Of a DNA stretch of 49,271 nucleotides, positions 1 to 49,271 are shown piece after piece (within the stretch, counting starts at the first letter, position 1; each line of letters starts with the position of its first letter). Under the pieces are notes generated by a model that was not told the origin of the DNA, did no database searches, and saw only the letters and a program-made list of their open reading frames with translations. The position numbers and the translations under genes are program-made. Location of the stretch: positions 1-49,271 of the forward strand of contig SYLX01000112.1 in NCBI GenBank assembly GCA_005808505.1, written 5' to 3'. Source of the stretch: Bdellovibrionales bacterium (GTDB lineage Bacteria; Bdellovibrionota; Bdellovibrionia; Bdellovibrionales; JAMPXM01).

Positions 1-506
1 AGATAGCGGGTGAGTACCTCTACCGCGGCTTTTGCGGCACCGTAAACGGATGAACCTGGGAACGAGAAACGAGCCAGACCGGAAGAGAGGTTTATGATAC
101 GTCCACCATCATTCATAATGGGGAGCAACTTTTGGGTCAGAAAGAAAACTCCCTTGAAATGAGTATTCACGATTCGGTCGAAGTCTTCTTCCGTGTAGTC
201 CATGATCGACGTGTATTGCCCGATGCCAGCGTTGTTTACGAGGAAATCGATACGCTCAGTGTTCCACTTAGATTTTAGCGCCTCCTTCACGCGACTCACA
301 AAGTCAGGGAAGGTGGCGACTTTCGAAACATCGAGCTGAAGAGCGACGGCTTTGCGTCCAAGCTTCTCAACTTCAGCAACGACCGCGAGTGCTTCTTTCT
401 CATTAGATAGATAAGTCACGATGACGTCATGCCCTCGTTCTGCTGTTGTGATTGCTGCACTTTTCCCGATGCCGCGACTTCCGCCGGTGATCAATGCGAT
501 TTTCAT
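1..506 (-). CDS. SDR-family NAD(P)-dependent oxidoreductase (3' end cut off)
   Basis: Short-chain dehydrogenase/reductase, cytosolic, substrate unknown. The gene starts with ATG at 506 and runs off the left edge, so only the N-terminal ~168 residues are present. Visible: the Rossmann dinucleotide motif TGGSRGIG (residues 7-14), the NNAG motif, and the catalytic YGAAK (YxxxK) close to the cut, preceded by the expected serines. A GGAGGC-like ribosome site precedes the ATG. It is divergent from the LysR regulator at 628, the usual arrangement for an oxidoreductase controlled by its neighbouring LysR protein. That control is inferred. Confidence 0.9.
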   Translation of the reverse strand, partial: MKIALITGGSRGIGKSAAITTAERGHDVIVTYLSNEKEALAVVAEVEKLGRKAVALQLDVSKVATFPDFVSRVKEALKSKWNTERIDFLVNNAGIGQYTSIMDYTEEDFDRIVNTHFKGVFFLTQKLLPIMNDGGRIINLSSGLARFSFPGSSVYGAAKAAVEVLTRY

Positions 507-542
507 AGTGGCCTCCTGTTTAGAATGAACCGTCATAGATAA

Positions 543-610
543 AACTGTAACAGTTCATAAAACAGCGATAAACTGGGTGAAACTGATCGCACTGTTCATT
601 CTTTTGAACA
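543..610. promoter_or_regulatory. Putative LysR operator region between SDR and LysR genes
   Basis: Two inverted repeats lie in the 121-base divergent gap: AACTGT-A-ACAGTT at 543-555 and TGTTCA-TTCTTT-TGAACA at 593-610. Spaced dyads of this kind are typical binding sites for LysR regulators controlling themselves and a divergent target. The assignment is by position and symmetry only. Confidence 0.45.
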
Positions 611-627
611 ATCATCGGAGGGGCCCG

Positions 628-1527
628 TTGGACCGTTTTGAGGCGATGAAAGTCTTTATCCGTGTTGCTGAGCTTGAGAGTTTTACTCAGGCCGCAGAGA
701 GCTTAAGTCTGCCCAAAGCATCCGTTTCTATGGCAATCCGTCAGTTAGAGTCAGCTCTCGGCGCGCGCCTCTTACAACGAACGACACGCAAAGTTCAACT
801 CACCCAAGACGGGACCAATTTTTACGAACGCGCGCTCGATCTAATCGCGGATGTAGATGAAGTTGAATCAATGTTCCGGAATGACGGATCAGAACTTCGG
901 GGACGAATCCGAGTTGATATGCCGATTGGTTTCGCCCGAAACGTCATCACTCCTAAGCTACCTTCATTCTTGAAGTTATACCCCAATATCGAAGTTGAAC
1001 TGAGCTGCACCGACCGACGTGTTGATCTCATCCGCGAAGGTTTTGACTGTGTTATTCGCGCGGGTCCGTTAGCTGACTCCGCTCTAATCGCACGACCTTT
1101 GGGTAATATGACCCTCATCAATTGCGCAAGTGTCGAGTACATCGAAAGACAAGGTCGCCCCAAAAAATTAGATGATTTGAAGAACCATTTAATCGTTCGG
1201 TACGTTCTCGCCTTCGGCGGCAAAGATGAAGGCCTAGAATATTTCGATGGCGAAAAGTATCGGACTTACAAAATGAAAAGCCTGATCACGGTGAACAACT
1301 CCGAAGCCTATACGGCTGCGTGTCTGGCTGGGCTTGGAATCATTCAGTCACCAAAGAACGGGATGCAAATGTACATAGATCGTGGCCTGCTGACCGAGGT
1401 TTTACCTAAGTTCAGAGCGCAGCCACTTCCGGTCTCGCTCCTCTATCCGCATCGTCGGCAAATGGCGAAACGAGTCCGCATCTTTATGGAGTGGGCCGAA
1501 TCCGTAGCAAAAGATTATTTGAAGTAA
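628..1527 (+). CDS. LysR-family transcriptional regulator
   Basis: DNA-binding regulator of ~299 residues. The N-terminal winged helix-turn-helix (about residues 1-60, starting MDRFEAMKVFIRVAE) matches the LysR family, including the AAESLSLPKASVSMAI recognition region. A periplasmic-binding-protein-like effector domain follows (about 90-295). I chose the TTG at 628 because the family starts at MDRFEAM and a good ribosome site, CGGAGGGG, lies just upstream. An in-frame ATG at 577 would place the start inside the presumed operator. The subfamily resembles the DhcR/AaeR-like group that controls divergent oxidoreductases. Probable target: the SDR gene on the left. Confidence 0.93.
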   Translation: MDRFEAMKVFIRVAELESFTQAAESLSLPKASVSMAIRQLESALGARLLQRTTRKVQLTQDGTNFYERALDLIADVDEVESMFRNDGSELRGRIRVDMPIGFARNVITPKLPSFLKLYPNIEVELSCTDRRVDLIREGFDCVIRAGPLADSALIARPLGNMTLINCASVEYIERQGRPKKLDDLKNHLIVRYVLAFGGKDEGLEYFDGEKYRTYKMKSLITVNNSEAYTAACLAGLGIIQSPKNGMQMYIDRGLLTEVLPKFRAQPLPVSLLYPHRRQMAKRVRIFMEWAESVAKDYLK

Positions 1528-1534
1528 AACGGCG

Positions 1535-2260
1535 TCAGCGCAGAAATCGGTGGGTTGCCATCATTCTTAAATTTTTTCGAGCGTTGACCGACGGCGTATG
1601 AAGAACACGTAGATCCATAAGAAAAACATCACCAGCTCGGCCCGACATTTCGACGATTTGAACTTGATGACCTTCGATAAGCTGAGGCTTCAGGAATTTT
1701 TCCGGATTTTTTTGAAAGTCGGAAGCGCCTCGTAAAATATCGTGCGCGTTTTTACCCGTTTGAACGTGATGAAGCTTATTTGAACCCGCAAGCGCTAAGG
1801 TCGATCCACCCTGGGGCTGCAGATCATCCAAGAGCAAGAAGGCTTGGACACCCGGAATGAAATCCGTCTTCGGCGGCGCAAGATCAAGATGCCAATTCAG
1901 TTGATCTAGTGACCACTCAACTTTATGGGGAAACGAAAGAAGAATCTGAGCGTGTGTCGAAGGTCGCTTCAGATTAGCACCCGCTAGAGACTCCATTGTC
2001 TCGAGCAGCTCATCAGTAAAGAGACGATCAACTTCATCTAGGCCGCCAACCATCTGACCCATTCGTCCGGTTTGTTGAAAGATCGGTAGATCCTGGATCT
2101 TTGATGAAACAAACTTCCCGTTCACCCTAAGTTTGAGTCTGGTGAGTTCGTTCAGAATCGCATCTTTTGCGAGCGCGGTGGGTTTGCGGGGCAACCACCC
2201 TCGCATTGGGAGAAGGCCCGACCTCGCAAAAATATCTGCATCTTCTGCATTTGGTTTCAT
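1535..2260 (-). CDS. Phytanoyl-CoA dioxygenase (PhyH)-like Fe(II)/2-oxoglutarate oxygenase
   Basis: Protein of 241 residues resembling PhyH-type non-haem iron, 2-oxoglutarate-dependent oxygenases. The iron-binding facial triad is visible as H124-x-D126 (in WHLDL) and H221 (in RVLHTP), followed by basic residues that could hold 2-oxoglutarate. No signal peptide, so cytosolic. The substrate cannot be read from sequence. It ends only 7 bases from the convergent LysR gene, leaving no room for a separate terminator. The ATG at 2260 has only a weak purine-rich ribosome site. Confidence 0.75.
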   Translation of the reverse strand: MKPNAEDADIFARSGLLPMRGWLPRKPTALAKDAILNELTRLKLRVNGKFVSSKIQDLPIFQQTGRMGQMVGGLDEVDRLFTDELLETMESLAGANLKRPSTHAQILLSFPHKVEWSLDQLNWHLDLAPPKTDFIPGVQAFLLLDDLQPQGGSTLALAGSNKLHHVQTGKNAHDILRGASDFQKNPEKFLKPQLIEGHQVQIVEMSGRAGDVFLMDLRVLHTPSVNARKNLRMMATHRFLR

Positions 2261-2291
2261 GTCTTCTATTATGACAGGCTCGTCAGAAATC

Positions 2292-4454
2292 TCAATTCGG
2301 GCGATTTACTAGTTGAGCAATCGCAGCGATAAGCGACTTAGCGTCGACAGGTTTTGAGACGTGATCTTGAAAACCAGCCCGAAGACATCGATCTCGATCT
2401 TCTTCTCTGGTGTAAGCGGTCACCGCAATGGCAGGCACGCTCGCCACTCGCGAGCTTGAAGAGCTTCGAATTCTCGAGATGAGTTCAAACCCATCATGTA
2501 CGGGCATAGCGATATCCGAGACGACGAGATCAGGTACTGAAGTGGAAAGGAGCAACATCGCAGCTTCTACCGAGTCGGCATCGAGAACGTCCGCACCGGC
2601 TCGCTCAATGAAAAACTTCATTAGGAAGCGTGAATCCGAGATGTCGTCTACAATCAGAATTTTTCGACCTCGCAAAGGCATCGAAACGTTTTCAATCAAC
2701 GACCTTTTCTCGGAACTCTCACTGCGCAAAGGAAGAGGTTTTGCCAAAGCCTCTGCTTGGTGAGAAGCGGTCATCTGCGGAATCTTCACCGTAAACTTGG
2801 ATCCGAGTCCTTTACCTTGGCTTGAAGCCTCGATCGTTCCACCGTGAAGCTGTACAATCTGTCGAACGATCGCCAATCCCAATCCTAGGCCTCCGTGAGA
2901 CCGTGTGGACGTTGAATCCTGCTGACTGAAGCGATCGAACAATCGCGGTAAAAATTCGGCGCTGATTCCTTCACCTGTATCGGTGATCGAAACTTCGATG
3001 TTGTCTTGAACTCGAGCCAGTTGAACGACAATGAGTCCACCTGCGGGAGTGTGTCTGGCTGCATTCGAAAGAAGATTCCAGAAAACTTGTTGAAGGCGAA
3101 GGAAGTCGCCGCGAACGCTGCTTTCAGTTTCCGCTCCTTCAAGTCGGATCTGAATTTGCTTGGAATCAGTCGCCGGTTTGACCGTCTTGATGGCTTCAGA
3201 GATCGTGCTAGCGAGATCCACGTTGGAAAGTTCGAGCTGCATCTTTCCAGAAATAATTCTCGAGACATCGAGCAGGTCTTCAATCAACTTGGATTGGGCC
3301 CGCGCGTTTCGTTCAATCGTTTCGAGCGCGACTTCGCGCTTACTTTCATCGATCGAACCCATCCGCAGGATTTGGACCCAGCCGAGCATGGCATTCAATG
3401 GACTCCGGAGTTCGTGAGAAACGGTTGCAAGGAATTCATCCCGGGTCGTGCTGGCTCGCTGGAGTTCACTCAACGTCGCTTGCAAAGCCGACTTTTGCGA
3501 TTGCAAGTCGGAGATCAAGCGAACTTTTTGAATGGCGACCGCCACTTGTGAACTTAAGGCCGCTAGTTCCGACTTCATGTGATCGGCACTCAAAGGAGCG
3601 ACCTTTGATTCAGCTTCCACTTCGATTAAGGCAAGTGTCTTTCCATCACCCGATTCAACCGGGACCCGGTGAGAAATAGAAAGTTTTGGAACAACTTGAT
3701 CCGTTGTAGGAGGCAGCTCAAAAGGCAATGAAAGATCCACGGCATCTTCAGAAAGAGTCGAACCAAAGAACACGCGCGCATTTTTTGCTATACCCAGCGA
3801 TTTGATCGTCTCAATCGTCGCTTTGGCTATGTCATCGTAGCTCGTCGCAATGGTAAGCGCTTGAGCCGATTGATTCAGAATGCGTAGCACTCTCGAAGTT
3901 CTCATTTCATTTTGACGATCGAGAAATTCTGTAACCAACGCACTCGAAACGGTGCTGAGAAGCTCGCAGTAAGAGTTTAGCTTCTGTTCAGTGATGGGCA
4001 TATGTTGGCGAATCGAACCCCAGAGTTCTGTCGGCGATAAATCAAAAGCTTTTGCCAATCGATCACTCTCGACTGGATCTGCAAAGTGATCGAACATCCA
4101 ACCGACCGCAAAAGCTCCGACCGGTTTTCCGTTTATCTTCAGGGGCAAAACTTGCAGCGGCAGCATGGAATCAAACCGAGTGAACTCGGGCTGACCGGAT
4201 GTTAGAACTTTTTCCGCCAAAGCGTGCTCAACTCGAGTGGCGGTTCCGGACTCGTCCCAGGCTCCCGCTCGAGAGTAGAGTTGAGAGAGCGGGTTCGGGA
4301 CGTGAGGCCCACTCACCTTTCGTAACCGAGCATCGTAGAGTGTGACCACGATTCCCGTTGATTTCGAGTACTGATGAAGCGGTTCATCCCAAAGCTCAGC
4401 GATGAGAATTTCGTTCTCAATCGCCTCAGCTTGAACTTCCTTAAGTGAAATCAC
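2292..4454 (-). CDS. Hybrid sensor histidine kinase/response regulator
   Basis: Soluble 720-residue hybrid kinase with no membrane segment. Order: a PocR-like sensory domain (~20-175), a GAF-like domain (~180-315), a short coiled linker, a HisKA domain with H-box SHELRSPLN (phospho-acceptor H347), a HATPase domain (N-box near N464, DTGEG at 492-496, GGLGLGLAIV), then a receiver domain (acidic pair D603/D604, phospho-acceptor D647 in VVSDIAMP, conserved K701). Start is GTG at 4454 with AAGAGG upstream. It lies 36 bases after the KaiC-type gene on the same strand, so the two are probably co-transcribed and act in one signalling path. Confidence 0.93.
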   Translation of the reverse strand: MISLKEVQAEAIENEILIAELWDEPLHQYSKSTGIVVTLYDARLRKVSGPHVPNPLSQLYSRAGAWDESGTATRVEHALAEKVLTSGQPEFTRFDSMLPLQVLPLKINGKPVGAFAVGWMFDHFADPVESDRLAKAFDLSPTELWGSIRQHMPITEQKLNSYCELLSTVSSALVTEFLDRQNEMRTSRVLRILNQSAQALTIATSYDDIAKATIETIKSLGIAKNARVFFGSTLSEDAVDLSLPFELPPTTDQVVPKLSISHRVPVESGDGKTLALIEVEAESKVAPLSADHMKSELAALSSQVAVAIQKVRLISDLQSQKSALQATLSELQRASTTRDEFLATVSHELRSPLNAMLGWVQILRMGSIDESKREVALETIERNARAQSKLIEDLLDVSRIISGKMQLELSNVDLASTISEAIKTVKPATDSKQIQIRLEGAETESSVRGDFLRLQQVFWNLLSNAARHTPAGGLIVVQLARVQDNIEVSITDTGEGISAEFLPRLFDRFSQQDSTSTRSHGGLGLGLAIVRQIVQLHGGTIEASSQGKGLGSKFTVKIPQMTASHQAEALAKPLPLRSESSEKRSLIENVSMPLRGRKILIVDDISDSRFLMKFFIERAGADVLDADSVEAAMLLLSTSVPDLVVSDIAMPVHDGFELISRIRSSSSSRVASVPAIAVTAYTREEDRDRCLRAGFQDHVSKPVDAKSLIAAIAQLVNRPN

Positions 4455-4490
4455 TTCATCCTCTTAGGGCTTTGAAAGCTTAACTCGACG

Positions 4491-6161
4491 TCAATGCTTT
4501 CGACTCTTCTTACCACGTGAAACTGGCTTACGCCCTGAACTTGCTTTCGCCTTCGGCATTGCAGATCTAGGCATGCTTGCACCTGCATTCACATAGCTTT
4601 CAACAATCGGACTACGTCGCGACGGCGATCTCGCCAAAATTCCGTAATAAGCAGAAAACGGGAGCTGCGGAACTTTTTCAACGCTGCCGGCTTCGCCCTC
4701 ATGATCTTCAAGTATCCGGATGCCGCCAGGGCCAATCTCAAACTCACGCGTTCGGTGATCCGGTCGGCTCCCGCGTGCCTTGGGCACGGTAATCGCGCGC
4801 CGTAGCTGAGTCGAGATTTCGACATAATTCAACAGGATAATATTGTCGACGATCGTCGAAGCTTTCAAATTTTCGCTAATCTGCGAGATTCCGAGAAGCT
4901 CGGGCGTTTCGTAATTGAAGTAAGCCGTGATCAAATTGTTTTTGAAGTAGGTCGCAAGTGCGTAAATAAAGTCCCGCGATTCGTTTTCGTCGGCGGCTTC
5001 ATAGGCAGCAAGCGAATCAATGACCACGAGATCAATCTTGTGTTTCTCGATTAGGTTCACGATGTCGTGGAAATGGACATCGAGTTCAAGCTCAAGAGGC
5101 GCGTCGTAATGGATAATAACATCACCGTCTTTGACTGCGCTAGCCAACTTAAAGCCCAGGCCTTCGGCGTTGCGGATGAGTTGAGCTTCATGCTCATCGA
5201 GGGTAACAAGAAGTCCTCGTCGACCCTTGCGAACACCTTCCATTAAAAACTGGACGCCGCTCACAGTTTTACCTGTACCCGAGATCCCCACCGCAAGCGT
5301 AATGGAACCTTCAAAGACTCCGCCGCCCACAAGCTGATCGAGTTCCTTGCTTCCGGTTGAGATTCTTTTTGTCGAAGTCGGTTGCTCGGTAATTTCACGA
5401 GGGCGAGCTTGAGGACGATTAAAGACTTGAACGCCGCTGCTACCCACAATACGCATTGTATGTTGCCCGGAGATGAACTCTTGGCCGCGCGATTTTGTTA
5501 CCTCGATGGACCTGTTCATACCTCGGCGATAGCTACGCTGTTTAAGGCTAATCACCGTATCGCAGACGAACTGCTCATGTCCCGTATCGGAACTCATCGG
5601 TCCGCCCGACAACGTCAATTCACGGGTGAGAACGGCCGTTACGTTCATCCGCTGAAGTCCTTCGACCAAAAGGTGAAGGCTATCCCGAAACGGTCGACCA
5701 TTGAACAGTTCACCGAAGACCTTCAGAGGAGTTAATCCGTCGATCACGAATCGTTTGGCGCCGATTCTCTTAATCTCATTTGCGAGAACTCCATCGTGCG
5801 AATTGAGCTCCTGAAGGATCACAAGCGGGCTGGTATAGATGACTTTCACTTTGCCAGATTCTTCGAGCGATTTGAAATCCCAGCCAAAACCAGCGGCGTC
5901 GCGAAGCAACTTTTGAGGTGAAAGCTCAAAGCTCACGACAAGTCCGGGTTCATCGTACTCTTTTGCTCCTCGATAGATGAACTCAAGCCCAAGCGTCGTC
6001 TTGCCTGTTCCCGGTGCACCTTCGACAAGGATGATGTTCCCTTTACGGACGCCGCCTTGAAGAATCGTATCAAGACCGGCGATTCCCGTAGGTACAGTGT
6101 CGTGGGTAATATCTGTAGCGCGAGACTCACGTTCGTTCCGCGACATTTTGTTAGAAGCCAT
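4491..6161 (-). CDS. KaiC-like double-domain RecA-type ATPase
   Basis: KaiC-family protein of ~556 residues with two RecA-like ATPase domains in tandem. Walker A motifs are GAPGTGKT in the first domain and GISGTGKT in the second; each domain has a Walker B stretch (FVIDGL, LVVIDSL). The segment KASTIVDNIILLNYVEI in the second domain aligns with the cyanobacterial KaiC autophosphorylation segment and keeps the adjacent Ser-Thr pair (about residues 435-436). A basic, disordered tail ends the protein. I chose the ATG at 6161 because AAGGACG precedes it; an in-frame ATG at 6182 has no ribosome site. No kaiA or kaiB is present. The downstream hybrid kinase is the likely partner. Confidence 0.92.
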   Translation of the reverse strand: MASNKMSRNERESRATDITHDTVPTGIAGLDTILQGGVRKGNIILVEGAPGTGKTTLGLEFIYRGAKEYDEPGLVVSFELSPQKLLRDAAGFGWDFKSLEESGKVKVIYTSPLVILQELNSHDGVLANEIKRIGAKRFVIDGLTPLKVFGELFNGRPFRDSLHLLVEGLQRMNVTAVLTRELTLSGGPMSSDTGHEQFVCDTVISLKQRSYRRGMNRSIEVTKSRGQEFISGQHTMRIVGSSGVQVFNRPQARPREITEQPTSTKRISTGSKELDQLVGGGVFEGSITLAVGISGTGKTVSGVQFLMEGVRKGRRGLLVTLDEHEAQLIRNAEGLGFKLASAVKDGDVIIHYDAPLELELDVHFHDIVNLIEKHKIDLVVIDSLAAYEAADENESRDFIYALATYFKNNLITAYFNYETPELLGISQISENLKASTIVDNIILLNYVEISTQLRRAITVPKARGSRPDHRTREFEIGPGGIRILEDHEGEAGSVEKVPQLPFSAYYGILARSPSRRSPIVESYVNAGASMPRSAMPKAKASSGRKPVSRGKKSRKH

Positions 6162-6272
6162 GCTACGTCCTTTTGAAGTCATGAGAGCAAAGCTGAGATT
6201 CAGCCAAGCACGATGGGTATTTTTCTCTCAATTCCCGAAACTTGGCTTGTGCAAATTCATACATACATTGCT

Positions 6273-6918
6273 TTACTCATTCGGGAGCTTGCGAAGTAAC
6301 TGAAGAACATCTCTCCAAGCGTTCCGATCGCTCTGGAGCTTAAGGAAACCGTCGAATGTTAGTTGATCTTTACTACTCACAAGCGATCGGGACACAGCGA
6401 ATGTGGAGGGTGAATTGAAGTACGCAATCTTGGGCGCTAACGGCGCAGTCGGAAAAGAATTAGCGAAGGTTCTCCACGAGGAAAAACACTTTTCCACAAC
6501 TTGATCGGCCGAGACGCGATCGGCACCTATCAAAATTGCGAGAGGCTGCCAGCTGGTCACAAGTTGACGAGGCGAGAATCGAGCCGCTGGCGTAGGCTTC
6601 TTCTCAACGAGCTGATCTAAGCGTGTCTTGTAAAACCGACGTTCCTCCACGGATGCCGCTTGCGAAAGCAGAACCATAACTTCGAAGCGCTCGGTTTCCT
6701 CATAGGTGAGATTAAGTGCTGTCGCGATCGTGTGAATTGACTCAACTGTGAGATTTCTCTTTCCGGATGCCACGAGCCCGAAATAATTCTCAGATTTGAA
6801 TCCAAGAAAACTTGAGAAGCTTCCCAAAGAAAGAGACCTCTTCATTTTCTTGCGCGCTTCGAAAACAGAGCGGTAGGTATTTTCGGTAATCTTCAAAGCT
6901 ATAAACGGATTGTTCCAT
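6273..6918 (-). CDS. TIGR02147-family regulator with an apparent 1-base frameshift near its N-terminus
   Basis: TIGR02147 proteins are DNA-binding-like regulators common in Bdellovibrio and Fibrobacter. Reading from the ATG at 6918 gives MEQSVYSFEDYRKYL, the expected family start; the next expected block, RSVFEARKKMKRSLS, lies in the frame shifted by one base. Dropping the base at about 6873 joins them into a normal family N-terminus. From there the frame is open to 6273 with the helix-turn-helix-like region SFSSFLGFKSENYFGLV and the diagnostic SGKRNLT. The long frame alone would begin at a TTG at 6896 with no matching N-terminus. Either the gene is broken or frameshifted, or the base is a sequencing error. 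AGAGG lies just before the ATG. Confidence 0.72.
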
Positions 6919-6936
6919 ACACCTCTGAGAAGGCGT

Positions 6937-7803
6937 TTATTGGCCTACTAGAAAACTCGCAAGACGCTCGATCGAATCAGGCGTTTGCGTGCAGTGTGTG
7001 GGCGCCGAAATCGGCTCCCAAATCACGGGGGCCTTCTGCGCTAATAAGGATTGAACGAAGTTGTTTGTTCCCTCAAAGAACGCAAACGGATCCTGCACTT
7101 CACTCATGATGTAGGCAGGCATCGAGCTTGGCCCCATCGTCAGGGCAAGCCTCATCGGATCGTGACGTTGCCAGACTTCCAGTTTCGAGAAGGAATCCAC
7201 CATCTTTCCCTGCCACTTCTCGATCAACTTACGGCTTCCGTAGGGCTGGTGACGGTTGATGAAGGCTTCGATTTCTTTCTTCGATGCTTGCGGAGAAAGG
7301 CTCAAGATCGCCGGACACACGATGGCTGCGCGTGAAAAGAGACCTTGAGTTTTCAAATAGAGTTGAGTCGCGTTGAATCCACCCATCGATTCACCGAAGA
7401 CGGACCGATCACTTACCGTCCATCCGAGTTTGGCTTCAACGAGCGGCATCGCTTCTTCGGTGAAGGACGCGAAGTAAGATTTCGCCCACCAGCCGTCCTC
7501 ATCAGATAAGAACCAATGCTTTCCGAACGAGAGCGCGATGATCGTTGGAACTGACTTGCCTGAATTTGCCCAAAGCTTTTCGATCATGCGGAAGTCTTCC
7601 CGCTCACCCCAAATCGCTTCATGCCCTCCGTGACCGTGAAGGTAGTAGACGACGTTCCGGGCATTCGCCTCAGGACTCCGGTAGATGCAATAGCTTAAAC
7701 GATTGCGGCCAGCGGTCTCTTCACCGCACTCAGGTGATGCATGAGAGTCGAGCGTGAGAAAGAGCGAGAAAAGGACAGTGAAGATATAAAGCTGCGTTTT
7801 CAT
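6937..7803 (-). CDS. Secreted alpha/beta-hydrolase esterase (putative esterase D/Fes-like)
   Basis: Exported serine hydrolase of ~288 residues. An N-terminal signal peptide (MKTQLYIFTVLFSLFLTLDSHA) precedes the mature start SPECGEE. The fold shows the oxyanion-loop region VVYYLHGHGGHEAIW, the nucleophile elbow GESMGG and a C-terminal histidine region (SAPTHCTQTP). This matches the putative-esterase family (PF00756) that includes S-formylglutathione hydrolase-like and feruloyl-type esterases; the substrate is unknown. I prefer the ATG at 7803 because the signal peptide begins there; an in-frame GTG at 7821 is possible. Neither has a clear ribosome site. Confidence 0.85.
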   Translation of the reverse strand: MKTQLYIFTVLFSLFLTLDSHASPECGEETAGRNRLSYCIYRSPEANARNVVYYLHGHGGHEAIWGEREDFRMIEKLWANSGKSVPTIIALSFGKHWFLSDEDGWWAKSYFASFTEEAMPLVEAKLGWTVSDRSVFGESMGGFNATQLYLKTQGLFSRAAIVCPAILSLSPQASKKEIEAFINRHQPYGSRKLIEKWQGKMVDSFSKLEVWQRHDPMRLALTMGPSSMPAYIMSEVQDPFAFFEGTNNFVQSLLAQKAPVIWEPISAPTHCTQTPDSIERLASFLVGQ

Positions 7804-7908
7804 CGTTCGAGACGATACCACGAGGTGATCGATTCAGCTTCAAGAGATCACAGATTCATCTGCGGTGGGGAAATTCTGAAAAGAGTTCAGAAGTGTAAAG
7901 TGAGAAGA

Positions 7909-7935
7909 CAGCGGGCGCTCGCACAACGCCCGCTG
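7909..7935 (-). terminator. Hairpin downstream of the small secreted-protein gene
   Basis: A 9-bp perfect stem, CAGCGGGCG with CGCCCGCTG, and a 9-base loop lie just past the stop codon at 7948. On the minus strand it is followed by TCTTCTCACTTT, only moderately T-rich. Likely a Rho-independent or stabilising terminator. Confidence 0.6.
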
Positions 7936-7947
7936 CACTTTCAGTTC

Positions 7948-8325
7948 TTAGTTGAGATAGCCTTCGAAACCGTAGTTCGAAACTGAACCTGTCGTGTAGC
8001 CATTATTATCGATGTTTACGCGACCGAAGTTGTACTGGCCACGGAAGTTCAAGCGAGCACGACGAGCATTCTGATTGCATGTTCCATATGTCCACTCGGC
8101 TCCTGCGCGTTGCTGAACGAGAACGCGAACCTGGTTTCCGGGGCCCGTGCGTTGCACCGTGAGGCTCATCGGGCGCCCTTCTTTGAAGAACCAAGTTCCG
8201 TTGATAACGCCGTTGCAGAGATCGTAGGCTAGAGGGCTGGCTTCAGCGGGTGCGCTGGAGAAGAGAAAAAGACCAACGCCTGCAGTAGCCAAAAAACGAG
8301 TCGTGCGTTTGAAAAGAGCTGTAAT
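7948..8325 (-). CDS. Small secreted protein of unknown function, apparent ATT start
   Basis: I do not recognise the family. The mature part (~100 residues) has two cysteines (LCNG and TCNQ), many Gly/Asn/Tyr/Arg residues, and ends NYGFEGYLN; it looks like a small periplasmic or secreted beta-rich protein. No ATG or GTG lies near a ribosome site. A strong AGGAGG ends four bases before an in-frame ATT at 8325. Starting there gives a textbook signal peptide with a basic N-region (MTALFKRTTRF), a hydrophobic core (LATAGVGLFLFSS) and a cleavage site near APAEA-SPL. A TTG at 8292 is the alternative, but it loses the basic N-region and has no ribosome site. Confidence 0.7.
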   Translation of the reverse strand: MTALFKRTTRFLATAGVGLFLFSSAPAEASPLAYDLCNGVINGTWFFKEGRPMSLTVQRTGPGNQVRVLVQQRAGAEWTYGTCNQNARRARLNFRGQYNFGRVNIDNNGYTTGSVSNYGFEGYLN

Positions 8326-8404
8326 GGATCCTCCTGGTGGATGGAATTCGTAGATTGAATTCCGCGTTCCTATTCAATCTAGCCGCTCGCTATGGGTCAA
8401 GAGC

Positions 8405-9271
8405 TCATGATTGGGATCTGTTACATGTTTCGTTCAAATAGTCGCTCAATGTCACTGCTCCACGGAGTGACTGGATTGAACTCTCGTAAGCTCGCTTTAG
8501 AGCAATCTCACTCATTCGCGCATAGGACTGAGCGGACTCTTTCGAAAACCCAAAGCTTTCAAAAGTTTCCATCCACTTGGGTTGGGGCGTGACCTCTATC
8601 TCCACAGCGCGATTAAAGATCTGGCTAAAAGCGTCGGCTACATCTTGCGCCGAGTATTCATCCGGACCATTCAAATCAAATATTTCAAAATCATTCGGAG
8701 GAGGTTCCATCAATTTCCGTGCGTGGAACTTTCCAATATCTTGCGGTGCAATCATCGGCATTTTGAAGTCACGCGGAAAAAAACTTTGAATCTTTCCCTC
8801 TTTCGCGTTCGGAGCTTGTGGAGACCAGTTGCTCATATAGAAACCTGCCCTCACGATGGTTGCTGAAACCTTCGTTGCCCTTATGCCTTCCTCGAGTTCA
8901 AACAGAGAGCCTAGATCGCCGATGCGTTCGCCACGCTGCGCCCCTTGTGTCGATGCTACCGTCACGTGTTGAAAACTCGAGTTATGAACCGCATCGATGA
9001 TCGATCGAATAGAGTTCATTTCTTCCTGCGCTGAATCTTTGGTCACGTCACCGGGTGGATTCAACAGAAAGGCCGTTTTACCTCGCGAGAAGATTTGTTT
9101 CAGCGTCTTAGCGTCATTGATGTCTGCAACGGCAACCTCTGCTCCTAATTGCCTCAACTCTTCCACGCGACGAGTTGAATGCGTCACCGCTAAAACTTCT
9201 TCGCCCGCACGCAGGAGTTCTTTTAGCACCACTGAACCCACATTACCGGTCGCGCCGAGGACAATATGCAC
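8405..9271 (-). CDS. NmrA-like NAD(P)-binding reductase/epimerase
   Basis: Atypical short-chain dehydrogenase of ~288 residues related to NmrA/HSCARG and quinone-reductase QorB-type proteins. The N-terminal GATGNVG motif binds the dinucleotide, followed by VLAVTHSTRR. No YxxxK is evident at the usual place, as expected for NmrA-type proteins. I chose the GTG at 9271 because it puts the start directly before the first beta strand (VHIVLGATGNVG) and AAGAGG lies upstream. The frame is open further, to 9382, but those residues are basic and match no family N-terminus. Divergent from the VOC gene at 9413. Confidence 0.82.
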   Translation of the reverse strand: MHIVLGATGNVGSVVLKELLRAGEEVLAVTHSTRRVEELRQLGAEVAVADINDAKTLKQIFSRGKTAFLLNPPGDVTKDSAQEEMNSIRSIIDAVHNSSFQHVTVASTQGAQRGERIGDLGSLFELEEGIRATKVSATIVRAGFYMSNWSPQAPNAKEGKIQSFFPRDFKMPMIAPQDIGKFHARKLMEPPPNDFEIFDLNGPDEYSAQDVADAFSQIFNRAVEIEVTPQPKWMETFESFGFSKESAQSYARMSEIALKRAYESSIQSLRGAVTLSDYLNETCNRSQS

Positions 9272-9412
9272 CTTGCACCTCTTCGAAAGCTTCAACTTAT
9301 CAAGATCCTTGCTCCGAAAGGTGACTTGTCCTTTGATCTTCTTCGTAGAAATTTTGATAGAGATTTTTTGGCGAGTCCGCACGGCAGAAGACGCGCTTGA
9401 TTAGGAGGAAAG

Positions 9413-9841
9413 ATGCAAACCCAAGAACTCTACCGAGGACGTTTGATCGATCACCTTCAACTCGTTGTTAAAAATATCGAAGCGAGCCGACGCTTCTACA
9501 CCGCGATCTTTCGCACATTGGGAATCCCGATCGGTGGAGAAGGTGCTGACCATTTCTGGGTCGATGAGCTTTATGTATCTTCCATCGACAGCCCGGCGGC
9601 TATCGGCAAATTAACCGGGAGAGTTCACCTAGCATTTCAAGCCGCCAATCGCGAGCAAGTGCAGCGCTTCTACGAAGCAGGTCTCGAAGCTGGTGGTAAA
9701 GATCAGGGTGCACCCGGGATTCGCAAGTACCATCCCAATTACTACGCCGCATTTCTGTTAGATCCAGATGGAAACAACATTGAAGCCGTTTACCACGGGC
9801 CCGCCAAGAGATCGGCTGATGCTGTAAAGGTTAGTTTCTAA
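9413..9841 (+). CDS. VOC-family (glyoxalase/bleomycin-resistance fold) protein
   Basis: Protein of 142 residues with the vicinal oxygen chelate fold. It starts with the typical first strand, IDHLQLVVKNIEASRRFYTA, and ends with DPDGNNIEAVYH, which carries the metal-ligand Glu. Candidate metal ligands are the His in IDHLQL, a His in VHLAFQA and the Glu in NIEAVYH. Cytosolic; substrate unknown. AGGAGGAAAG immediately precedes the ATG. Its 3' end overlaps the convergent MFS gene by 11 bases (9831-9841). Confidence 0.88.
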   Translation: MQTQELYRGRLIDHLQLVVKNIEASRRFYTAIFRTLGIPIGGEGADHFWVDELYVSSIDSPAAIGKLTGRVHLAFQAANREQVQRFYEAGLEAGGKDQGAPGIRKYHPNYYAAFLLDPDGNNIEAVYHGPAKRSADAVKVSF

Positions 9842-11096
9842 ACTTCGAATTTGAGTTTGCTCGCTGAGGATCCTGTACCGCGGATTGGCGCTTCTCCCAA
9901 ACCCAAATTGCTGCAAAAGCAACGAGCCCAAAAAACCCCGCGATGTAATACGGGGCTCCAGGAAGATAGAAGGCGCCCTCTGGCGTTGAGGTGTAAGCAA
10001 AAACTCGCGTCATCAAAAGCGGATTGAAGACTGCCGTCAGGCTCGTGAGGCTCATCAACGCTCCCTGGAGCTCACCTTGCTTTTCGGGCGGGATCTCTCG
10101 TGCAATCAATGACTGAAGTGCTGGATGCGCCACCCAGAAGATCGACGACACCGTGAGGACAACGTAGAGCATCAATCCCGATGCCGCAAAACCGTAACAA
10201 GTAAAACCGATCGCCTCACCGAGCGAACCCCAAAGTCCGACTTTTTTCTCTCCGAATTTTTTCACAACGGGGCCCGTCAGTGCGCCTTGAACGATCGCGC
10301 TGAGCAGACCAACGGCTGCGAGCGAAACGCCGACTTCCGCTGCCGTCCAACCGAAGCGTGCCTCAGTATAGATGGCCCAAATCGAAGGATGCGTTTGTCC
10401 AGCAAGTTGCAGCAACATGTGCGCAACTAAGAGGAGCGTGATCGTCTTCATCGACGTGAGGACCCAAAGAGATTTGAACGGGTTGAGATCACGCCAATCG
10501 AAATCGCGGCGCAGAGATTTCGGTAACGATTCAGGCAGAACAAAAAGTCCGAAGAAGAAGTTCAACAGATTCAGACCTGCCGAGACGTAAAATGGGTACT
10601 CCGCACCTTGCGAAGCAACGAGACCGCCAACGGCGGGTCCAAGAATAAATCCCAAACCAAAGCCGGCACCCATGAGACCAAAGTTTTTTGCGCGGTTAGT
10701 GTCGTCGCTAATATCGGCCAGGTAGGCGGTTGCAACCGTGTAGCTCGCGCCGCATATTCCTGAGATCAGTCGACCTAAAAACAGCAAACCCAAATTCGGC
10801 GCAAGTGCCATGAAGACATAGTCAACACCTGTACCGAAGAGCGAAAGAAGAAGAACAGGCCTCCGGCCGTACTTGTCTGAGAGTCGACCTAGAACAGGTG
10901 CGAACAAAAATTGGAGGAGCGCGTAGACCGCAATGAAGTAACCGTAGATGGTTGCGACTTGCGCGTCACCTTCAACGAAGCGGCGAATGACATCGGGAAG
11001 AACTGGCATCACGATCCCGAAACCCATCGCTTCGATCACGAGAGTAACGAAGATGAACATCGCACTGGCTTTGGTCGCTTTTTGAGCTTGTTGCAT
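9831..11096 (-). CDS. MFS drug/tetracycline efflux transporter, TetA-like (DHA1)
   Basis: Inner-membrane drug:proton antiporter of 421 residues with about 12 transmembrane segments. The N-terminus [13 protein letters not shown] and the loop motif [14 protein letters not shown] are the signature of the TetA(A/B/C)-type 12-TM group; [19 protein letters not shown] is the antiporter motif C. Chromosomal relatives are often annotated TCR/Tet MFS transporters without proven tetracycline resistance, and no tetR-like gene lies beside it. Start ATG at 11096 has no clear ribosome site. The 3' end overlaps the convergent VOC gene. Confidence 0.9.
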
Positions 11097-11291
11097 AAAT
11101 GAAGTTTAGTGGAAGCAGTACTTAGAGTCCAATGGCGAGTAATCAACTTTCAGGTGGACTCGAACGGCTAAGGCTCACCCCACTGCAAAGATCATCGAAT
11201 CGCCCAGGCAGAAGCGCTTAGCTGATGCGGGAGAACTCCTACCGCATCTGGATTCACCTCTGAAGAAAGTAGGGCCTACTTGCGGAAGTAC

Positions 11292-11717
11292 TTAACGAAC
11301 TAAGCTTGGAATAGCGGCCTCAGGAATGACGCCTGATTCACGCCGGTATTCTTTCCCGTTCTTGAAAACGATTGTTGTCGGAATCCCGCGAATCCCAAGC
11401 TCACTCGCGAGCGCTTGGTTTTTCTCGGTGTCGACCTTGACGAAGACAGCATCGCGCAAACTTTTCGAAGCCGCTTCAAACTGCGGAGCGTAGGACCGGC
11501 AAGGGCCACACCAGCTTGCCCAAAAATCTACAATGACGGGTCGATCTGCTTTTGCGAGGAGCTTCTTTAAACCTGCAGCTGAAACTTCGCTTACTAAGCT
11601 ATGCATCGGAAGATCTTTGCCGCATTTCCCGCAAGTTGGAACCTTCGCGAGGGCACGATCTGTATCGACGCGATTGATGGATTCGCACGAAGCACAAACT
11701 GAGTATGTGTTCGACAT
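11292..11717 (-). CDS. trxC: Thioredoxin 2 (TrxC)
   Basis: Cytosolic thiol-disulfide reductase of 141 residues. The N-terminal zinc finger is C8-x2-C11 and C29-x2-C32, which separates TrxC from TrxA. The thioredoxin domain follows with active site WCGPC (C70, C73) and the cis-proline stretch IRGIPTTIVF. TrxC helps to reduce ribonucleotide reductase and oxidised proteins and is often oxidative-stress-inducible. Strong GGAGGGG ribosome site before the ATG. A 7-bp hairpin (GATGCGG/CCGCATC, 11224-11248) lies beyond its stop but lacks a T-tract on either strand. Confidence 0.95.
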   Translation of the reverse strand: MSNTYSVCASCESINRVDTDRALAKVPTCGKCGKDLPMHSLVSEVSAAGLKKLLAKADRPVIVDFWASWCGPCRSYAPQFEAASKSLRDAVFVKVDTEKNQALASELGIRGIPTTIVFKNGKEYRRESGVIPEAAIPSLVR

Positions 11718-11891
11718 TTTGTGACCCCTCCGTCGAGTTCACGTTTCTCGAAAGCATACCGATAGCAGCTTAATTTGTCGTCGGATTTGGAAGAATCTTC
11801 CCGAGTTCTTTACGGCTCCAAAAGGAAGTCGATGATCGTTGACGCTAGTTTGTCCGAGGCACTGAACCTCAAGGTCGCTAAAGGAGTAACA

Positions 11892-12128
11892 ATGGCTACA
11901 AACGAAAAACTCGAGAACGATCCGAAAGCAAATCCCCAGGGAAACGCGATCAAAGATCCTGAGGAGTGGGTCACGAAAGATGAGCCGATGACGGGTGCAC
12001 AAGCGAGCTATCTCAAAACATTGAGCGAAGAAGCTGGTGCAGAGTTCAACGCCGACCTCACGAAAGCGGAAGCATCAGAAAGAATCGATGAGCTTCAACG
12101 TCAAACCGGCCGCGGACAAAATCAATAA
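11892..12128 (+). CDS. DUF3072 family protein
   Basis: Small acidic, hydrophilic protein of 78 residues. It matches the DUF3072 family (PF11272) by its core: DPEEWVTKDEPMTGAQASYL, then a second segment LTKAEASERIDELQRQTGRG. The core resembles SAP-like or plant-stress small proteins; function unknown. Start ATG at 11892 is fixed by AAAGGAG upstream; the frame is open to 11775 but those residues do not fit the family. No signal peptide or membrane segment. Confidence 0.8.
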   Translation: MATNEKLENDPKANPQGNAIKDPEEWVTKDEPMTGAQASYLKTLSEEAGAEFNADLTKAEASERIDELQRQTGRGQNQ

Positions 12129-12147
12129 ATCCGTCTCGCCTTCTTTC

Positions 12148-12188
12148 AACTGTCGCGCCTCCGGAACGTTCTTCGGGGCGCGACAGTT
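12148..12188 (+). terminator. Strong hairpin after the DUF3072 gene
   Basis: A 12-bp perfect inverted repeat, AACTGTCGCGCC (12148-12159) and GGCGCGACAGTT (12177-12188), with a 17-base loop. It is followed by ACTATTACC rather than a T-run, so it is a weak candidate for intrinsic termination and may instead protect the transcript end. Confidence 0.5.
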
Positions 12189-12374
12189 ACTATTACCGAT
12201 AGTTGTTCTTCCTTTGCGCCAAGGCGAGGCGACCAAAGTCTCAGTTTGAGACTCCAACTAAACAATCTGAGACGATAACTGTTCCACGGAACAAAAAAGG
12301 GTCCATAAATAGGTCCAGTTCACTCCCTAAAATCCCGAAAAGTAATGAAGATCTCAAGGGATGGAGAGTGAAAC

Positions 12375-14345
12375 GTGAAAACCAAGACACCAAGAAATCA
12401 GCACTTGAGACGATCGTTTTCGCTCCGCTCAGAGCAGGGTTTCTCACTTGTGGGCGTCCTTGTTGCTGCCGCAATCACCGGTATTATTGCGATGGTACTT
12501 GCGGAACTCTTCGCAACCAATATGAAGCTCGTGAGCGGTATCGCTAAATCTTACGAGGGCGAAGCGCTCCACAATGAAATTCGATCACTTCTTGGCGACC
12601 ATCGATCTTGCCGAGCGAGCTTGTCAGGTCAAGCGGACAACGCTTCAATCACGCAGCTCCTTCGCGTTCCAGATGCGGGCGCACCCTTTGTCGAATATCA
12701 GACCGGTCAAACCTACGGCGGTAAAGACGAAGTACGCCTCGAAAGTATGCGCCTCGTGAACCGATCCAATGTTTACGCAATCCCCGGCGGAGGCCAGAGC
12801 GCGCAGATCACGTTGCGCATTGGTTACGCGAAAATGGGTCAGAACTTAGGTGCTCAGCAGTTCTCGAGAACTGTTAACCTCTTTGCAAAATTCAGCGCCT
12901 CTAACGTGATTCAAGAATGTATTGCGAAAGCGTTGATGACCGACGGCATATGGCGCGTAACTCCGGCGTCGGGATTTACACCGAGTTGGGATGTCTTCTA
13001 TTCCGAAGGTCGCGTGGGCATCGGAACGGATCAGCCGCAAGCGCGCCTCCATATGGTTAAGACCGCAGGTGCCCCTGAAGAGGCTTTTAAGTTTGAACAA
13101 CCAGGTTCACCTGCATTCACAACGTTCTCGTGGATGCGTACGGGGAACATGTTCCTCGGCACAAACGAGTTTGGTGATACTCCACTCCCTACTTCGTTCG
13201 AAACCTCGGCCGCGCCTTCAATGGTCGTCAACGGGGGAACCATCACAGTCCGTGGATCGCAAGTCGCAGCTGCCAGCATGCCGCTCATGCTTTTGCAGGC
13301 CGAGCCAGCTCCCGGCATGGGCGGAGGCGCCATCTATCGATTCGGCCGCGGTGGAGTCCTACGCCTTGCAGCTTCTCCAGCTTTCTACGATTGGGCACGG
13401 CCCGTTCCTGGAAATCCCTTCGCTCTTCCTGGCGGAATGTACGCCGTAACCTCTGATGACTATCCGGTCACGGCTGGCGGCCTTCAAATCGGTGGTGGAT
13501 CAATCGCCGTTTGGGGTTCGCCTGATGCGGGCGTCATCGCACCGCTATTACAAATGGCTGCGCCAATCTCGTCGGGTGGCGCTCTCTATCGTTTTGGTCG
13601 CCAGGGTCACGTCTTTCTAGAATCAAGCAACACGCGCCTCGACGTTAAACAGCAAGGTACCGACACGCGCACGATCATCGTTCCGTCACAAGTTACGACT
13701 CCACAGATCGTCGTGACTACGGCAACTCTGACTCCCCAAACGACTTTGCCTCCGGCAGCTGGCGCTGGTCCTGGTTGGATCCTTTCGCCAAACATTCGCA
13801 CGAGTAACTTCCAAGTGACTGGATCTCCGGGAACAACGAGCCTCGGAGGACCAACTACCATCGGCGGTCCGCTTCAAGTTAACAACACGATCAACTCGAC
13901 CGGCAACATCACGACTCAAGGTCAAGTTTTTGCGGCCTCTGATCGTCGCTTCAAAACAGATATTGCCCCTGTAACATCAGCTCTTGATGAGATTCTCAAG
14001 CTTCAAGGTGTCCGCTTCAAATGGCGTGAATCAAAACGCACTGACATGGGCGTCATCGCTCAAGATGTTGAAAAAGTTTTCCCGGAACTCGTGGCTAAGC
14101 AGACAAAGCCGTCTGAAAAGAAGGGTGAAGCTGATACCGACTTCCTCACCGTCTCTTACAATGGTTTGATTGCGGCCGTGATCGAAGCTTTGCGTGATTT
14201 GAAAAATTGGCTCTTGAATCACGATCAGAAGATTGCAGAACTTGAAGCAAAGAACGACGAACTCTCAAAGCAAGTTCAGATGCTCAACGAGCGTCTGATG
14301 AAACTCGAAGAAGATCGCAGAAAACCCGCGAGCGAAGACCCTTAA
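12375..14345 (+). CDS. Prepilin-like protein with C-terminal peptidase S74 (intramolecular chaperone) domain
   Basis: Exported 656-residue protein. The N-terminus is a class III (type IV prepilin) signal: basic leader, G22/F23 cleavage site, then the hydrophobic SLVGVLVAAAITGIIAMVLAEL. The usual Glu at mature position 5 is Gly. The middle is Gly/Pro/Thr-rich, with two related ~70-residue units (each with GGxIxVxGS, then GGAxYRFGR). The C-terminus is an S74 domain: SDRRFKTDI with the expected catalytic Ser522/Lys527 dyad, then GVIAQDVEKVFPELV and a trimer-type coiled coil to the end. S74 domains trimerise fibres and then cut themselves off. Start is GTG at 12375 with GGAGAG six bases upstream. 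Likely a surface fibre or adhesin exported by the type IV pilus or type II machinery. Confidence 0.88.
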   Translation: MKTKTPRNQHLRRSFSLRSEQGFSLVGVLVAAAITGIIAMVLAELFATNMKLVSGIAKSYEGEALHNEIRSLLGDHRSCRASLSGQADNASITQLLRVPDAGAPFVEYQTGQTYGGKDEVRLESMRLVNRSNVYAIPGGGQSAQITLRIGYAKMGQNLGAQQFSRTVNLFAKFSASNVIQECIAKALMTDGIWRVTPASGFTPSWDVFYSEGRVGIGTDQPQARLHMVKTAGAPEEAFKFEQPGSPAFTTFSWMRTGNMFLGTNEFGDTPLPTSFETSAAPSMVVNGGTITVRGSQVAAASMPLMLLQAEPAPGMGGGAIYRFGRGGVLRLAASPAFYDWARPVPGNPFALPGGMYAVTSDDYPVTAGGLQIGGGSIAVWGSPDAGVIAPLLQMAAPISSGGALYRFGRQGHVFLESSNTRLDVKQQGTDTRTIIVPSQVTTPQIVVTTATLTPQTTLPPAAGAGPGWILSPNIRTSNFQVTGSPGTTSLGGPTTIGGPLQVNNTINSTGNITTQGQVFAASDRRFKTDIAPVTSALDEILKLQGVRFKWRESKRTDMGVIAQDVEKVFPELVAKQTKPSEKKGEADTDFLTVSYNGLIAAVIEALRDLKNWLLNHDQKIAELEAKNDELSKQVQMLNERLMKLEEDRRKPASEDP

Positions 14346-14357
14346 GCGTTCTAAAAC

Positions 14358-14385
14358 GAAAGGAGAGTTTACAAGCTCTCCTTTC
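14358..14385. terminator. Bidirectional terminator between the S74 protein and VOC genes
   Basis: A 10-bp perfect stem, GAAAGGAGAG (14358-14367) with CTCTCCTTTC (14376-14385), and an 8-base loop between two convergent genes. Plus-strand tail is TTCACTTCATT; minus-strand tail is GTTTTAG. Confidence 0.75.
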
Positions 14386-14386
14386 T

Positions 14387-14761
14387 TCACTTCATTGAGT
14401 GAATTCCGAACATATTTCCTTCCGTATCAATACCTAAAGTAATGAATCCGTAAGGCCCAATATTCATCTTAGGTTTGAACACTTTGCCGCCCGCCGCGGC
14501 GATTCGCTTTTCTTCAATGGCGCAATCATCGCTCTTGAAGTAAATGAGCACGCTGTTACCACCGGCTTTGAAGCCAGGCATATGCGCGAGCACACCACCC
14601 GAGCCGTGTGAAGTCATGTCACCGGCAAAAGCTTGCATTTGAATCTCAGGCCCGCTCGCCATAGCTTCGGTCTTCGTTTCAAATACCGTCTCGTAAAACT
14701 TCGCCGCCCTCGCCATGTCATCGACGTAGATTTCAAACCAGCCAATTGGATTCACTTTCAT
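14387..14761 (-). CDS. VOC-family protein (glyoxalase-like, CatD/YdeO-type)
   Basis: Small 124-residue single-domain VOC protein starting IGWFEIYVDDMARAAKFYETVF, the classic first module, and ending TEGNMFGIHSMK. It belongs to the group usually annotated VOC family protein, whose enzymatic roles are mostly unproven. AAGGGAG precedes the ATG. It is divergent from the GFA-family gene with about 100 bases between, so the two may share a control region. Unrelated in detail to the other VOC protein at 9413. Confidence 0.86.
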   Translation of the reverse strand: MKVNPIGWFEIYVDDMARAAKFYETVFETKTEAMASGPEIQMQAFAGDMTSHGSGGVLAHMPGFKAGGNSVLIYFKSDDCAIEEKRIAAAGGKVFKPKMNIGPYGFITLGIDTEGNMFGIHSMK

Positions 14762-14859
14762 CGAGACTCCCTTCTCAGTACGATGGATCCATTAGCGTCA
14801 CTAAAGTTTTGAAGATCATCAAGACGAACCGGGCCAACGCCATTCACGGAGGAACGAAA

Positions 14860-15207
14860 ATGAAAATGAAGGGAAGCTGTCACTGCCAGAAAGTCCGGTT
14901 TGAAGCGGAAGGCGAAACAGCGGACGCGATCGTCTGCAATTGTTCGATTTGTCAGCGAAAAGGAAGCATCTTGGCTTTCGTCCCGGCCGATAAATTCCAA
15001 CTTCTCTCGGGGCAGGAGAATCTCACGGACTACCAGTTCGGGAAGAAGACGATTCATCACTACTTCTGCTCGACTTGCGGTGTGACGTCATTTGCATCGG
15101 GCAGTACGCCTGATGGAACCCAGATGCGAGCGATCAACCTTCGCTGTGTTGAAGGCATCGATCTCGATCAGCTAAACCCGCACAAAGTCGATGGACGAAG
15201 CTTCTGA
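14860..15207 (+). CDS. GFA-family (glutathione-dependent formaldehyde-activating enzyme-like) protein
   Basis: Zinc-binding 115-residue protein of the GFA/CENP-V fold. Cysteines sit in the family pattern: C7-x-C9 (SCHCQ), C26-x-C28-x2-C31 (CNCSICQRKG), and C70-x2-C73 (YFCSTCG). Founder proteins bind glutathione and formaldehyde; many members, including short ones like this, have no tested activity. ATG at 14860 follows ACGGAGGAACGAAA; the frame is open further upstream but overlaps the divergent VOC gene's leader. Confidence 0.9.
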   Translation: MKMKGSCHCQKVRFEAEGETADAIVCNCSICQRKGSILAFVPADKFQLLSGQENLTDYQFGKKTIHHYFCSTCGVTSFASGSTPDGTQMRAINLRCVEGIDLDQLNPHKVDGRSF

Positions 15208-15280
15208 TCCGCTGGAACGAAGACTAGTCACGTTGCGAGAGACTCCTCGTTCGGTATCATGAAAGAACGAAGGAGATTCC

Positions 15281-15835
15281 ATGCAGCAGACAAAAATTTC
15301 CAAATCTATGTTCTACGTTGGCTCGTTCCTCGCAGCAGCCGTTATGGCCATTACCACTGGCTGCGCATCGGGTGGATATAAGCTGACTCGCGAATATGCC
15401 GGGTTCGTTAACCAACAGCACATTATCATTCGGATTCTCTTGTATCTGATCACCGGCGTGATCTTCGCCGTCACGATGCTTGTCGACTTGGTTTACAACA
15501 ACACAATGGATTTCTGGGAAGGCCGCGTCTCTCAGGGAACGTTTGAGTTCAACAAAGATGGCAAGACGTTTGTCGCTAATCACGAAATTTTGCCCGGTAA
15601 TCTCAAGCGCTCAACGATCGACGTGAAGAATAAAGAAAATCAACTTCTCCAAAAAGTTGTCATCCAACAACTGGCATCGGGTGAAATCGAAGTTCTTGTC
15701 GACGGAACAACCCGCGCGCGAGTTCGCGACATCCTCTCGCTTCCGATCGCGTCGATGTTCAACAGCGAAGGTCGACTGATCGAAGAGAAAGTTCTTCTTT
15801 TTGACGTCCCGATGAAAACCATTGCAGCTAAGTGA
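15281..15835 (+). CDS. DUF3332-family membrane/lipoprotein
   Basis: Protein of 184 residues resembling DUF3332 (PF11810). The N-terminus has a signal-like hydrophobic segment ending AITTGC (C28), a possible but imperfect lipobox. A second hydrophobic segment (IIIRILLYLITGVIFAVTMLVDLVY) follows, then a polar C-terminal domain of about 100 residues rich in beta-strand-like pattern. DUF3332 proteins occur in Bdellovibrio and Vibrio and have unknown function. AAGGAGATTCC precedes the ATG. A clear terminator follows. Confidence 0.78.
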   Translation: MQQTKISKSMFYVGSFLAAAVMAITTGCASGGYKLTREYAGFVNQQHIIIRILLYLITGVIFAVTMLVDLVYNNTMDFWEGRVSQGTFEFNKDGKTFVANHEILPGNLKRSTIDVKNKENQLLQKVVIQQLASGEIEVLVDGTTRARVRDILSLPIASMFNSEGRLIEEKVLLFDVPMKTIAAK

Positions 15836-15845
15836 TTGGACAGTG

Positions 15846-15875
15846 AGAGTCTCCGCTCAGCGCGGAGACTCTTTT
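15846..15875 (+). terminator. Rho-independent terminator after the DUF3332 gene
   Basis: Perfect 11-bp stem AGAGTCTCCGC (15846-15856) with GCGGAGACTCT (15862-15872), 5-base loop, then TTTTAAATTTTTT on the plus strand. Confidence 0.88.
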
Positions 15876-16369
15876 AAATTTTTTCTGCTTTCAGATTTCT
15901 TGCGAACGTAAATAGTCTTCATGACCTGCGCAATGACCTGACCTGCTTCATCGACAACTTCCACGGGCAGATCGAAGATGTATTTCTCGCCGCCTGCACA
16001 TCTCTCATGAATGACATTCAAAAGAGCTTCACTGATTCGGAACTCAGCAAAGAGCGCCGTTTGACCTGGCCGCTTGAAATCGATTGATGCAGCCTTATCC
16101 CATACGATGTAGCCGGGCCCTAAATTGTTGATGATCATCAACATGAAGAAAGGATCGGTCATGGAGTAGATCGATCCACCAAACTGCGTACCGACGTAAT
16201 TGGTGTTGTACCAACGACGCTTCAACGTGACTTTGATGTAGCGGTAGTCAGGCGTGGCAATTAAAACCTTGATCCCAGCGCCGAGATAGGGAGGCCAAAA
16301 ATTCGCAAGAACTCGCACAAGCCAAGCTGGTACGCGGCTTGAGAGTTTTCGAAGTAGGTGTGCTGCCAT
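15857..16369 (-). CDS. DUF4442 (hotdog-fold, PaaI-like thioesterase) protein
   Basis: Protein of 170 residues matching DUF4442, a hotdog-fold family related to acyl-CoA thioesterases. Features: NTNYVGTQFGGSIYSMTDPFFMLMI, the helix region in which thioesterases carry their catalytic residue, and the downstream strand VWDKAASIDFKRPGQ. No signal peptide. Probably acts on acyl-CoA or acyl chains, but no member close to this has a known substrate to my knowledge. Its 3' end overlaps the terminator of the convergent DUF3332 gene. Confidence 0.82.
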   Translation of the reverse strand: MAAHLLRKLSSRVPAWLVRVLANFWPPYLGAGIKVLIATPDYRYIKVTLKRRWYNTNYVGTQFGGSIYSMTDPFFMLMIINNLGPGYIVWDKAASIDFKRPGQTALFAEFRISEALLNVIHERCAGGEKYIFDLPVEVVDEAGQVIAQVMKTIYVRKKSESRKNLKESPR

Positions 16370-16570
16370 TTGCTACCCATCCATCTTTGAGTTCGGTTGA
16401 GAGTTTGGTCTAGAGTTAGCTAAGAGTTCCGCTCAAAACTGAGCCAAACCGCGTCGCGACCGCTCGCCCTATGGCTCTATTCCCTCATTAGTTTACGATT
16501 CCGTGTTCGTAAGCAAGAAATCTGCGAGCCAGTTTGCGGAACACTTGGGAGTTCTGCTAATCTCCGAGGC

Positions 16571-17032
16571 ATGTTTCTTCTGGTCTTCCTCACCAGTTTC
16601 ATCACTATGGAATTCATTGCTTGGTCGCTGCACAAGTACGTCATGCACGGCTTTTTGTGGGAAGTTCATCGTGATCATCATGAACCGCACTCTAAGCGAA
16701 TGGAAAGAAACGACGCCTTTGCCCTCGTCTTCGCAATCCCCAGCTTTTTGATGATTCTCTTCGGCGGGCTTATCGACAAGCCTCTGTTGGCGGCGACTGG
16801 CTACGGAGTCATGGCCTACGGCTTCACTTACTTCCTCGTTCATGAAGTGATCATCCACCGCCGCTTCAAGTTCTTCCGTGGACGTGGACGTTACCTTCGC
16901 GGCTTGATCATCGCTCATCGTCACCATCACGTCGTCCGCACCAAAGAAGGCTCAAAGAACTTCGGAATGTTGGTGGTTCATCCCCGTTATTTCTCGTCCA
17001 ACGTTCAGCGCGCGCCCGGCGCTAACCGGTAA
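16571..17032 (+). CDS. crtZ: Carotenoid beta-ring hydroxylase-like membrane protein (CrtZ family)
   Basis: Membrane-bound di-iron hydroxylase of 153 residues. The histidine clusters of the fatty-acid/carotenoid hydroxylase superfamily are all present: H21-x4-H26 (HKYVMH), H33-x2-HH (HRDHH), H91-x4-H96 (HEVIIH) and H116-x-HHH. Spacing and length fit CrtZ, which adds 3-hydroxyl groups to beta-carotene rings; an ATG start near 16571 has only a close GAGG. No other carotenoid genes lie nearby, so a role in zeaxanthin-type pigment formation is inferred from family alone. Confidence 0.85.
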   Translation: MFLLVFLTSFITMEFIAWSLHKYVMHGFLWEVHRDHHEPHSKRMERNDAFALVFAIPSFLMILFGGLIDKPLLAATGYGVMAYGFTYFLVHEVIIHRRFKFFRGRGRYLRGLIIAHRHHHVVRTKEGSKNFGMLVVHPRYFSSNVQRAPGANR

Positions 17033-17037
17033 AATTC

Positions 17038-17820
17038 TCAGAGAGATTCTCGCGAATAAACCTGATGGGTGTACACCGTCTCGAAGCCAAGCTTTGTGCA
17101 GATGGGTGCCGCCGTGTGAGTCTTTGCGTGAATTAAAAGGTTGTTGTGCCCAAGTGATTTAGCAACGTTCGCTCGGTGCGAAAGAAGCGATTTGTAGAGA
17201 CCTCTTCCACGATACTTCGGATGAACTGTGCCGGATGCGAGATACGCTCCACTTGCGATGATGACCAAACCACCTGTCGCAACTGGTTGGTGATTAAAAA
17301 ATCCGATGAAGCAACGAAACCGCCTTTGCGGATCTTTCAAGCTAGCCGCCACACCCGTGCTGAATTCGTCCTTCATCTCTGGGGGCATCTCCCAACAACT
17401 CATGAAGGTGTCGACGTAAAGATCGAGTTGCGCGAGGGTGACTTCTTCAACTCGCAGCATCTCCGCCCCAGCGTTGATGGCCTTGTCACACGATGAAATC
17501 ATCGCACTTGCTTCGTAAAGAAGCTTCAGACCTCTCGCTTCCAAACTCCCGGAAAGATCCACGGGTCGCGTAAGAGGCGTGACGACCCATCTGTATGCTA
17601 CGCCCATGCTCTCGTAGAAATCGCAGACTTCAGAAACCTTTTCCGCCACTTTACTCTTGTCGAGGACCGAGCGATAAACCGCATTCGCGGCAGAGCCTTT
17701 ACCACCGGGCGTGATCAGCTGGGCCCAATCGTCGCGAACGATCATGCGGCTTTGCGGATGGCCGTCATTGCATTCGATGTTGGCTTGCTCAAGGAGTCGT
17801 ACTTTTTCGTCGTGATTCAT
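17038..17820 (-). CDS. GNAT-family N-acetyltransferase
   Basis: Protein of ~260 residues with a C-terminal GNAT domain. The acetyl-CoA-binding segment is visible as GTVHPKYRGRGLYKSLLSHR (motif A, R/QxxGxG/A type), followed by AAPICTKLGFETVYTHQVY, the typical final strands. The N-terminal half is less conserved. Substrate unknown. ATG at 17820 sits eight bases after TAGGAG, favouring it over the in-frame GTG at 17829. It starts 12 bases after the stop of the exporter gene, so both are likely one transcript. Confidence 0.88.
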   Translation of the reverse strand: MNHDEKVRLLEQANIECNDGHPQSRMIVRDDWAQLITPGGKGSAANAVYRSVLDKSKVAEKVSEVCDFYESMGVAYRWVVTPLTRPVDLSGSLEARGLKLLYEASAMISSCDKAINAGAEMLRVEEVTLAQLDLYVDTFMSCWEMPPEMKDEFSTGVAASLKDPQRRFRCFIGFFNHQPVATGGLVIIASGAYLASGTVHPKYRGRGLYKSLLSHRANVAKSLGHNNLLIHAKTHTAAPICTKLGFETVYTHQVYSRESL

Positions 17821-17831
17821 TTCTCTCACTC

Positions 17832-18728
17832 CTATGACGGAAGTGGCTCCGAAGGAGTTGGTTCAGGCTTTGGATTTGTGAGGCTGCTTCCAACCGATGC
17901 CGAAATCACGCTTACGACCGCCAACCCTTGTAGCCAAGTGAGCTTTTCACCAAGGAAGCTGAACGCCACCATGGCGCCGATCGCGGGCTCAAGGCTCATG
18001 AGCAAACTAAAATATTTTTCTGGGAGTTGCCGGAGTGCGAACATCTCTAACGAATAAGGAATAGCGCTCGAGAGCAAACCCACACAGAGGGCGACAAAGA
18101 GCAAAGATCCGGAGCCGAACAAAGCGCTCGTCTCGTGGAGTCCAAACGGCGCGATCGCTAAAAACGCGGTCAAAGTTCCTAGCGCGGTCACGGCACCGGC
18201 AGGTGTGGAGCGTCCCGCGCGTTTACCGAGGATGATGTAAAGAGCCCACGCGGCCGCTGCGCCAAGAGCAAAGAAAACACCCGCAATATCGATTTTTCCG
18301 GCAAGCGAACCCAACGAGTGAATCGGCAAGATCAACACGATTCCGAGTGCCGCGAGGAATGCCCAGAGAAGATCCACCGCTTTCTTTGAGTACAAGAGCG
18401 CCACCGTGAGGGGTCCCGTGAACTCAATTGCGATGGCGAGTCCGATTGGAAGCCGCGCAATCGCGAGGTAAAAGAGAAGGTTCATGAAGCCGAGGCAAAT
18501 TCCGTAAAAAAGAATCGCCTTCTTTTCTTTCATTGATAGCCGGAATCTCCAAGGCCGCCAGAAAGTACAAAGGATCAAGGCTCCCAAGCCTAATCGTGCA
18601 ACTGTCACGCCGCTCGGACCAGCCGTTTCAAAGAGTGTTTTAGCTAGCGATGCTCCAAGCGTAAGCGAGAGCATGGACATCAGAACGAGAAGAATAGAAC
18701 CCGTGCGGGAGAGAAAGAAAGTCTTCAC
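17832..18728 (-). CDS. EamA-family exporter, RhtA-like
   Basis: Inner-membrane protein of 298 residues with ten predicted transmembrane segments in two EamA repeats (about 8-135 and 145-285). It resembles RhtA, the threonine/homoserine exporter, in KTLFETAGPSGVTVARLGLGALIL and in the second repeat SLEPAIGAMVAFSFLGEKLTWLQ. Probable role is amino-acid or metabolite export. Start GTG at 18728 overlaps a purine-rich AAAAAGG; the exact start is uncertain. It is followed closely by the GNAT gene. Confidence 0.88.
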   Translation of the reverse strand: MKTFFLSRTGSILLVLMSMLSLTLGASLAKTLFETAGPSGVTVARLGLGALILCTFWRPWRFRLSMKEKKAILFYGICLGFMNLLFYLAIARLPIGLAIAIEFTGPLTVALLYSKKAVDLLWAFLAALGIVLILPIHSLGSLAGKIDIAGVFFALGAAAAWALYIILGKRAGRSTPAGAVTALGTLTAFLAIAPFGLHETSALFGSGSLLFVALCVGLLSSAIPYSLEMFALRQLPEKYFSLLMSLEPAIGAMVAFSFLGEKLTWLQGLAVVSVISASVGSSLTNPKPEPTPSEPLPS

Positions 18729-18827
18729 CTTTTTAAAGTACTCGGCTCGGCGCGAGGACGCAATGGACGTGGAAGAATCCTTCTTATGAGCTTGGCTTCC
18801 TTAAGCCGCTCGGGCTAAGACGATCGT

Positions 18828-19292
18828 ATGCGAGATTCATTTCTTTTCGTGCATTCTTGGATGCGCTGGATTGTTCTTCTCTCGACGTTGTTTCTGACCA
18901 TTCGTTTCGTCATGAATTGGCGAAAAGGAATCATATGGAGTGGTCGTGACTCTTTTTTCTCATGGGCCTTCGAGCAAGCGCTCGGTTACCAGATTCTTTT
19001 TGGGCTAACGCTCCTGCTTGCGAACAATCCACTCGTCGTCACCGTAGTTCGAAATGGCATGAGCGCTTTGAGCGATCCGATGTTGCTTTTCTTCACGTTG
19101 ATTCATCCCGTAGCGATGATTCTCGCGATGGTGATTTTCCAGGTGGGGAAGAACAAAACAAAGAGCGCTTCGATCGAAAAACGCCAACGGCTGATGGCAT
19201 TCACCTTTATCGCAACGACTCTGTTGATTCTCGCGGCGATTCCTTGGCCCATCTTCTCCTACGGTCGCGCACTCTTCAGGCTGGGGCTGTAG
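18828..19292 (+). CDS. Small four-helix membrane protein, cytochrome b-like annotation family
   Basis: Membrane protein of 154 residues with four hydrophobic segments. It resembles a small family found in Bacteroidota and related bacteria, often labelled cytochrome B without proof. Shared marks: FVHSWMRWIVLL in helix 1, the conserved histidine in TLIHPVAMILAMVI, the NKTK loop and the end ILAAIPWPIF. The two His residues (H9 and the one in TLIHPV) could bind haem, but this is speculative. It starts a three-gene run with the DUF3817 and ATL genes, separated by 1 base and a 4-base overlap. Confidence 0.7.
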   Translation: MRDSFLFVHSWMRWIVLLSTLFLTIRFVMNWRKGIIWSGRDSFFSWAFEQALGYQILFGLTLLLANNPLVVTVVRNGMSALSDPMLLFFTLIHPVAMILAMVIFQVGKNKTKSASIEKRQRLMAFTFIATTLLILAAIPWPIFSYGRALFRLGL

Positions 19293-19293
19293 G

Positions 19294-19626
19294 ATGCAAA
19301 AGATCAACGCGGAAAAAGCCATGATTGCGTACTTGCGACAACTCGGAAGACTTGAGGGTCTTTCGCTCCTCTTTCTGCTTCTGGTCGCGATGCCTATTCG
19401 CGCTGTCCTCAAAGATCCGAGTTGGGTCAAGATCACCGGAACAGTTCACGGCTTTCTTTTCTTGATGTTTGTCTTCACGGTGACGAGCGTAGGGCTTGAA
19501 CTTCGCTGGCCCGTCAGACGCGTCATCATGGGGTGGATCCTCTCGAGCGTTCCGTTTGGAACTTTTTGGTTCGAGCGTGGCCTTAACGAGAATACCTCTT
19601 CGAAAGCCGATGACACGACCCCATGA
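19294..19626 (+). CDS. DUF3817-family membrane protein
   Basis: Membrane protein of ~110 residues matching DUF3817 (PF12823): LRQLGRLEGLSLLFLLLVAMPIR, the motif VHGFLFLMFVF with its conserved HG, and a third hydrophobic segment VIMGWILSSVPFGTFWFE. Three membrane helices. Function unknown; relatives in Firmicutes and Actinobacteria are also uncharacterised. It begins one base after the stop of the upstream membrane protein and overlaps the next gene by ATGA, so the three are translationally coupled. Confidence 0.82.
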   Translation: MQKINAEKAMIAYLRQLGRLEGLSLLFLLLVAMPIRAVLKDPSWVKITGTVHGFLFLMFVFTVTSVGLELRWPVRRVIMGWILSSVPFGTFWFERGLNENTSSKADDTTP

Positions 19627-20000
19627 GAACTAAAGAGATTAAGATGTCGCCGTTTGCGACGAAAGTGATCGCGCTCGTCAAAAAGATTCCTCGAGGGAAA
19701 GTTGCGAGCTACGGACAAATCGCGCGCCTAGCAGGCAAGCCCCACGGTGCACGTGGTGTTGGTTGGATCCTTCATGCGTGCGCGGAAAGTCATTCTCTCC
19801 CCTGGCAGAGAGTTCTCAACTCCCAGGGGAAAATTTCGTTTCCGGTAAAAGCCAAAGAGCACGCCGAACAAAAGCGGTTGCTCAAAAAAGAAGGCGTAAC
19901 ATTCATCAGCCATTCGCAAGTGGATCTCGAGACCCATCTTTGGGAAAAGGACGTTAAGCCTTCTCGCCCGAAGCGCAATCAACCGCGCATGTTCAACTAA
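19623..20000 (+). CDS. Alkyltransferase-like (ATL) MGMT-family DNA-binding protein
   Basis: Protein of 125 residues with the DNA-binding domain of O6-alkylguanine-DNA alkyltransferases: IPRGKVASYGQIARLAGKP and RGVGWILHAC. The methyl-acceptor motif PCHR is replaced by PWQR (W61), so it cannot accept an alkyl group. ATL proteins instead bind O6-alkylguanine, flip the base and recruit nucleotide excision repair. The C-terminal extension is basic. Start at 19623 overlaps the upstream stop; an in-frame ATG at 19644 is also possible. It is the last gene before palindromic element A. Confidence 0.88.
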   Translation: MRTKEIKMSPFATKVIALVKKIPRGKVASYGQIARLAGKPHGARGVGWILHACAESHSLPWQRVLNSQGKISFPVKAKEHAEQKRLLKKEGVTFISHSQVDLETHLWEKDVKPSRPKRNQPRMFN

Positions 20001-20080
20001 AACCATTTCAGAAGATCAAAGCTCATTTGGTAGAGGTGTTCGCTCGGCGCTGGGACGGAAAGGGCTTGTCGCTCAGCTTT

Positions 20081-20214
20081 AACTGGCACACTTGTGTGCG
20101 GATTGATTGGATTTTTCACATAGCTAACTGCTCGTTGAGAACTGGAATTCTTAGAGTTCCAGTCCTGATCGCCTGGTGAAATTGGAATCTCACCCGCACG
20201 CAAGTGGGCCAGTT
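20081..20214. repeat. Palindromic intergenic element, copy A
   Basis: 134 bp, between the convergent ATL and aldehyde dehydrogenase genes. Left end AACTGGCACACTTGTG then TGCGGAT; the right end, read on the other strand, is AACTGGCCCACTTGCG then TGCGGGT. The interior holds a second small hairpin, ACTGGAA/TTCCAGT at about 20136-20161. It ends two bases from the dehydrogenase stop codon. Confidence 0.85.
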
Positions 20215-20216
20215 AG

Positions 20217-21629
20217 TTATTCGAGGGCAGCACCCGCCCCCACCGCCTCCGGCGTTTTCGTAGTCTTCGTGTTTCCGTGGTAAACCGTCTTTGTGTTTAC
20301 GAATTCACGGATGCCGAAAGATGAAAGCTCGCGGCCGTAGCCTGATTCCTTGATTCCGCCAAACGGAAGCCGAACATCGGATTTCACGAATGCATTGATG
20401 AACACACTTCCCGCTTCGATCTCGCGAGAGAGCCGATCGGCCTTGGCCTTGTCTTTTGTAAATAGCGCCGCACCCAATCCGAATGGCGAGCTGTTTGCCA
20501 AGCGAATTGCGTCTTTCTCATCTTCAGCCTCGATGATTGCAGCAACTGGCCCAAAGATCTCCTCATCGAAAGCTACCATTCCTGGCTTCACGCCTCCTAA
20601 TACGGTGGCTGGATAATATGCGCCGGGACCGGAGGGAATTTTACCTCCCACTAAAAGTTTTGCGCCTTGGGAGATCGACTTCTCTACTTGCTTGTGAACA
20701 TCGTCGCGCAGATCGACGCGAGCCATTGGTCCCATATCGGAAGTCGGCTCATTTGGATTTCCGAAACGGATTTTTTTGAACTTCTCAACGTACCGGCGCT
20801 CGAATTCCTCGCGCAGCTCGCGAACGACGATAAAGCGCTTGGCGGCGATACAGCTTTGCCCAGCGTTGATCAAGCGGCTCTGCACGCATGTATCAACTGC
20901 AAGATCGAGGTCGGCATCAACGAGGACGACGTATGCATCGCTTCCTCCGAGTTCGAGAACCGTCTTCTTCAAGACGGAACCCGCGGCTGTCGCGACGGAT
21001 TTTCCGGCGGGAGTGCTTCCTGTCAAAGTTACCGCCTTGATGACCGGATTGCGGATCACTTTCTCGACGCTACTCCCGGGAACGAGAATGGTCGTGAATA
21101 GTCCTTTCGGGAAACCAGCTTGAAGGAAGATGTCTTCGATTGCGAGCGCGCAACCCGAAACATTTGATGCATGTTTTAGTATTCCAGCGTTTCCGGCCAT
21201 TAATGCCGGAGCAGCGAAGCGGAACACTTGCCAGAATGGAAAGTTCCACGGCATCACCGCCAAGACGACGCCGAGGGGATCGAAAGCTACGTAGCTCTCC
21301 TTTGCGTCGCTTTCCACCGTCTGCGAACTCAAGAACTTATCTGCGTTGTCGGCATAGAAGTCGCAGCAGCTAGCGCATTTTTCGACTTCGGCTGCACCGT
21401 CACGCAGGATTTTTCCCATTTCATCGGCCATGAGCTGAGCAAGCTCATTCTTCCTTTCGCGCATCACTCGCGCGGCGTTCTTCATGAGCTTAGAGCGTTC
21501 GGCGAACTGAGTTTTCCGCCAGGCTTGGAAGGCTTGGTCCGCTTCTTTGAGCAAAATCGCGACGCGCTCATCGCTGAAGGGTTGGTAGTCGCGGATTTTT
21601 TGGCCGGTGTGGGGGTTGATGCTTTCCAT
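20217..21629 (-). CDS. NAD(P)-dependent succinate-semialdehyde dehydrogenase-like aldehyde dehydrogenase
   Basis: Cytosolic aldehyde dehydrogenase of 470 residues, of the short GabD/Sad type. Key residues: N129 in PWNFP, the cofactor-binding TGSTPAGKSVA, general base E226 in LELGG, and nucleophile C260 in NAGQSCIAAKR. Best guess is oxidation of succinic or a related semialdehyde. I chose the ATG at 21629 (MESINPHTG), since the family starts there; upstream residues would be encoded by palindromic element B. The only ribosome site, AGAGGAG 11 bases upstream, lies inside element B. Confidence 0.92.
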   Translation of the reverse strand: MESINPHTGQKIRDYQPFSDERVAILLKEADQAFQAWRKTQFAERSKLMKNAARVMRERKNELAQLMADEMGKILRDGAAEVEKCASCCDFYADNADKFLSSQTVESDAKESYVAFDPLGVVLAVMPWNFPFWQVFRFAAPALMAGNAGILKHASNVSGCALAIEDIFLQAGFPKGLFTTILVPGSSVEKVIRNPVIKAVTLTGSTPAGKSVATAAGSVLKKTVLELGGSDAYVVLVDADLDLAVDTCVQSRLINAGQSCIAAKRFIVVRELREEFERRYVEKFKKIRFGNPNEPTSDMGPMARVDLRDDVHKQVEKSISQGAKLLVGGKIPSGPGAYYPATVLGGVKPGMVAFDEEIFGPVAAIIEAEDEKDAIRLANSSPFGLGAALFTKDKAKADRLSREIEAGSVFINAFVKSDVRLPFGGIKESGYGRELSSFGIREFVNTKTVYHGNTKTTKTPEAVGAGAALE

Positions 21630-21630
21630 G

Positions 21631-21764
21631 AACTGGCACACTCCTCTGCGGATAAAAGTTCCATATCAGAAGGCAAATCGCCCGAAAACTTCGAGAATCT
21701 TACAATTCTGATGGATTTCCACAAGGCAATTACAGATAAGAATCCGCAACGAAGTGTGCCAGTT
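21631..21764. repeat. Palindromic intergenic element, copy B
   Basis: 134 bp filling nearly all of the 149-base gap between the divergent aldehyde dehydrogenase and slyX start codons. Ends: AACTGGCACACTCCTC then TGCGGAT on the left, and AACTGGCACACTTCGT then TGCGGAT from the right. The variable bases of the left end read as AGAGGAG towards the dehydrogenase. An inner arm pair ATCAGAA/TTCTGAT extends the symmetry. Confidence 0.88.
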
Positions 21765-21778
21765 AGGGGACCCGGAAG

Positions 21779-21979
21779 ATGGAAGATCAACGCCTCATCG
21801 ACGTCGAGACAAAATTAGCCCATCAAGAGTTCGCAATCGAGGAACTCCAGCAAGTGATCTATGAACAACAAGTAGCGATCGAAAAGCTGGAAAAGACATT
21901 AAAGAAGTTGAACGAACGCCTCGAAGGCGCATTCGGCACGCAGATCGGTCCTGGCAACGAAAAGCCGCCTCACTGGTGA
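21779..21979 (+). CDS. slyX: SlyX family protein
   Basis: Small 66-residue, highly charged coiled-coil protein: LIDVETKLAHQEFAIEEL then QQVIYEQQVAIEKLEKTL, the SlyX pattern, ending in a PPHW tail as in other SlyX proteins. Its role is unknown; SlyX often neighbours slyD in enterobacteria, but not here. Cytosolic. AGGGGA lies eight bases before the ATG, immediately outside element B, so transcription probably starts within element B. Confidence 0.85.
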   Translation: MEDQRLIDVETKLAHQEFAIEELQQVIYEQQVAIEKLEKTLKKLNERLEGAFGTQIGPGNEKPPHW

Positions 21980-22004
21980 TTTAGCGTCTCGAGGCAAGCA
22001 TCGC

Positions 22005-22874
22005 TCACGACTTGCTTGTCAGCCATCCAATAAGCTCGCGATCGAAGAGTTCACTTTCCTCAAGTTGAGGCGTGTGACTGCTCTCCTCGAAAACTCGCAC
22101 GGTAAGATCGTGAAAATGAGGGCGCACTCGGGCCCAGCTAGAGTACGGCGCAACAGAGTAATCAAAACGCCCAAGCGCCAGAAACACGGGAACTTTCATC
22201 TGCGCGAGTCCCTTCGTCACATCTATTTTCTTGAATGCATGACCCCAGAGATAATCCAGTGCAGGCATATTGTTATACACGTCCTGCCAAAGGGGAGATG
22301 CATCGTAGTTCCAATCCTTCCACATCCTCGCGCCGAGCCGGAGACAGAGGGAAATAAATTTCTTCTCGGGAGTACGCTCGATATCGGAAGCAAGTCGAGA
22401 GATCTCGCGATGAAATTTTTCTTTCCGTTCTGGACAGACGGCTTCCTGCCAATATTGTTCCGCAAGATGCATGTCCGCATCTGCGTGACTCGGTCCCGTT
22501 GCGATCATCACCACATGGGAAGCATTTGATGGATACCGCTTGGCATACTCTAGGGCCATGTATCCATGACCCGAATGTCCGACTATAACCGGACGTTGAA
22601 TTCCGAGATGTTGGCGAATGCGCTCGACATCTTCGAGAATCACCTCAAGCCGGTGATCGTCAGGTTTTGCATTCGCGGGAGCAGGAACGAAGCCGCGGTG
22701 ATCGATGAAAATAAGCTGAACCTTTGTTCGTAGATTTTGCGAGAAAGTTCTCGGATAGTAGATGGAGCTTCCTATCACGAGCAGAGGCTGCCCTTCTCCT
22801 TCGATCGAATAACCAAGTTTGTACCTGTCAGAATCGATTGCGCCGCGTTTTGGTTCCACTGATGTCTCCGACAC
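22005..22874 (-). CDS. Alpha/beta-fold hydrolase
   Basis: Cytosolic hydrolase of 289 residues. The nucleophile elbow is VIVGHSGHGYMALEY (GHSGHG, Ser nucleophile); the acid is probably the Asp in LALGRFDYSV and the base the His in ESSHTPQLEE. The oxyanion region GEGQPLLVIGSS is at the N-terminus. This is the general proline iminopeptidase/haloalkane dehalogenase-like family; substrate unknown. GTG start at 22874 has no clear ribosome site, so the true start is uncertain. It is convergent with slyX (25 bases), the one strand switch in this interval without a palindromic element. Confidence 0.85.
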   Translation of the reverse strand: MSETSVEPKRGAIDSDRYKLGYSIEGEGQPLLVIGSSIYYPRTFSQNLRTKVQLIFIDHRGFVPAPANAKPDDHRLEVILEDVERIRQHLGIQRPVIVGHSGHGYMALEYAKRYPSNASHVVMIATGPSHADADMHLAEQYWQEAVCPERKEKFHREISRLASDIERTPEKKFISLCLRLGARMWKDWNYDASPLWQDVYNNMPALDYLWGHAFKKIDVTKGLAQMKVPVFLALGRFDYSVAPYSSWARVRPHFHDLTVRVFEESSHTPQLEESELFDRELIGWLTSKS

Positions 22875-22886
22875 TTGATTGAGAGT

Positions 22887-23798
22887 CTAACCAGATCCTC
22901 TCTTGCTTTCGACATGTTTTTCGAGGCGTGCTCGAGCGCGATTGTGATTGACCGCGAAAATTGCGAGATGAAGCCGCAACCGCTCTTTGCGTTTGGAGAT
23001 GCACCACGACTTTCGCGCCAGTCGACTCATCCGCGCTCGCTGTTTGGCTAAGACATGATTGATGGAAAAGAGTGGGTCTTTTCCCTTCTTCAGCTCATCG
23101 AATCCGTGATCGCGTGCAGGACGAGCTTTATGCGTGCGGTGTGTGGCTTGCGGAAAAGCGCTCGTAATTTCGGACGGGTAATGTGGATGGTCATCCGACT
23201 CAATGACTGCTCTCTCCTCGATGAATGACTTCAGTTGCGAAAATAGCTTCCGTCGGCCGGCAGCTCTTCGATCTAGACGTCTACCGTATTTCTTGAGCGA
23301 TTTCTCTGCATTGCGTCCGCTCGCCGGAATCTCGGAAATTTCAAAGCCCAAGATGCGATGACTGTGCTTCTCGGCAACCATCAAAATAGAAAGTGGCTTG
23401 AGCTTGGTGGACTCAGCTGTTTCCTGTTCGTCGAATTGAACTTGCGCAACTTTCGGTAGGTTTTGATTCATCTCTTCGAGTTCACGTTCGGCATTTACTC
23501 CGAGGAAGACAAACTTTCTGACGACCGTTGTGCGACTGAGTCCGAGGGTGCGGGCGATGCCCCTGAGCGAGCAGCCTTCGATGTAGGCTTTCTCGACTCG
23601 ATGATTCATCGTGCGTTTCTTTTGGCGGTAACAAAGCGAGAGGGTCGCGTGCGAGAATCCGCGTTCGCAACTTCTGCAATGGAAGCGTTGGATCACGCGA
23701 CCGTCGGAGCGTCGGCGGAAATAACCGTCACGCAGAATCTTCCGTGGGCCGGACGTGGAATCGTTTCTTGATGAGCAGTGTGGGCAGCTGGGGTGCAT
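22887..23798 (-). CDS. IS1-like transposase family protein, solitary
   Basis: Protein of ~303 residues. N-terminal zinc ribbon (C5-x2-C8 and C41-x2-C44), a helix-turn-helix (CSLRGIARTLGLSRTTVVRKFVF) and a DDE-like region with VQFDEQE, a later VIESDDHPHY, then the IS1-type C-terminal RMSRLARKSWCISKRKERL. The third acidic residue expected in IS1-like catalytic regions is not obvious: INHVLAKQR stands where related enzymes have a Glu. No terminal inverted repeats or target duplication flank it, so it does not look like a complete insertion sequence. Element F begins about 38 bases upstream of the ATG. An in-frame TTG at 23816 is a possible earlier start. Confidence 0.78.
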   Translation of the reverse strand: MHPSCPHCSSRNDSTSGPRKILRDGYFRRRSDGRVIQRFHCRSCERGFSHATLSLCYRQKKRTMNHRVEKAYIEGCSLRGIARTLGLSRTTVVRKFVFLGVNAERELEEMNQNLPKVAQVQFDEQETAESTKLKPLSILMVAEKHSHRILGFEISEIPASGRNAEKSLKKYGRRLDRRAAGRRKLFSQLKSFIEERAVIESDDHPHYPSEITSAFPQATHRTHKARPARDHGFDELKKGKDPLFSINHVLAKQRARMSRLARKSWCISKRKERLRLHLAIFAVNHNRARARLEKHVESKRGSG

Positions 23799-23835
23799 GG
23801 GTGGGGGATTGAGCAAGTATAAGGCCAGCTTCCCT

Positions 23836-23966
23836 ACTGGGTCACTTGCCTGCGGCTACTCCATGTCTCTTCACTGGTGAATGCCGCTCCCAAACACAAA
23901 ATCTCAAGAATTTGACGATCCGCTCCTCGTAGAAGATGATTTTATCCGCAACCAAGTGGCCCAGTT
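23836..23966. repeat. Palindromic intergenic element, copy F (most diverged)
   Basis: 131 bp between the divergent transposase and vanX-like genes. Left end ACTGGGTCACTTGCC then TGCGGCT; from the right, AACTGGGCCACTTGGT then TGCGGAT. The interior AAAATCTCAAGAATTTGA resembles the same position in copy D (AAAATTCTCGGAAATTGA). It stops directly before the GGAGG ribosome site of the dipeptidase gene. Confidence 0.75.
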
Positions 23967-23976
23967 GGAGGAATGG

Positions 23977-24684
23977 ATGAGATTTCTTAAATCAGTTTCG
24001 CTTACCGCCGCCACCATCGCCAGCTCAGTCACTGCTGGTGCCGAGAGTCGTCCGGCTGATATCGTCGATGTTAAATCTGTCGATGATTCCATTCTCGTGA
24101 ACATGATGTACAACACCGACGAAAATTTTGTCGGAGCGAAGATCGAAGGCTACAGAGCCAACATTTGTTTTCTCACCAGACAAGCGGCGCAAGCGCTGAA
24201 GAACGCCCAATCCCGCTTAAAGAAAAGAGCCGAAGAGAAAAACACGAAAATGGTTCTACTTGCGCGTGATTGCTACAGGCCCCGAAAGGCCGTACAGCAT
24301 TTTGTCCGGTGGGCGAACGATCCTTCTGCAACCGAGAAAAAGGAAACATACTATCCGGAGCTTCCGAAAGACCGACTCATCAAGGATGGATATATTGCTT
24401 CGGTTTCCGGACACAGCCGCGCCTCCACCGTCGATATCACGATCGCTGAGCTGCAAGATGACGGAAATTACAAAGAAGTTGATATGGGCACGATCGTGGA
24501 TTACTTCGGCGAAAAGTCTCACACCGATTCGCGCGCGATTACGAAGGATCAGGCGGCTTCTCGCAAGCTCTTAAAATCGGTATTAGCTCCAGAATTTAAA
24601 AACTACTCGAAGGAGTGGTGGCATTACTCGTTAGCGCAAGAGCCGTATCCGAATACGGGTTTTGATTTCGACGTAGTCCCCTAA
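23977..24684 (+). CDS. Secreted D-alanyl-D-alanine dipeptidase (VanX/DdpX-like, peptidase M15D)
   Basis: Zinc metallopeptidase of 235 residues with an N-terminal signal peptide (MRFLKSVSLTAATIASSVTA). VanX motifs are complete: DCYRP (R101, transition-state Arg), SGHSRASTVD with zinc ligands H146 and D153, and EWWHY with catalytic E213 and zinc ligand H216. MGTIVDYFGEKSH is also typical. It cuts D-Ala-D-Ala dipeptides, probably in the periplasm for murein recycling or use of prey wall. I chose the ATG at 23977: GGAGG precedes it and a signal peptide begins there; an earlier in-frame ATG at 23881 lies inside element F. The TAA stop is formed by element C. No other van genes are present. Confidence 0.93.
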   Translation: MRFLKSVSLTAATIASSVTAGAESRPADIVDVKSVDDSILVNMMYNTDENFVGAKIEGYRANICFLTRQAAQALKNAQSRLKKRAEEKNTKMVLLARDCYRPRKAVQHFVRWANDPSATEKKETYYPELPKDRLIKDGYIASVSGHSRASTVDITIAELQDDGNYKEVDMGTIVDYFGEKSHTDSRAITKDQAASRKLLKSVLAPEFKNYSKEWWHYSLAQEPYPNTGFDFDVVP

Positions 24685-24815
24685 CTGGCACACAATGTTG
24701 CGGATACATCGTCCGTAACGCCTTGTACTCGGCGGCGTTTTCAGCAAATTTTTGAATTTTCTGAGGATTCTGCAAGGGTACTAGGACTTTTCATCCGCAT
24801 CCAAGTGTGCCAGTT
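24683..24815. repeat. Palindromic intergenic element, copy C
   Basis: 133 bp between the convergent vanX-like and helicase genes. Ends: AACTGGCACACAATGT then TGCGGAT on the left, AACTGGCACACTTGGA then TGCGGAT from the right. Its first bases complete the dipeptidase TAA stop (24682-24684). Its right arm is translated as the last residues, LAHLDADEKS, of the helicase. Confidence 0.88.
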
Positions 24816-27180
24816 GCCAGAAGGCGGAGAGATCCCCCAAAATCCCCGCCGAAACCAGTTCGCGCGGGCTCTCTGCGTACCAGTCGCTCGGCATTGACTT
24901 TGAGTAGCTCTTCTCCAGAAACCGATTGTCCATCAGCACGATGATGCCCTTGTCGGTCTCCGAGCGAATCACGCGTCCCGCGGCTTGCACAGCCTTCGCC
25001 ATCGCGGGGAACGTGTAAGCGTAGTCGAAGCCCGCAGCGTAGTTCTGCTGATAGTAATCGCGTCGCTGCTCTTGCTCGAGATCGAAGTTCGGAAGCGGCG
25101 GTCCCACCACGAACGCGCCAATCACCATGTCCCCAGGGTAATCCACACCTTCCGAGAAAACTCCGCCCTGCACCGCAAAGACAACATGCGCGGCGGATCG
25201 GTCCGTCAGACGATCCAGCACCGCCTGAATTTCCTCCCGCCTCATCGTGCGCTCTTGCTTCAGCGTTTCAAAGCCCTCGGGCGCGCGGAACTTCCCGCAA
25301 ACGCGCTCCATAAACTCAAAGCTCGGGAAGAAGACAAGATAGTTCCCACGCTTCAACGAAACGATGCGCTCAATCGCGTCCGCGATTCGCGGAGCATTTC
25401 GCTCGCGGTCCGAGTACTTCGAAGAAATTTGCGGAATGATGAGCAGCTTGCGGTGCATTTTCGGAAAAGGAGACACGAACTCCGCCGTTTTTAGCTCCTC
25501 AGCCACAAGACCCGTGAGCCGACTGTAATACTCAAATGGCTTGAGTGTCGCGGAGAACGCAACGACTTGTGAGTACTCGCGGTAAGCTTCCTTGAGCATC
25601 TCGGATGCATCACAACAAGTGATCTTCACCGTCGCAGGATTCGGGTGGTAAGTCGTGAAAAATTCCTTTCGGCCACTGCTTACGAATTCAAGAGCGCCCG
25701 TGAATTCCGACCAGTAGAAGCAGAGTCGAAGAACGACATCCCGTGGCTGGATCTCAACTTCAGAATTCAAATAGGAAGACAAAAAAGATTTGAGTTCGAG
25801 ATCCTGAGTAAGAAAAGCTTCAACGGGAGGCTTGATCCGACTCGGCTTTGTTAGTCCAGCTGGAGCGCAAGTCTTTACGACATCGATGCATTCATCGAGA
25901 AGGTCCTGCGCTTCTTTCTGAAATTTCAAAGGAAGATTCTTTAAATCCGTGCGCATCTTCTCAAGCGCAACGGTCGAGAGCGTCGGCGAATAATGATCCA
26001 TCGCACGCGATGGGAGATTATGAGCCTCATCGATGACTAAATTCGGTTTTCCATCTTGATCAAGTCCACAACTTGCTAGGCGTCCGAACCCGGACTTCGG
26101 AGCAAAAACATAGTTGTAATCACAAATAGCAACGTCGGCTTCTTGAGCAGCATCGAGCTGAAGCTCAAAAGGACAAACCTGATACTCCTCCCCGAGATTG
26201 CGGAAAACTTTTTTCGTGAGGCTGCGCTTTTTTGAAAGCTGCTCGAGAATCTTGTTCTCCGCAACCTTCGTATAATGATCTTTTGCATACTCGCAGTAAT
26301 CGGGATTGCAGAGCGGTTCGTTTTTAAAACAGATCTTGCTCTTCGCCGTAATTGTCAGCGCCTTAATGTTGGCACCAGTTTCCTGCAGACGATCGACAGC
26401 ATCTTCCGCAACGCTGTGCTGACTGTTCTTCGGAGTGATGTAGACAACACGCTGGCCGCGTCCTAGCGCCTCGCGCAGTGTGGGATAGAGAACGCCAACC
26501 GTTTTTCCTAAGCCCGTTGGAGCTTGGACCATCATAGGTTTCTTTTCGCTCATCCCCTCTTCAATTGTTCGGATGAGCTCCACCTGCCCAGAGCGCGGCT
26601 TGTTGAATGGAAACTGAAGCGAAGCTGAAGCTTTTCTGCGGCGCTTGGCTCTTTTTTCCGCAAGCTTTGCTTCCTGAACCAGTTCATCGAGACGACGATC
26701 CAGCCACTGCTCATACTCCAAGATGTTGAGCTCAAGATTGAGTTCCATTGTTTCACCGTTTCGGGTGGAGACGAGGAGCAGTGTCAACGCAGGGTTCTTG
26801 CGATGATTGAGCCAATGGAAATAACCATAGGTGAGGAGTTGAAGGCAGTAAGGATGCTCGTAGCGTCCTTCTTTCAATCGTCTTGAGAGTTCGTAGATAT
26901 TGAAGCTCGTTTTAATTTCTTCAATGCGGGGGTGAAGTTCGTTGAAGAAGCCGTCCATCCTTCCGGAGACTTCGAACTGATATCCACCTCTGGAGAATGA
27001 AGAAGTCGTGACCACTTCCGCTTGATAGTTGGGATTCTCCTTTGCTCGTTCGGCTTGGAACTTTTCGTGAATTTCGATTCCAATTTGCGAACCACGGCCG
27101 AAGCCGGAGAAAACATCGATGCTTCCTCTACGCGGAGCCGGTAACGCAAAATCTGTGACACTGACAAAAACTTTCTTCAT
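24781..27180 (-). CDS. Fusion of PD-(D/E)XK nuclease domain and XPD/DinG-type Fe-S helicase
   Basis: Protein of 799 residues. N-terminal ~190: RecB/Cas4-like nuclease with H38, GRMDG (D76) and IEEIK (E88, K90). Then an SF2 XPD/DinG-type helicase: Walker A APTGLGKT (K226), four cysteines for an Fe-S cluster (C284, C291, C296, C336), DEAH box VIDEAH (384-387) and motif VI QAAGRVIR near residue 735. It should unwind 5'-tailed or branched DNA and cut one strand, in repair. Its start overlaps the exonuclease stop by one base (TGATG), so the two are coupled. The last ten residues come from palindromic element C. Confidence 0.92.
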   Translation of the reverse strand: MKKVFVSVTDFALPAPRRGSIDVFSGFGRGSQIGIEIHEKFQAERAKENPNYQAEVVTTSSFSRGGYQFEVSGRMDGFFNELHPRIEEIKTSFNIYELSRRLKEGRYEHPYCLQLLTYGYFHWLNHRKNPALTLLLVSTRNGETMELNLELNILEYEQWLDRRLDELVQEAKLAEKRAKRRRKASASLQFPFNKPRSGQVELIRTIEEGMSEKKPMMVQAPTGLGKTVGVLYPTLREALGRGQRVVYITPKNSQHSVAEDAVDRLQETGANIKALTITAKSKICFKNEPLCNPDYCEYAKDHYTKVAENKILEQLSKKRSLTKKVFRNLGEEYQVCPFELQLDAAQEADVAICDYNYVFAPKSGFGRLASCGLDQDGKPNLVIDEAHNLPSRAMDHYSPTLSTVALEKMRTDLKNLPLKFQKEAQDLLDECIDVVKTCAPAGLTKPSRIKPPVEAFLTQDLELKSFLSSYLNSEVEIQPRDVVLRLCFYWSEFTGALEFVSSGRKEFFTTYHPNPATVKITCCDASEMLKEAYREYSQVVAFSATLKPFEYYSRLTGLVAEELKTAEFVSPFPKMHRKLLIIPQISSKYSDRERNAPRIADAIERIVSLKRGNYLVFFPSFEFMERVCGKFRAPEGFETLKQERTMRREEIQAVLDRLTDRSAAHVVFAVQGGVFSEGVDYPGDMVIGAFVVGPPLPNFDLEQEQRRDYYQQNYAAGFDYAYTFPAMAKAVQAAGRVIRSETDKGIIVLMDNRFLEKSYSKSMPSDWYAESPRELVSAGILGDLSAFWQLAHLDADEKS

Positions 27181-28184
27181 CAGAAGAAAGCCAATTGGTC
27201 GGGTTGTTTGGGCGTAAGCTCAGTGTCGGGGAAAGCTTGAAGGCCGAGCGTGCGGAGATGCTTGACGAGAGCACCGTTTCCACGGTGTTGAACGTAGACT
27301 GTTTTGGCTCCGGTTTCTATTACGGTGCGAACGAGATCGTTCCAGTCCGCGTGATCGGACATCACAAAGCCTCTGTCGTATCCGCCCCGGAAGCCGTGAG
27401 AGCCTTTTGCCATCCATCCGGATGCAAAGGCAGTTTCGTATCTTCCGCCGAGGACTTGTCCCTGATCCGATCTCAAAAATGACTGAGGAACGAGCAGAAG
27501 CTCACCGCGCAGTGACTCCCCTACTCGTAGAGTACTTAAGCAGCGAGTCGACGCGAGGTTTATCCCTTGGGCACGGTAGCAGTCGTTCAACGCTGTCGCG
27601 GCCGGGTGGCAGTAAACTTCTTTTGTTGCGTGCGGATGAAGAACACCAAGCACTCGCTGCGCTTTTCCGAGGGAGTACGCAAAGAGTACGCTGTTGACTC
27701 CGCGGGCGGCATTAGTGTTCCACCAAGTGTGGATTTGTTTTCCCAGATCGGCGTCTTTTTTCCAAGCGTAGCCGGGAGTGCCGAAAGTGGCTTCGGTTAC
27801 GAAGACGTCGCATTTCACGGACTCGAATGGCTCGCACGTCGGATCGGGATCGCGCTTGTAGTCGCCGGACGCGACCCAAACTTGGCCGGCATACTCAAGG
27901 CGAACTTGAGCTGAGCCGAGAATGTGACCGGCCGGATGAAGCGAGATCTCGACGCCGCCGAGGCGGAGAACTTCGCCGAAGGCGAGGCCGCGGACGGTGA
28001 TGTTTTTTCCGAGCCGGGTTTTGAGAAGCGAAACACCGCTCGTCGCGCAGTAGTACTGCCGACTTCCGCGGCGGGCGTGATCGCTGTGGGCGTGCGTGAC
28101 CACCGCGTGGTCCACGGCACCGCTGGGATCGATGTAGAAGTTGCCGGCCCGGCAATAAAGGCCCTTGGGAGTAAGCTCGAGCAT
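27180..28184 (-). CDS. MBL-fold ligase-associated-type DNA exonuclease
   Basis: Metallo-beta-lactamase-fold nuclease of 334 residues, similar to the ligase-associated DNA exonuclease family (TIGR04122, SNM1-like). Zinc motif HAHSDH (H31, H33, D35, H36), PAGHILGSAQV with the next His ligand, GDYKRD with the bridging Asp, and MSDHADW near the C-terminus are all present. In many bacteria this exonuclease sits with an ATP-dependent ligase and an Lhr-like helicase; here the partner is the nuclease-helicase fusion. ATG at 28184 is the family start; the frame is open upstream through element D, but those residues do not fit. No clear ribosome site. Confidence 0.92.
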   Translation of the reverse strand: MLELTPKGLYCRAGNFYIDPSGAVDHAVVTHAHSDHARRGSRQYYCATSGVSLLKTRLGKNITVRGLAFGEVLRLGGVEISLHPAGHILGSAQVRLEYAGQVWVASGDYKRDPDPTCEPFESVKCDVFVTEATFGTPGYAWKKDADLGKQIHTWWNTNAARGVNSVLFAYSLGKAQRVLGVLHPHATKEVYCHPAATALNDCYRAQGINLASTRCLSTLRVGESLRGELLLVPQSFLRSDQGQVLGGRYETAFASGWMAKGSHGFRGGYDRGFVMSDHADWNDLVRTVIETGAKTVYVQHRGNGALVKHLRTLGLQAFPDTELTPKQPDQLAFF

Positions 28185-28226
28185 AAGTGGTGAGACTTTA
28201 GCGGAGAGTTTTGCTCTCAACAACCT

Positions 28227-28358
28227 AACTGGCTCACTTCGCTGCGGATGACTTACTGACTTACGAGGGGAAATTCCCAAAGAAAATAAAATTCTCGGAA
28301 ATTGAGGTCGATCTTCCTTCTGAAAATGATTATCCATCCGCAATCAAGTGGGCCAGTT
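28227..28358. repeat. Palindromic intergenic element, copy D
   Basis: 132 bp between the divergent exonuclease and small membrane-protein genes. Ends: AACTGGCTCACTTCGC then TGCGGAT on the left, AACTGGCCCACTTGAT then TGCGGAT from the right. The right flank TTAGGGGA is shared with copy B, and its complement with copy C. Any promoter for the exonuclease/helicase operon must lie in or very near it. Confidence 0.88.
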
Positions 28359-28403
28359 AGGGGATTGCATGGTAAAATCCCCGAAAACCAAGGGGTTAGT
28401 TCG

Positions 28404-28619
28404 ATGGAAATGTGGTTGTGGTTTGCTGCAGGGGGCGCCTTCATCGGAGCGATTATTGTCTACGTTGCCTTCATGATCTTCCTGCCGGAATGGGTCGGGA
28501 TTACCGGCAAGACTGCCATCGAAAATGAAAAGAGCCATCGCAGCGGCGAAATTGCTAAGGACATTGATCTGCTTGAACGGATGCAGGAGCCGGATGGCAA
28601 GAAACGCGATCCCTCTTAA
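28404..28619 (+). CDS. Small single-helix membrane protein of unknown function
   Basis: 71-residue protein with one N-terminal membrane helix (WFAAGGAFIGAIIVYVAFMIF) and a charged cytoplasmic or periplasmic tail ending KRDPS. I do not recognise the family. ATG at 28404 has AAGGGG eight bases upstream. It lies between palindromic copies D and E, and its TAA stop (28617-28619) is made by the first bases of copy E. Confidence 0.65.
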   Translation: MEMWLWFAAGGAFIGAIIVYVAFMIFLPEWVGITGKTAIENEKSHRSGEIAKDIDLLERMQEPDGKKRDPS

Positions 28620-28751
28620 CTGGCACACTTGCGTGCGGATGCAATTGCGAATTCTCCTAGTTAGATTCCCGAATTTCTTGGAAATTTTGAATTTAAATAG
28701 GCTTCTTCCCTTGTGAACTGGCACTCGCATCCGCAGCGAAGTGGGCCAGTT
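28618..28751. repeat. Palindromic intergenic element, copy E
   Basis: 134 bp between the convergent small membrane-protein and FUSC genes. Ends: AACTGGCACACTTGCG then TGCGGAT, and from the right AACTGGCCCACTTCGC then TGCGGAT. An extra end-like AACTGGC at 28716 pairs with the right terminus over 36 bases. The left end completes the membrane-protein stop; the right arm is translated as the last residues of the FUSC protein (QLAHFAADAS). Confidence 0.87.
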
Positions 28752-30834
28752 GGGAGACTGAGGACACCATCCCCCCCAGCAACCTCGCCGGCCCCGAGTC
28801 CGCGCTTGCGGCCGCGGGCGCCTTGAGCTCCGGCGCGCCGAGCTGCGCGGCCGCGGCCGGCGTCCGCAGCGCCTCGGCGATCCGGCTCATGCGCTCCGCC
28901 AGCTCGCTCTTCAGGAGCGATAGCTGAACTTCGTCATCGCCCGCCGCTTCTCCAGCTGGAGCCGGCGCCGTCGCGAGGTGCCGCAGAAAGTGCGCCAGCA
29001 ACGCAGCGTCGTGCAAGATCAACGGCAGGTCCCCCTGCTTCATGATCGGAATCCGCGACGTAATCGGCGCAGCCGCCAGCCGCAATGCCTGCAGATCGCG
29101 ATCCACGCGTCGCAGACGCCGCACGATCTCCATCCGCGAAAGTGAAGCCTGCGCCGGCGGCCGCAGCGGTAACTCCCTCAAAACTTGGCTCATCGTCGCG
29201 AGCAGATCCGCCAGCGCTTTTCTCACCGTCGCGCGAGTCGACGTAGGCAAAACGTAAGCGCTCACCAGCGCGCCAATTACCGCGCCGATGGCCGTCTCCT
29301 CCAGCCGCAAAACCAAGATGTGCAAGCTAAATTGCCCAATCACATCAAACAAGATCGCAATCATCGCGGAGAACAAAGTCGCCGTCCAAAACCCAAAGGC
29401 GAGGCGCGCGCCGTAAACACCAAAGAACACGCACGCAATCACCAACGCCCACTCAACACTCTTGTGTCCCGAAAGCACGTAAGCGACCACGAAGCCCGTG
29501 GCGAGTCCGCCCGCCGTGCCAACAACCCGCGTGAACGCTCGCTGCAAAGTCTCCCCGCGCGAGGCACCCGCGAAGATAAGAAACGCCGTCAACGAAGCCC
29601 AATACCAGCGCTCAGGAGAAATCGCGTAGCCGACCATCGATGCAAGCGCCGTCGCCAACGTCGCCTGAATCGCTTGGCGCGTGGCCGGATGCAGGCTCAA
29701 ACTCGCTGCGGGAGCACCGCCTGCGTTCGCCACGACTCCTAGGCCCGGCGCAGCCATCTCGATCGCGGCTTCCGATTCCACACCGGCCGCCGCATCTTGA
29801 CCCCTTGAGCATGTACGTACCGTTTCCAACGCTGCCGTTAAACACTTCGCAAAATCACGTACGCGAGGAGACACAGAATCAAAGCCCGCATCAAAGTTCC
29901 CCTGCGAACGGACAACCGATGCTGCTCGCCGAGCAAGCAGACCGAGTTCGTGAAGCGTTTGCACATCCAGCCCACGACCGCGAACCAGTTCCTCACTTCG
30001 AACCAAGATCTTGCGGAACGCGAGCTCCTGCTCAAAAAGCGACATCACGATCTTTTCGGCCTTCGCCCTCACCGCATTCGAATCCGATGAATTAAGAAAT
30101 TGCTCAATCAGCAGACTCGACTCATTCACCCGAACAACCGCTCGGCGGAGATGTAAACGATGCTCCTCAAGCATCGCCTCCGATTGGTCGCCGACTCCTG
30201 CGAGTTCTTCAAAAGCCACAGATAACCGATCAAGGACACGCGCAAGTCGAACGTGAAACGAACGCAAATGAAGCATCAACAGTCGCTGCGGACGATCCGC
30301 GAAAACCCAAAAGCGAATCGCGTAAGAGATCGCGCACGAGATGAGTAGCGCATTCAGCGCCCAGGGAATCGCTGACGCGTGAATCGGAAAAAACAGCGGC
30401 GCGAAGTACGACATGAACGTGATGATCCCGAGCGCGAGCCAACGCAGACCAAACCGTCGTATGTAGACGATGGCGAACGTCACCACGAGAAACGCGATGA
30501 GCCGCGCCTCTTGCCAAGGCGAAAGTAGAATCGACAACGTCACCGCTAAGCCGGCTGGAATGGGCAGAATCAACATCGTGATCTGCTGCTGACGGCGAGT
30601 CGCATCCGCGATCACGATCGCGCTCATCTGCGCGATGATGACGCCGAAAAAAGCGAGCGTCGGTGGCTGATTGAAATGCGAGACCACGATCGAGATCGCG
30701 AAGAAGGATAGAATGACCGAAGTGATTCCGCGAAGCGCGGTACGGAAGTAAGTGTAGCCGGGATCAAACGCGAGGATCGATTCTCGCCAGGTTTCAGCCC
30801 AGAACTCGGATCGGGTATTGGTGGCGCGGACCAT
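28693..30834 (-). CDS. FUSC-family membrane transporter (YccS/fusaric-acid-resistance-like)
   Basis: Inner-membrane protein of 713 residues with two blocks of ~6 transmembrane helices (about 35-185 and 395-545), each followed by a soluble helical region (about 190-370 and 545-700). This layout and GxxxxG-rich helices such as GTAGGLATGFVVAYVL match the FUSC/YccS/aromatic-acid exporter superfamily; the substrate is unknown. ATG at 30834 is preceded by GTGGAG. The C-terminal third (bases ~28,760-29,200) is visibly richer in G/C and in Ala codons than its surroundings, and the very end is encoded by palindromic element E. Confidence 0.88.
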   Translation of the reverse strand: MVRATNTRSEFWAETWRESILAFDPGYTYFRTALRGITSVILSFFAISIVVSHFNQPPTLAFFGVIIAQMSAIVIADATRRQQQITMLILPIPAGLAVTLSILLSPWQEARLIAFLVVTFAIVYIRRFGLRWLALGIITFMSYFAPLFFPIHASAIPWALNALLISCAISYAIRFWVFADRPQRLLMLHLRSFHVRLARVLDRLSVAFEELAGVGDQSEAMLEEHRLHLRRAVVRVNESSLLIEQFLNSSDSNAVRAKAEKIVMSLFEQELAFRKILVRSEELVRGRGLDVQTLHELGLLARRAASVVRSQGNFDAGFDSVSPRVRDFAKCLTAALETVRTCSRGQDAAAGVESEAAIEMAAPGLGVVANAGGAPAASLSLHPATRQAIQATLATALASMVGYAISPERWYWASLTAFLIFAGASRGETLQRAFTRVVGTAGGLATGFVVAYVLSGHKSVEWALVIACVFFGVYGARLAFGFWTATLFSAMIAILFDVIGQFSLHILVLRLEETAIGAVIGALVSAYVLPTSTRATVRKALADLLATMSQVLRELPLRPPAQASLSRMEIVRRLRRVDRDLQALRLAAAPITSRIPIMKQGDLPLILHDAALLAHFLRHLATAPAPAGEAAGDDEVQLSLLKSELAERMSRIAEALRTPAAAAQLGAPELKAPAAASADSGPARLLGGMVSSVSQLAHFAADASASSQGKKPI

Positions 30835-30905
30835 GAGCACTCCACTCGAAAGTCGTGGAGAGAATAATCAGCGCCACCTCAAAAGACACGCTCTTTCCGA
30901 AAAGC

Positions 30906-31943
30906 TTACAGCTTGCCGGGAGGCGGGAGTACCGGGACGGAATAGCTCTTTTCCGTGCTTGTGAGCGTGTTCAGGAACTCGACGAGATCGCGCTTCTCCT
31001 TAGTCGAGAGCTTAAGCGGTCCGATGAGTTTCGAGCGGCTATCGGGACGGTTCGCCTTGCCGCCACGGTTGTAGAATTCAACGACTTCTTCCAAAGTCTT
31101 TTCGGAACCGTCGTGCATATAAGGCGCACGCACGGCGATGTCGTGGAGACCCGGCGTCTTGAATGCAAATTGCATCGTCGGAAGCGCAAGATGTGCACCA
31201 CGTCCTTTGTCGTCGCCTGCTACACCGATGTCGTGGAAGCTGTAGTCAGTGAAAGCCCAACCACTGTGACATTGCGAACAACGAGCCTTACCGTTAAAGA
31301 CCGCGAAACCACGTTTCGCGCTATCAGAGATGGCGTCTTCTTTTCCTTCGATCCAAGCGTCGAACGAAGTTTTAGGCGACACAAGCCCGCGCTGGTAAGT
31401 GCCAAGAGCCTTGAGCACATTGTCGGCTGTTAAACCTTCGCCCGGGTACGCCTTCTCGAATAAGCGCGGGTACTCGGGAATCGTTTTCAAAACTTCCACG
31501 ACATTATCAACCGTTGTCGCCATGATCTTCGGGCTGTGAATCGGAATTTTGCTGATTGCTTCTAGACTTGTAACTCGACCGTCCCAAGGGAGTCGCGGCG
31601 CCCAGGCAAGGTTGTAAACCGTGGGAGTTTTGCGAGCGACGGCTTTGTGTTCAATACCGAGACCCTTGGGCAAGCCATCCGCCCAGCCCATCGATGGGTT
31701 GTGGCAAGTCGCGCACGAGATAATTTTGGAAGAAGAAATCCGCGGCTCGAAGAAGAGCATCTTGCCGAGCTCGTCTCGCTCGGGAGTAAAAGGGTTCTCC
31801 GCAGGATGAGGAATTTCTTTCGGACGCACATAGTTTGCTTTCAACTCAGCCAAAGCATCACCTTTAGCGAAGACCATGCTCGACACGAGCTGCGCAACCA
31901 CCAGGACCGAGAGACATACAATGTTTTTCGATCGAGAATTCAT
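30906..31943 (-). CDS. Periplasmic di-haem cytochrome c peroxidase (CcpA/MauG family)
   Basis: Exported 345-residue protein with a signal peptide (~1-26). Two c-type haem sites: CATCH (C77, C80, H81) and CSQCH (C222, C225, H226); the YMHDGS motif provides the axial Met (M276) of the electron-transfer haem. It resembles bacterial cytochrome c peroxidase, which reduces hydrogen peroxide in the periplasm using c-type cytochromes, and MauG-like relatives. AGGACG precedes the ATG. Gene faces away from the receptor gene at 32187, with ~240 bases between that hold no recognised gene. Confidence 0.93.
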   Translation of the reverse strand: MNSRSKNIVCLSVLVVAQLVSSMVFAKGDALAELKANYVRPKEIPHPAENPFTPERDELGKMLFFEPRISSSKIISCATCHNPSMGWADGLPKGLGIEHKAVARKTPTVYNLAWAPRLPWDGRVTSLEAISKIPIHSPKIMATTVDNVVEVLKTIPEYPRLFEKAYPGEGLTADNVLKALGTYQRGLVSPKTSFDAWIEGKEDAISDSAKRGFAVFNGKARCSQCHSGWAFTDYSFHDIGVAGDDKGRGAHLALPTMQFAFKTPGLHDIAVRAPYMHDGSEKTLEEVVEFYNRGGKANRPDSRSKLIGPLKLSTKEKRDLVEFLNTLTSTEKSYSVPVLPPPGKL

Positions 31944-32186
31944 TCTTACGTCCTAATCTGTTTTTGTTTCTGTGAGCGCCAACGAGGCTCGGTTCATAAA
32001 GCCGTAACCTGCGCTCCGCGCTGGACCCGGCCTACTTACATAGTATCGACAGAGATTCAGCTTACGTTAAGGCCAATGAAGAAAACGTTTTCGCGATGCG
32101 AGCGTCGCAAATCGCGATCCCTTCTTTTTGGTCAAGTCTGGGTCATATCTCATTTAGCTTCAGTGCGAAGTTGGTAGAATGAAGGC

Positions 32187-33695
32187 ATGAAACATTTCTC
32201 GCTCCGAACCAGGTTGATCGGCATCGTCGTGGCACTTGTCACGATCACGTGCTTACTGGTTTCTGTCGAGACTGTGTTTTTGACCAAGGCCATCGACTTC
32301 ATCTCGGATTTGAATAAAATGGCGAGCTCGAGCCGTTGGCTCACTTTGGCTAACATCTCGAGTAGCCGTCTATCGCGCCAACTTCTTTCGCTCTACATCG
32401 ACTACGAGCCTGGCAAACCGCCTCTTGGCGATACGGCGGACGCCGCTGAAAAAGAACTCAGCAATCTAGGATTGCTCCTTGAGAAGTCTCGAAAAGAAGC
32501 TGGTGGCCAAGTCGATCAAGAGATCTTCGTAGAGAGAATCGACTCCATCTACAAACGTGTCGTCCCCACTTTCACGCAGACTCTCAATGACATGAAAGCC
32601 GGTACGCAAACGCGAGCCGAAATCTGGAATGAGCTCCAAGGAGTCGTGGCAGGTCTCGATGACTTTAACGAGCAGCTCATGCTGGGATTATTGGAAGTGT
32701 CGGTCAAATCCGACGAAAACGTTGCGGTAACAGAAAAGTTTGATCGTGTGCTCGATTATGGAACCGCCGCAGCTGCCATCGCGATTTTGATCATCACTTA
32801 CCTCTCAACCCTTCTCACAGTCCGAATCGTCAAAGAGGTTCAGAACGCTTCGACGAAGATCAAATCAGCCGCGAGCACGATTTCGGAAGCAACTGGCGCC
32901 ATTGCTCATCGAAGCGAGAGCTTGACGCTGAGAGCAGAACAACAAGTGGTGGCGATTACAGGCTCAGCTTCTGAACTTGCCGAGTTCAACACCGTCATCC
33001 ATCGGTTGGCTCAGGTGATTCGACACTCCGCAAGCGAAGTGACCGAAGCTCGGGCAAGGGCTGCTCAAGGGCGAGACTCCCTCGTTTCTTTGGCGAGAGC
33101 TACGACGGATGCGCAAGAGATCCAAGGTGATGTTGCCGAGATTGAGCGGACGTTTCTCGATATCCAAGACAAGACTAAGATCATCAATGAGATCGTCTTC
33201 AAAACACAGATGCTCGCTTTCAACGCGGAGATCGAAGCTGCTCTCGCGGGTCGACATGGACTTGGCTTTTCCGTAATCGCGAAACAAATCGGTCAACTTG
33301 CCGATTCCAGCGGTCGTGCCGCGGAAATTATCTCGAAACTCCTTGATAAGAATCTCGAACACATCACGAGAATGCATGATCTCGTACAGAAGCGCTTGAA
33401 TTTGGTTCAAGAGTCGGCGAGCCGATGCGAAAAGTCGTTCAACGAGATTTACGAATTGATCGGAACGATCGCTCCGAAGATGAAAGAAGTCGAGGCGACT
33501 TCGCTGAATCAGCTCGATGGCATTGCAGCCGTCCAAGCCTCTCACTCCAGGATTCAAGCCGCCGCCGCCGAAAACCAAACGTCAGCGGCTCAGGTTTACG
33601 AGCTGGCTCCTCGTCTCAGTCGCGAGATTTCCGAAATGCATTCCTGCATGGAAAATCTCGAGTCCCTCCTCGAGGGACGCGACAAACAAGCCTGA
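32187..33695 (+). CDS. Methyl-accepting chemotaxis protein
   Basis: Receptor of 502 residues. First membrane helix ~9-29, a periplasmic, mostly helical sensor region to ~188, and a second helix ~190-212. Then the cytoplasmic signalling domain with the hairpin tip IINEIVFKTQMLAFNAEIEAALAG and GLGFSVIAKQIGQLADSSGRAA. The ligand is unknown. Upstream GAAGG serves as ribosome site. A cupredoxin and a second receptor follow at 33701-35635 on the opposite strand. Confidence 0.92.
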   Translation: MKHFSLRTRLIGIVVALVTITCLLVSVETVFLTKAIDFISDLNKMASSSRWLTLANISSSRLSRQLLSLYIDYEPGKPPLGDTADAAEKELSNLGLLLEKSRKEAGGQVDQEIFVERIDSIYKRVVPTFTQTLNDMKAGTQTRAEIWNELQGVVAGLDDFNEQLMLGLLEVSVKSDENVAVTEKFDRVLDYGTAAAAIAILIITYLSTLLTVRIVKEVQNASTKIKSAASTISEATGAIAHRSESLTLRAEQQVVAITGSASELAEFNTVIHRLAQVIRHSASEVTEARARAAQGRDSLVSLARATTDAQEIQGDVAEIERTFLDIQDKTKIINEIVFKTQMLAFNAEIEAALAGRHGLGFSVIAKQIGQLADSSGRAAEIISKLLDKNLEHITRMHDLVQKRLNLVQESASRCEKSFNEIYELIGTIAPKMKEVEATSLNQLDGIAAVQASHSRIQAAAAENQTSAAQVYELAPRLSREISEMHSCMENLESLLEGRDKQA

Positions 33696-33700
33696 CTTAA

Positions 33701-34045
33701 TTATTCAACCTCAACTTTGATCTTCATTGTCGGGTGAATCGCGCACTCGACCTCGGTAACGCCCTTGTCTTTGAAATCAATCGCCGAGGAATTCCCAGGC
33801 TGTTGAATTTTTAGCTCAAACGCGTTTTTTGGTCCAAGCGAGTAAACGTTGTGAGCAATCGCCTTCTCTTCATTTTTGAAAACGACTCGGTCGCCAGCTT
33901 TGACCTTGATGGTCTTTGTCGAGAACTGTTTATCCTTTTGAACCACCGTGTGATCAGCAGCAGAAGCAACCGAAGTTCCAACCATCACCATGGCTCCGAG
34001 CGCCATCATCATCATCGTCTGTTTGAAGTCATTTTGTGTTTTCAT
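33701..34045 (-). CDS. Small periplasmic blue-copper protein (cupredoxin/plastocyanin-like)
   Basis: Exported 114-residue protein: a signal peptide (to ~residue 30), then one cupredoxin domain. Type 1 copper ligands are visible: H65 in AHNVYS, C101 in VECAIHPTM, H104 and M107. It probably carries electrons or copper in the periplasm. Its convergent end is 5 bases from the chemotaxis receptor gene. ATG at 34045 is preceded by GGAGG, eight bases away; an in-frame start at 34063 is less likely. A partnership with the nearby cytochrome c peroxidase is possible but only inferred. Confidence 0.88.
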   Translation of the reverse strand: MKTQNDFKQTMMMMALGAMVMVGTSVASAADHTVVQKDKQFSTKTIKVKAGDRVVFKNEEKAIAHNVYSLGPKNAFELKIQQPGNSSAIDFKDKGVTEVECAIHPTMKIKVEVE

Positions 34046-34084
34046 CTCCGGCTCCTCCCGCAATGCGGTTGCTGATTCAAAAAG

Positions 34085-35635
34085 TTATCCAACTTGACGT
34101 TTTAAAATGTGAACGATGTCGGCAAGCTCGCGAGACTGTTGCATCAATCCATCGGCCGAATCATTGGCTTGCGCTGCGCTCTTACGATGAGCGCCGGTAA
34201 TCGTTTCGATCTGGCGAACGTTATCTTCAACTCGGCGGAGATTTCCGGACTGTTCATCGATAGCGCCCGCGATCGACTCCATCATTTCATTTACTTGGAC
34301 GGAGACATCGACTGCACGCTCTAGACCCTGGAAGCATTGGTCAGCCAAACGGCGGCCGCTTTCGATCGAGCTCTCTGTGCGCTGTGCGAGGTTAGCGAGC
34401 TGACGTTTCGATTCGGCGACCGAGTTTTGAACTTGCGCGGCGCTGTCGCTGACCAATGCGCTGATTTCCACCGCTGCACGACCACTGCTGGCCGCGAGTA
34501 ATCCGACTTCCTCAGCAACGACGGAGAAACCCTTGCCATGCTCGCCGGCTCGGCTCGCCTCAACGGACGCATTGAACGAAAGCAAACGAGTCTGCAGCAC
34601 GATCTCGTTGATGACTTTGGTTTTCTCACCAATATCTCTTATGAGTCGAGAGACGCGCTCCATTTCGCTTGCGTTCGAACGCATGTACTCAATGACGCTA
34701 TCGTTTGTCTTTTTGATTTCGTCGATCGATCCACGCATCTGATTGACGAATCCTTGACCCGACCGAACGTTGCTCTCGCTGTCGCTTGCCAAACGCGAAG
34801 AACGCGTTGAATCTTCAGCCGAACTCGCCAGCGCCTTATTGACCTGTTGCACGAACTCAGACGTTGTTGCCACTGCGTCGATTTGGCGTTCGCAATCATC
34901 CGAGAGACTTTTAGATGAATCGGAAAGTTCTTCCGAAGCGGAAGACAAAAGGCCCGAGACTGAAATCAGTCGCTCGATCAAACTGTAAAGAGAGTTGATC
35001 ACTTGGCGCGCGATGAATCCGACTCCACCGAAACCGAGGATCATCATCAAACAAGCGCAACCAGAGAGGATCAGGATTTGGCGAACGGAAGCTTCACTCA
35101 GCGCTGCCATTTTTTTAAGGCGCTGTTCTTCTTCGGCCGTCGCCGCCGTTACTTCTTTACGGATCTCCATCATGATTCCGTTACCGGGACTCGTTTTGAA
35201 GATCTGTTCGAACTCCGCGATCTGAATCATTTTCGCGTCGAATTTTCTTCGCGCGAGCATCTCGACAATCGCACCCTGCTCAATCCAATTGGTTTTTAAC
35301 GTGAGGATTTTCTCAAGGGTCGCGTGAGACCGGGCCGGCAAGAGGGCGCGCGTCTCTTCCGCGAAGATATTGAAGCTCTCTTCGCCTTTGTTATAGGGAT
35401 CAAGATAGGCTGTATCACCGCCCAACATGTAGCCGCGAATGCCGGTTTCCATGTCGACCATCAAATTAATCAGTTGCCCGTAACGCGAGATGGATAGCTG
35501 CGAGACTTGAATTTCTTTGTTAATCGAAACGATGTCGGTGATCTCAAGGTACACAGCCGCAAAAATCCCGAGATTTGCGATTAGGCAAATCGTAGCGGAG
35601 AGGTAAATTTTTTTCGCGAAGCCTAACTGACTCAT
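34085..35635 (-). CDS. Methyl-accepting chemotaxis protein with CHASE3 sensor domain
   Basis: Receptor of 516 residues: N-terminal membrane helix (~8-28), a CHASE3 periplasmic domain ([20 protein letters not shown] is diagnostic), a second helix (~190-212), then the coiled-coil signalling domain with tip [21 protein letters not shown] and [23 protein letters not shown]. The paired receptor at 32187 has a similar tip. Ligand unknown. Same strand as the cupredoxin gene 39 bases downstream, so they may share a transcript. Confidence 0.93.
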
Positions 35636-36029
35636 GAACCCTGCATCTTCCGTTCGTTTTACATTCGAGCGAAATAGTCTGGCGCCTCATTTACCAGGTC
35701 GGCCTTTCCCAACAAAAACTTCACATTGTCGGGAAAAAACGACAGTGCGACGCTCGAATTGAAAACGTCATAAACAGTGATAGGCACATGGATTTTGCGA
35801 AGAACGCGAAAGACTAAAGCGACGCAATGTAGGCCGGAAGGCGCAGAGCGAGTCGGTGACAATCAACTCAGAAACAATTGAGACACAAACAGGTGACGCT
35901 TGGCCATCGAAACCAGGCCTTGGGCGCGTTTTCGTGTTCTGAAAAATCGAAGTGCCAAAATCATTAAGAGCGCCAAAAAAAAACGGGGAGCCTTGCTCCC
36001 CGTTTCTCAAAATCTGGTCCTAGAGTTAC
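35636..36029. other. Gene-free stretch (394 bases) with only a terminator
   Basis: Between the CHASE3 receptor start and the GH15 stop. I see no convincing coding region: the longest open frame (35659-35862, minus) encodes nothing I recognise and lacks a ribosome site. No tRNA-like structure. The promoter of the receptor gene should lie around 35650-35750. The end nearest 36000 holds the GH15 terminator. Confidence 0.5.
35974..36005 (-). terminator. Rho-independent terminator of the GH15 gene
   Basis: Perfect 11-bp stem AAACGGGGAGC (35981-35991) with GCTCCCCGTTT (35995-36005), 3-base loop; on the minus strand it runs into a T-run of nine bases. Confidence 0.93.
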
Positions 36030-37442
36030 TCAGTGAACCACACTGAGCTTCAAAGCCTTTAGGAGCTTTTTGCGCGACCAGTTCGCTTGAAGAACTTCAG
36101 AGTGGCTCCAAGTCAGGTCGCGTGCAGCGGTCATGTAACCGGTATGACGATCCATCTGCTCCGAGAGCGAGCCGTTTGCGTAAGCGTGGTACTGGATGCG
36201 CTTCATGAGCTCGTCGCCTTCGTGAAAGTGGGCGCGAGCTTTATCAACATGCCCTTCGTTGATCAGCTCGAGTGCCGCGCGATAATGACCGTTCGCAAAA
36301 GCGGCGGTGATCAAAACCCAAGGATTGCCGCCTTGGAAACCCATGCCGTCATATTTGTCTTCAGGATAACGGCCGATGCCTACGCCCGGGATGCCCGCCA
36401 CCTTGTTAATCGGATAAAGAGCACGGAAGCTTTCAGTCAAAGCTTTCAGCGTCGACTGAACGCGCGCATCGCTAAACGGCATGAGGCCGGTGTGCAGAAT
36501 CGCGAGAATCGTTTGAGCATCGAGTCCACTGTGTTTGTAATCGAGGCCACCGCTCCAACCGAGGTGCGGAACAAAGACTTGCTTCGACGAATCCCAATGC
36601 TTCGCGATTTCGGCATCAAGAGCGTTTGCCTGTGAGCGGTACCACTGTGCCGCCCCACCATCGCCTAAACGGGCCGCGAGCTTTGCGCCTTCGATGAGAG
36701 AGCGCTTCTGAGCCATGCGCGTGTAGAAGTGATCGCCGTAAACTTCTTCCCAGATATCACAGTTTTTTGCTGTCCAGTGATGCGAAGTGAATTCCAGATC
36801 AGCCTTGATCACCGTGTTTGTCGGAATTGCGCTGTCGTAGAGTTCCGCACGAACGAATTCTTCTTGTCCGTTGTCGAGTAGGTAGTTTGCCAAACGAGTT
36901 AGAACTACGGCTCTGAGGGCAGGTCCGTCATTCTGCGGGCGGCACCAATCGCCATTGAAGGCCGAACCATCGTAGTTGAACTTCGGTTCGCCCATTCCAC
37001 TTTTTGTGGGCGTCATCTGGTTCTGGCGAGAGAAACGCGCAAAGTCGATCAATCGATCTAAGTAAACTTGCGCCTCATCACCTTGGGCGTGCACGTAGAG
37101 TTCGAAAACAGTATCCATCGTGAGGGCGGCATCGCGGACCCAGTGGAAGTAATAGTTAGGATGATTACGCTCAGGAGACGCGACCACCACACCTGGAGCA
37201 GCATCAGAAGGCGAAACATTGGCCATCAATTTCTGCGCGGAGATAACCTCCTGCTGACTCAGCCATTGATCAAGCGAGGCTACGGCCGCAGGCTTTAATG
37301 GAGTTGCTGCGGAACTCGAACCGAATGCGATAGAAGTGTTCAAGCTGATCGCAAGCGCCAGCGCTCCGATCATCTTCGTAGTACTCATCTTCGAAGCGAG
37401 TGATTTCCGAGCGAGAAAAGACAAAGTCGCAAACGTAGCCAT
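36030..37442 (-). CDS. Secreted glycoside hydrolase family 15 glucoamylase-like enzyme (copy 1)
   Basis: Exported ~470-residue GH15 glucan 1,4-alpha-glucosidase-like protein, releasing glucose from alpha-1,4-glucan ends. Substrate-binding HWVRDAALTMD, general acid in CDIWEEVYG and the base in SLSEQMDRHTGY followed by TAARDLTWSH are present. I chose the ATG at 37442, preceded by GGAGGGG; the signal sequence is then ~43 residues, with its core in MIGALALAISLNTSIAFG. A shorter start at 37388 is possible. A close relative is encoded at 37782-39209; shared blocks are NxxPxGAxPGxxxASP, HWVRD and RPQNDGPALRA. Confidence 0.9.
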   Translation of the reverse strand: MATFATLSFLARKSLASKMSTTKMIGALALAISLNTSIAFGSSSAATPLKPAAVASLDQWLSQQEVISAQKLMANVSPSDAAPGVVVASPERNHPNYYFHWVRDAALTMDTVFELYVHAQGDEAQVYLDRLIDFARFSRQNQMTPTKSGMGEPKFNYDGSAFNGDWCRPQNDGPALRAVVLTRLANYLLDNGQEEFVRAELYDSAIPTNTVIKADLEFTSHHWTAKNCDIWEEVYGDHFYTRMAQKRSLIEGAKLAARLGDGGAAQWYRSQANALDAEIAKHWDSSKQVFVPHLGWSGGLDYKHSGLDAQTILAILHTGLMPFSDARVQSTLKALTESFRALYPINKVAGIPGVGIGRYPEDKYDGMGFQGGNPWVLITAAFANGHYRAALELINEGHVDKARAHFHEGDELMKRIQYHAYANGSLSEQMDRHTGYMTAARDLTWSHSEVLQANWSRKKLLKALKLSVVH

Positions 37443-37781
37443 CGTGGCCCCTCCAACAAATGGATTTAAAGTCTGAATCACTCCGCCGATGCGAGCGCGC
37501 CCCAGCTTGCTTCGTCGAGAAGCAGTGGGCAAACGCACCCGTTCCCTTTTCGGTTCGGAAGATCCGAACTCCCCTCATCATCCAAAAACGTTAAGTATGC
37601 TTATTTAACTTGTTAGACTTTGATTGAGATTTTTGGAAGTAATTCATTCTCTCTTTAGACAAGCTGCAAAATAAAAGAAAAGGGGCCCATTTAGACCCCA
37701 ATTCTTTCGATCTCTTTACGATCATGAAGAACGTGTTTACTTCATCGCCCTCGCACTGAACACACTGCATTCAAAGCGCCT
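37443..37781. other. Intergenic region between the two GH15 genes (339 bases)
   Basis: No gene seen. It holds the upstream region of copy 1, a 7-bp hairpin GTTCGGA/TCCGAAC near 37551, an A/T-rich stretch at ~37590-37680 and the terminator of copy 2. Promoter elements for copy 1 probably lie in the A/T-rich part, but no clear consensus is visible. Confidence 0.5.
37668..37699 (-). terminator. Probable Rho-independent terminator of GH15 copy 2
   Basis: On the minus strand GGGGTC pairs with GGCCCC (37694-37699 with 37682-37687, one G-U pair), and is followed by the T-rich TTTTCTTTTATTTT. Confidence 0.65.
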
Positions 37782-39209
37782 TTACCGACGAAGCTGATCA
37801 AATTCTCTTTTCGCCGACGAAGCACGAAGAAAGCTCGCGTAGCTCCACGTAAGATCGTAGGCCGAAATCATGAAACCTGTGTCGCGATGATACTGCTCCG
37901 AAAAGCTTCCATCTTCGTTGACGTGTAAACGGATTCGCTTCATGAAGCCGTCTGCCTTTTCTTTAAGCGACGCGATGATGAATTCACGCAAACTTTCGTT
38001 ATTAGCGTCTGCGAGATCAACTCCAGCGCGGATGGAGACTCCGTCTTTCAAACGAGAAAAGAAACGGGCCTGTTCGCGATCCAACACAAATGTGCGTGCG
38101 GTCTGAAGGCGAGCGGCAAGCTTGTAGTGAAGTTCAGCGAATGCAGCCGTCGTGAGAACCCAAGGATTACCTCCGAAGTAGTAATCCTCAGAATAACGGC
38201 CAATCGCCGTTCCAACTGACGTGTCGCGATTGACTCCGTAGAGGACGCTAAATGTTTGTTCAAGCTTTTCCGCAGTCGCGAGAATGCGGCCATCCGTGAT
38301 GCTAAGGGGGCCCGTCGACTGTTCAACGGCAAGAGCAGCGAGAATGACGGATGTATCGAGCTCCGTGGGTTTTTGATGGTCAGGCCCAGCATCGGAGTCG
38401 AGAGTTGCGAGGTAATGCCCGCGACTTTCACTCCAGTGCTTCATCAATTCCGATTCCAAAGCTTTTGCTTGAACGAGATAGAAGTTCGCCGCACCTGGAT
38501 CGTTCATCCGGTTCGCGAGTTTCGCGCCTTCCTTCAAAGCTGCAAGCTGTACGGCGCGCGTGAAAAAGTGCTGACCCCAAATTTCTTCCCAGAGATCGAT
38601 GCACTTCTCTCTCCAATGATGCGCGACGTACTCAAGATCAGTTTTGATCACGGTGTCCGCCGGAATTTTTGCTGAGTACAATTCGCGCTCAACGTAGGCG
38701 CGATCCCCTTTCGCCAGCAGGTTCTGCGCAAACCGAGTCAAAACAAGAGCACGTAACGCTGGCCCATCGTTCTGCGGGCGACCCCACGGTTCTGTATTCA
38801 CGGTACCGTCAACGTTGAATCGCGGTTCACCTAGGTTGTGAGCCGCTTTAGCCTGATTATCACGCGAGTAAGTTACGAACTGCATGAGAGTCGTCAGCGA
38901 CTCTAGTGACTTCTGCTCCTCGTAAAGTCCGAGAATGGATTGCATGACAAGCGCTCCGTCACGCACCCAGTAATAATAGTAGTTCGGATTCTCTTTTGAC
39001 GGTGACGCGAGGATGGTACCTGGAACCGCTCCCGCAGGAGAAATGTTCCGATACATGCGTTCCTTGGAAGTAACTGCTTGTGATTCGACCCAGCCGTCGA
39101 AATTCGCCGACGAAGCCGATGCCGAAGTTGTCCATGTGCTGAGTGCAAGTGTGCCCGTGCAGAGAGCAGTGAAAAGAGCCTTGAAAGCAAACGAGAAATT
39201 CATTCTCAT
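37782..39209 (-). CDS. Secreted glycoside hydrolase family 15 glucoamylase-like enzyme (copy 2)
   Basis: Exported 475-residue GH15 protein, a paralogue of the neighbour at 36030. A signal peptide covers ~1-33 (LFTALCTGTLALSTWTTSASA). Catalytic region marks are YWVRDGALVMQ, the general acid in IDLWEEIWG and the base in GSFSEQYHRDTGFM. ATG at 39209 follows GGAGGAAATCGGC. Together with copy 1 and the GH13 gene it forms an alpha-glucan-degrading set on the minus strand, though gaps of ~200-340 bases suggest separate promoters. Confidence 0.9.
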   Translation of the reverse strand: MRMNFSFAFKALFTALCTGTLALSTWTTSASASSANFDGWVESQAVTSKERMYRNISPAGAVPGTILASPSKENPNYYYYWVRDGALVMQSILGLYEEQKSLESLTTLMQFVTYSRDNQAKAAHNLGEPRFNVDGTVNTEPWGRPQNDGPALRALVLTRFAQNLLAKGDRAYVERELYSAKIPADTVIKTDLEYVAHHWREKCIDLWEEIWGQHFFTRAVQLAALKEGAKLANRMNDPGAANFYLVQAKALESELMKHWSESRGHYLATLDSDAGPDHQKPTELDTSVILAALAVEQSTGPLSITDGRILATAEKLEQTFSVLYGVNRDTSVGTAIGRYSEDYYFGGNPWVLTTAAFAELHYKLAARLQTARTFVLDREQARFFSRLKDGVSIRAGVDLADANNESLREFIIASLKEKADGFMKRIRLHVNEDGSFSEQYHRDTGFMISAYDLTWSYASFLRASSAKREFDQLRR

Positions 39210-39410
39210 GCCGATTTCCTCCGTGCCATCGACGTCGCCGGGTTCCCTCCACTGCCCTTCGATCCGGTTGGATCATCTCGATTCCTCGTGAATCGGCGGG
39301 GCGTGGTCCCGTCGCGCATTTTGTGTGAGCATAAACTCTAAGGATTGAGGGATGGAAGGAAAATGAAAGCCGCATTCGAAACGACTCTCAAATTTCAAGT
39401 CAGCATTCGA

Positions 39411-41450
39411 TCATTGTTCTTCGAAGATCGACACCGAATAAGGTGCGACGACCGGCACACTCAAAGACTGGGATTTCCCATGTTCGCTATGGTGGGAGCT
39501 ATTTAGAAGGTTTCCGCCGAGGCGAGTTTGCAACTCTTGATTGCCACCAAAGCCACTCCATTCGCTATCGAAGCTCAAGCGGAACGAGCCCTGACGCCCG
39601 ATGCCGAAGCGATAGTTCTCGATGCGTTGGTGACCGAGATTTAACAGAATATAGATTTCTTTTCCAGAACTCGGGTCGCGACGTCTGAGCGAAATGATTT
39701 TGCTTTCGTTATCCACATGATTTTCGATATCGCGCGCGAGGCTCGCAAAGTTGAAATGGCTTGAGCGATGCTGCATATAGCGTGACAGCGCTGCAAAGAA
39801 GTCCCAGAGATTTTTACCTCGGCCCGACTCCATCATCTGCCAGTCGACCGCGGGATTCGTATAGAACGTTCCCGTTTGCATCATGCGCGCCTGCGGAAGC
39901 GAAACGTGGTACGCGCTTGCGAGCATGTTCAGAGCATCGGCCGCTTTCGTTTTGCTAAAGGCATAATACGAGTCGCCCGAAATCAGCGAGGCCGGATACG
40001 CCCCCGAAAAGCCGCCGCGCCCGTTAGCGGATTCATCATGCGTGGTGAGATAACGCATCATCGGCACTTCATTCCACGCGAAGATGTTCTTGAGCAGCGC
40101 TGAGAACTGATTAAGATCCAAGCTTTCGGTTGGACCCAAGAGGTTGTTTCGCCAAATTTCGAAGAAGTTGCTATCGTTTCGCGTATTAAATCCGTAGCCA
40201 CCTTTGTCGGAACGATGGAGGAGCGAAGCCGGCGTAAAAAACGCTTCTGCAATCATCAACGCGCGAGGATTGATCTCGCGAACGGCTTGCGTAAGCTCAC
40301 GTAGAAGCTCTTGTCCTCCGGCCGTTCCGAGGATTCCGTCAGTGTTATCCATGCGCACGCCATCAATTTTGTACTCGCTCATCATGAATTTTACGCTGTC
40401 GATCAAATAGCGACGCAAGAAGGGATTAGCGTAGTCATAGCGATACGTATCCCAAGGGCTCAAGGGTCCTACAAAGAGCGCACGACCATCCGCCTTGAAC
40501 CATTGATCAAGCCCGATGCCCGCAAGAGATCGGTCCCCGGAATTTCCTTTGTAAGGAAAGTGCGAGATCACCGAATCCATCACGACCGCGAGTCCGTTTC
40601 GGTGGAACTCATCGATCATCATCTTGAACTCGGAAGGATTGCCGTATCTCGAGTCCGGAGCAAACAATCCGAAGACCTGATACCGAAGATGCCAAGAGTC
40701 TCCATCGATGCTCTGGTTAAACGGAAGCATTTCGATGGCGCTGTAGCCTGCTTCCTTTAATCTTCCGACAACGCCCGATTCAGCGATGAAACGATACGTG
40801 TCAGCCGTCGTACGAGGTCCAAGCTGACCATTATGAGCGCGAAATTTCGCTACGAGCGAATGGAGCTCAACCTCGCCGATCAGATTAGGTCGCGAGGTCA
40901 CATCGACGAAGTCAGTTTTTGATTGATAGAGCTTCGGATCACGCAAATCGTAGAAAACCGAGTTCAGGTAAGCTCCACTAGAAAGCTGACCTTCACGCTC
41001 GAGGTACTCGCGCGTCGTGAACATCATACTGGTTGGATCAAGAACTTGTTTGCCGTTTAAAAGAATCCGGTAAGGCATTCCGTGTTGGAGACCCGTAATG
41101 GTCGCCGAAAAGATGTGCGGCTTTCCCGGCAGAGGGCGCAAGCCATCCATGAAACGAAGTTTCTTACCCCATTCGTTGAACGGTCCTATGACGAAGATTT
41201 GACCTTCGTACCCGATGTTATCAACGAGAAGATCTAACTTTGCCTTCAGTACACGACCCGAACCATCACGCTCTACGACCTTCCAGCCGAACTCGCGTTC
41301 GTAGTTCGTACCTTTAGGAGAGAGTTCCAAATCCCGGGCGGACTCAAAGATGGCGAGCTCGGAATTAATTTGAAAGGCTACCGCCGGAAGGGCAACAAGG
41401 AGGCCAACGAAAAGCAGAAGACTCGCCGTCAAGCGCGTTGCTACTTTCAT
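39411..41450 (-). CDS. Secreted GH13 alpha-amylase/branching-enzyme-like protein
   Basis: Exported ~679-residue GH13 enzyme with a signal peptide (MKVATRLTASLLLFVGLLVALPAVA). N-terminal beta domain resembling CBM48 (FVIGPFNEWGKKLRFM), then the catalytic barrel: YSAIEMLPFNQS, DSVISHF, DGVRMDNTDG (nucleophile Asp), LMIAEAFF (acid Glu) and THDE where most family members have NHD. C-terminal beta domain follows. The arrangement is closest to glycogen branching-type GH13 enzymes, but the activity is uncertain. I chose the ATG at 41450 because the signal peptide starts there; no strong ribosome site is visible. Confidence 0.86.
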   Translation of the reverse strand: MKVATRLTASLLLFVGLLVALPAVAFQINSELAIFESARDLELSPKGTNYEREFGWKVVERDGSGRVLKAKLDLLVDNIGYEGQIFVIGPFNEWGKKLRFMDGLRPLPGKPHIFSATITGLQHGMPYRILLNGKQVLDPTSMMFTTREYLEREGQLSSGAYLNSVFYDLRDPKLYQSKTDFVDVTSRPNLIGEVELHSLVAKFRAHNGQLGPRTTADTYRFIAESGVVGRLKEAGYSAIEMLPFNQSIDGDSWHLRYQVFGLFAPDSRYGNPSEFKMMIDEFHRNGLAVVMDSVISHFPYKGNSGDRSLAGIGLDQWFKADGRALFVGPLSPWDTYRYDYANPFLRRYLIDSVKFMMSEYKIDGVRMDNTDGILGTAGGQELLRELTQAVREINPRALMIAEAFFTPASLLHRSDKGGYGFNTRNDSNFFEIWRNNLLGPTESLDLNQFSALLKNIFAWNEVPMMRYLTTHDESANGRGGFSGAYPASLISGDSYYAFSKTKAADALNMLASAYHVSLPQARMMQTGTFYTNPAVDWQMMESGRGKNLWDFFAALSRYMQHRSSHFNFASLARDIENHVDNESKIISLRRRDPSSGKEIYILLNLGHQRIENYRFGIGRQGSFRLSFDSEWSGFGGNQELQTRLGGNLLNSSHHSEHGKSQSLSVPVVAPYSVSIFEEQ

Positions 41451-41693
41451 CAACGTCTTTTGCTCATTGGAAGCTGCCGAAAAACCCATGCTTTGAGAAA
41501 ATGCAAAACTTAGGCGCAAAGATCTGGCTCAAACGTCTGTTTTAGCGTTTCGCTAAACTTACAGAGATTATTCGAAAAATAAGATAGCCCGGCGATATTT
41601 TCGGTTTCATACGGCGCCATCCTAGCTTCGCCGCTGACGATCTTTCTGACAGTGCTGACAAATTTGGACCCGCCGTTTTCGGCGAGATTCCCT

Positions 41694-43466
41694 TCACTTC
41701 CGCTGGAGAATCCGGTCCGTTTGGGCCGGGAGCTCCGACGCTTTTTTCATGGGAATCGAACATCGATTCCCCGTACAAATGAAAGCAGAAGCTGTCTTCA
41801 TCTCAGGATAGGTGACATCAGGATTTGGAAGAGGACCCTCCGCCCGATCAAGCCACTCCAGTCTTTTATAAATTGCTGGATACCCAAGCGCAGCCCGATA
41901 AAGTTCGCGAGCGTTCACATCAGTTTTGCTCCCGACAACGGTCATGTGAACAGGCTGCTCGCGTAATTCGTTCTCCGCGAGAAGCAGTCCTGCGATCAGA
42001 TAGATGCGATCAAGTGCATCACTTTGCTTTGCGAAAGAAAACGCGGATTGTCCCAACTCATGATAGAGCGGTTTTCCTGTGAGGTGATGTAACGACGCCA
42101 TTAACCTGGCAAAACTGATATTCTCATCCGCGTTCGGCTTTGGCTTCAGAACGCTTTTTTCCTCAGGAGCTGAAAGAAATCCGCCTGATTTCAAACGAAA
42201 CGTTTTGTTGATGAAGATCGTAGTTTCTTCCGCGCGTTTTAACCAAACTCGTTCGCCCGTCGCGGCGTAAAGCGCTACGAAAGCACGCGCCATGCTCAAG
42301 CTGTCTCCAAGGTACGGTCTTGCATCGTTAACCCCGTGCCTAAAACCTCCGCCCGGGAGAGAGCGGTTTTGCATGATCCATTCAGCCGCCGCTAAAGCTC
42401 TCTTCAGAATTTTTTCGTCTCCAGTTACCGAAAAGAGATGCGTAAGCGCTTCGATCATCCATCCGTTCTCCCGGGCGTAGATGTTTTGATCGACCCGCGG
42501 AATACCGCGTTTTCGCCGTTCTTTATCACTCAGACCAAAGTACTCTTCGCTATGCTGACCGGGAACAACGTCAGCGTCTTGACTTGTATAGAATGCGCCG
42601 CTCGCATCGCTCAGAAAGAGCTCCACATACTCGAAATTTTTTCTCGCCGTCTGGAGATCTCTTTCGTCTTTTAAAAGCGCGTAAGCCTGCGAGTAAATCT
42701 GAATCGAGTCGGCTTGATAGCTCATGATCTTTTCGTAGTGAGGCTCATTCCAATTTCCGCTGACCGAGTATTGATAAAGTCCTCCCCAAATGGGATCGAC
42801 GAGACGCCGTACTGAATCCAGCGTTTGCCGAGCCCTCTTACGGGCAACCTCATTACCTGATGCCGCGAGCTGGAGTTGATCCTCTAAGAAATAGCGGTCT
42901 AGATACTTGTGACCTCGCTTCCATCCACCGACCGTCTCGTCATATCGAGAATTGATCGTTGCGCGCAGACTCGCGACGAAGGCATCTGGCTTTTCGGGAG
43001 CTGTTGGTCTTTCGTCATCCATCGTTAAAGGCTTCGGGTTTGCCGCAAGTTCGTTTAAGACCTTCGCCATTTCTTCCGGCTTTATGTAGCCCGAGCGCTT
43101 CATCAGCTCGTTCCCCTGCGCATCGAAGATAATAGTGGCCGGCCAACCGTAGTCCTCGTATCGACGTGAGAGTTCCGGGTGAGAGTCTTGATCCACCTTT
43201 ACCGAAACATATTTGGAGTTTAGAACGTCGACGACCTTCGTGTTTTGGTAAGTCGTTTGGTCCATGACGTGGCACCAGTGACACCAAATTGCTTTGAGAT
43301 CTAGAAGCACGAGCTTTTTATCTGCTTTCGCTTTGGAAAAAGCGTTTTGATCCCAGTCCTGCCAGGCAATCTTAGATCTTGCGCTGCTGAGTTCGCTTGC
43401 CGAGACCGGAGAAGCAAAGATGAAAAATAGGAAAGCAGCCTGTCCAAAACCTTGAGCTACGGACAT
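41694..43466 (-). CDS. DUF255 thioredoxin-fold protein with C-terminal (alpha/alpha)6-like domain, exported
   Basis: 590-residue protein with an N-terminal signal peptide (MSVAQGFGQAAFLFFIFASPVSA). A DUF255 thioredoxin-like domain (~30-150) carries WCHWCH (C62, C65), a possible redox or metal-binding site. The rest resembles the glycosidase-like toroid of YyaL-type proteins (PNADENISFARLMASLHHL). It is the last gene of the bufferin operon, 20 bases after bufC, so a periplasmic role in handling copper-bufferin thiols is plausible. GGTGAGG precedes the ATG at 43466; a longer frame to 43535 overlaps bufC. Confidence 0.82.
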   Translation of the reverse strand: MSVAQGFGQAAFLFFIFASPVSASELSSARSKIAWQDWDQNAFSKAKADKKLVLLDLKAIWCHWCHVMDQTTYQNTKVVDVLNSKYVSVKVDQDSHPELSRRYEDYGWPATIIFDAQGNELMKRSGYIKPEEMAKVLNELAANPKPLTMDDERPTAPEKPDAFVASLRATINSRYDETVGGWKRGHKYLDRYFLEDQLQLAASGNEVARKRARQTLDSVRRLVDPIWGGLYQYSVSGNWNEPHYEKIMSYQADSIQIYSQAYALLKDERDLQTARKNFEYVELFLSDASGAFYTSQDADVVPGQHSEEYFGLSDKERRKRGIPRVDQNIYARENGWMIEALTHLFSVTGDEKILKRALAAAEWIMQNRSLPGGGFRHGVNDARPYLGDSLSMARAFVALYAATGERVWLKRAEETTIFINKTFRLKSGGFLSAPEEKSVLKPKPNADENISFARLMASLHHLTGKPLYHELGQSAFSFAKQSDALDRIYLIAGLLLAENELREQPVHMTVVGSKTDVNARELYRAALGYPAIYKRLEWLDRAEGPLPNPDVTYPEMKTASAFICTGNRCSIPMKKASELPAQTDRILQRK

Positions 43467-43486
43467 GAACGACCTCACCGAGTTGA

Positions 43487-44251
43487 TTAGCAAACAGGTT
43501 TCAAAACGCCTTTTTGAGCGTACTCCGACATCCACTCAACCCAATCAGCAGAATCGATCGCGTCCAAAATCTCCGCAAAGGATTTTTTCTCCTGAACCAA
43601 CGCCAGGAATTGTGCGCGGTGAGGATCGATCACTTCGACTTCGACGCTGAAGTCTTCCTGCCGATAGACCATGACTAGATTGGGCGACTCCACGGCCGCT
43701 TGTCTCGTCTGCTTGAGAAAAAGATGAACCGGATGATCAAAGCGAAAAAGCTGAACGCTAGGCTGCAATTCAAGCCGAACTTGTCCGGCGTCCTCAGCCG
43801 CTTTTTCCAAAAGCTCACCGGGATCCCAGTCGACTGAGTTGGCCGCATAGCGAGCGCGGTAAATCGCTCTCTCGAGGAACGCTAGTTCTACGTCCGCACT
43901 TGAAACTCGGTCGTCATCGAACTCAACCAGGAATGAAGGTAAGTGATCCCCGGCTCTCGCGATCGTGTAGGAATTCGATGGGCATGAGCGAAGGTAATCA
44001 AGAATGAGGCTCTCCCAAAGCTCTGTCCCCATTCTTTCACTCAATACCGGGTAATCGTCTCGCAGACTCTCTTCGAGGCGCAAACGCCAGGCACTCGCGT
44101 AGATTTCCATTCTTTCACGTGGCCTTGCATCCAACGGCTTGATCGCGATTGAGCGCAGAAGCTCGCCGGAATCAAAATCATTTCGGGTCACGGCAGCCGT
44201 AAACCAAACTTGCAATTGCTTGAGTGAGGGGCGCGGTTCACCGTTTCTCAA
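43487..44251 (-). CDS. bufC: BufC/HvfC-like DUF2063 partner of the MNIO enzyme
   Basis: 254-residue protein with the DUF2063 DNA-binding-domain-like N-terminus (LKQLQVWFTAAVTRND, then RMEIYASAWRLRLEESLRDDYPVLSERMG). Such proteins bind the precursor peptide and deliver it to the DUF692/MNIO enzyme that oxidises cysteines. It overlaps the end of bufB by 14 bases, indicating coupled translation. Cytosolic. The name follows the operon (bufA-bufB-bufC), not any experiment here. Confidence 0.88.
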   Translation of the reverse strand: MRNGEPRPSLKQLQVWFTAAVTRNDFDSGELLRSIAIKPLDARPRERMEIYASAWRLRLEESLRDDYPVLSERMGTELWESLILDYLRSCPSNSYTIARAGDHLPSFLVEFDDDRVSSADVELAFLERAIYRARYAANSVDWDPGELLEKAAEDAGQVRLELQPSVQLFRFDHPVHLFLKQTRQAAVESPNLVMVYRQEDFSVEVEVIDPHRAQFLALVQEKKSFAEILDAIDSADWVEWMSEYAQKGVLKPVC

Positions 44252-45101
44252 TCACGGCCTCCTGGATGATTTTGGCCTTCCCAATTTCGCTCAAGAGTTC
44301 TTGATGATCGGGAATCGCGGCATCCCACTCGATCATCGTTGATACCGCGCCAAAGCGTTCGACCGATTGTCGATAAAGATTCCAAACATCGCTGCAAACA
44401 GGTTGGTCGTGCGTATCAACGAGAACGATTGAACCGTCCGCGTTTTCGGTTCGGGAATGTCCCGCCAGGTGAATCTGCCCGACCCGATCTTTGGGAATCG
44501 TTTTAAGAAATTCACCCGCGTCGAAGGCGTGGTTGACCGAATTTACGTAGACGTTGTTCACGTCTAGCAGCAAACCGCAGTCAGCCTTTTCGGAAAGTGC
44601 TGCCAGAAAATCAGCTTCGGTCATTTCTGAATGACGAAAGGCGATGTAGCTTGAAACGTTCTCGATTAAGATCCTTCGACCGAGGACGTCCTGAACCTGG
44701 AGAATCCTTTCCGCTACGTGATTCAGAACTTCATCCGTATAAGGAATCGGCATGAGATCATGAAGGTTTTGCCCGTCGACGCCGGTCCAACAGCAATGAT
44801 CAGAAACAATGGACGGCTCAATCCTTCCAACTAGGTCTTTTAATCGCTTCAGATACTCTTGATCCAGCGGATCAGTCGACGCGATCGAGAGCGAGACTCC
44901 GTGAAGCGCTATTGGATAACGCTCACGAATTTTTTCGAGCATAAGAATGGGACGACCGCCATCATCCATGTAGTTTTCGGAGATTGCCTCAAACCACGCG
45001 ACGTCGGTTCGTCCATCCAGAATGTCTCGATAATGGGGAGTGCGCAGACCGAGCCCCATGCCCATATTAGGAAACATTGCTTGTTTCGTCTGCGCGTCCA
45101 T
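44238..45101 (-). CDS. bufB: BufB/HvfB-like DUF692 multinuclear non-haem iron oxidative enzyme (MNIO)
   Basis: 287-residue TIM-barrel enzyme of the DUF692/MNIO family. Motifs include GLGLRTPHY, ALHGVSLSIAS, SDHCCW, ILIENVSSYI, LLDVNNVYVNS, QIHLAGHSR and TMIEWDAAIP, with the His/Asp/Glu ligands of the iron site. In bufferin systems it converts precursor cysteines to 5-thiooxazole-type groups. ATG at 45101 lies 7 bases after the bufA stop; AAGGA upstream. The open frame extends upstream across bufA but encodes only a basic non-family sequence. Confidence 0.92.
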   Translation of the reverse strand: MDAQTKQAMFPNMGMGLGLRTPHYRDILDGRTDVAWFEAISENYMDDGGRPILMLEKIRERYPIALHGVSLSIASTDPLDQEYLKRLKDLVGRIEPSIVSDHCCWTGVDGQNLHDLMPIPYTDEVLNHVAERILQVQDVLGRRILIENVSSYIAFRHSEMTEADFLAALSEKADCGLLLDVNNVYVNSVNHAFDAGEFLKTIPKDRVGQIHLAGHSRTENADGSIVLVDTHDQPVCSDVWNLYRQSVERFGAVSTMIEWDAAIPDHQELLSEIGKAKIIQEAVIEKR

Positions 45102-45108
45102 GGCGAGC

Positions 45109-45369
45109 TTATTCCTTTTTGCCACCGCAGGCGTTTTTACCAGCGCAAGCGTTCTTATCAGCTTCCTTCTTGCCCGCACATGCGTTCTTCTCTTTAGCTG
45201 CGCATGAGTTTTTGTCTTTGCCCTTACAGGAGTTTTTTGCTTTGCAGCTATTTTTATCTCCCGCTTGTTTTTGATCTTCACCGGCTTGTGCGGTCGATGA
45301 CTTCACCACGGTTCCGGCTGCGATGATGCTCGCGAGGGCTGCTCCGAGAAGAATTTTGCGTTTATCCAT
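45109..45369 (-). CDS. bufA2: BufA2-type bufferin precursor (copper-binding RiPP)
   Basis: 86-residue precursor: signal peptide (MDKRKILLGAALASIIAAG...AQA) then a Lys/Asn/Cys-rich mature part with six KN[S/A]C units (KNSC three times, KNAC three times) and a GGKKE end. This matches the BufA2 family of bufferins, whose cysteines are oxidised by BufB/BufC before export and then bind copper. AAGGAG lies eight bases before the ATG. It heads the operon bufA-bufB-bufC-DUF255 and is preceded by an ECF promoter at 45438-45465. Confidence 0.9.
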   Translation of the reverse strand: MDKRKILLGAALASIIAAGTVVKSSTAQAGEDQKQAGDKNSCKAKNSCKGKDKNSCAAKEKNACAGKKEADKNACAGKNACGGKKE

Positions 45370-45437
45370 GAACGTGCTCCTTTGAAAAGGTGTGTGTCTC
45401 TAAAAGAGATTTGTTTAGTTCATCTCCCTTGCAATGG

Positions 45438-45465
45438 ATTACGAGCACCTCACGGAAGTGGTTAC
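45438..45465 (-). promoter_or_regulatory. ECF-type promoter of the bufferin operon
   Basis: On the minus strand: GTAACC at 45465-45460, 16-base spacer, CGTAAT at 45443-45438. Predicted start of transcription is near 45431, giving a ~60-base leader before bufA. The GTAACC-N16-CG layout is close to the published SigF-type ECF promoter of Caulobacter. The same sequence stands before the divergent sigma gene. Confidence 0.82.
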
Positions 45466-45606
45466 ACGATCGAAAAAATCTTTTTCCAATTTATGATTCC
45501 GTAAATAGATGAAGAGGTTAGCGTGCTTCAGTTCAAGACTTGTCACTTCGAGACGCTGACGTAACATTGAGGAAGTCGCGAAATTCGACATTTTTTGATC
45601 GAAGAC

Positions 45607-45634
45607 GTAACCACCCCGACTTACGGAGCGTAAC
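45607..45634 (+). promoter_or_regulatory. ECF-type promoter of the sigma/anti-sigma operon
   Basis: GTAACC at 45607-45612, 16-base spacer, CGTAAC at 45629-45634. The -35 and first five -10 bases are identical to the bufA promoter 140 bases away on the other strand. Predicted transcription start is at or near 45640, i.e. at the first ATG of the sigma gene. Confidence 0.8.
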
Positions 45635-45639
45635 TCTAT

Positions 45640-46272
45640 ATGAAGAGCGCGGCGCAAAGCGCCCCCGCTAGCGGCGGGCCCCTCGCAAATCAAAGTGAGC
45701 AAGAGCTTCATACATTGATGTCGCTCTCACTCAACGGTGATGCAAAGGCCTACCAAGCACTTCTGGAGAGGATCGCGACCATGATTCGTGGTTACTTGAT
45801 GAAATCGGCTCGAGCCTCGAGAACTTCGCCCCAACAGGTCGAAGATCTAGTCCAGGACGTGCTCCTCGCTATCCACCAGAAGCGGCACACCTATCGAACA
45901 GATATGCCCGTGATGCCGTGGATCTTCACGATTGCCCGGTACAAGCTGATCGATTCCATTCGCGCGCAGGGTCGCACACCGATCGTCTCTTGGCCCGCTG
46001 GAGATTCGGACGAATTCGACGCGGCAGCCTCCGTTGACGCGGCTCAAGCTGGCGCAACTGATCGAAGGGATGTCGAGGCGCTTTTGGAAGAGCTCCCAGA
46101 AAAACAAAGACAGATTTTAATGCTCGCAAAGGTCGAGGAACTTCCGCTCAACGAGATTAGCAAACGAATGAAGATGTCCCTCTCAGCCGTGAAGGTCACC
46201 ATCCATCGAGCTATGGCCACGCTTCGCCGTACGCACAACCCAAAGCTGGGAGGGGACAATGAAAACGAATGA
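45640..46272 (+). CDS. ECF RNA polymerase sigma factor (SigF-like, bufferin regulator)
   Basis: 210-residue ECF sigma factor. Region 2 is MSLSLNGDAKAYQALLERIA through EDLVQDVLLAIHQKRHTYRTDMPVMPWIFTIARYKLIDSIR; region 4 is LPEKQRQILMLAKVEELPLNEISKRMKMSLSAVKVTIHRAMATLRR. It resembles the ECF group paired with DUF1109/NrsF anti-sigma factors that respond to metals. It overlaps nrsF by 14 bases. A SigF-type promoter directly precedes it; with the first ATG (45640) the mRNA would be leaderless, otherwise a later start (e.g. 45718, MSLSLNGD) is used; that one also lacks a strong ribosome site. Inferred targets: itself and the bufferin operon. Confidence 0.9.
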   Translation: MKSAAQSAPASGGPLANQSEQELHTLMSLSLNGDAKAYQALLERIATMIRGYLMKSARASRTSPQQVEDLVQDVLLAIHQKRHTYRTDMPVMPWIFTIARYKLIDSIRAQGRTPIVSWPAGDSDEFDAAASVDAAQAGATDRRDVEALLEELPEKQRQILMLAKVEELPLNEISKRMKMSLSAVKVTIHRAMATLRRTHNPKLGGDNENE

Positions 46273-46900
46273 GATGATTTCAAAACTCTCCGGCGACTTG
46301 AAGCCCGTTGAGAGCGCGGATAGTTCAGGACGTTTCTTTGTTAAGTGGGCTCTCGCTTCTTTGTTAATCGTCACCGCTTGGCTTACGCTTTTGCCAGCTC
46401 GACCTGAGCTGACGCGACACTTTTCGCAATTCAGCTACGTTCTTGAGAGCGCCCTCTGGCTTGCGCTCTCCGCGATATCGGCCTTCATCGTCTATCGAGG
46501 AAGAATTCCGAGTCTGACAGCTCACAAAGAAATCCGCTGGGCCCAGCTAGCAATCGCCGTCTTGGGAATTTCGCTTATCGCACGCGAGGCGAGTTGGAAT
46601 CTCGGGACGCAGATGATCGCCGAAATGGATTGGTACCGCGGCCGATGCGGGAGTCTCATCATGGTGATGGCACTGACCTGGTCGGGATTTCTATTCACTT
46701 GGGCCCGAAAGGGTGCACCGACTCGACCAATGGCTACCGGTGGTTGGGTTGCGTTTTCGGCCGGATGCTTGGCCTCGTTTGCGATGCAAGTTGTTTGTAC
46801 TCACGAAAACCCGCTTCATGAAGTGGTGTGGCACGTGGTTCCGGTCGCATTGCTCGCCGTTCTTGGCATGAGTCTAGGCCGTCGATACTTGCGCTGGTAG
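46259..46900 (+). CDS. nrsF: NrsF-type (DUF1109) anti-sigma factor
   Basis: 213-residue inner-membrane protein with six hydrophobic segments. It matches NrsF/DUF1109: a short cytoplasmic N-terminus that would hold the sigma factor, and conserved periplasmic-side cysteines C130 (YRGRCGS) and C180 (QVVCTHENPLHEVVWH). In Caulobacter, such cysteines sense metals and release SigF. The start overlaps the sigma gene end by 14 bases. A terminator follows. Confidence 0.9.
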   Translation: MKTNEMISKLSGDLKPVESADSSGRFFVKWALASLLIVTAWLTLLPARPELTRHFSQFSYVLESALWLALSAISAFIVYRGRIPSLTAHKEIRWAQLAIAVLGISLIAREASWNLGTQMIAEMDWYRGRCGSLIMVMALTWSGFLFTWARKGAPTRPMATGGWVAFSAGCLASFAMQVVCTHENPLHEVVWHVVPVALLAVLGMSLGRRYLRW

Positions 46901-46904
46901 TTCA

Positions 46905-46935
46905 GCGTCTCATCCTGAGACGCATTATCTCTTTT
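46905..46935 (+). terminator. Rho-independent terminator of the sigma/anti-sigma operon
   Basis: Perfect 8-bp stem GCGTCTCA (46905-46912) with TGAGACGC (46916-46923), 3-base loop, then ATTATCTCTTTT. Confidence 0.82.
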
Positions 46936-46979
46936 GAACGAAGTGACGATAAGCCCTCGGAATCTTGTGAGGGCCACGT

Positions 46980-47153
46980 ATGTTCTTCCACCGACTCGAT
47001 GAACTCTATTCTCGGCAAGGCTTTGAGCTTTCGCGCAAACGATTGATTCTCTTCAGCGCGATCTCGTCGACCTCTCTCGGCCTCGCTTGCTTTCTACAGA
47101 TGTACGGCAATCTTGTGGCCGGCGTCTGTGGTTCTTGCGCTTACTTAGTGTAG
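46980..47153 (+). CDS. Small hydrophobic reading frame, possible TadB-like N-terminal fragment
   Basis: 57-residue frame beginning MFFHRLDELYSRQGFELSRKR and continuing into a hydrophobic stretch (LILFSAISSTSLGLACFL, then VAGVCGSCAYLV), then a stop. The order of a charged start with LxxxGxxLSxxR, then two hydrophobic helices, recalls the N-terminal part of TadB-type pilus/secretion proteins. The rest of such a protein is missing. GAGG precedes the ATG. It may be a remnant, or a small membrane protein of its own. Confidence 0.35.
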   Translation: MFFHRLDELYSRQGFELSRKRLILFSAISSTSLGLACFLQMYGNLVAGVCGSCAYLV

Positions 47154-47677
47154 AGAGAGTCAATTTCTTGATAGGACACGACGGCTCATACGAAGAGAGC
47201 TGGTTGAGAGAGATCTTGGGAGGAGCCTCCCTTCATGCCGACACTCGATTCGTCTCTGATATTACGTCGAAGGAATTTCATTCACTCGGGCAAATCCCGG
47301 TGCAACACCGGCCTGCCTTCGTAGTTGGAATTGCGACGACGAACTTTCAGGAAGTGATGGCACAATTGCGGCAGACCGTCGGGGGACCTTCGATCCTGAA
47401 GCAAGCCAACTTCTTCCTTAAAGTGGAGACTCTGAATCCTGGCCAGGCTCGAGTGACTCTGCTTTCTGAGCTGCAGACCTTTCGAGACGGTAAAGTTTCC
47501 TACCAAGACGTCTTCGTTTTCAAGGAAACTGGTTTGGATCGGAACCGAAAGCTCCTTGGAAAAACATTAGCGACTGGCTTGATCCCAGTAGTTGTCGAAG
47601 ACCTCTCTAAACGTGGTGTGGTGGTGCCACTGCAGCTGTTCAGCAACGAAACAATTCTCAAAGCCGTAGCGAGCTAA
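47087..47677 (+). CDS. Possible C-terminal fragment of a CpaF/TadA-type secretion ATPase
   Basis: 196-residue frame. Its last ~75 residues (SYQDVFVFKETGLDRN, then LLGKTLATGLIPVVVEDLSKRG and VPLQLF) resemble the C-terminus of CpaF/TadA secretion ATPases. The preceding part, with ATTNFQEVMAQLRQTV, could be the diverged segment before it. There is no Walker A or B motif and the start (TTG at 47087) is arbitrary, overlapping the small frame above. Most likely a decayed or partial gene. A short frame just downstream (near 47704, [17 protein letters not shown]) is probably also residual. Confidence 0.45.
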   Translation: MLSTDVRQSCGRRLWFLRLLSVERVNFLIGHDGSYEESWLREILGGASLHADTRFVSDITSKEFHSLGQIPVQHRPAFVVGIATTNFQEVMAQLRQTVGGPSILKQANFFLKVETLNPGQARVTLLSELQTFRDGKVSYQDVFVFKETGLDRNRKLLGKTLATGLIPVVVEDLSKRGVVVPLQLFSNETILKAVAS

Positions 47678-47752
47678 AGGAAATGGTTTTCTGCGGACTT
47701 TGATGGCGATTGGTGCAGGCCTCATCTACTTCGCTCATCATAAAAAAACCGA

Positions 47753-48751
47753 TTAAGCGTTCACAGAAGACATCATCGCCTCAGGATACCGAAGACCCGC
47801 CGCGACCCCTTTGGGTGAGATCCTCGCGATCTCGCTTAAGTCTTCCCTCGTCAACTTAACGTCGAGTGCTTTTAGGTTCTCTTCAAGATAAGCGACTCTC
47901 TTTGTTCCGGGGATGGGAACGATGTCTTCTCCTTGCGCTAAGACCCACGCCAACGCGAGCTGCGAAGGTTGACAGTTTTTCTTCTTCGCTAGCGACTCGA
48001 TGTGAGAGACGAGTTCAAGATTCTTGTTGAAATTCTCACCCTGAAACCGCGGCGAGTGACGTCGATAATCGTCGGATGCGAGGTCAGCAAACTTCTTGAT
48101 TTGGCCCGTGAGAAAGCCGCGGCCAAGCGGACTGTAAGCTACGAAGCCGATTCCGAGCTCGCGACAAGTTTGCAAAACGCCATCTTCTGGATCGCGTGTC
48201 CATAGCGAGTACTCACTTTGCAGAGCCGTAATCGGATGAATTTTGTGAGCCCTGTGTAAAGTCGCGACGCTCGCTTCGGACAATCCGATGTGGCGCACTT
48301 TCCCGGCGCGCACTAAATCCGCCATGGCTCCTACAGTCTCCTCAATGGGTGTTTTTGGATCCACTCGGTGGAGATAATAGAGATCAATATGATCTACGCC
48401 GAGCCGTTTCAAACTTCCATCGCAGGCTTGTTTGACGTAATCAGGTTTGCCGTTGACGCCTCTTACGGATGGATCCTTGGGATCGCGGACGATGCCAAAC
48501 TTTGTCGCGAGCACCACGCGCTCGCGATGTCCTTTAATCGCCCTTCCAACGAGTTCTTCGTTAAGGAAAGGGCCATACATGTCGGCCGTGTCGAGAAAGT
48601 TCAGTCCAAGATCGAGCGCACGGTGAATGGTTTTAACGGACTCACTTTCGCTTCGAGCGCCGGCGGAACCATAGAAGTCACTCATGCCCATGCAGCCGAG
48701 TCCGAGTGCGGAAACTTTCAATCCTGAACGACCCAGTTCTCGTGGTTCCAT
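47753..48751 (-). CDS. Aldo/keto reductase
   Basis: Cytosolic NADPH-dependent reductase of 332 residues with a TIM-barrel fold. Catalytic residues are in place: D54 and Y59 (FLDTADMYG), K84 (LATKFG), and a His in [15 protein letters not shown]-binding region near [17 protein letters not shown]. It resembles the YakC/AKR13-type reductases acting on aldehydes; the actual substrate is unknown. ATG at 48751 follows AAAGGAG; an in-frame upstream start (48787) is not supported. Confidence 0.94.
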
Positions 48752-48964
48752 CTCTCGCTCCTTTGCTGGCGGAGGGTGACACGCCATCTCCCCTGCAGCG
48801 ACGATAGCGATGCGGAAGTTTCATTGTCAAAAAATCCGCTCGCGCATTTTGGATGAAGCGCGACATCCCTCAATGAGCCATCGATGCACGTTGGTGGAAG
48901 TTGGAAACGCTTGTTCCCTTTGCTGTTGTCGCCTAGAGTTGCTCCATCACGATGAGAGGATCTT

Positions 48965-49271
48965 ATGAGCAAAATGAAAGTGAAAGCTGCGGTCGCGTGG
49001 AGTGCGAAAGAACCTTTAAAGATCGAGGAAGTCGACCTTGAGGGGCCTAAAAAAGGTGAGGTCCTCGTTCGCATGGTCGCAACTGGTGTTTGCCACACGG
49101 ATCTCTTCACTCTTTCTGGTGCTGATCCTGAGGGAATTTTTCCTACTATCTTGGGTCACGAAGGCGGCGGCGTCGTCGAAGAGGTCGGTGAAGGCGTAAC
49201 GACTTTGAAAAAAGGCGATCACGTGATCCCGCTCTACACGGCTGAATGCCGCATGCCGATCAGCCGCTTGA
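48965..49271 (+). CDS. Class III alcohol dehydrogenase/S-(hydroxymethyl)glutathione dehydrogenase (cut at right edge)
   Basis: Zinc-dependent medium-chain dehydrogenase, first ~102 residues only. Family marks: [12 protein letters not shown] (catalytic zinc Cys and His), [15 protein letters not shown] and [12 protein letters not shown]. In full-length members the next residues carry the structural-zinc cysteines (ECGxCxxCxSG); here the last bases read CRMPISRL instead, so the final ~25 bases may hold errors or a frameshift. It would oxidise S-hydroxymethylglutathione in formaldehyde removal. AGAGGA ends just before the ATG. Gene ends at the window edge. Confidence 0.85.

Follow-up and report, generated by a model that had tools for sequence, protein, structure and literature searches.

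MITE-like palindromes in a Bdellovibrionales genome probably derive from an IS1-like family found at stop codons

We propose, at a probability of roughly 0.7, that six palindromes in a 49,271-nucleotide stretch of Bdellovibrionales DNA (contig SYLX01000112.1, referred to as the window) are non-autonomous, MITE-like derivatives of an IS1-like family that has the same ends and whose full-length members mostly lie at stop codons. The palindromes are likely non-coding offspring of these insertion sequences (IS), because the end sequences are common to both. Stop-codon targeting leaves three of the six, B, D and F, which lie at divergent gene starts, unexplained.

Results

Six palindromes in the window share their ends

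The palindromes and the transposase gene among them are as follows.

Palindrome A, 20081..20214, 134 bp: convergent neighbours; the ALDH stop codon (20217-20219, minus strand) is 2 bp beyond the right tip
Palindrome B, 21631..21764, 134 bp: divergent neighbours; the ALDH start codon is 1 bp beyond the left tip
IS1-like DDE transposase gene, 22887-23798, minus strand: 303 aa from ATG, with the D-D-E positions kept
Transposase leader, 23799..23834, minus strand: a TGGCC..CTTGCTC block like the leader in the left ends of full-length IS
Palindrome F, 23835..23966, 132 bp: directly upstream of the transposase gene; degenerate left tip TACTGGG
Palindrome C, 24683..24815, 133 bp: convergent neighbours; the M15 peptidase stop codon (24682-24684) overlaps the left tip by 2 bp
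Palindrome D, 28227..28358, 132 bp: divergent neighbours
Palindrome E, 28618..28751, 134 bp: convergent neighbours; a stop codon (28617-28619) overlaps the left tip by 2 bp

The sequence-only reading had located these six copies, and its places stand except for the start of F, which moves to 23835 (132 bp) once both ends are given equal length. It was also right about their orientation, with A, C and E convergent and B, D and F divergent. The end motifs are real: at up to three mismatches the window has 12 matches, compared with a mean of 0.02 in shuffled sequence, and, as had been stated, none lies beyond the six copies. The ends are 75-92% alike from copy to copy, while interiors (mean similarity 0.54 vs 0.49 shuffled) and outer flanks (0.59 vs 0.55) barely exceed the shuffled level; therefore, the six copies do not go back to one duplicated locus. 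At A, C and E, the stop codon of one neighbour is found at a tip, with gaps of +2, -2 and -2 bp. The remaining three stop-facing ends have gaps of +80, -35 and -59 bp, as the helicase frame extends 35 bp inside C and the YccS-like frame 59 bp inside E.

The palindromes are dispersed and have the ends of full-length insertion sequences

Across the genome, on 12 contigs, we found at least 28 paired copies; a reversed-pattern control gave none. This refutes the possibility that the genome contains only these six. The copies are 132-147 bp long with no transposase gene inside, and comprise 23 short copies and five of a 146-147-bp class. Two clusters, in the window and on contig C96, hold 17 of the 28. 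The statement that no copy lies between co-directional genes held in the window and failed genome-wide, where 12 of 28 copies are co-directional, nine divergent and seven convergent; these counts come from a crude home-made gene caller, with two transposase genes added manually and one overlapping call removed.

The same genome has eight full-length elements of about 1.1 kb, in which palindrome-type ends surround an IS1-like DDE transposase gene. Palindromes and full-length IS have terminal inverted repeats (TIRs) in common and a similar three-block left-end anatomy, and in the short class both palindrome halves resemble the left IS end. With the dispersal over 12 contigs, these common ends bear out the view of a mobilised, spread, non-coding element. 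Like bacterial MITEs, the palindromes are short and non-coding and have the ends of a full-length IS of their genome. Unlike MITEs, they have two left-like halves in the short class, cluster locally around a transposase gene lacking a right end, and are not flanked by target duplications (0/28, allowing at most one mismatch, 7-10 bp and offsets of 0-3). A duplication of at least 7 bp was likewise found at none of the eight own-genome IS copies. Both results count against our explanation, and because of them we use the label MITE-like rather than MITE.

Like the attC sites of an integron cassette array, the palindromes have a variable centre and a similar length, some of their ends hold stop codons, and one or a few genes separate the copies. 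Nevertheless, the draft genome yielded no integron integrase above the cut-off (seven sub-cut-off matches only), the ends belong to a DDE IS and the copies are spread over 12 contigs, which makes attC-like sites extremely improbable.

We also considered that the palindromes are host regulatory structures, such as bidirectional terminators or RNA hairpins, retained for their function. The convergent copies A, C and E have stronger folds than versions of themselves with the interior shuffled (z -2.2 to -3.3), and a terminator-like stem could be seen by eye in three of five copies of the 146-147-bp class. B, D and F, however, fold no better than with shuffled interiors, and at variable columns the left and right halves of the same element score 0.300, compared with 0.310 for permuted partners. 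Halves no more alike than permuted ones mean that a hairpin is not visibly maintained. Covariation in folding, raised by the sequence-only reading, did not appear between left and right in the 23 short copies at their variable columns, among which the three-base spacer (14-16) was borderline (0.507 vs 0.394, reached in 5.2% of permutations). No Rfam family reached its gathering score in the window, and positions 20000-28900 gave two weak, chance-like matches only. We consider a retained regulatory role improbable. Targeting of hairpins is known from IS1272-type elements. As a separate candidate, hairpin or terminator targeting was rejected: for the 28 palindromes, pairing between the two flanks of one copy is no better than when flanks are permuted.

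The parent family is a distant relative of IS1

The family transposase has the DDE catalytic fold, and three of its proteins scored 43.3, 54.8 and 52.3 bits against the IS1 profile NF033558 (NCBIfam), short of the cut-off of 100. The weak profile match and the DDE core are IS1-like, and the 9-12 bp duplications of some relatives' copies may be as well, whereas the score of 43-55 bits, the single ORF of about 300 aa, the AACTGG tips and the stop-codon position are not. The transposase family is present in 28 of 58 relatives. A contig scan with a single transposase protein as query gave no match; a scan with alignment A1, of which the best 80 of 391 relatives were kept, gave ends for 70. Ends were not found at transposase genes L090, L115 and L147 or at 10 of the 80 loci, several of which are at contig ends.

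In total, 126 elements were placed (56 + 70). Counting each left junction once reduced these to 109, of which 99 have at least 700 bp on either side and 98 a gene called on both sides. Members of the IS1 family duplicate 8-9 bp of target. Exact target duplications of 9-12 bp flank only 21 of the 109 distinct insertions, counting duplications of at least 8 bp, and none was found at the other 88, a scarcity that counts against our explanation.

Full-length insertions adjoin stop codons

A long-ORF stop codon lies within -6 to +10 bp of an end in 85 of the 99 insertions with long flanks, compared with 4.3% in an intergenic control, and 67 of 98 insertions lie between convergent ORFs, an arrangement shown by 126 of the 532 pairs of neighbours at these loci. 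When 21 empty sites were joined, 16 had convergent ORFs on both sides, and in six of these the stop codons overlap by exactly 4 bp (YTAR). A control with another IS family in the same order, DDE_Tnp_1, gave 30 loci, four of them with near-perfect end repeats; one of the four had long flanks, and no near stop, so this control did not separate targeting from selection.

The same mobile family could occupy these positions purely through selection, with harmful insertions lost and a transposase that has no preference. In pneumococcus, according to excerpts of PMC3049150, enrichment of IS and small repeats between convergent genes is interpreted as tolerance, and convergent spacers in our loci are short (median 34.5 bp, 114 spacers). 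Inside convergent spacers, however, 64 of 67 insertions are near a stop codon compared with an expected 13.6-47.9%, and 27 of 67 are so on both sides compared with 0.8-9.9%. The exact 4-bp overlap occurs at six of 16 two-sided joined sites and at only seven of 114 convergent pairs. We regard selection alone as the less likely account. A target preference of the IS for convergent gene ends is indicated, though not separated from selection.

Several observations count against our explanation. The other 10 of 16 two-sided empty sites are off the 4-bp overlap (-59 to +58), and the TIR itself supplies some of the near stops (-6 and -14 classes). Among the palindromes the pattern is weaker by the ORF test than for the IS, with a stop codon near any end in 14 of 28 and near both in two, and the nine copies between divergent genes do not suit stop codons as an explanation.

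Two known systems invite comparison. Like IS5, which duplicates YTAR (PMC10359306), the parent IS has YTAR at some targets; unlike IS5 as described there, it belongs to another transposase family, shows 9-12 bp duplications at some insertions and has a convergent-stop bias. BOX, RUP and SPRITE are likewise enriched between convergent genes, and BOX gives stop codons to gene ends (excerpts of PMC3049150); relative to that account, a sharp, both-sided stop-codon fit is found only in the parent IS. Among the titles listed in searches of open-licence papers on stop-codon or convergent IS targeting, YTAR, and Bdellovibrio IS and MITEs, none was on the parent family.

Two transposase genes lie inside palindrome clusters

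The window transposase gene is 36 bp from palindrome F, and a weak promoter-like match spans 23816-23845. The gene on C96 is arranged likewise, and in both cases a complete palindrome precedes the start by 35-36 bp. No right-end inverted repeat was found downstream of the window gene, and no right end for the C96 gene. They are 55% (window) and 47% (C96) identical to the gene on contig C150 and 44% to each other, and each is alone of its lineage in the genome and has its own cluster. The end variants follow the clusters in part: TGGGT occurs in all 11 C96 copies at one end or both (seven at both), and TGCGG at both ends in all six window copies.

The REP/BIME likeness suggested earlier thus holds for the arrangement, a transposase gene in a palindrome cluster, and fails for the enzyme, which is DDE and not Y1 (HUH); Y1 transposases gave four matches elsewhere in the genome and none on C87 or C96. 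Both loci resemble REP/RAYT systems with a different enzyme. As in the REPIN/RAYT systems of PMC3116915, in the sections available, palindromes lie beside a transposase gene apparently unable to move itself; they differ from that description in having DDE instead of Y1, lengths of 132-147 bp with TIRs, 28 copies, and related mobile IS in the genome.

Conceivably, these two transposases lost self-mobility and were retained for acting on nearby palindromes, as RAYTs are with REPINs. Their shared layout at 44% identity, the D-D-E residues kept in both, their place in the clusters with 17 of 28 copies, and the cluster-wise end variants are consistent with such domestication. On the other hand, there are two cases only, in one genome; the right ends may have been lost recently; ends also went undetected at the other transposase genes noted above; and the variants are not cluster-exclusive, since copies with TGCGG lie on further contigs and C239 has TGGGT. 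We therefore find domestication a doubtful reading.

The relatives searched gave few similar palindromes and no empty site for the six copies

The expectation that the end motifs recur in related genomes was disappointed: same-motif palindromes were found in one of 58 relatives, at a chance-like level and not family-like, which counts against our explanation. A general motif form gave one palindrome each in six of 58, and a stricter form gave matches in two of 139. By eye, the palindromes on G001 C348 and G087 C27 look family-like.

Among the relatives fetched, the helicase-exonuclease pair is kept in G003. Next to helicase or ALDH homologues, these genomes showed no other neighbour from the window, the exception being a weak match at 27% identity close to an ALDH fragment in G001. 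As a result, the search for empty sites that had been suggested yielded none for the six copies.

Discussion

We favour MITE-like derivation from the IS1-like family, and a mechanism can be proposed. The transposase would bind the end block and two inner blocks, cut at the AACTGG tips and paste into YTAR-like sites, with a preference for places at which the stop codons of two convergent genes adjoin or overlap. One gene's stop codon would be kept in the target duplication and the other's rebuilt by the tip (T/AA or TG/A), so that insertion at such sites leaves both genes with a stop. Short-range mobilisation may then have placed the window copies near a transposase gene without a right end, giving a REPtron-like local cluster. 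Ordinary intergenic insertion or later rearrangement would be needed for the three copies at divergent starts.

Full IS copies, here and in other bacteria, mostly adjoin the stop codons of neighbours, and this would be a gentle, predicted-targeted mode of insertion. More broadly, and at somewhat less than even odds, a DDE family that occurs in lineages of predatory bacteria and in some further phyla may have evolved true specificity for overlapping or abutting convergent stop codons (YTAR), with neither gene broken, while two immobile REPtron-like transposases manage palindrome clusters in this genome. Transposons with safe sites usually rely on one conserved gene, as Tn7 does, or on RNA guides. 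If the broader reading is true, a small IS that reaches the tail-to-tail ends of genes generally would offer a new way of inserting without harm, with a use in placing DNA between genes that are both left unbroken. Palindrome clusters at transposase genes that lack a right end would, in turn, mean that a REP/RAYT-like arrangement arose independently a second time.

The window palindromes are one cluster of a dispersed family

The sequence-only reading had proposed six palindromes with shared ends (copies A, B, F, C, D and E, between 20081 and 28751) as a family. Their end motif gave 12 matches, two per copy, against a mean of 0.02 in shuffled sequence, and these ends held up. A paired-end pattern search of the whole assembly (5.05 Mb, 269 contigs) identified 28 palindromes on 12 contigs, and the reversed pattern, used as a control on the same assembly, identified none. 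The six copies are therefore one cluster of a dispersed family; the cluster in the window is real, but six is not the whole set. Among the window copies the palindrome ends were 75-92% alike, with interiors and flanks hardly alike. We found two length classes, 132-136 bp (n = 23) and 146-147 bp (n = 5). The outward flanks of all 28 are C-rich on both sides (read towards the tip, about -3 to -9), a stretch not apparent by eye in the insertion sequence (IS) flanks of relatives. We rejected an integron, as no integrase in the genome scored over the cut-off, and a known RNA, as no Rfam family reached its gathering score in the window.

A full-length IS carries the same ends

At two loci, on contigs C148 and C150, the end matches lie about 1.1 kb apart and enclose a transposase ORF; the C150 copy is intact, and the reading frame of the C148 copy is broken. 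The genome holds 19 matches to the C150 protein, fragments included, and eight distinct elements with ends on both sides. The window itself contains a homologue, listed here with other features:

22887-23798, transposase homologue, 55% identity to the C150 protein
24781-28184, Rad3/DinG-type helicase gene and adjoining exonuclease, the latter over the TIGR04122 cut-off
36717-36828 and 38556-38667, direct repeat of 112 nt, 71% identical, possibly paralogous genes

TIGR04122 is the ligase-associated DNA damage response exonuclease, and the helicase-exonuclease pair is kept in one relative (G003). The window transposase is IS1-like by profile, with a score under the curated cut-off. A structural model of the transposase (21-sequence basis, pLDDT 83.9) matched the ISCth4 transposase and retroviral integrases, and the D, D and E positions were invariant in all 21 sequences, window protein included. 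By enzyme, this is not a Y1/REP system. The parent transposase family occurs in 28 of 58 relatives, our own genome being left out of the count. At locus L020 (contig C268), two right-type ends near 5013 and 5091, 78 bp apart, follow one IS transposase gene, possibly as a tandem end.

Palindromes resemble paired IS ends and cluster at two transposase genes

Across 46 short-class halves, conservation covers positions 1-24, the box 39-44 and, more weakly, an AT-rich core near the centre. Because this terminal inverted repeat and a similar box recur in left ends of the full-length IS, followed there by a third block directly before the start codon, the short palindrome looks like two left IS ends placed head to head. 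By sequence, the longer class resembles a left end joined to a right end; a terminator-like stem was seen by eye in the right-type half of 3/5 copies. Since the inner variable columns showed no covariation between halves, the symmetry is more likely that of predicted binding sites than that of a hairpin.

Seventeen of the 28 palindromes surround two transposase genes, 6 at the window gene and 11 at that of contig C96. In 5000 draws of uniform placement, no stretch of 8.7 kb held more than 4 palindromes and none of 27.9 kb more than 5. The proteins encoded by the two genes share 44% identity. Upstream of each start lies a full palindrome (36 bp away in the window, 35 bp on C96), followed by a TGGCC block. 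For the window gene, a right end was absent in an inverted-repeat search, and the best motif-search candidate was no better than shuffled sequence; for C96, end placement found none. Ends were likewise not found for some other homologues, and a missing end alone is not unique to these two genes. All 11 C96 copies have TGGGT at one end at least, 7 of them at both; TGCGG stands at both ends of 6/6 window copies, a variant present on other contigs too. In its clustering of palindromes at a transposase gene, this arrangement is like that of REPINs beside RAYTs as described in PMC3116915, but the enzyme class differs from that of the REPIN/RAYT system described there.

Element ends often lie near stop codons

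Using a crude home-made caller, which yields ORFs rather than curated genes, we found 17/26 stop-facing palindrome ends at -2 to +4 bp from a gene stop. In these stops the tip often completes a T, TA or TG of the host. Proximity was sharper for the full-length IS. Ends were placed on 56 elements from 64 loci (own genome included) and on 70 from 80 further loci, the best 80 of 391 relatives; these 126 reduced to 109 distinct elements. Among IS with long flanks (n = 99, ORFs of at least 150 codons), a stop at -6 to +10 was found on one or both sides in 85 and on both in 30; the counts were 78 and 26 for -2 to +10, and 55 and 16 for stops wholly outside the element. Stops at -6 and -14 can come from the end repeat itself, after truncation. 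Nearest ORFs were convergent in 67/98, co-directional in 28/98 and divergent in 3/98. In loci L180-L259, some IS inverted repeats carry inward stops (AACTGA at -6, TAG near -14), and a gene cut by insertion would therefore end at once.

Twenty-one insertions have an exact duplication of 8 bp or more (lengths found, 9-12), and from these the element and one duplicate were removed by script. Each of the 21 rebuilt sites has an ORF of 80 codons or more that ends inside the duplication or within 4 bp of it, and in 16 convergent ORFs are in range on both sides. In 6 of these 16 the overlap between the two stops is exactly 4 bp (YTAR), and two of the 6 are apparently one junction shared by two related genomes; in the other 10, stop distance ranges from -59 to +58. 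No duplication was found for own-genome or Granulosicoccus copies. Pairing of the flanks of the 28 palindromes gave no sign of hairpin targeting. On sequence evidence, the position of the IS at stops may reflect targeting or selection. A matched control from another IS family (DDE_Tnp_1, 30 loci) did not succeed: four loci had near-perfect end repeats, and the one of these with long flanks had no stop nearby. Stop targeting does not explain window copies B, D and F, which lie at divergent starts.

Hosts of the family

By title, the best 80 of 391 relatives comprise 61 of Bdellovibrio, Bacteriovorax or Oligoflexia type, 9 "Proteobacteria bacterium", 8 Granulosicoccus and 2 Fibrobacteria; by database name, Pseudobdellovibrio exovorus JSS also carries a member. 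The 8 Granulosicoccus copies (L246, L248, L251-L255 and L258) are related to one another, and the genus lies outside Bdellovibrionota. They are near a stop in 6/8 cases, on both sides in 1/8, and are good material for target analysis.
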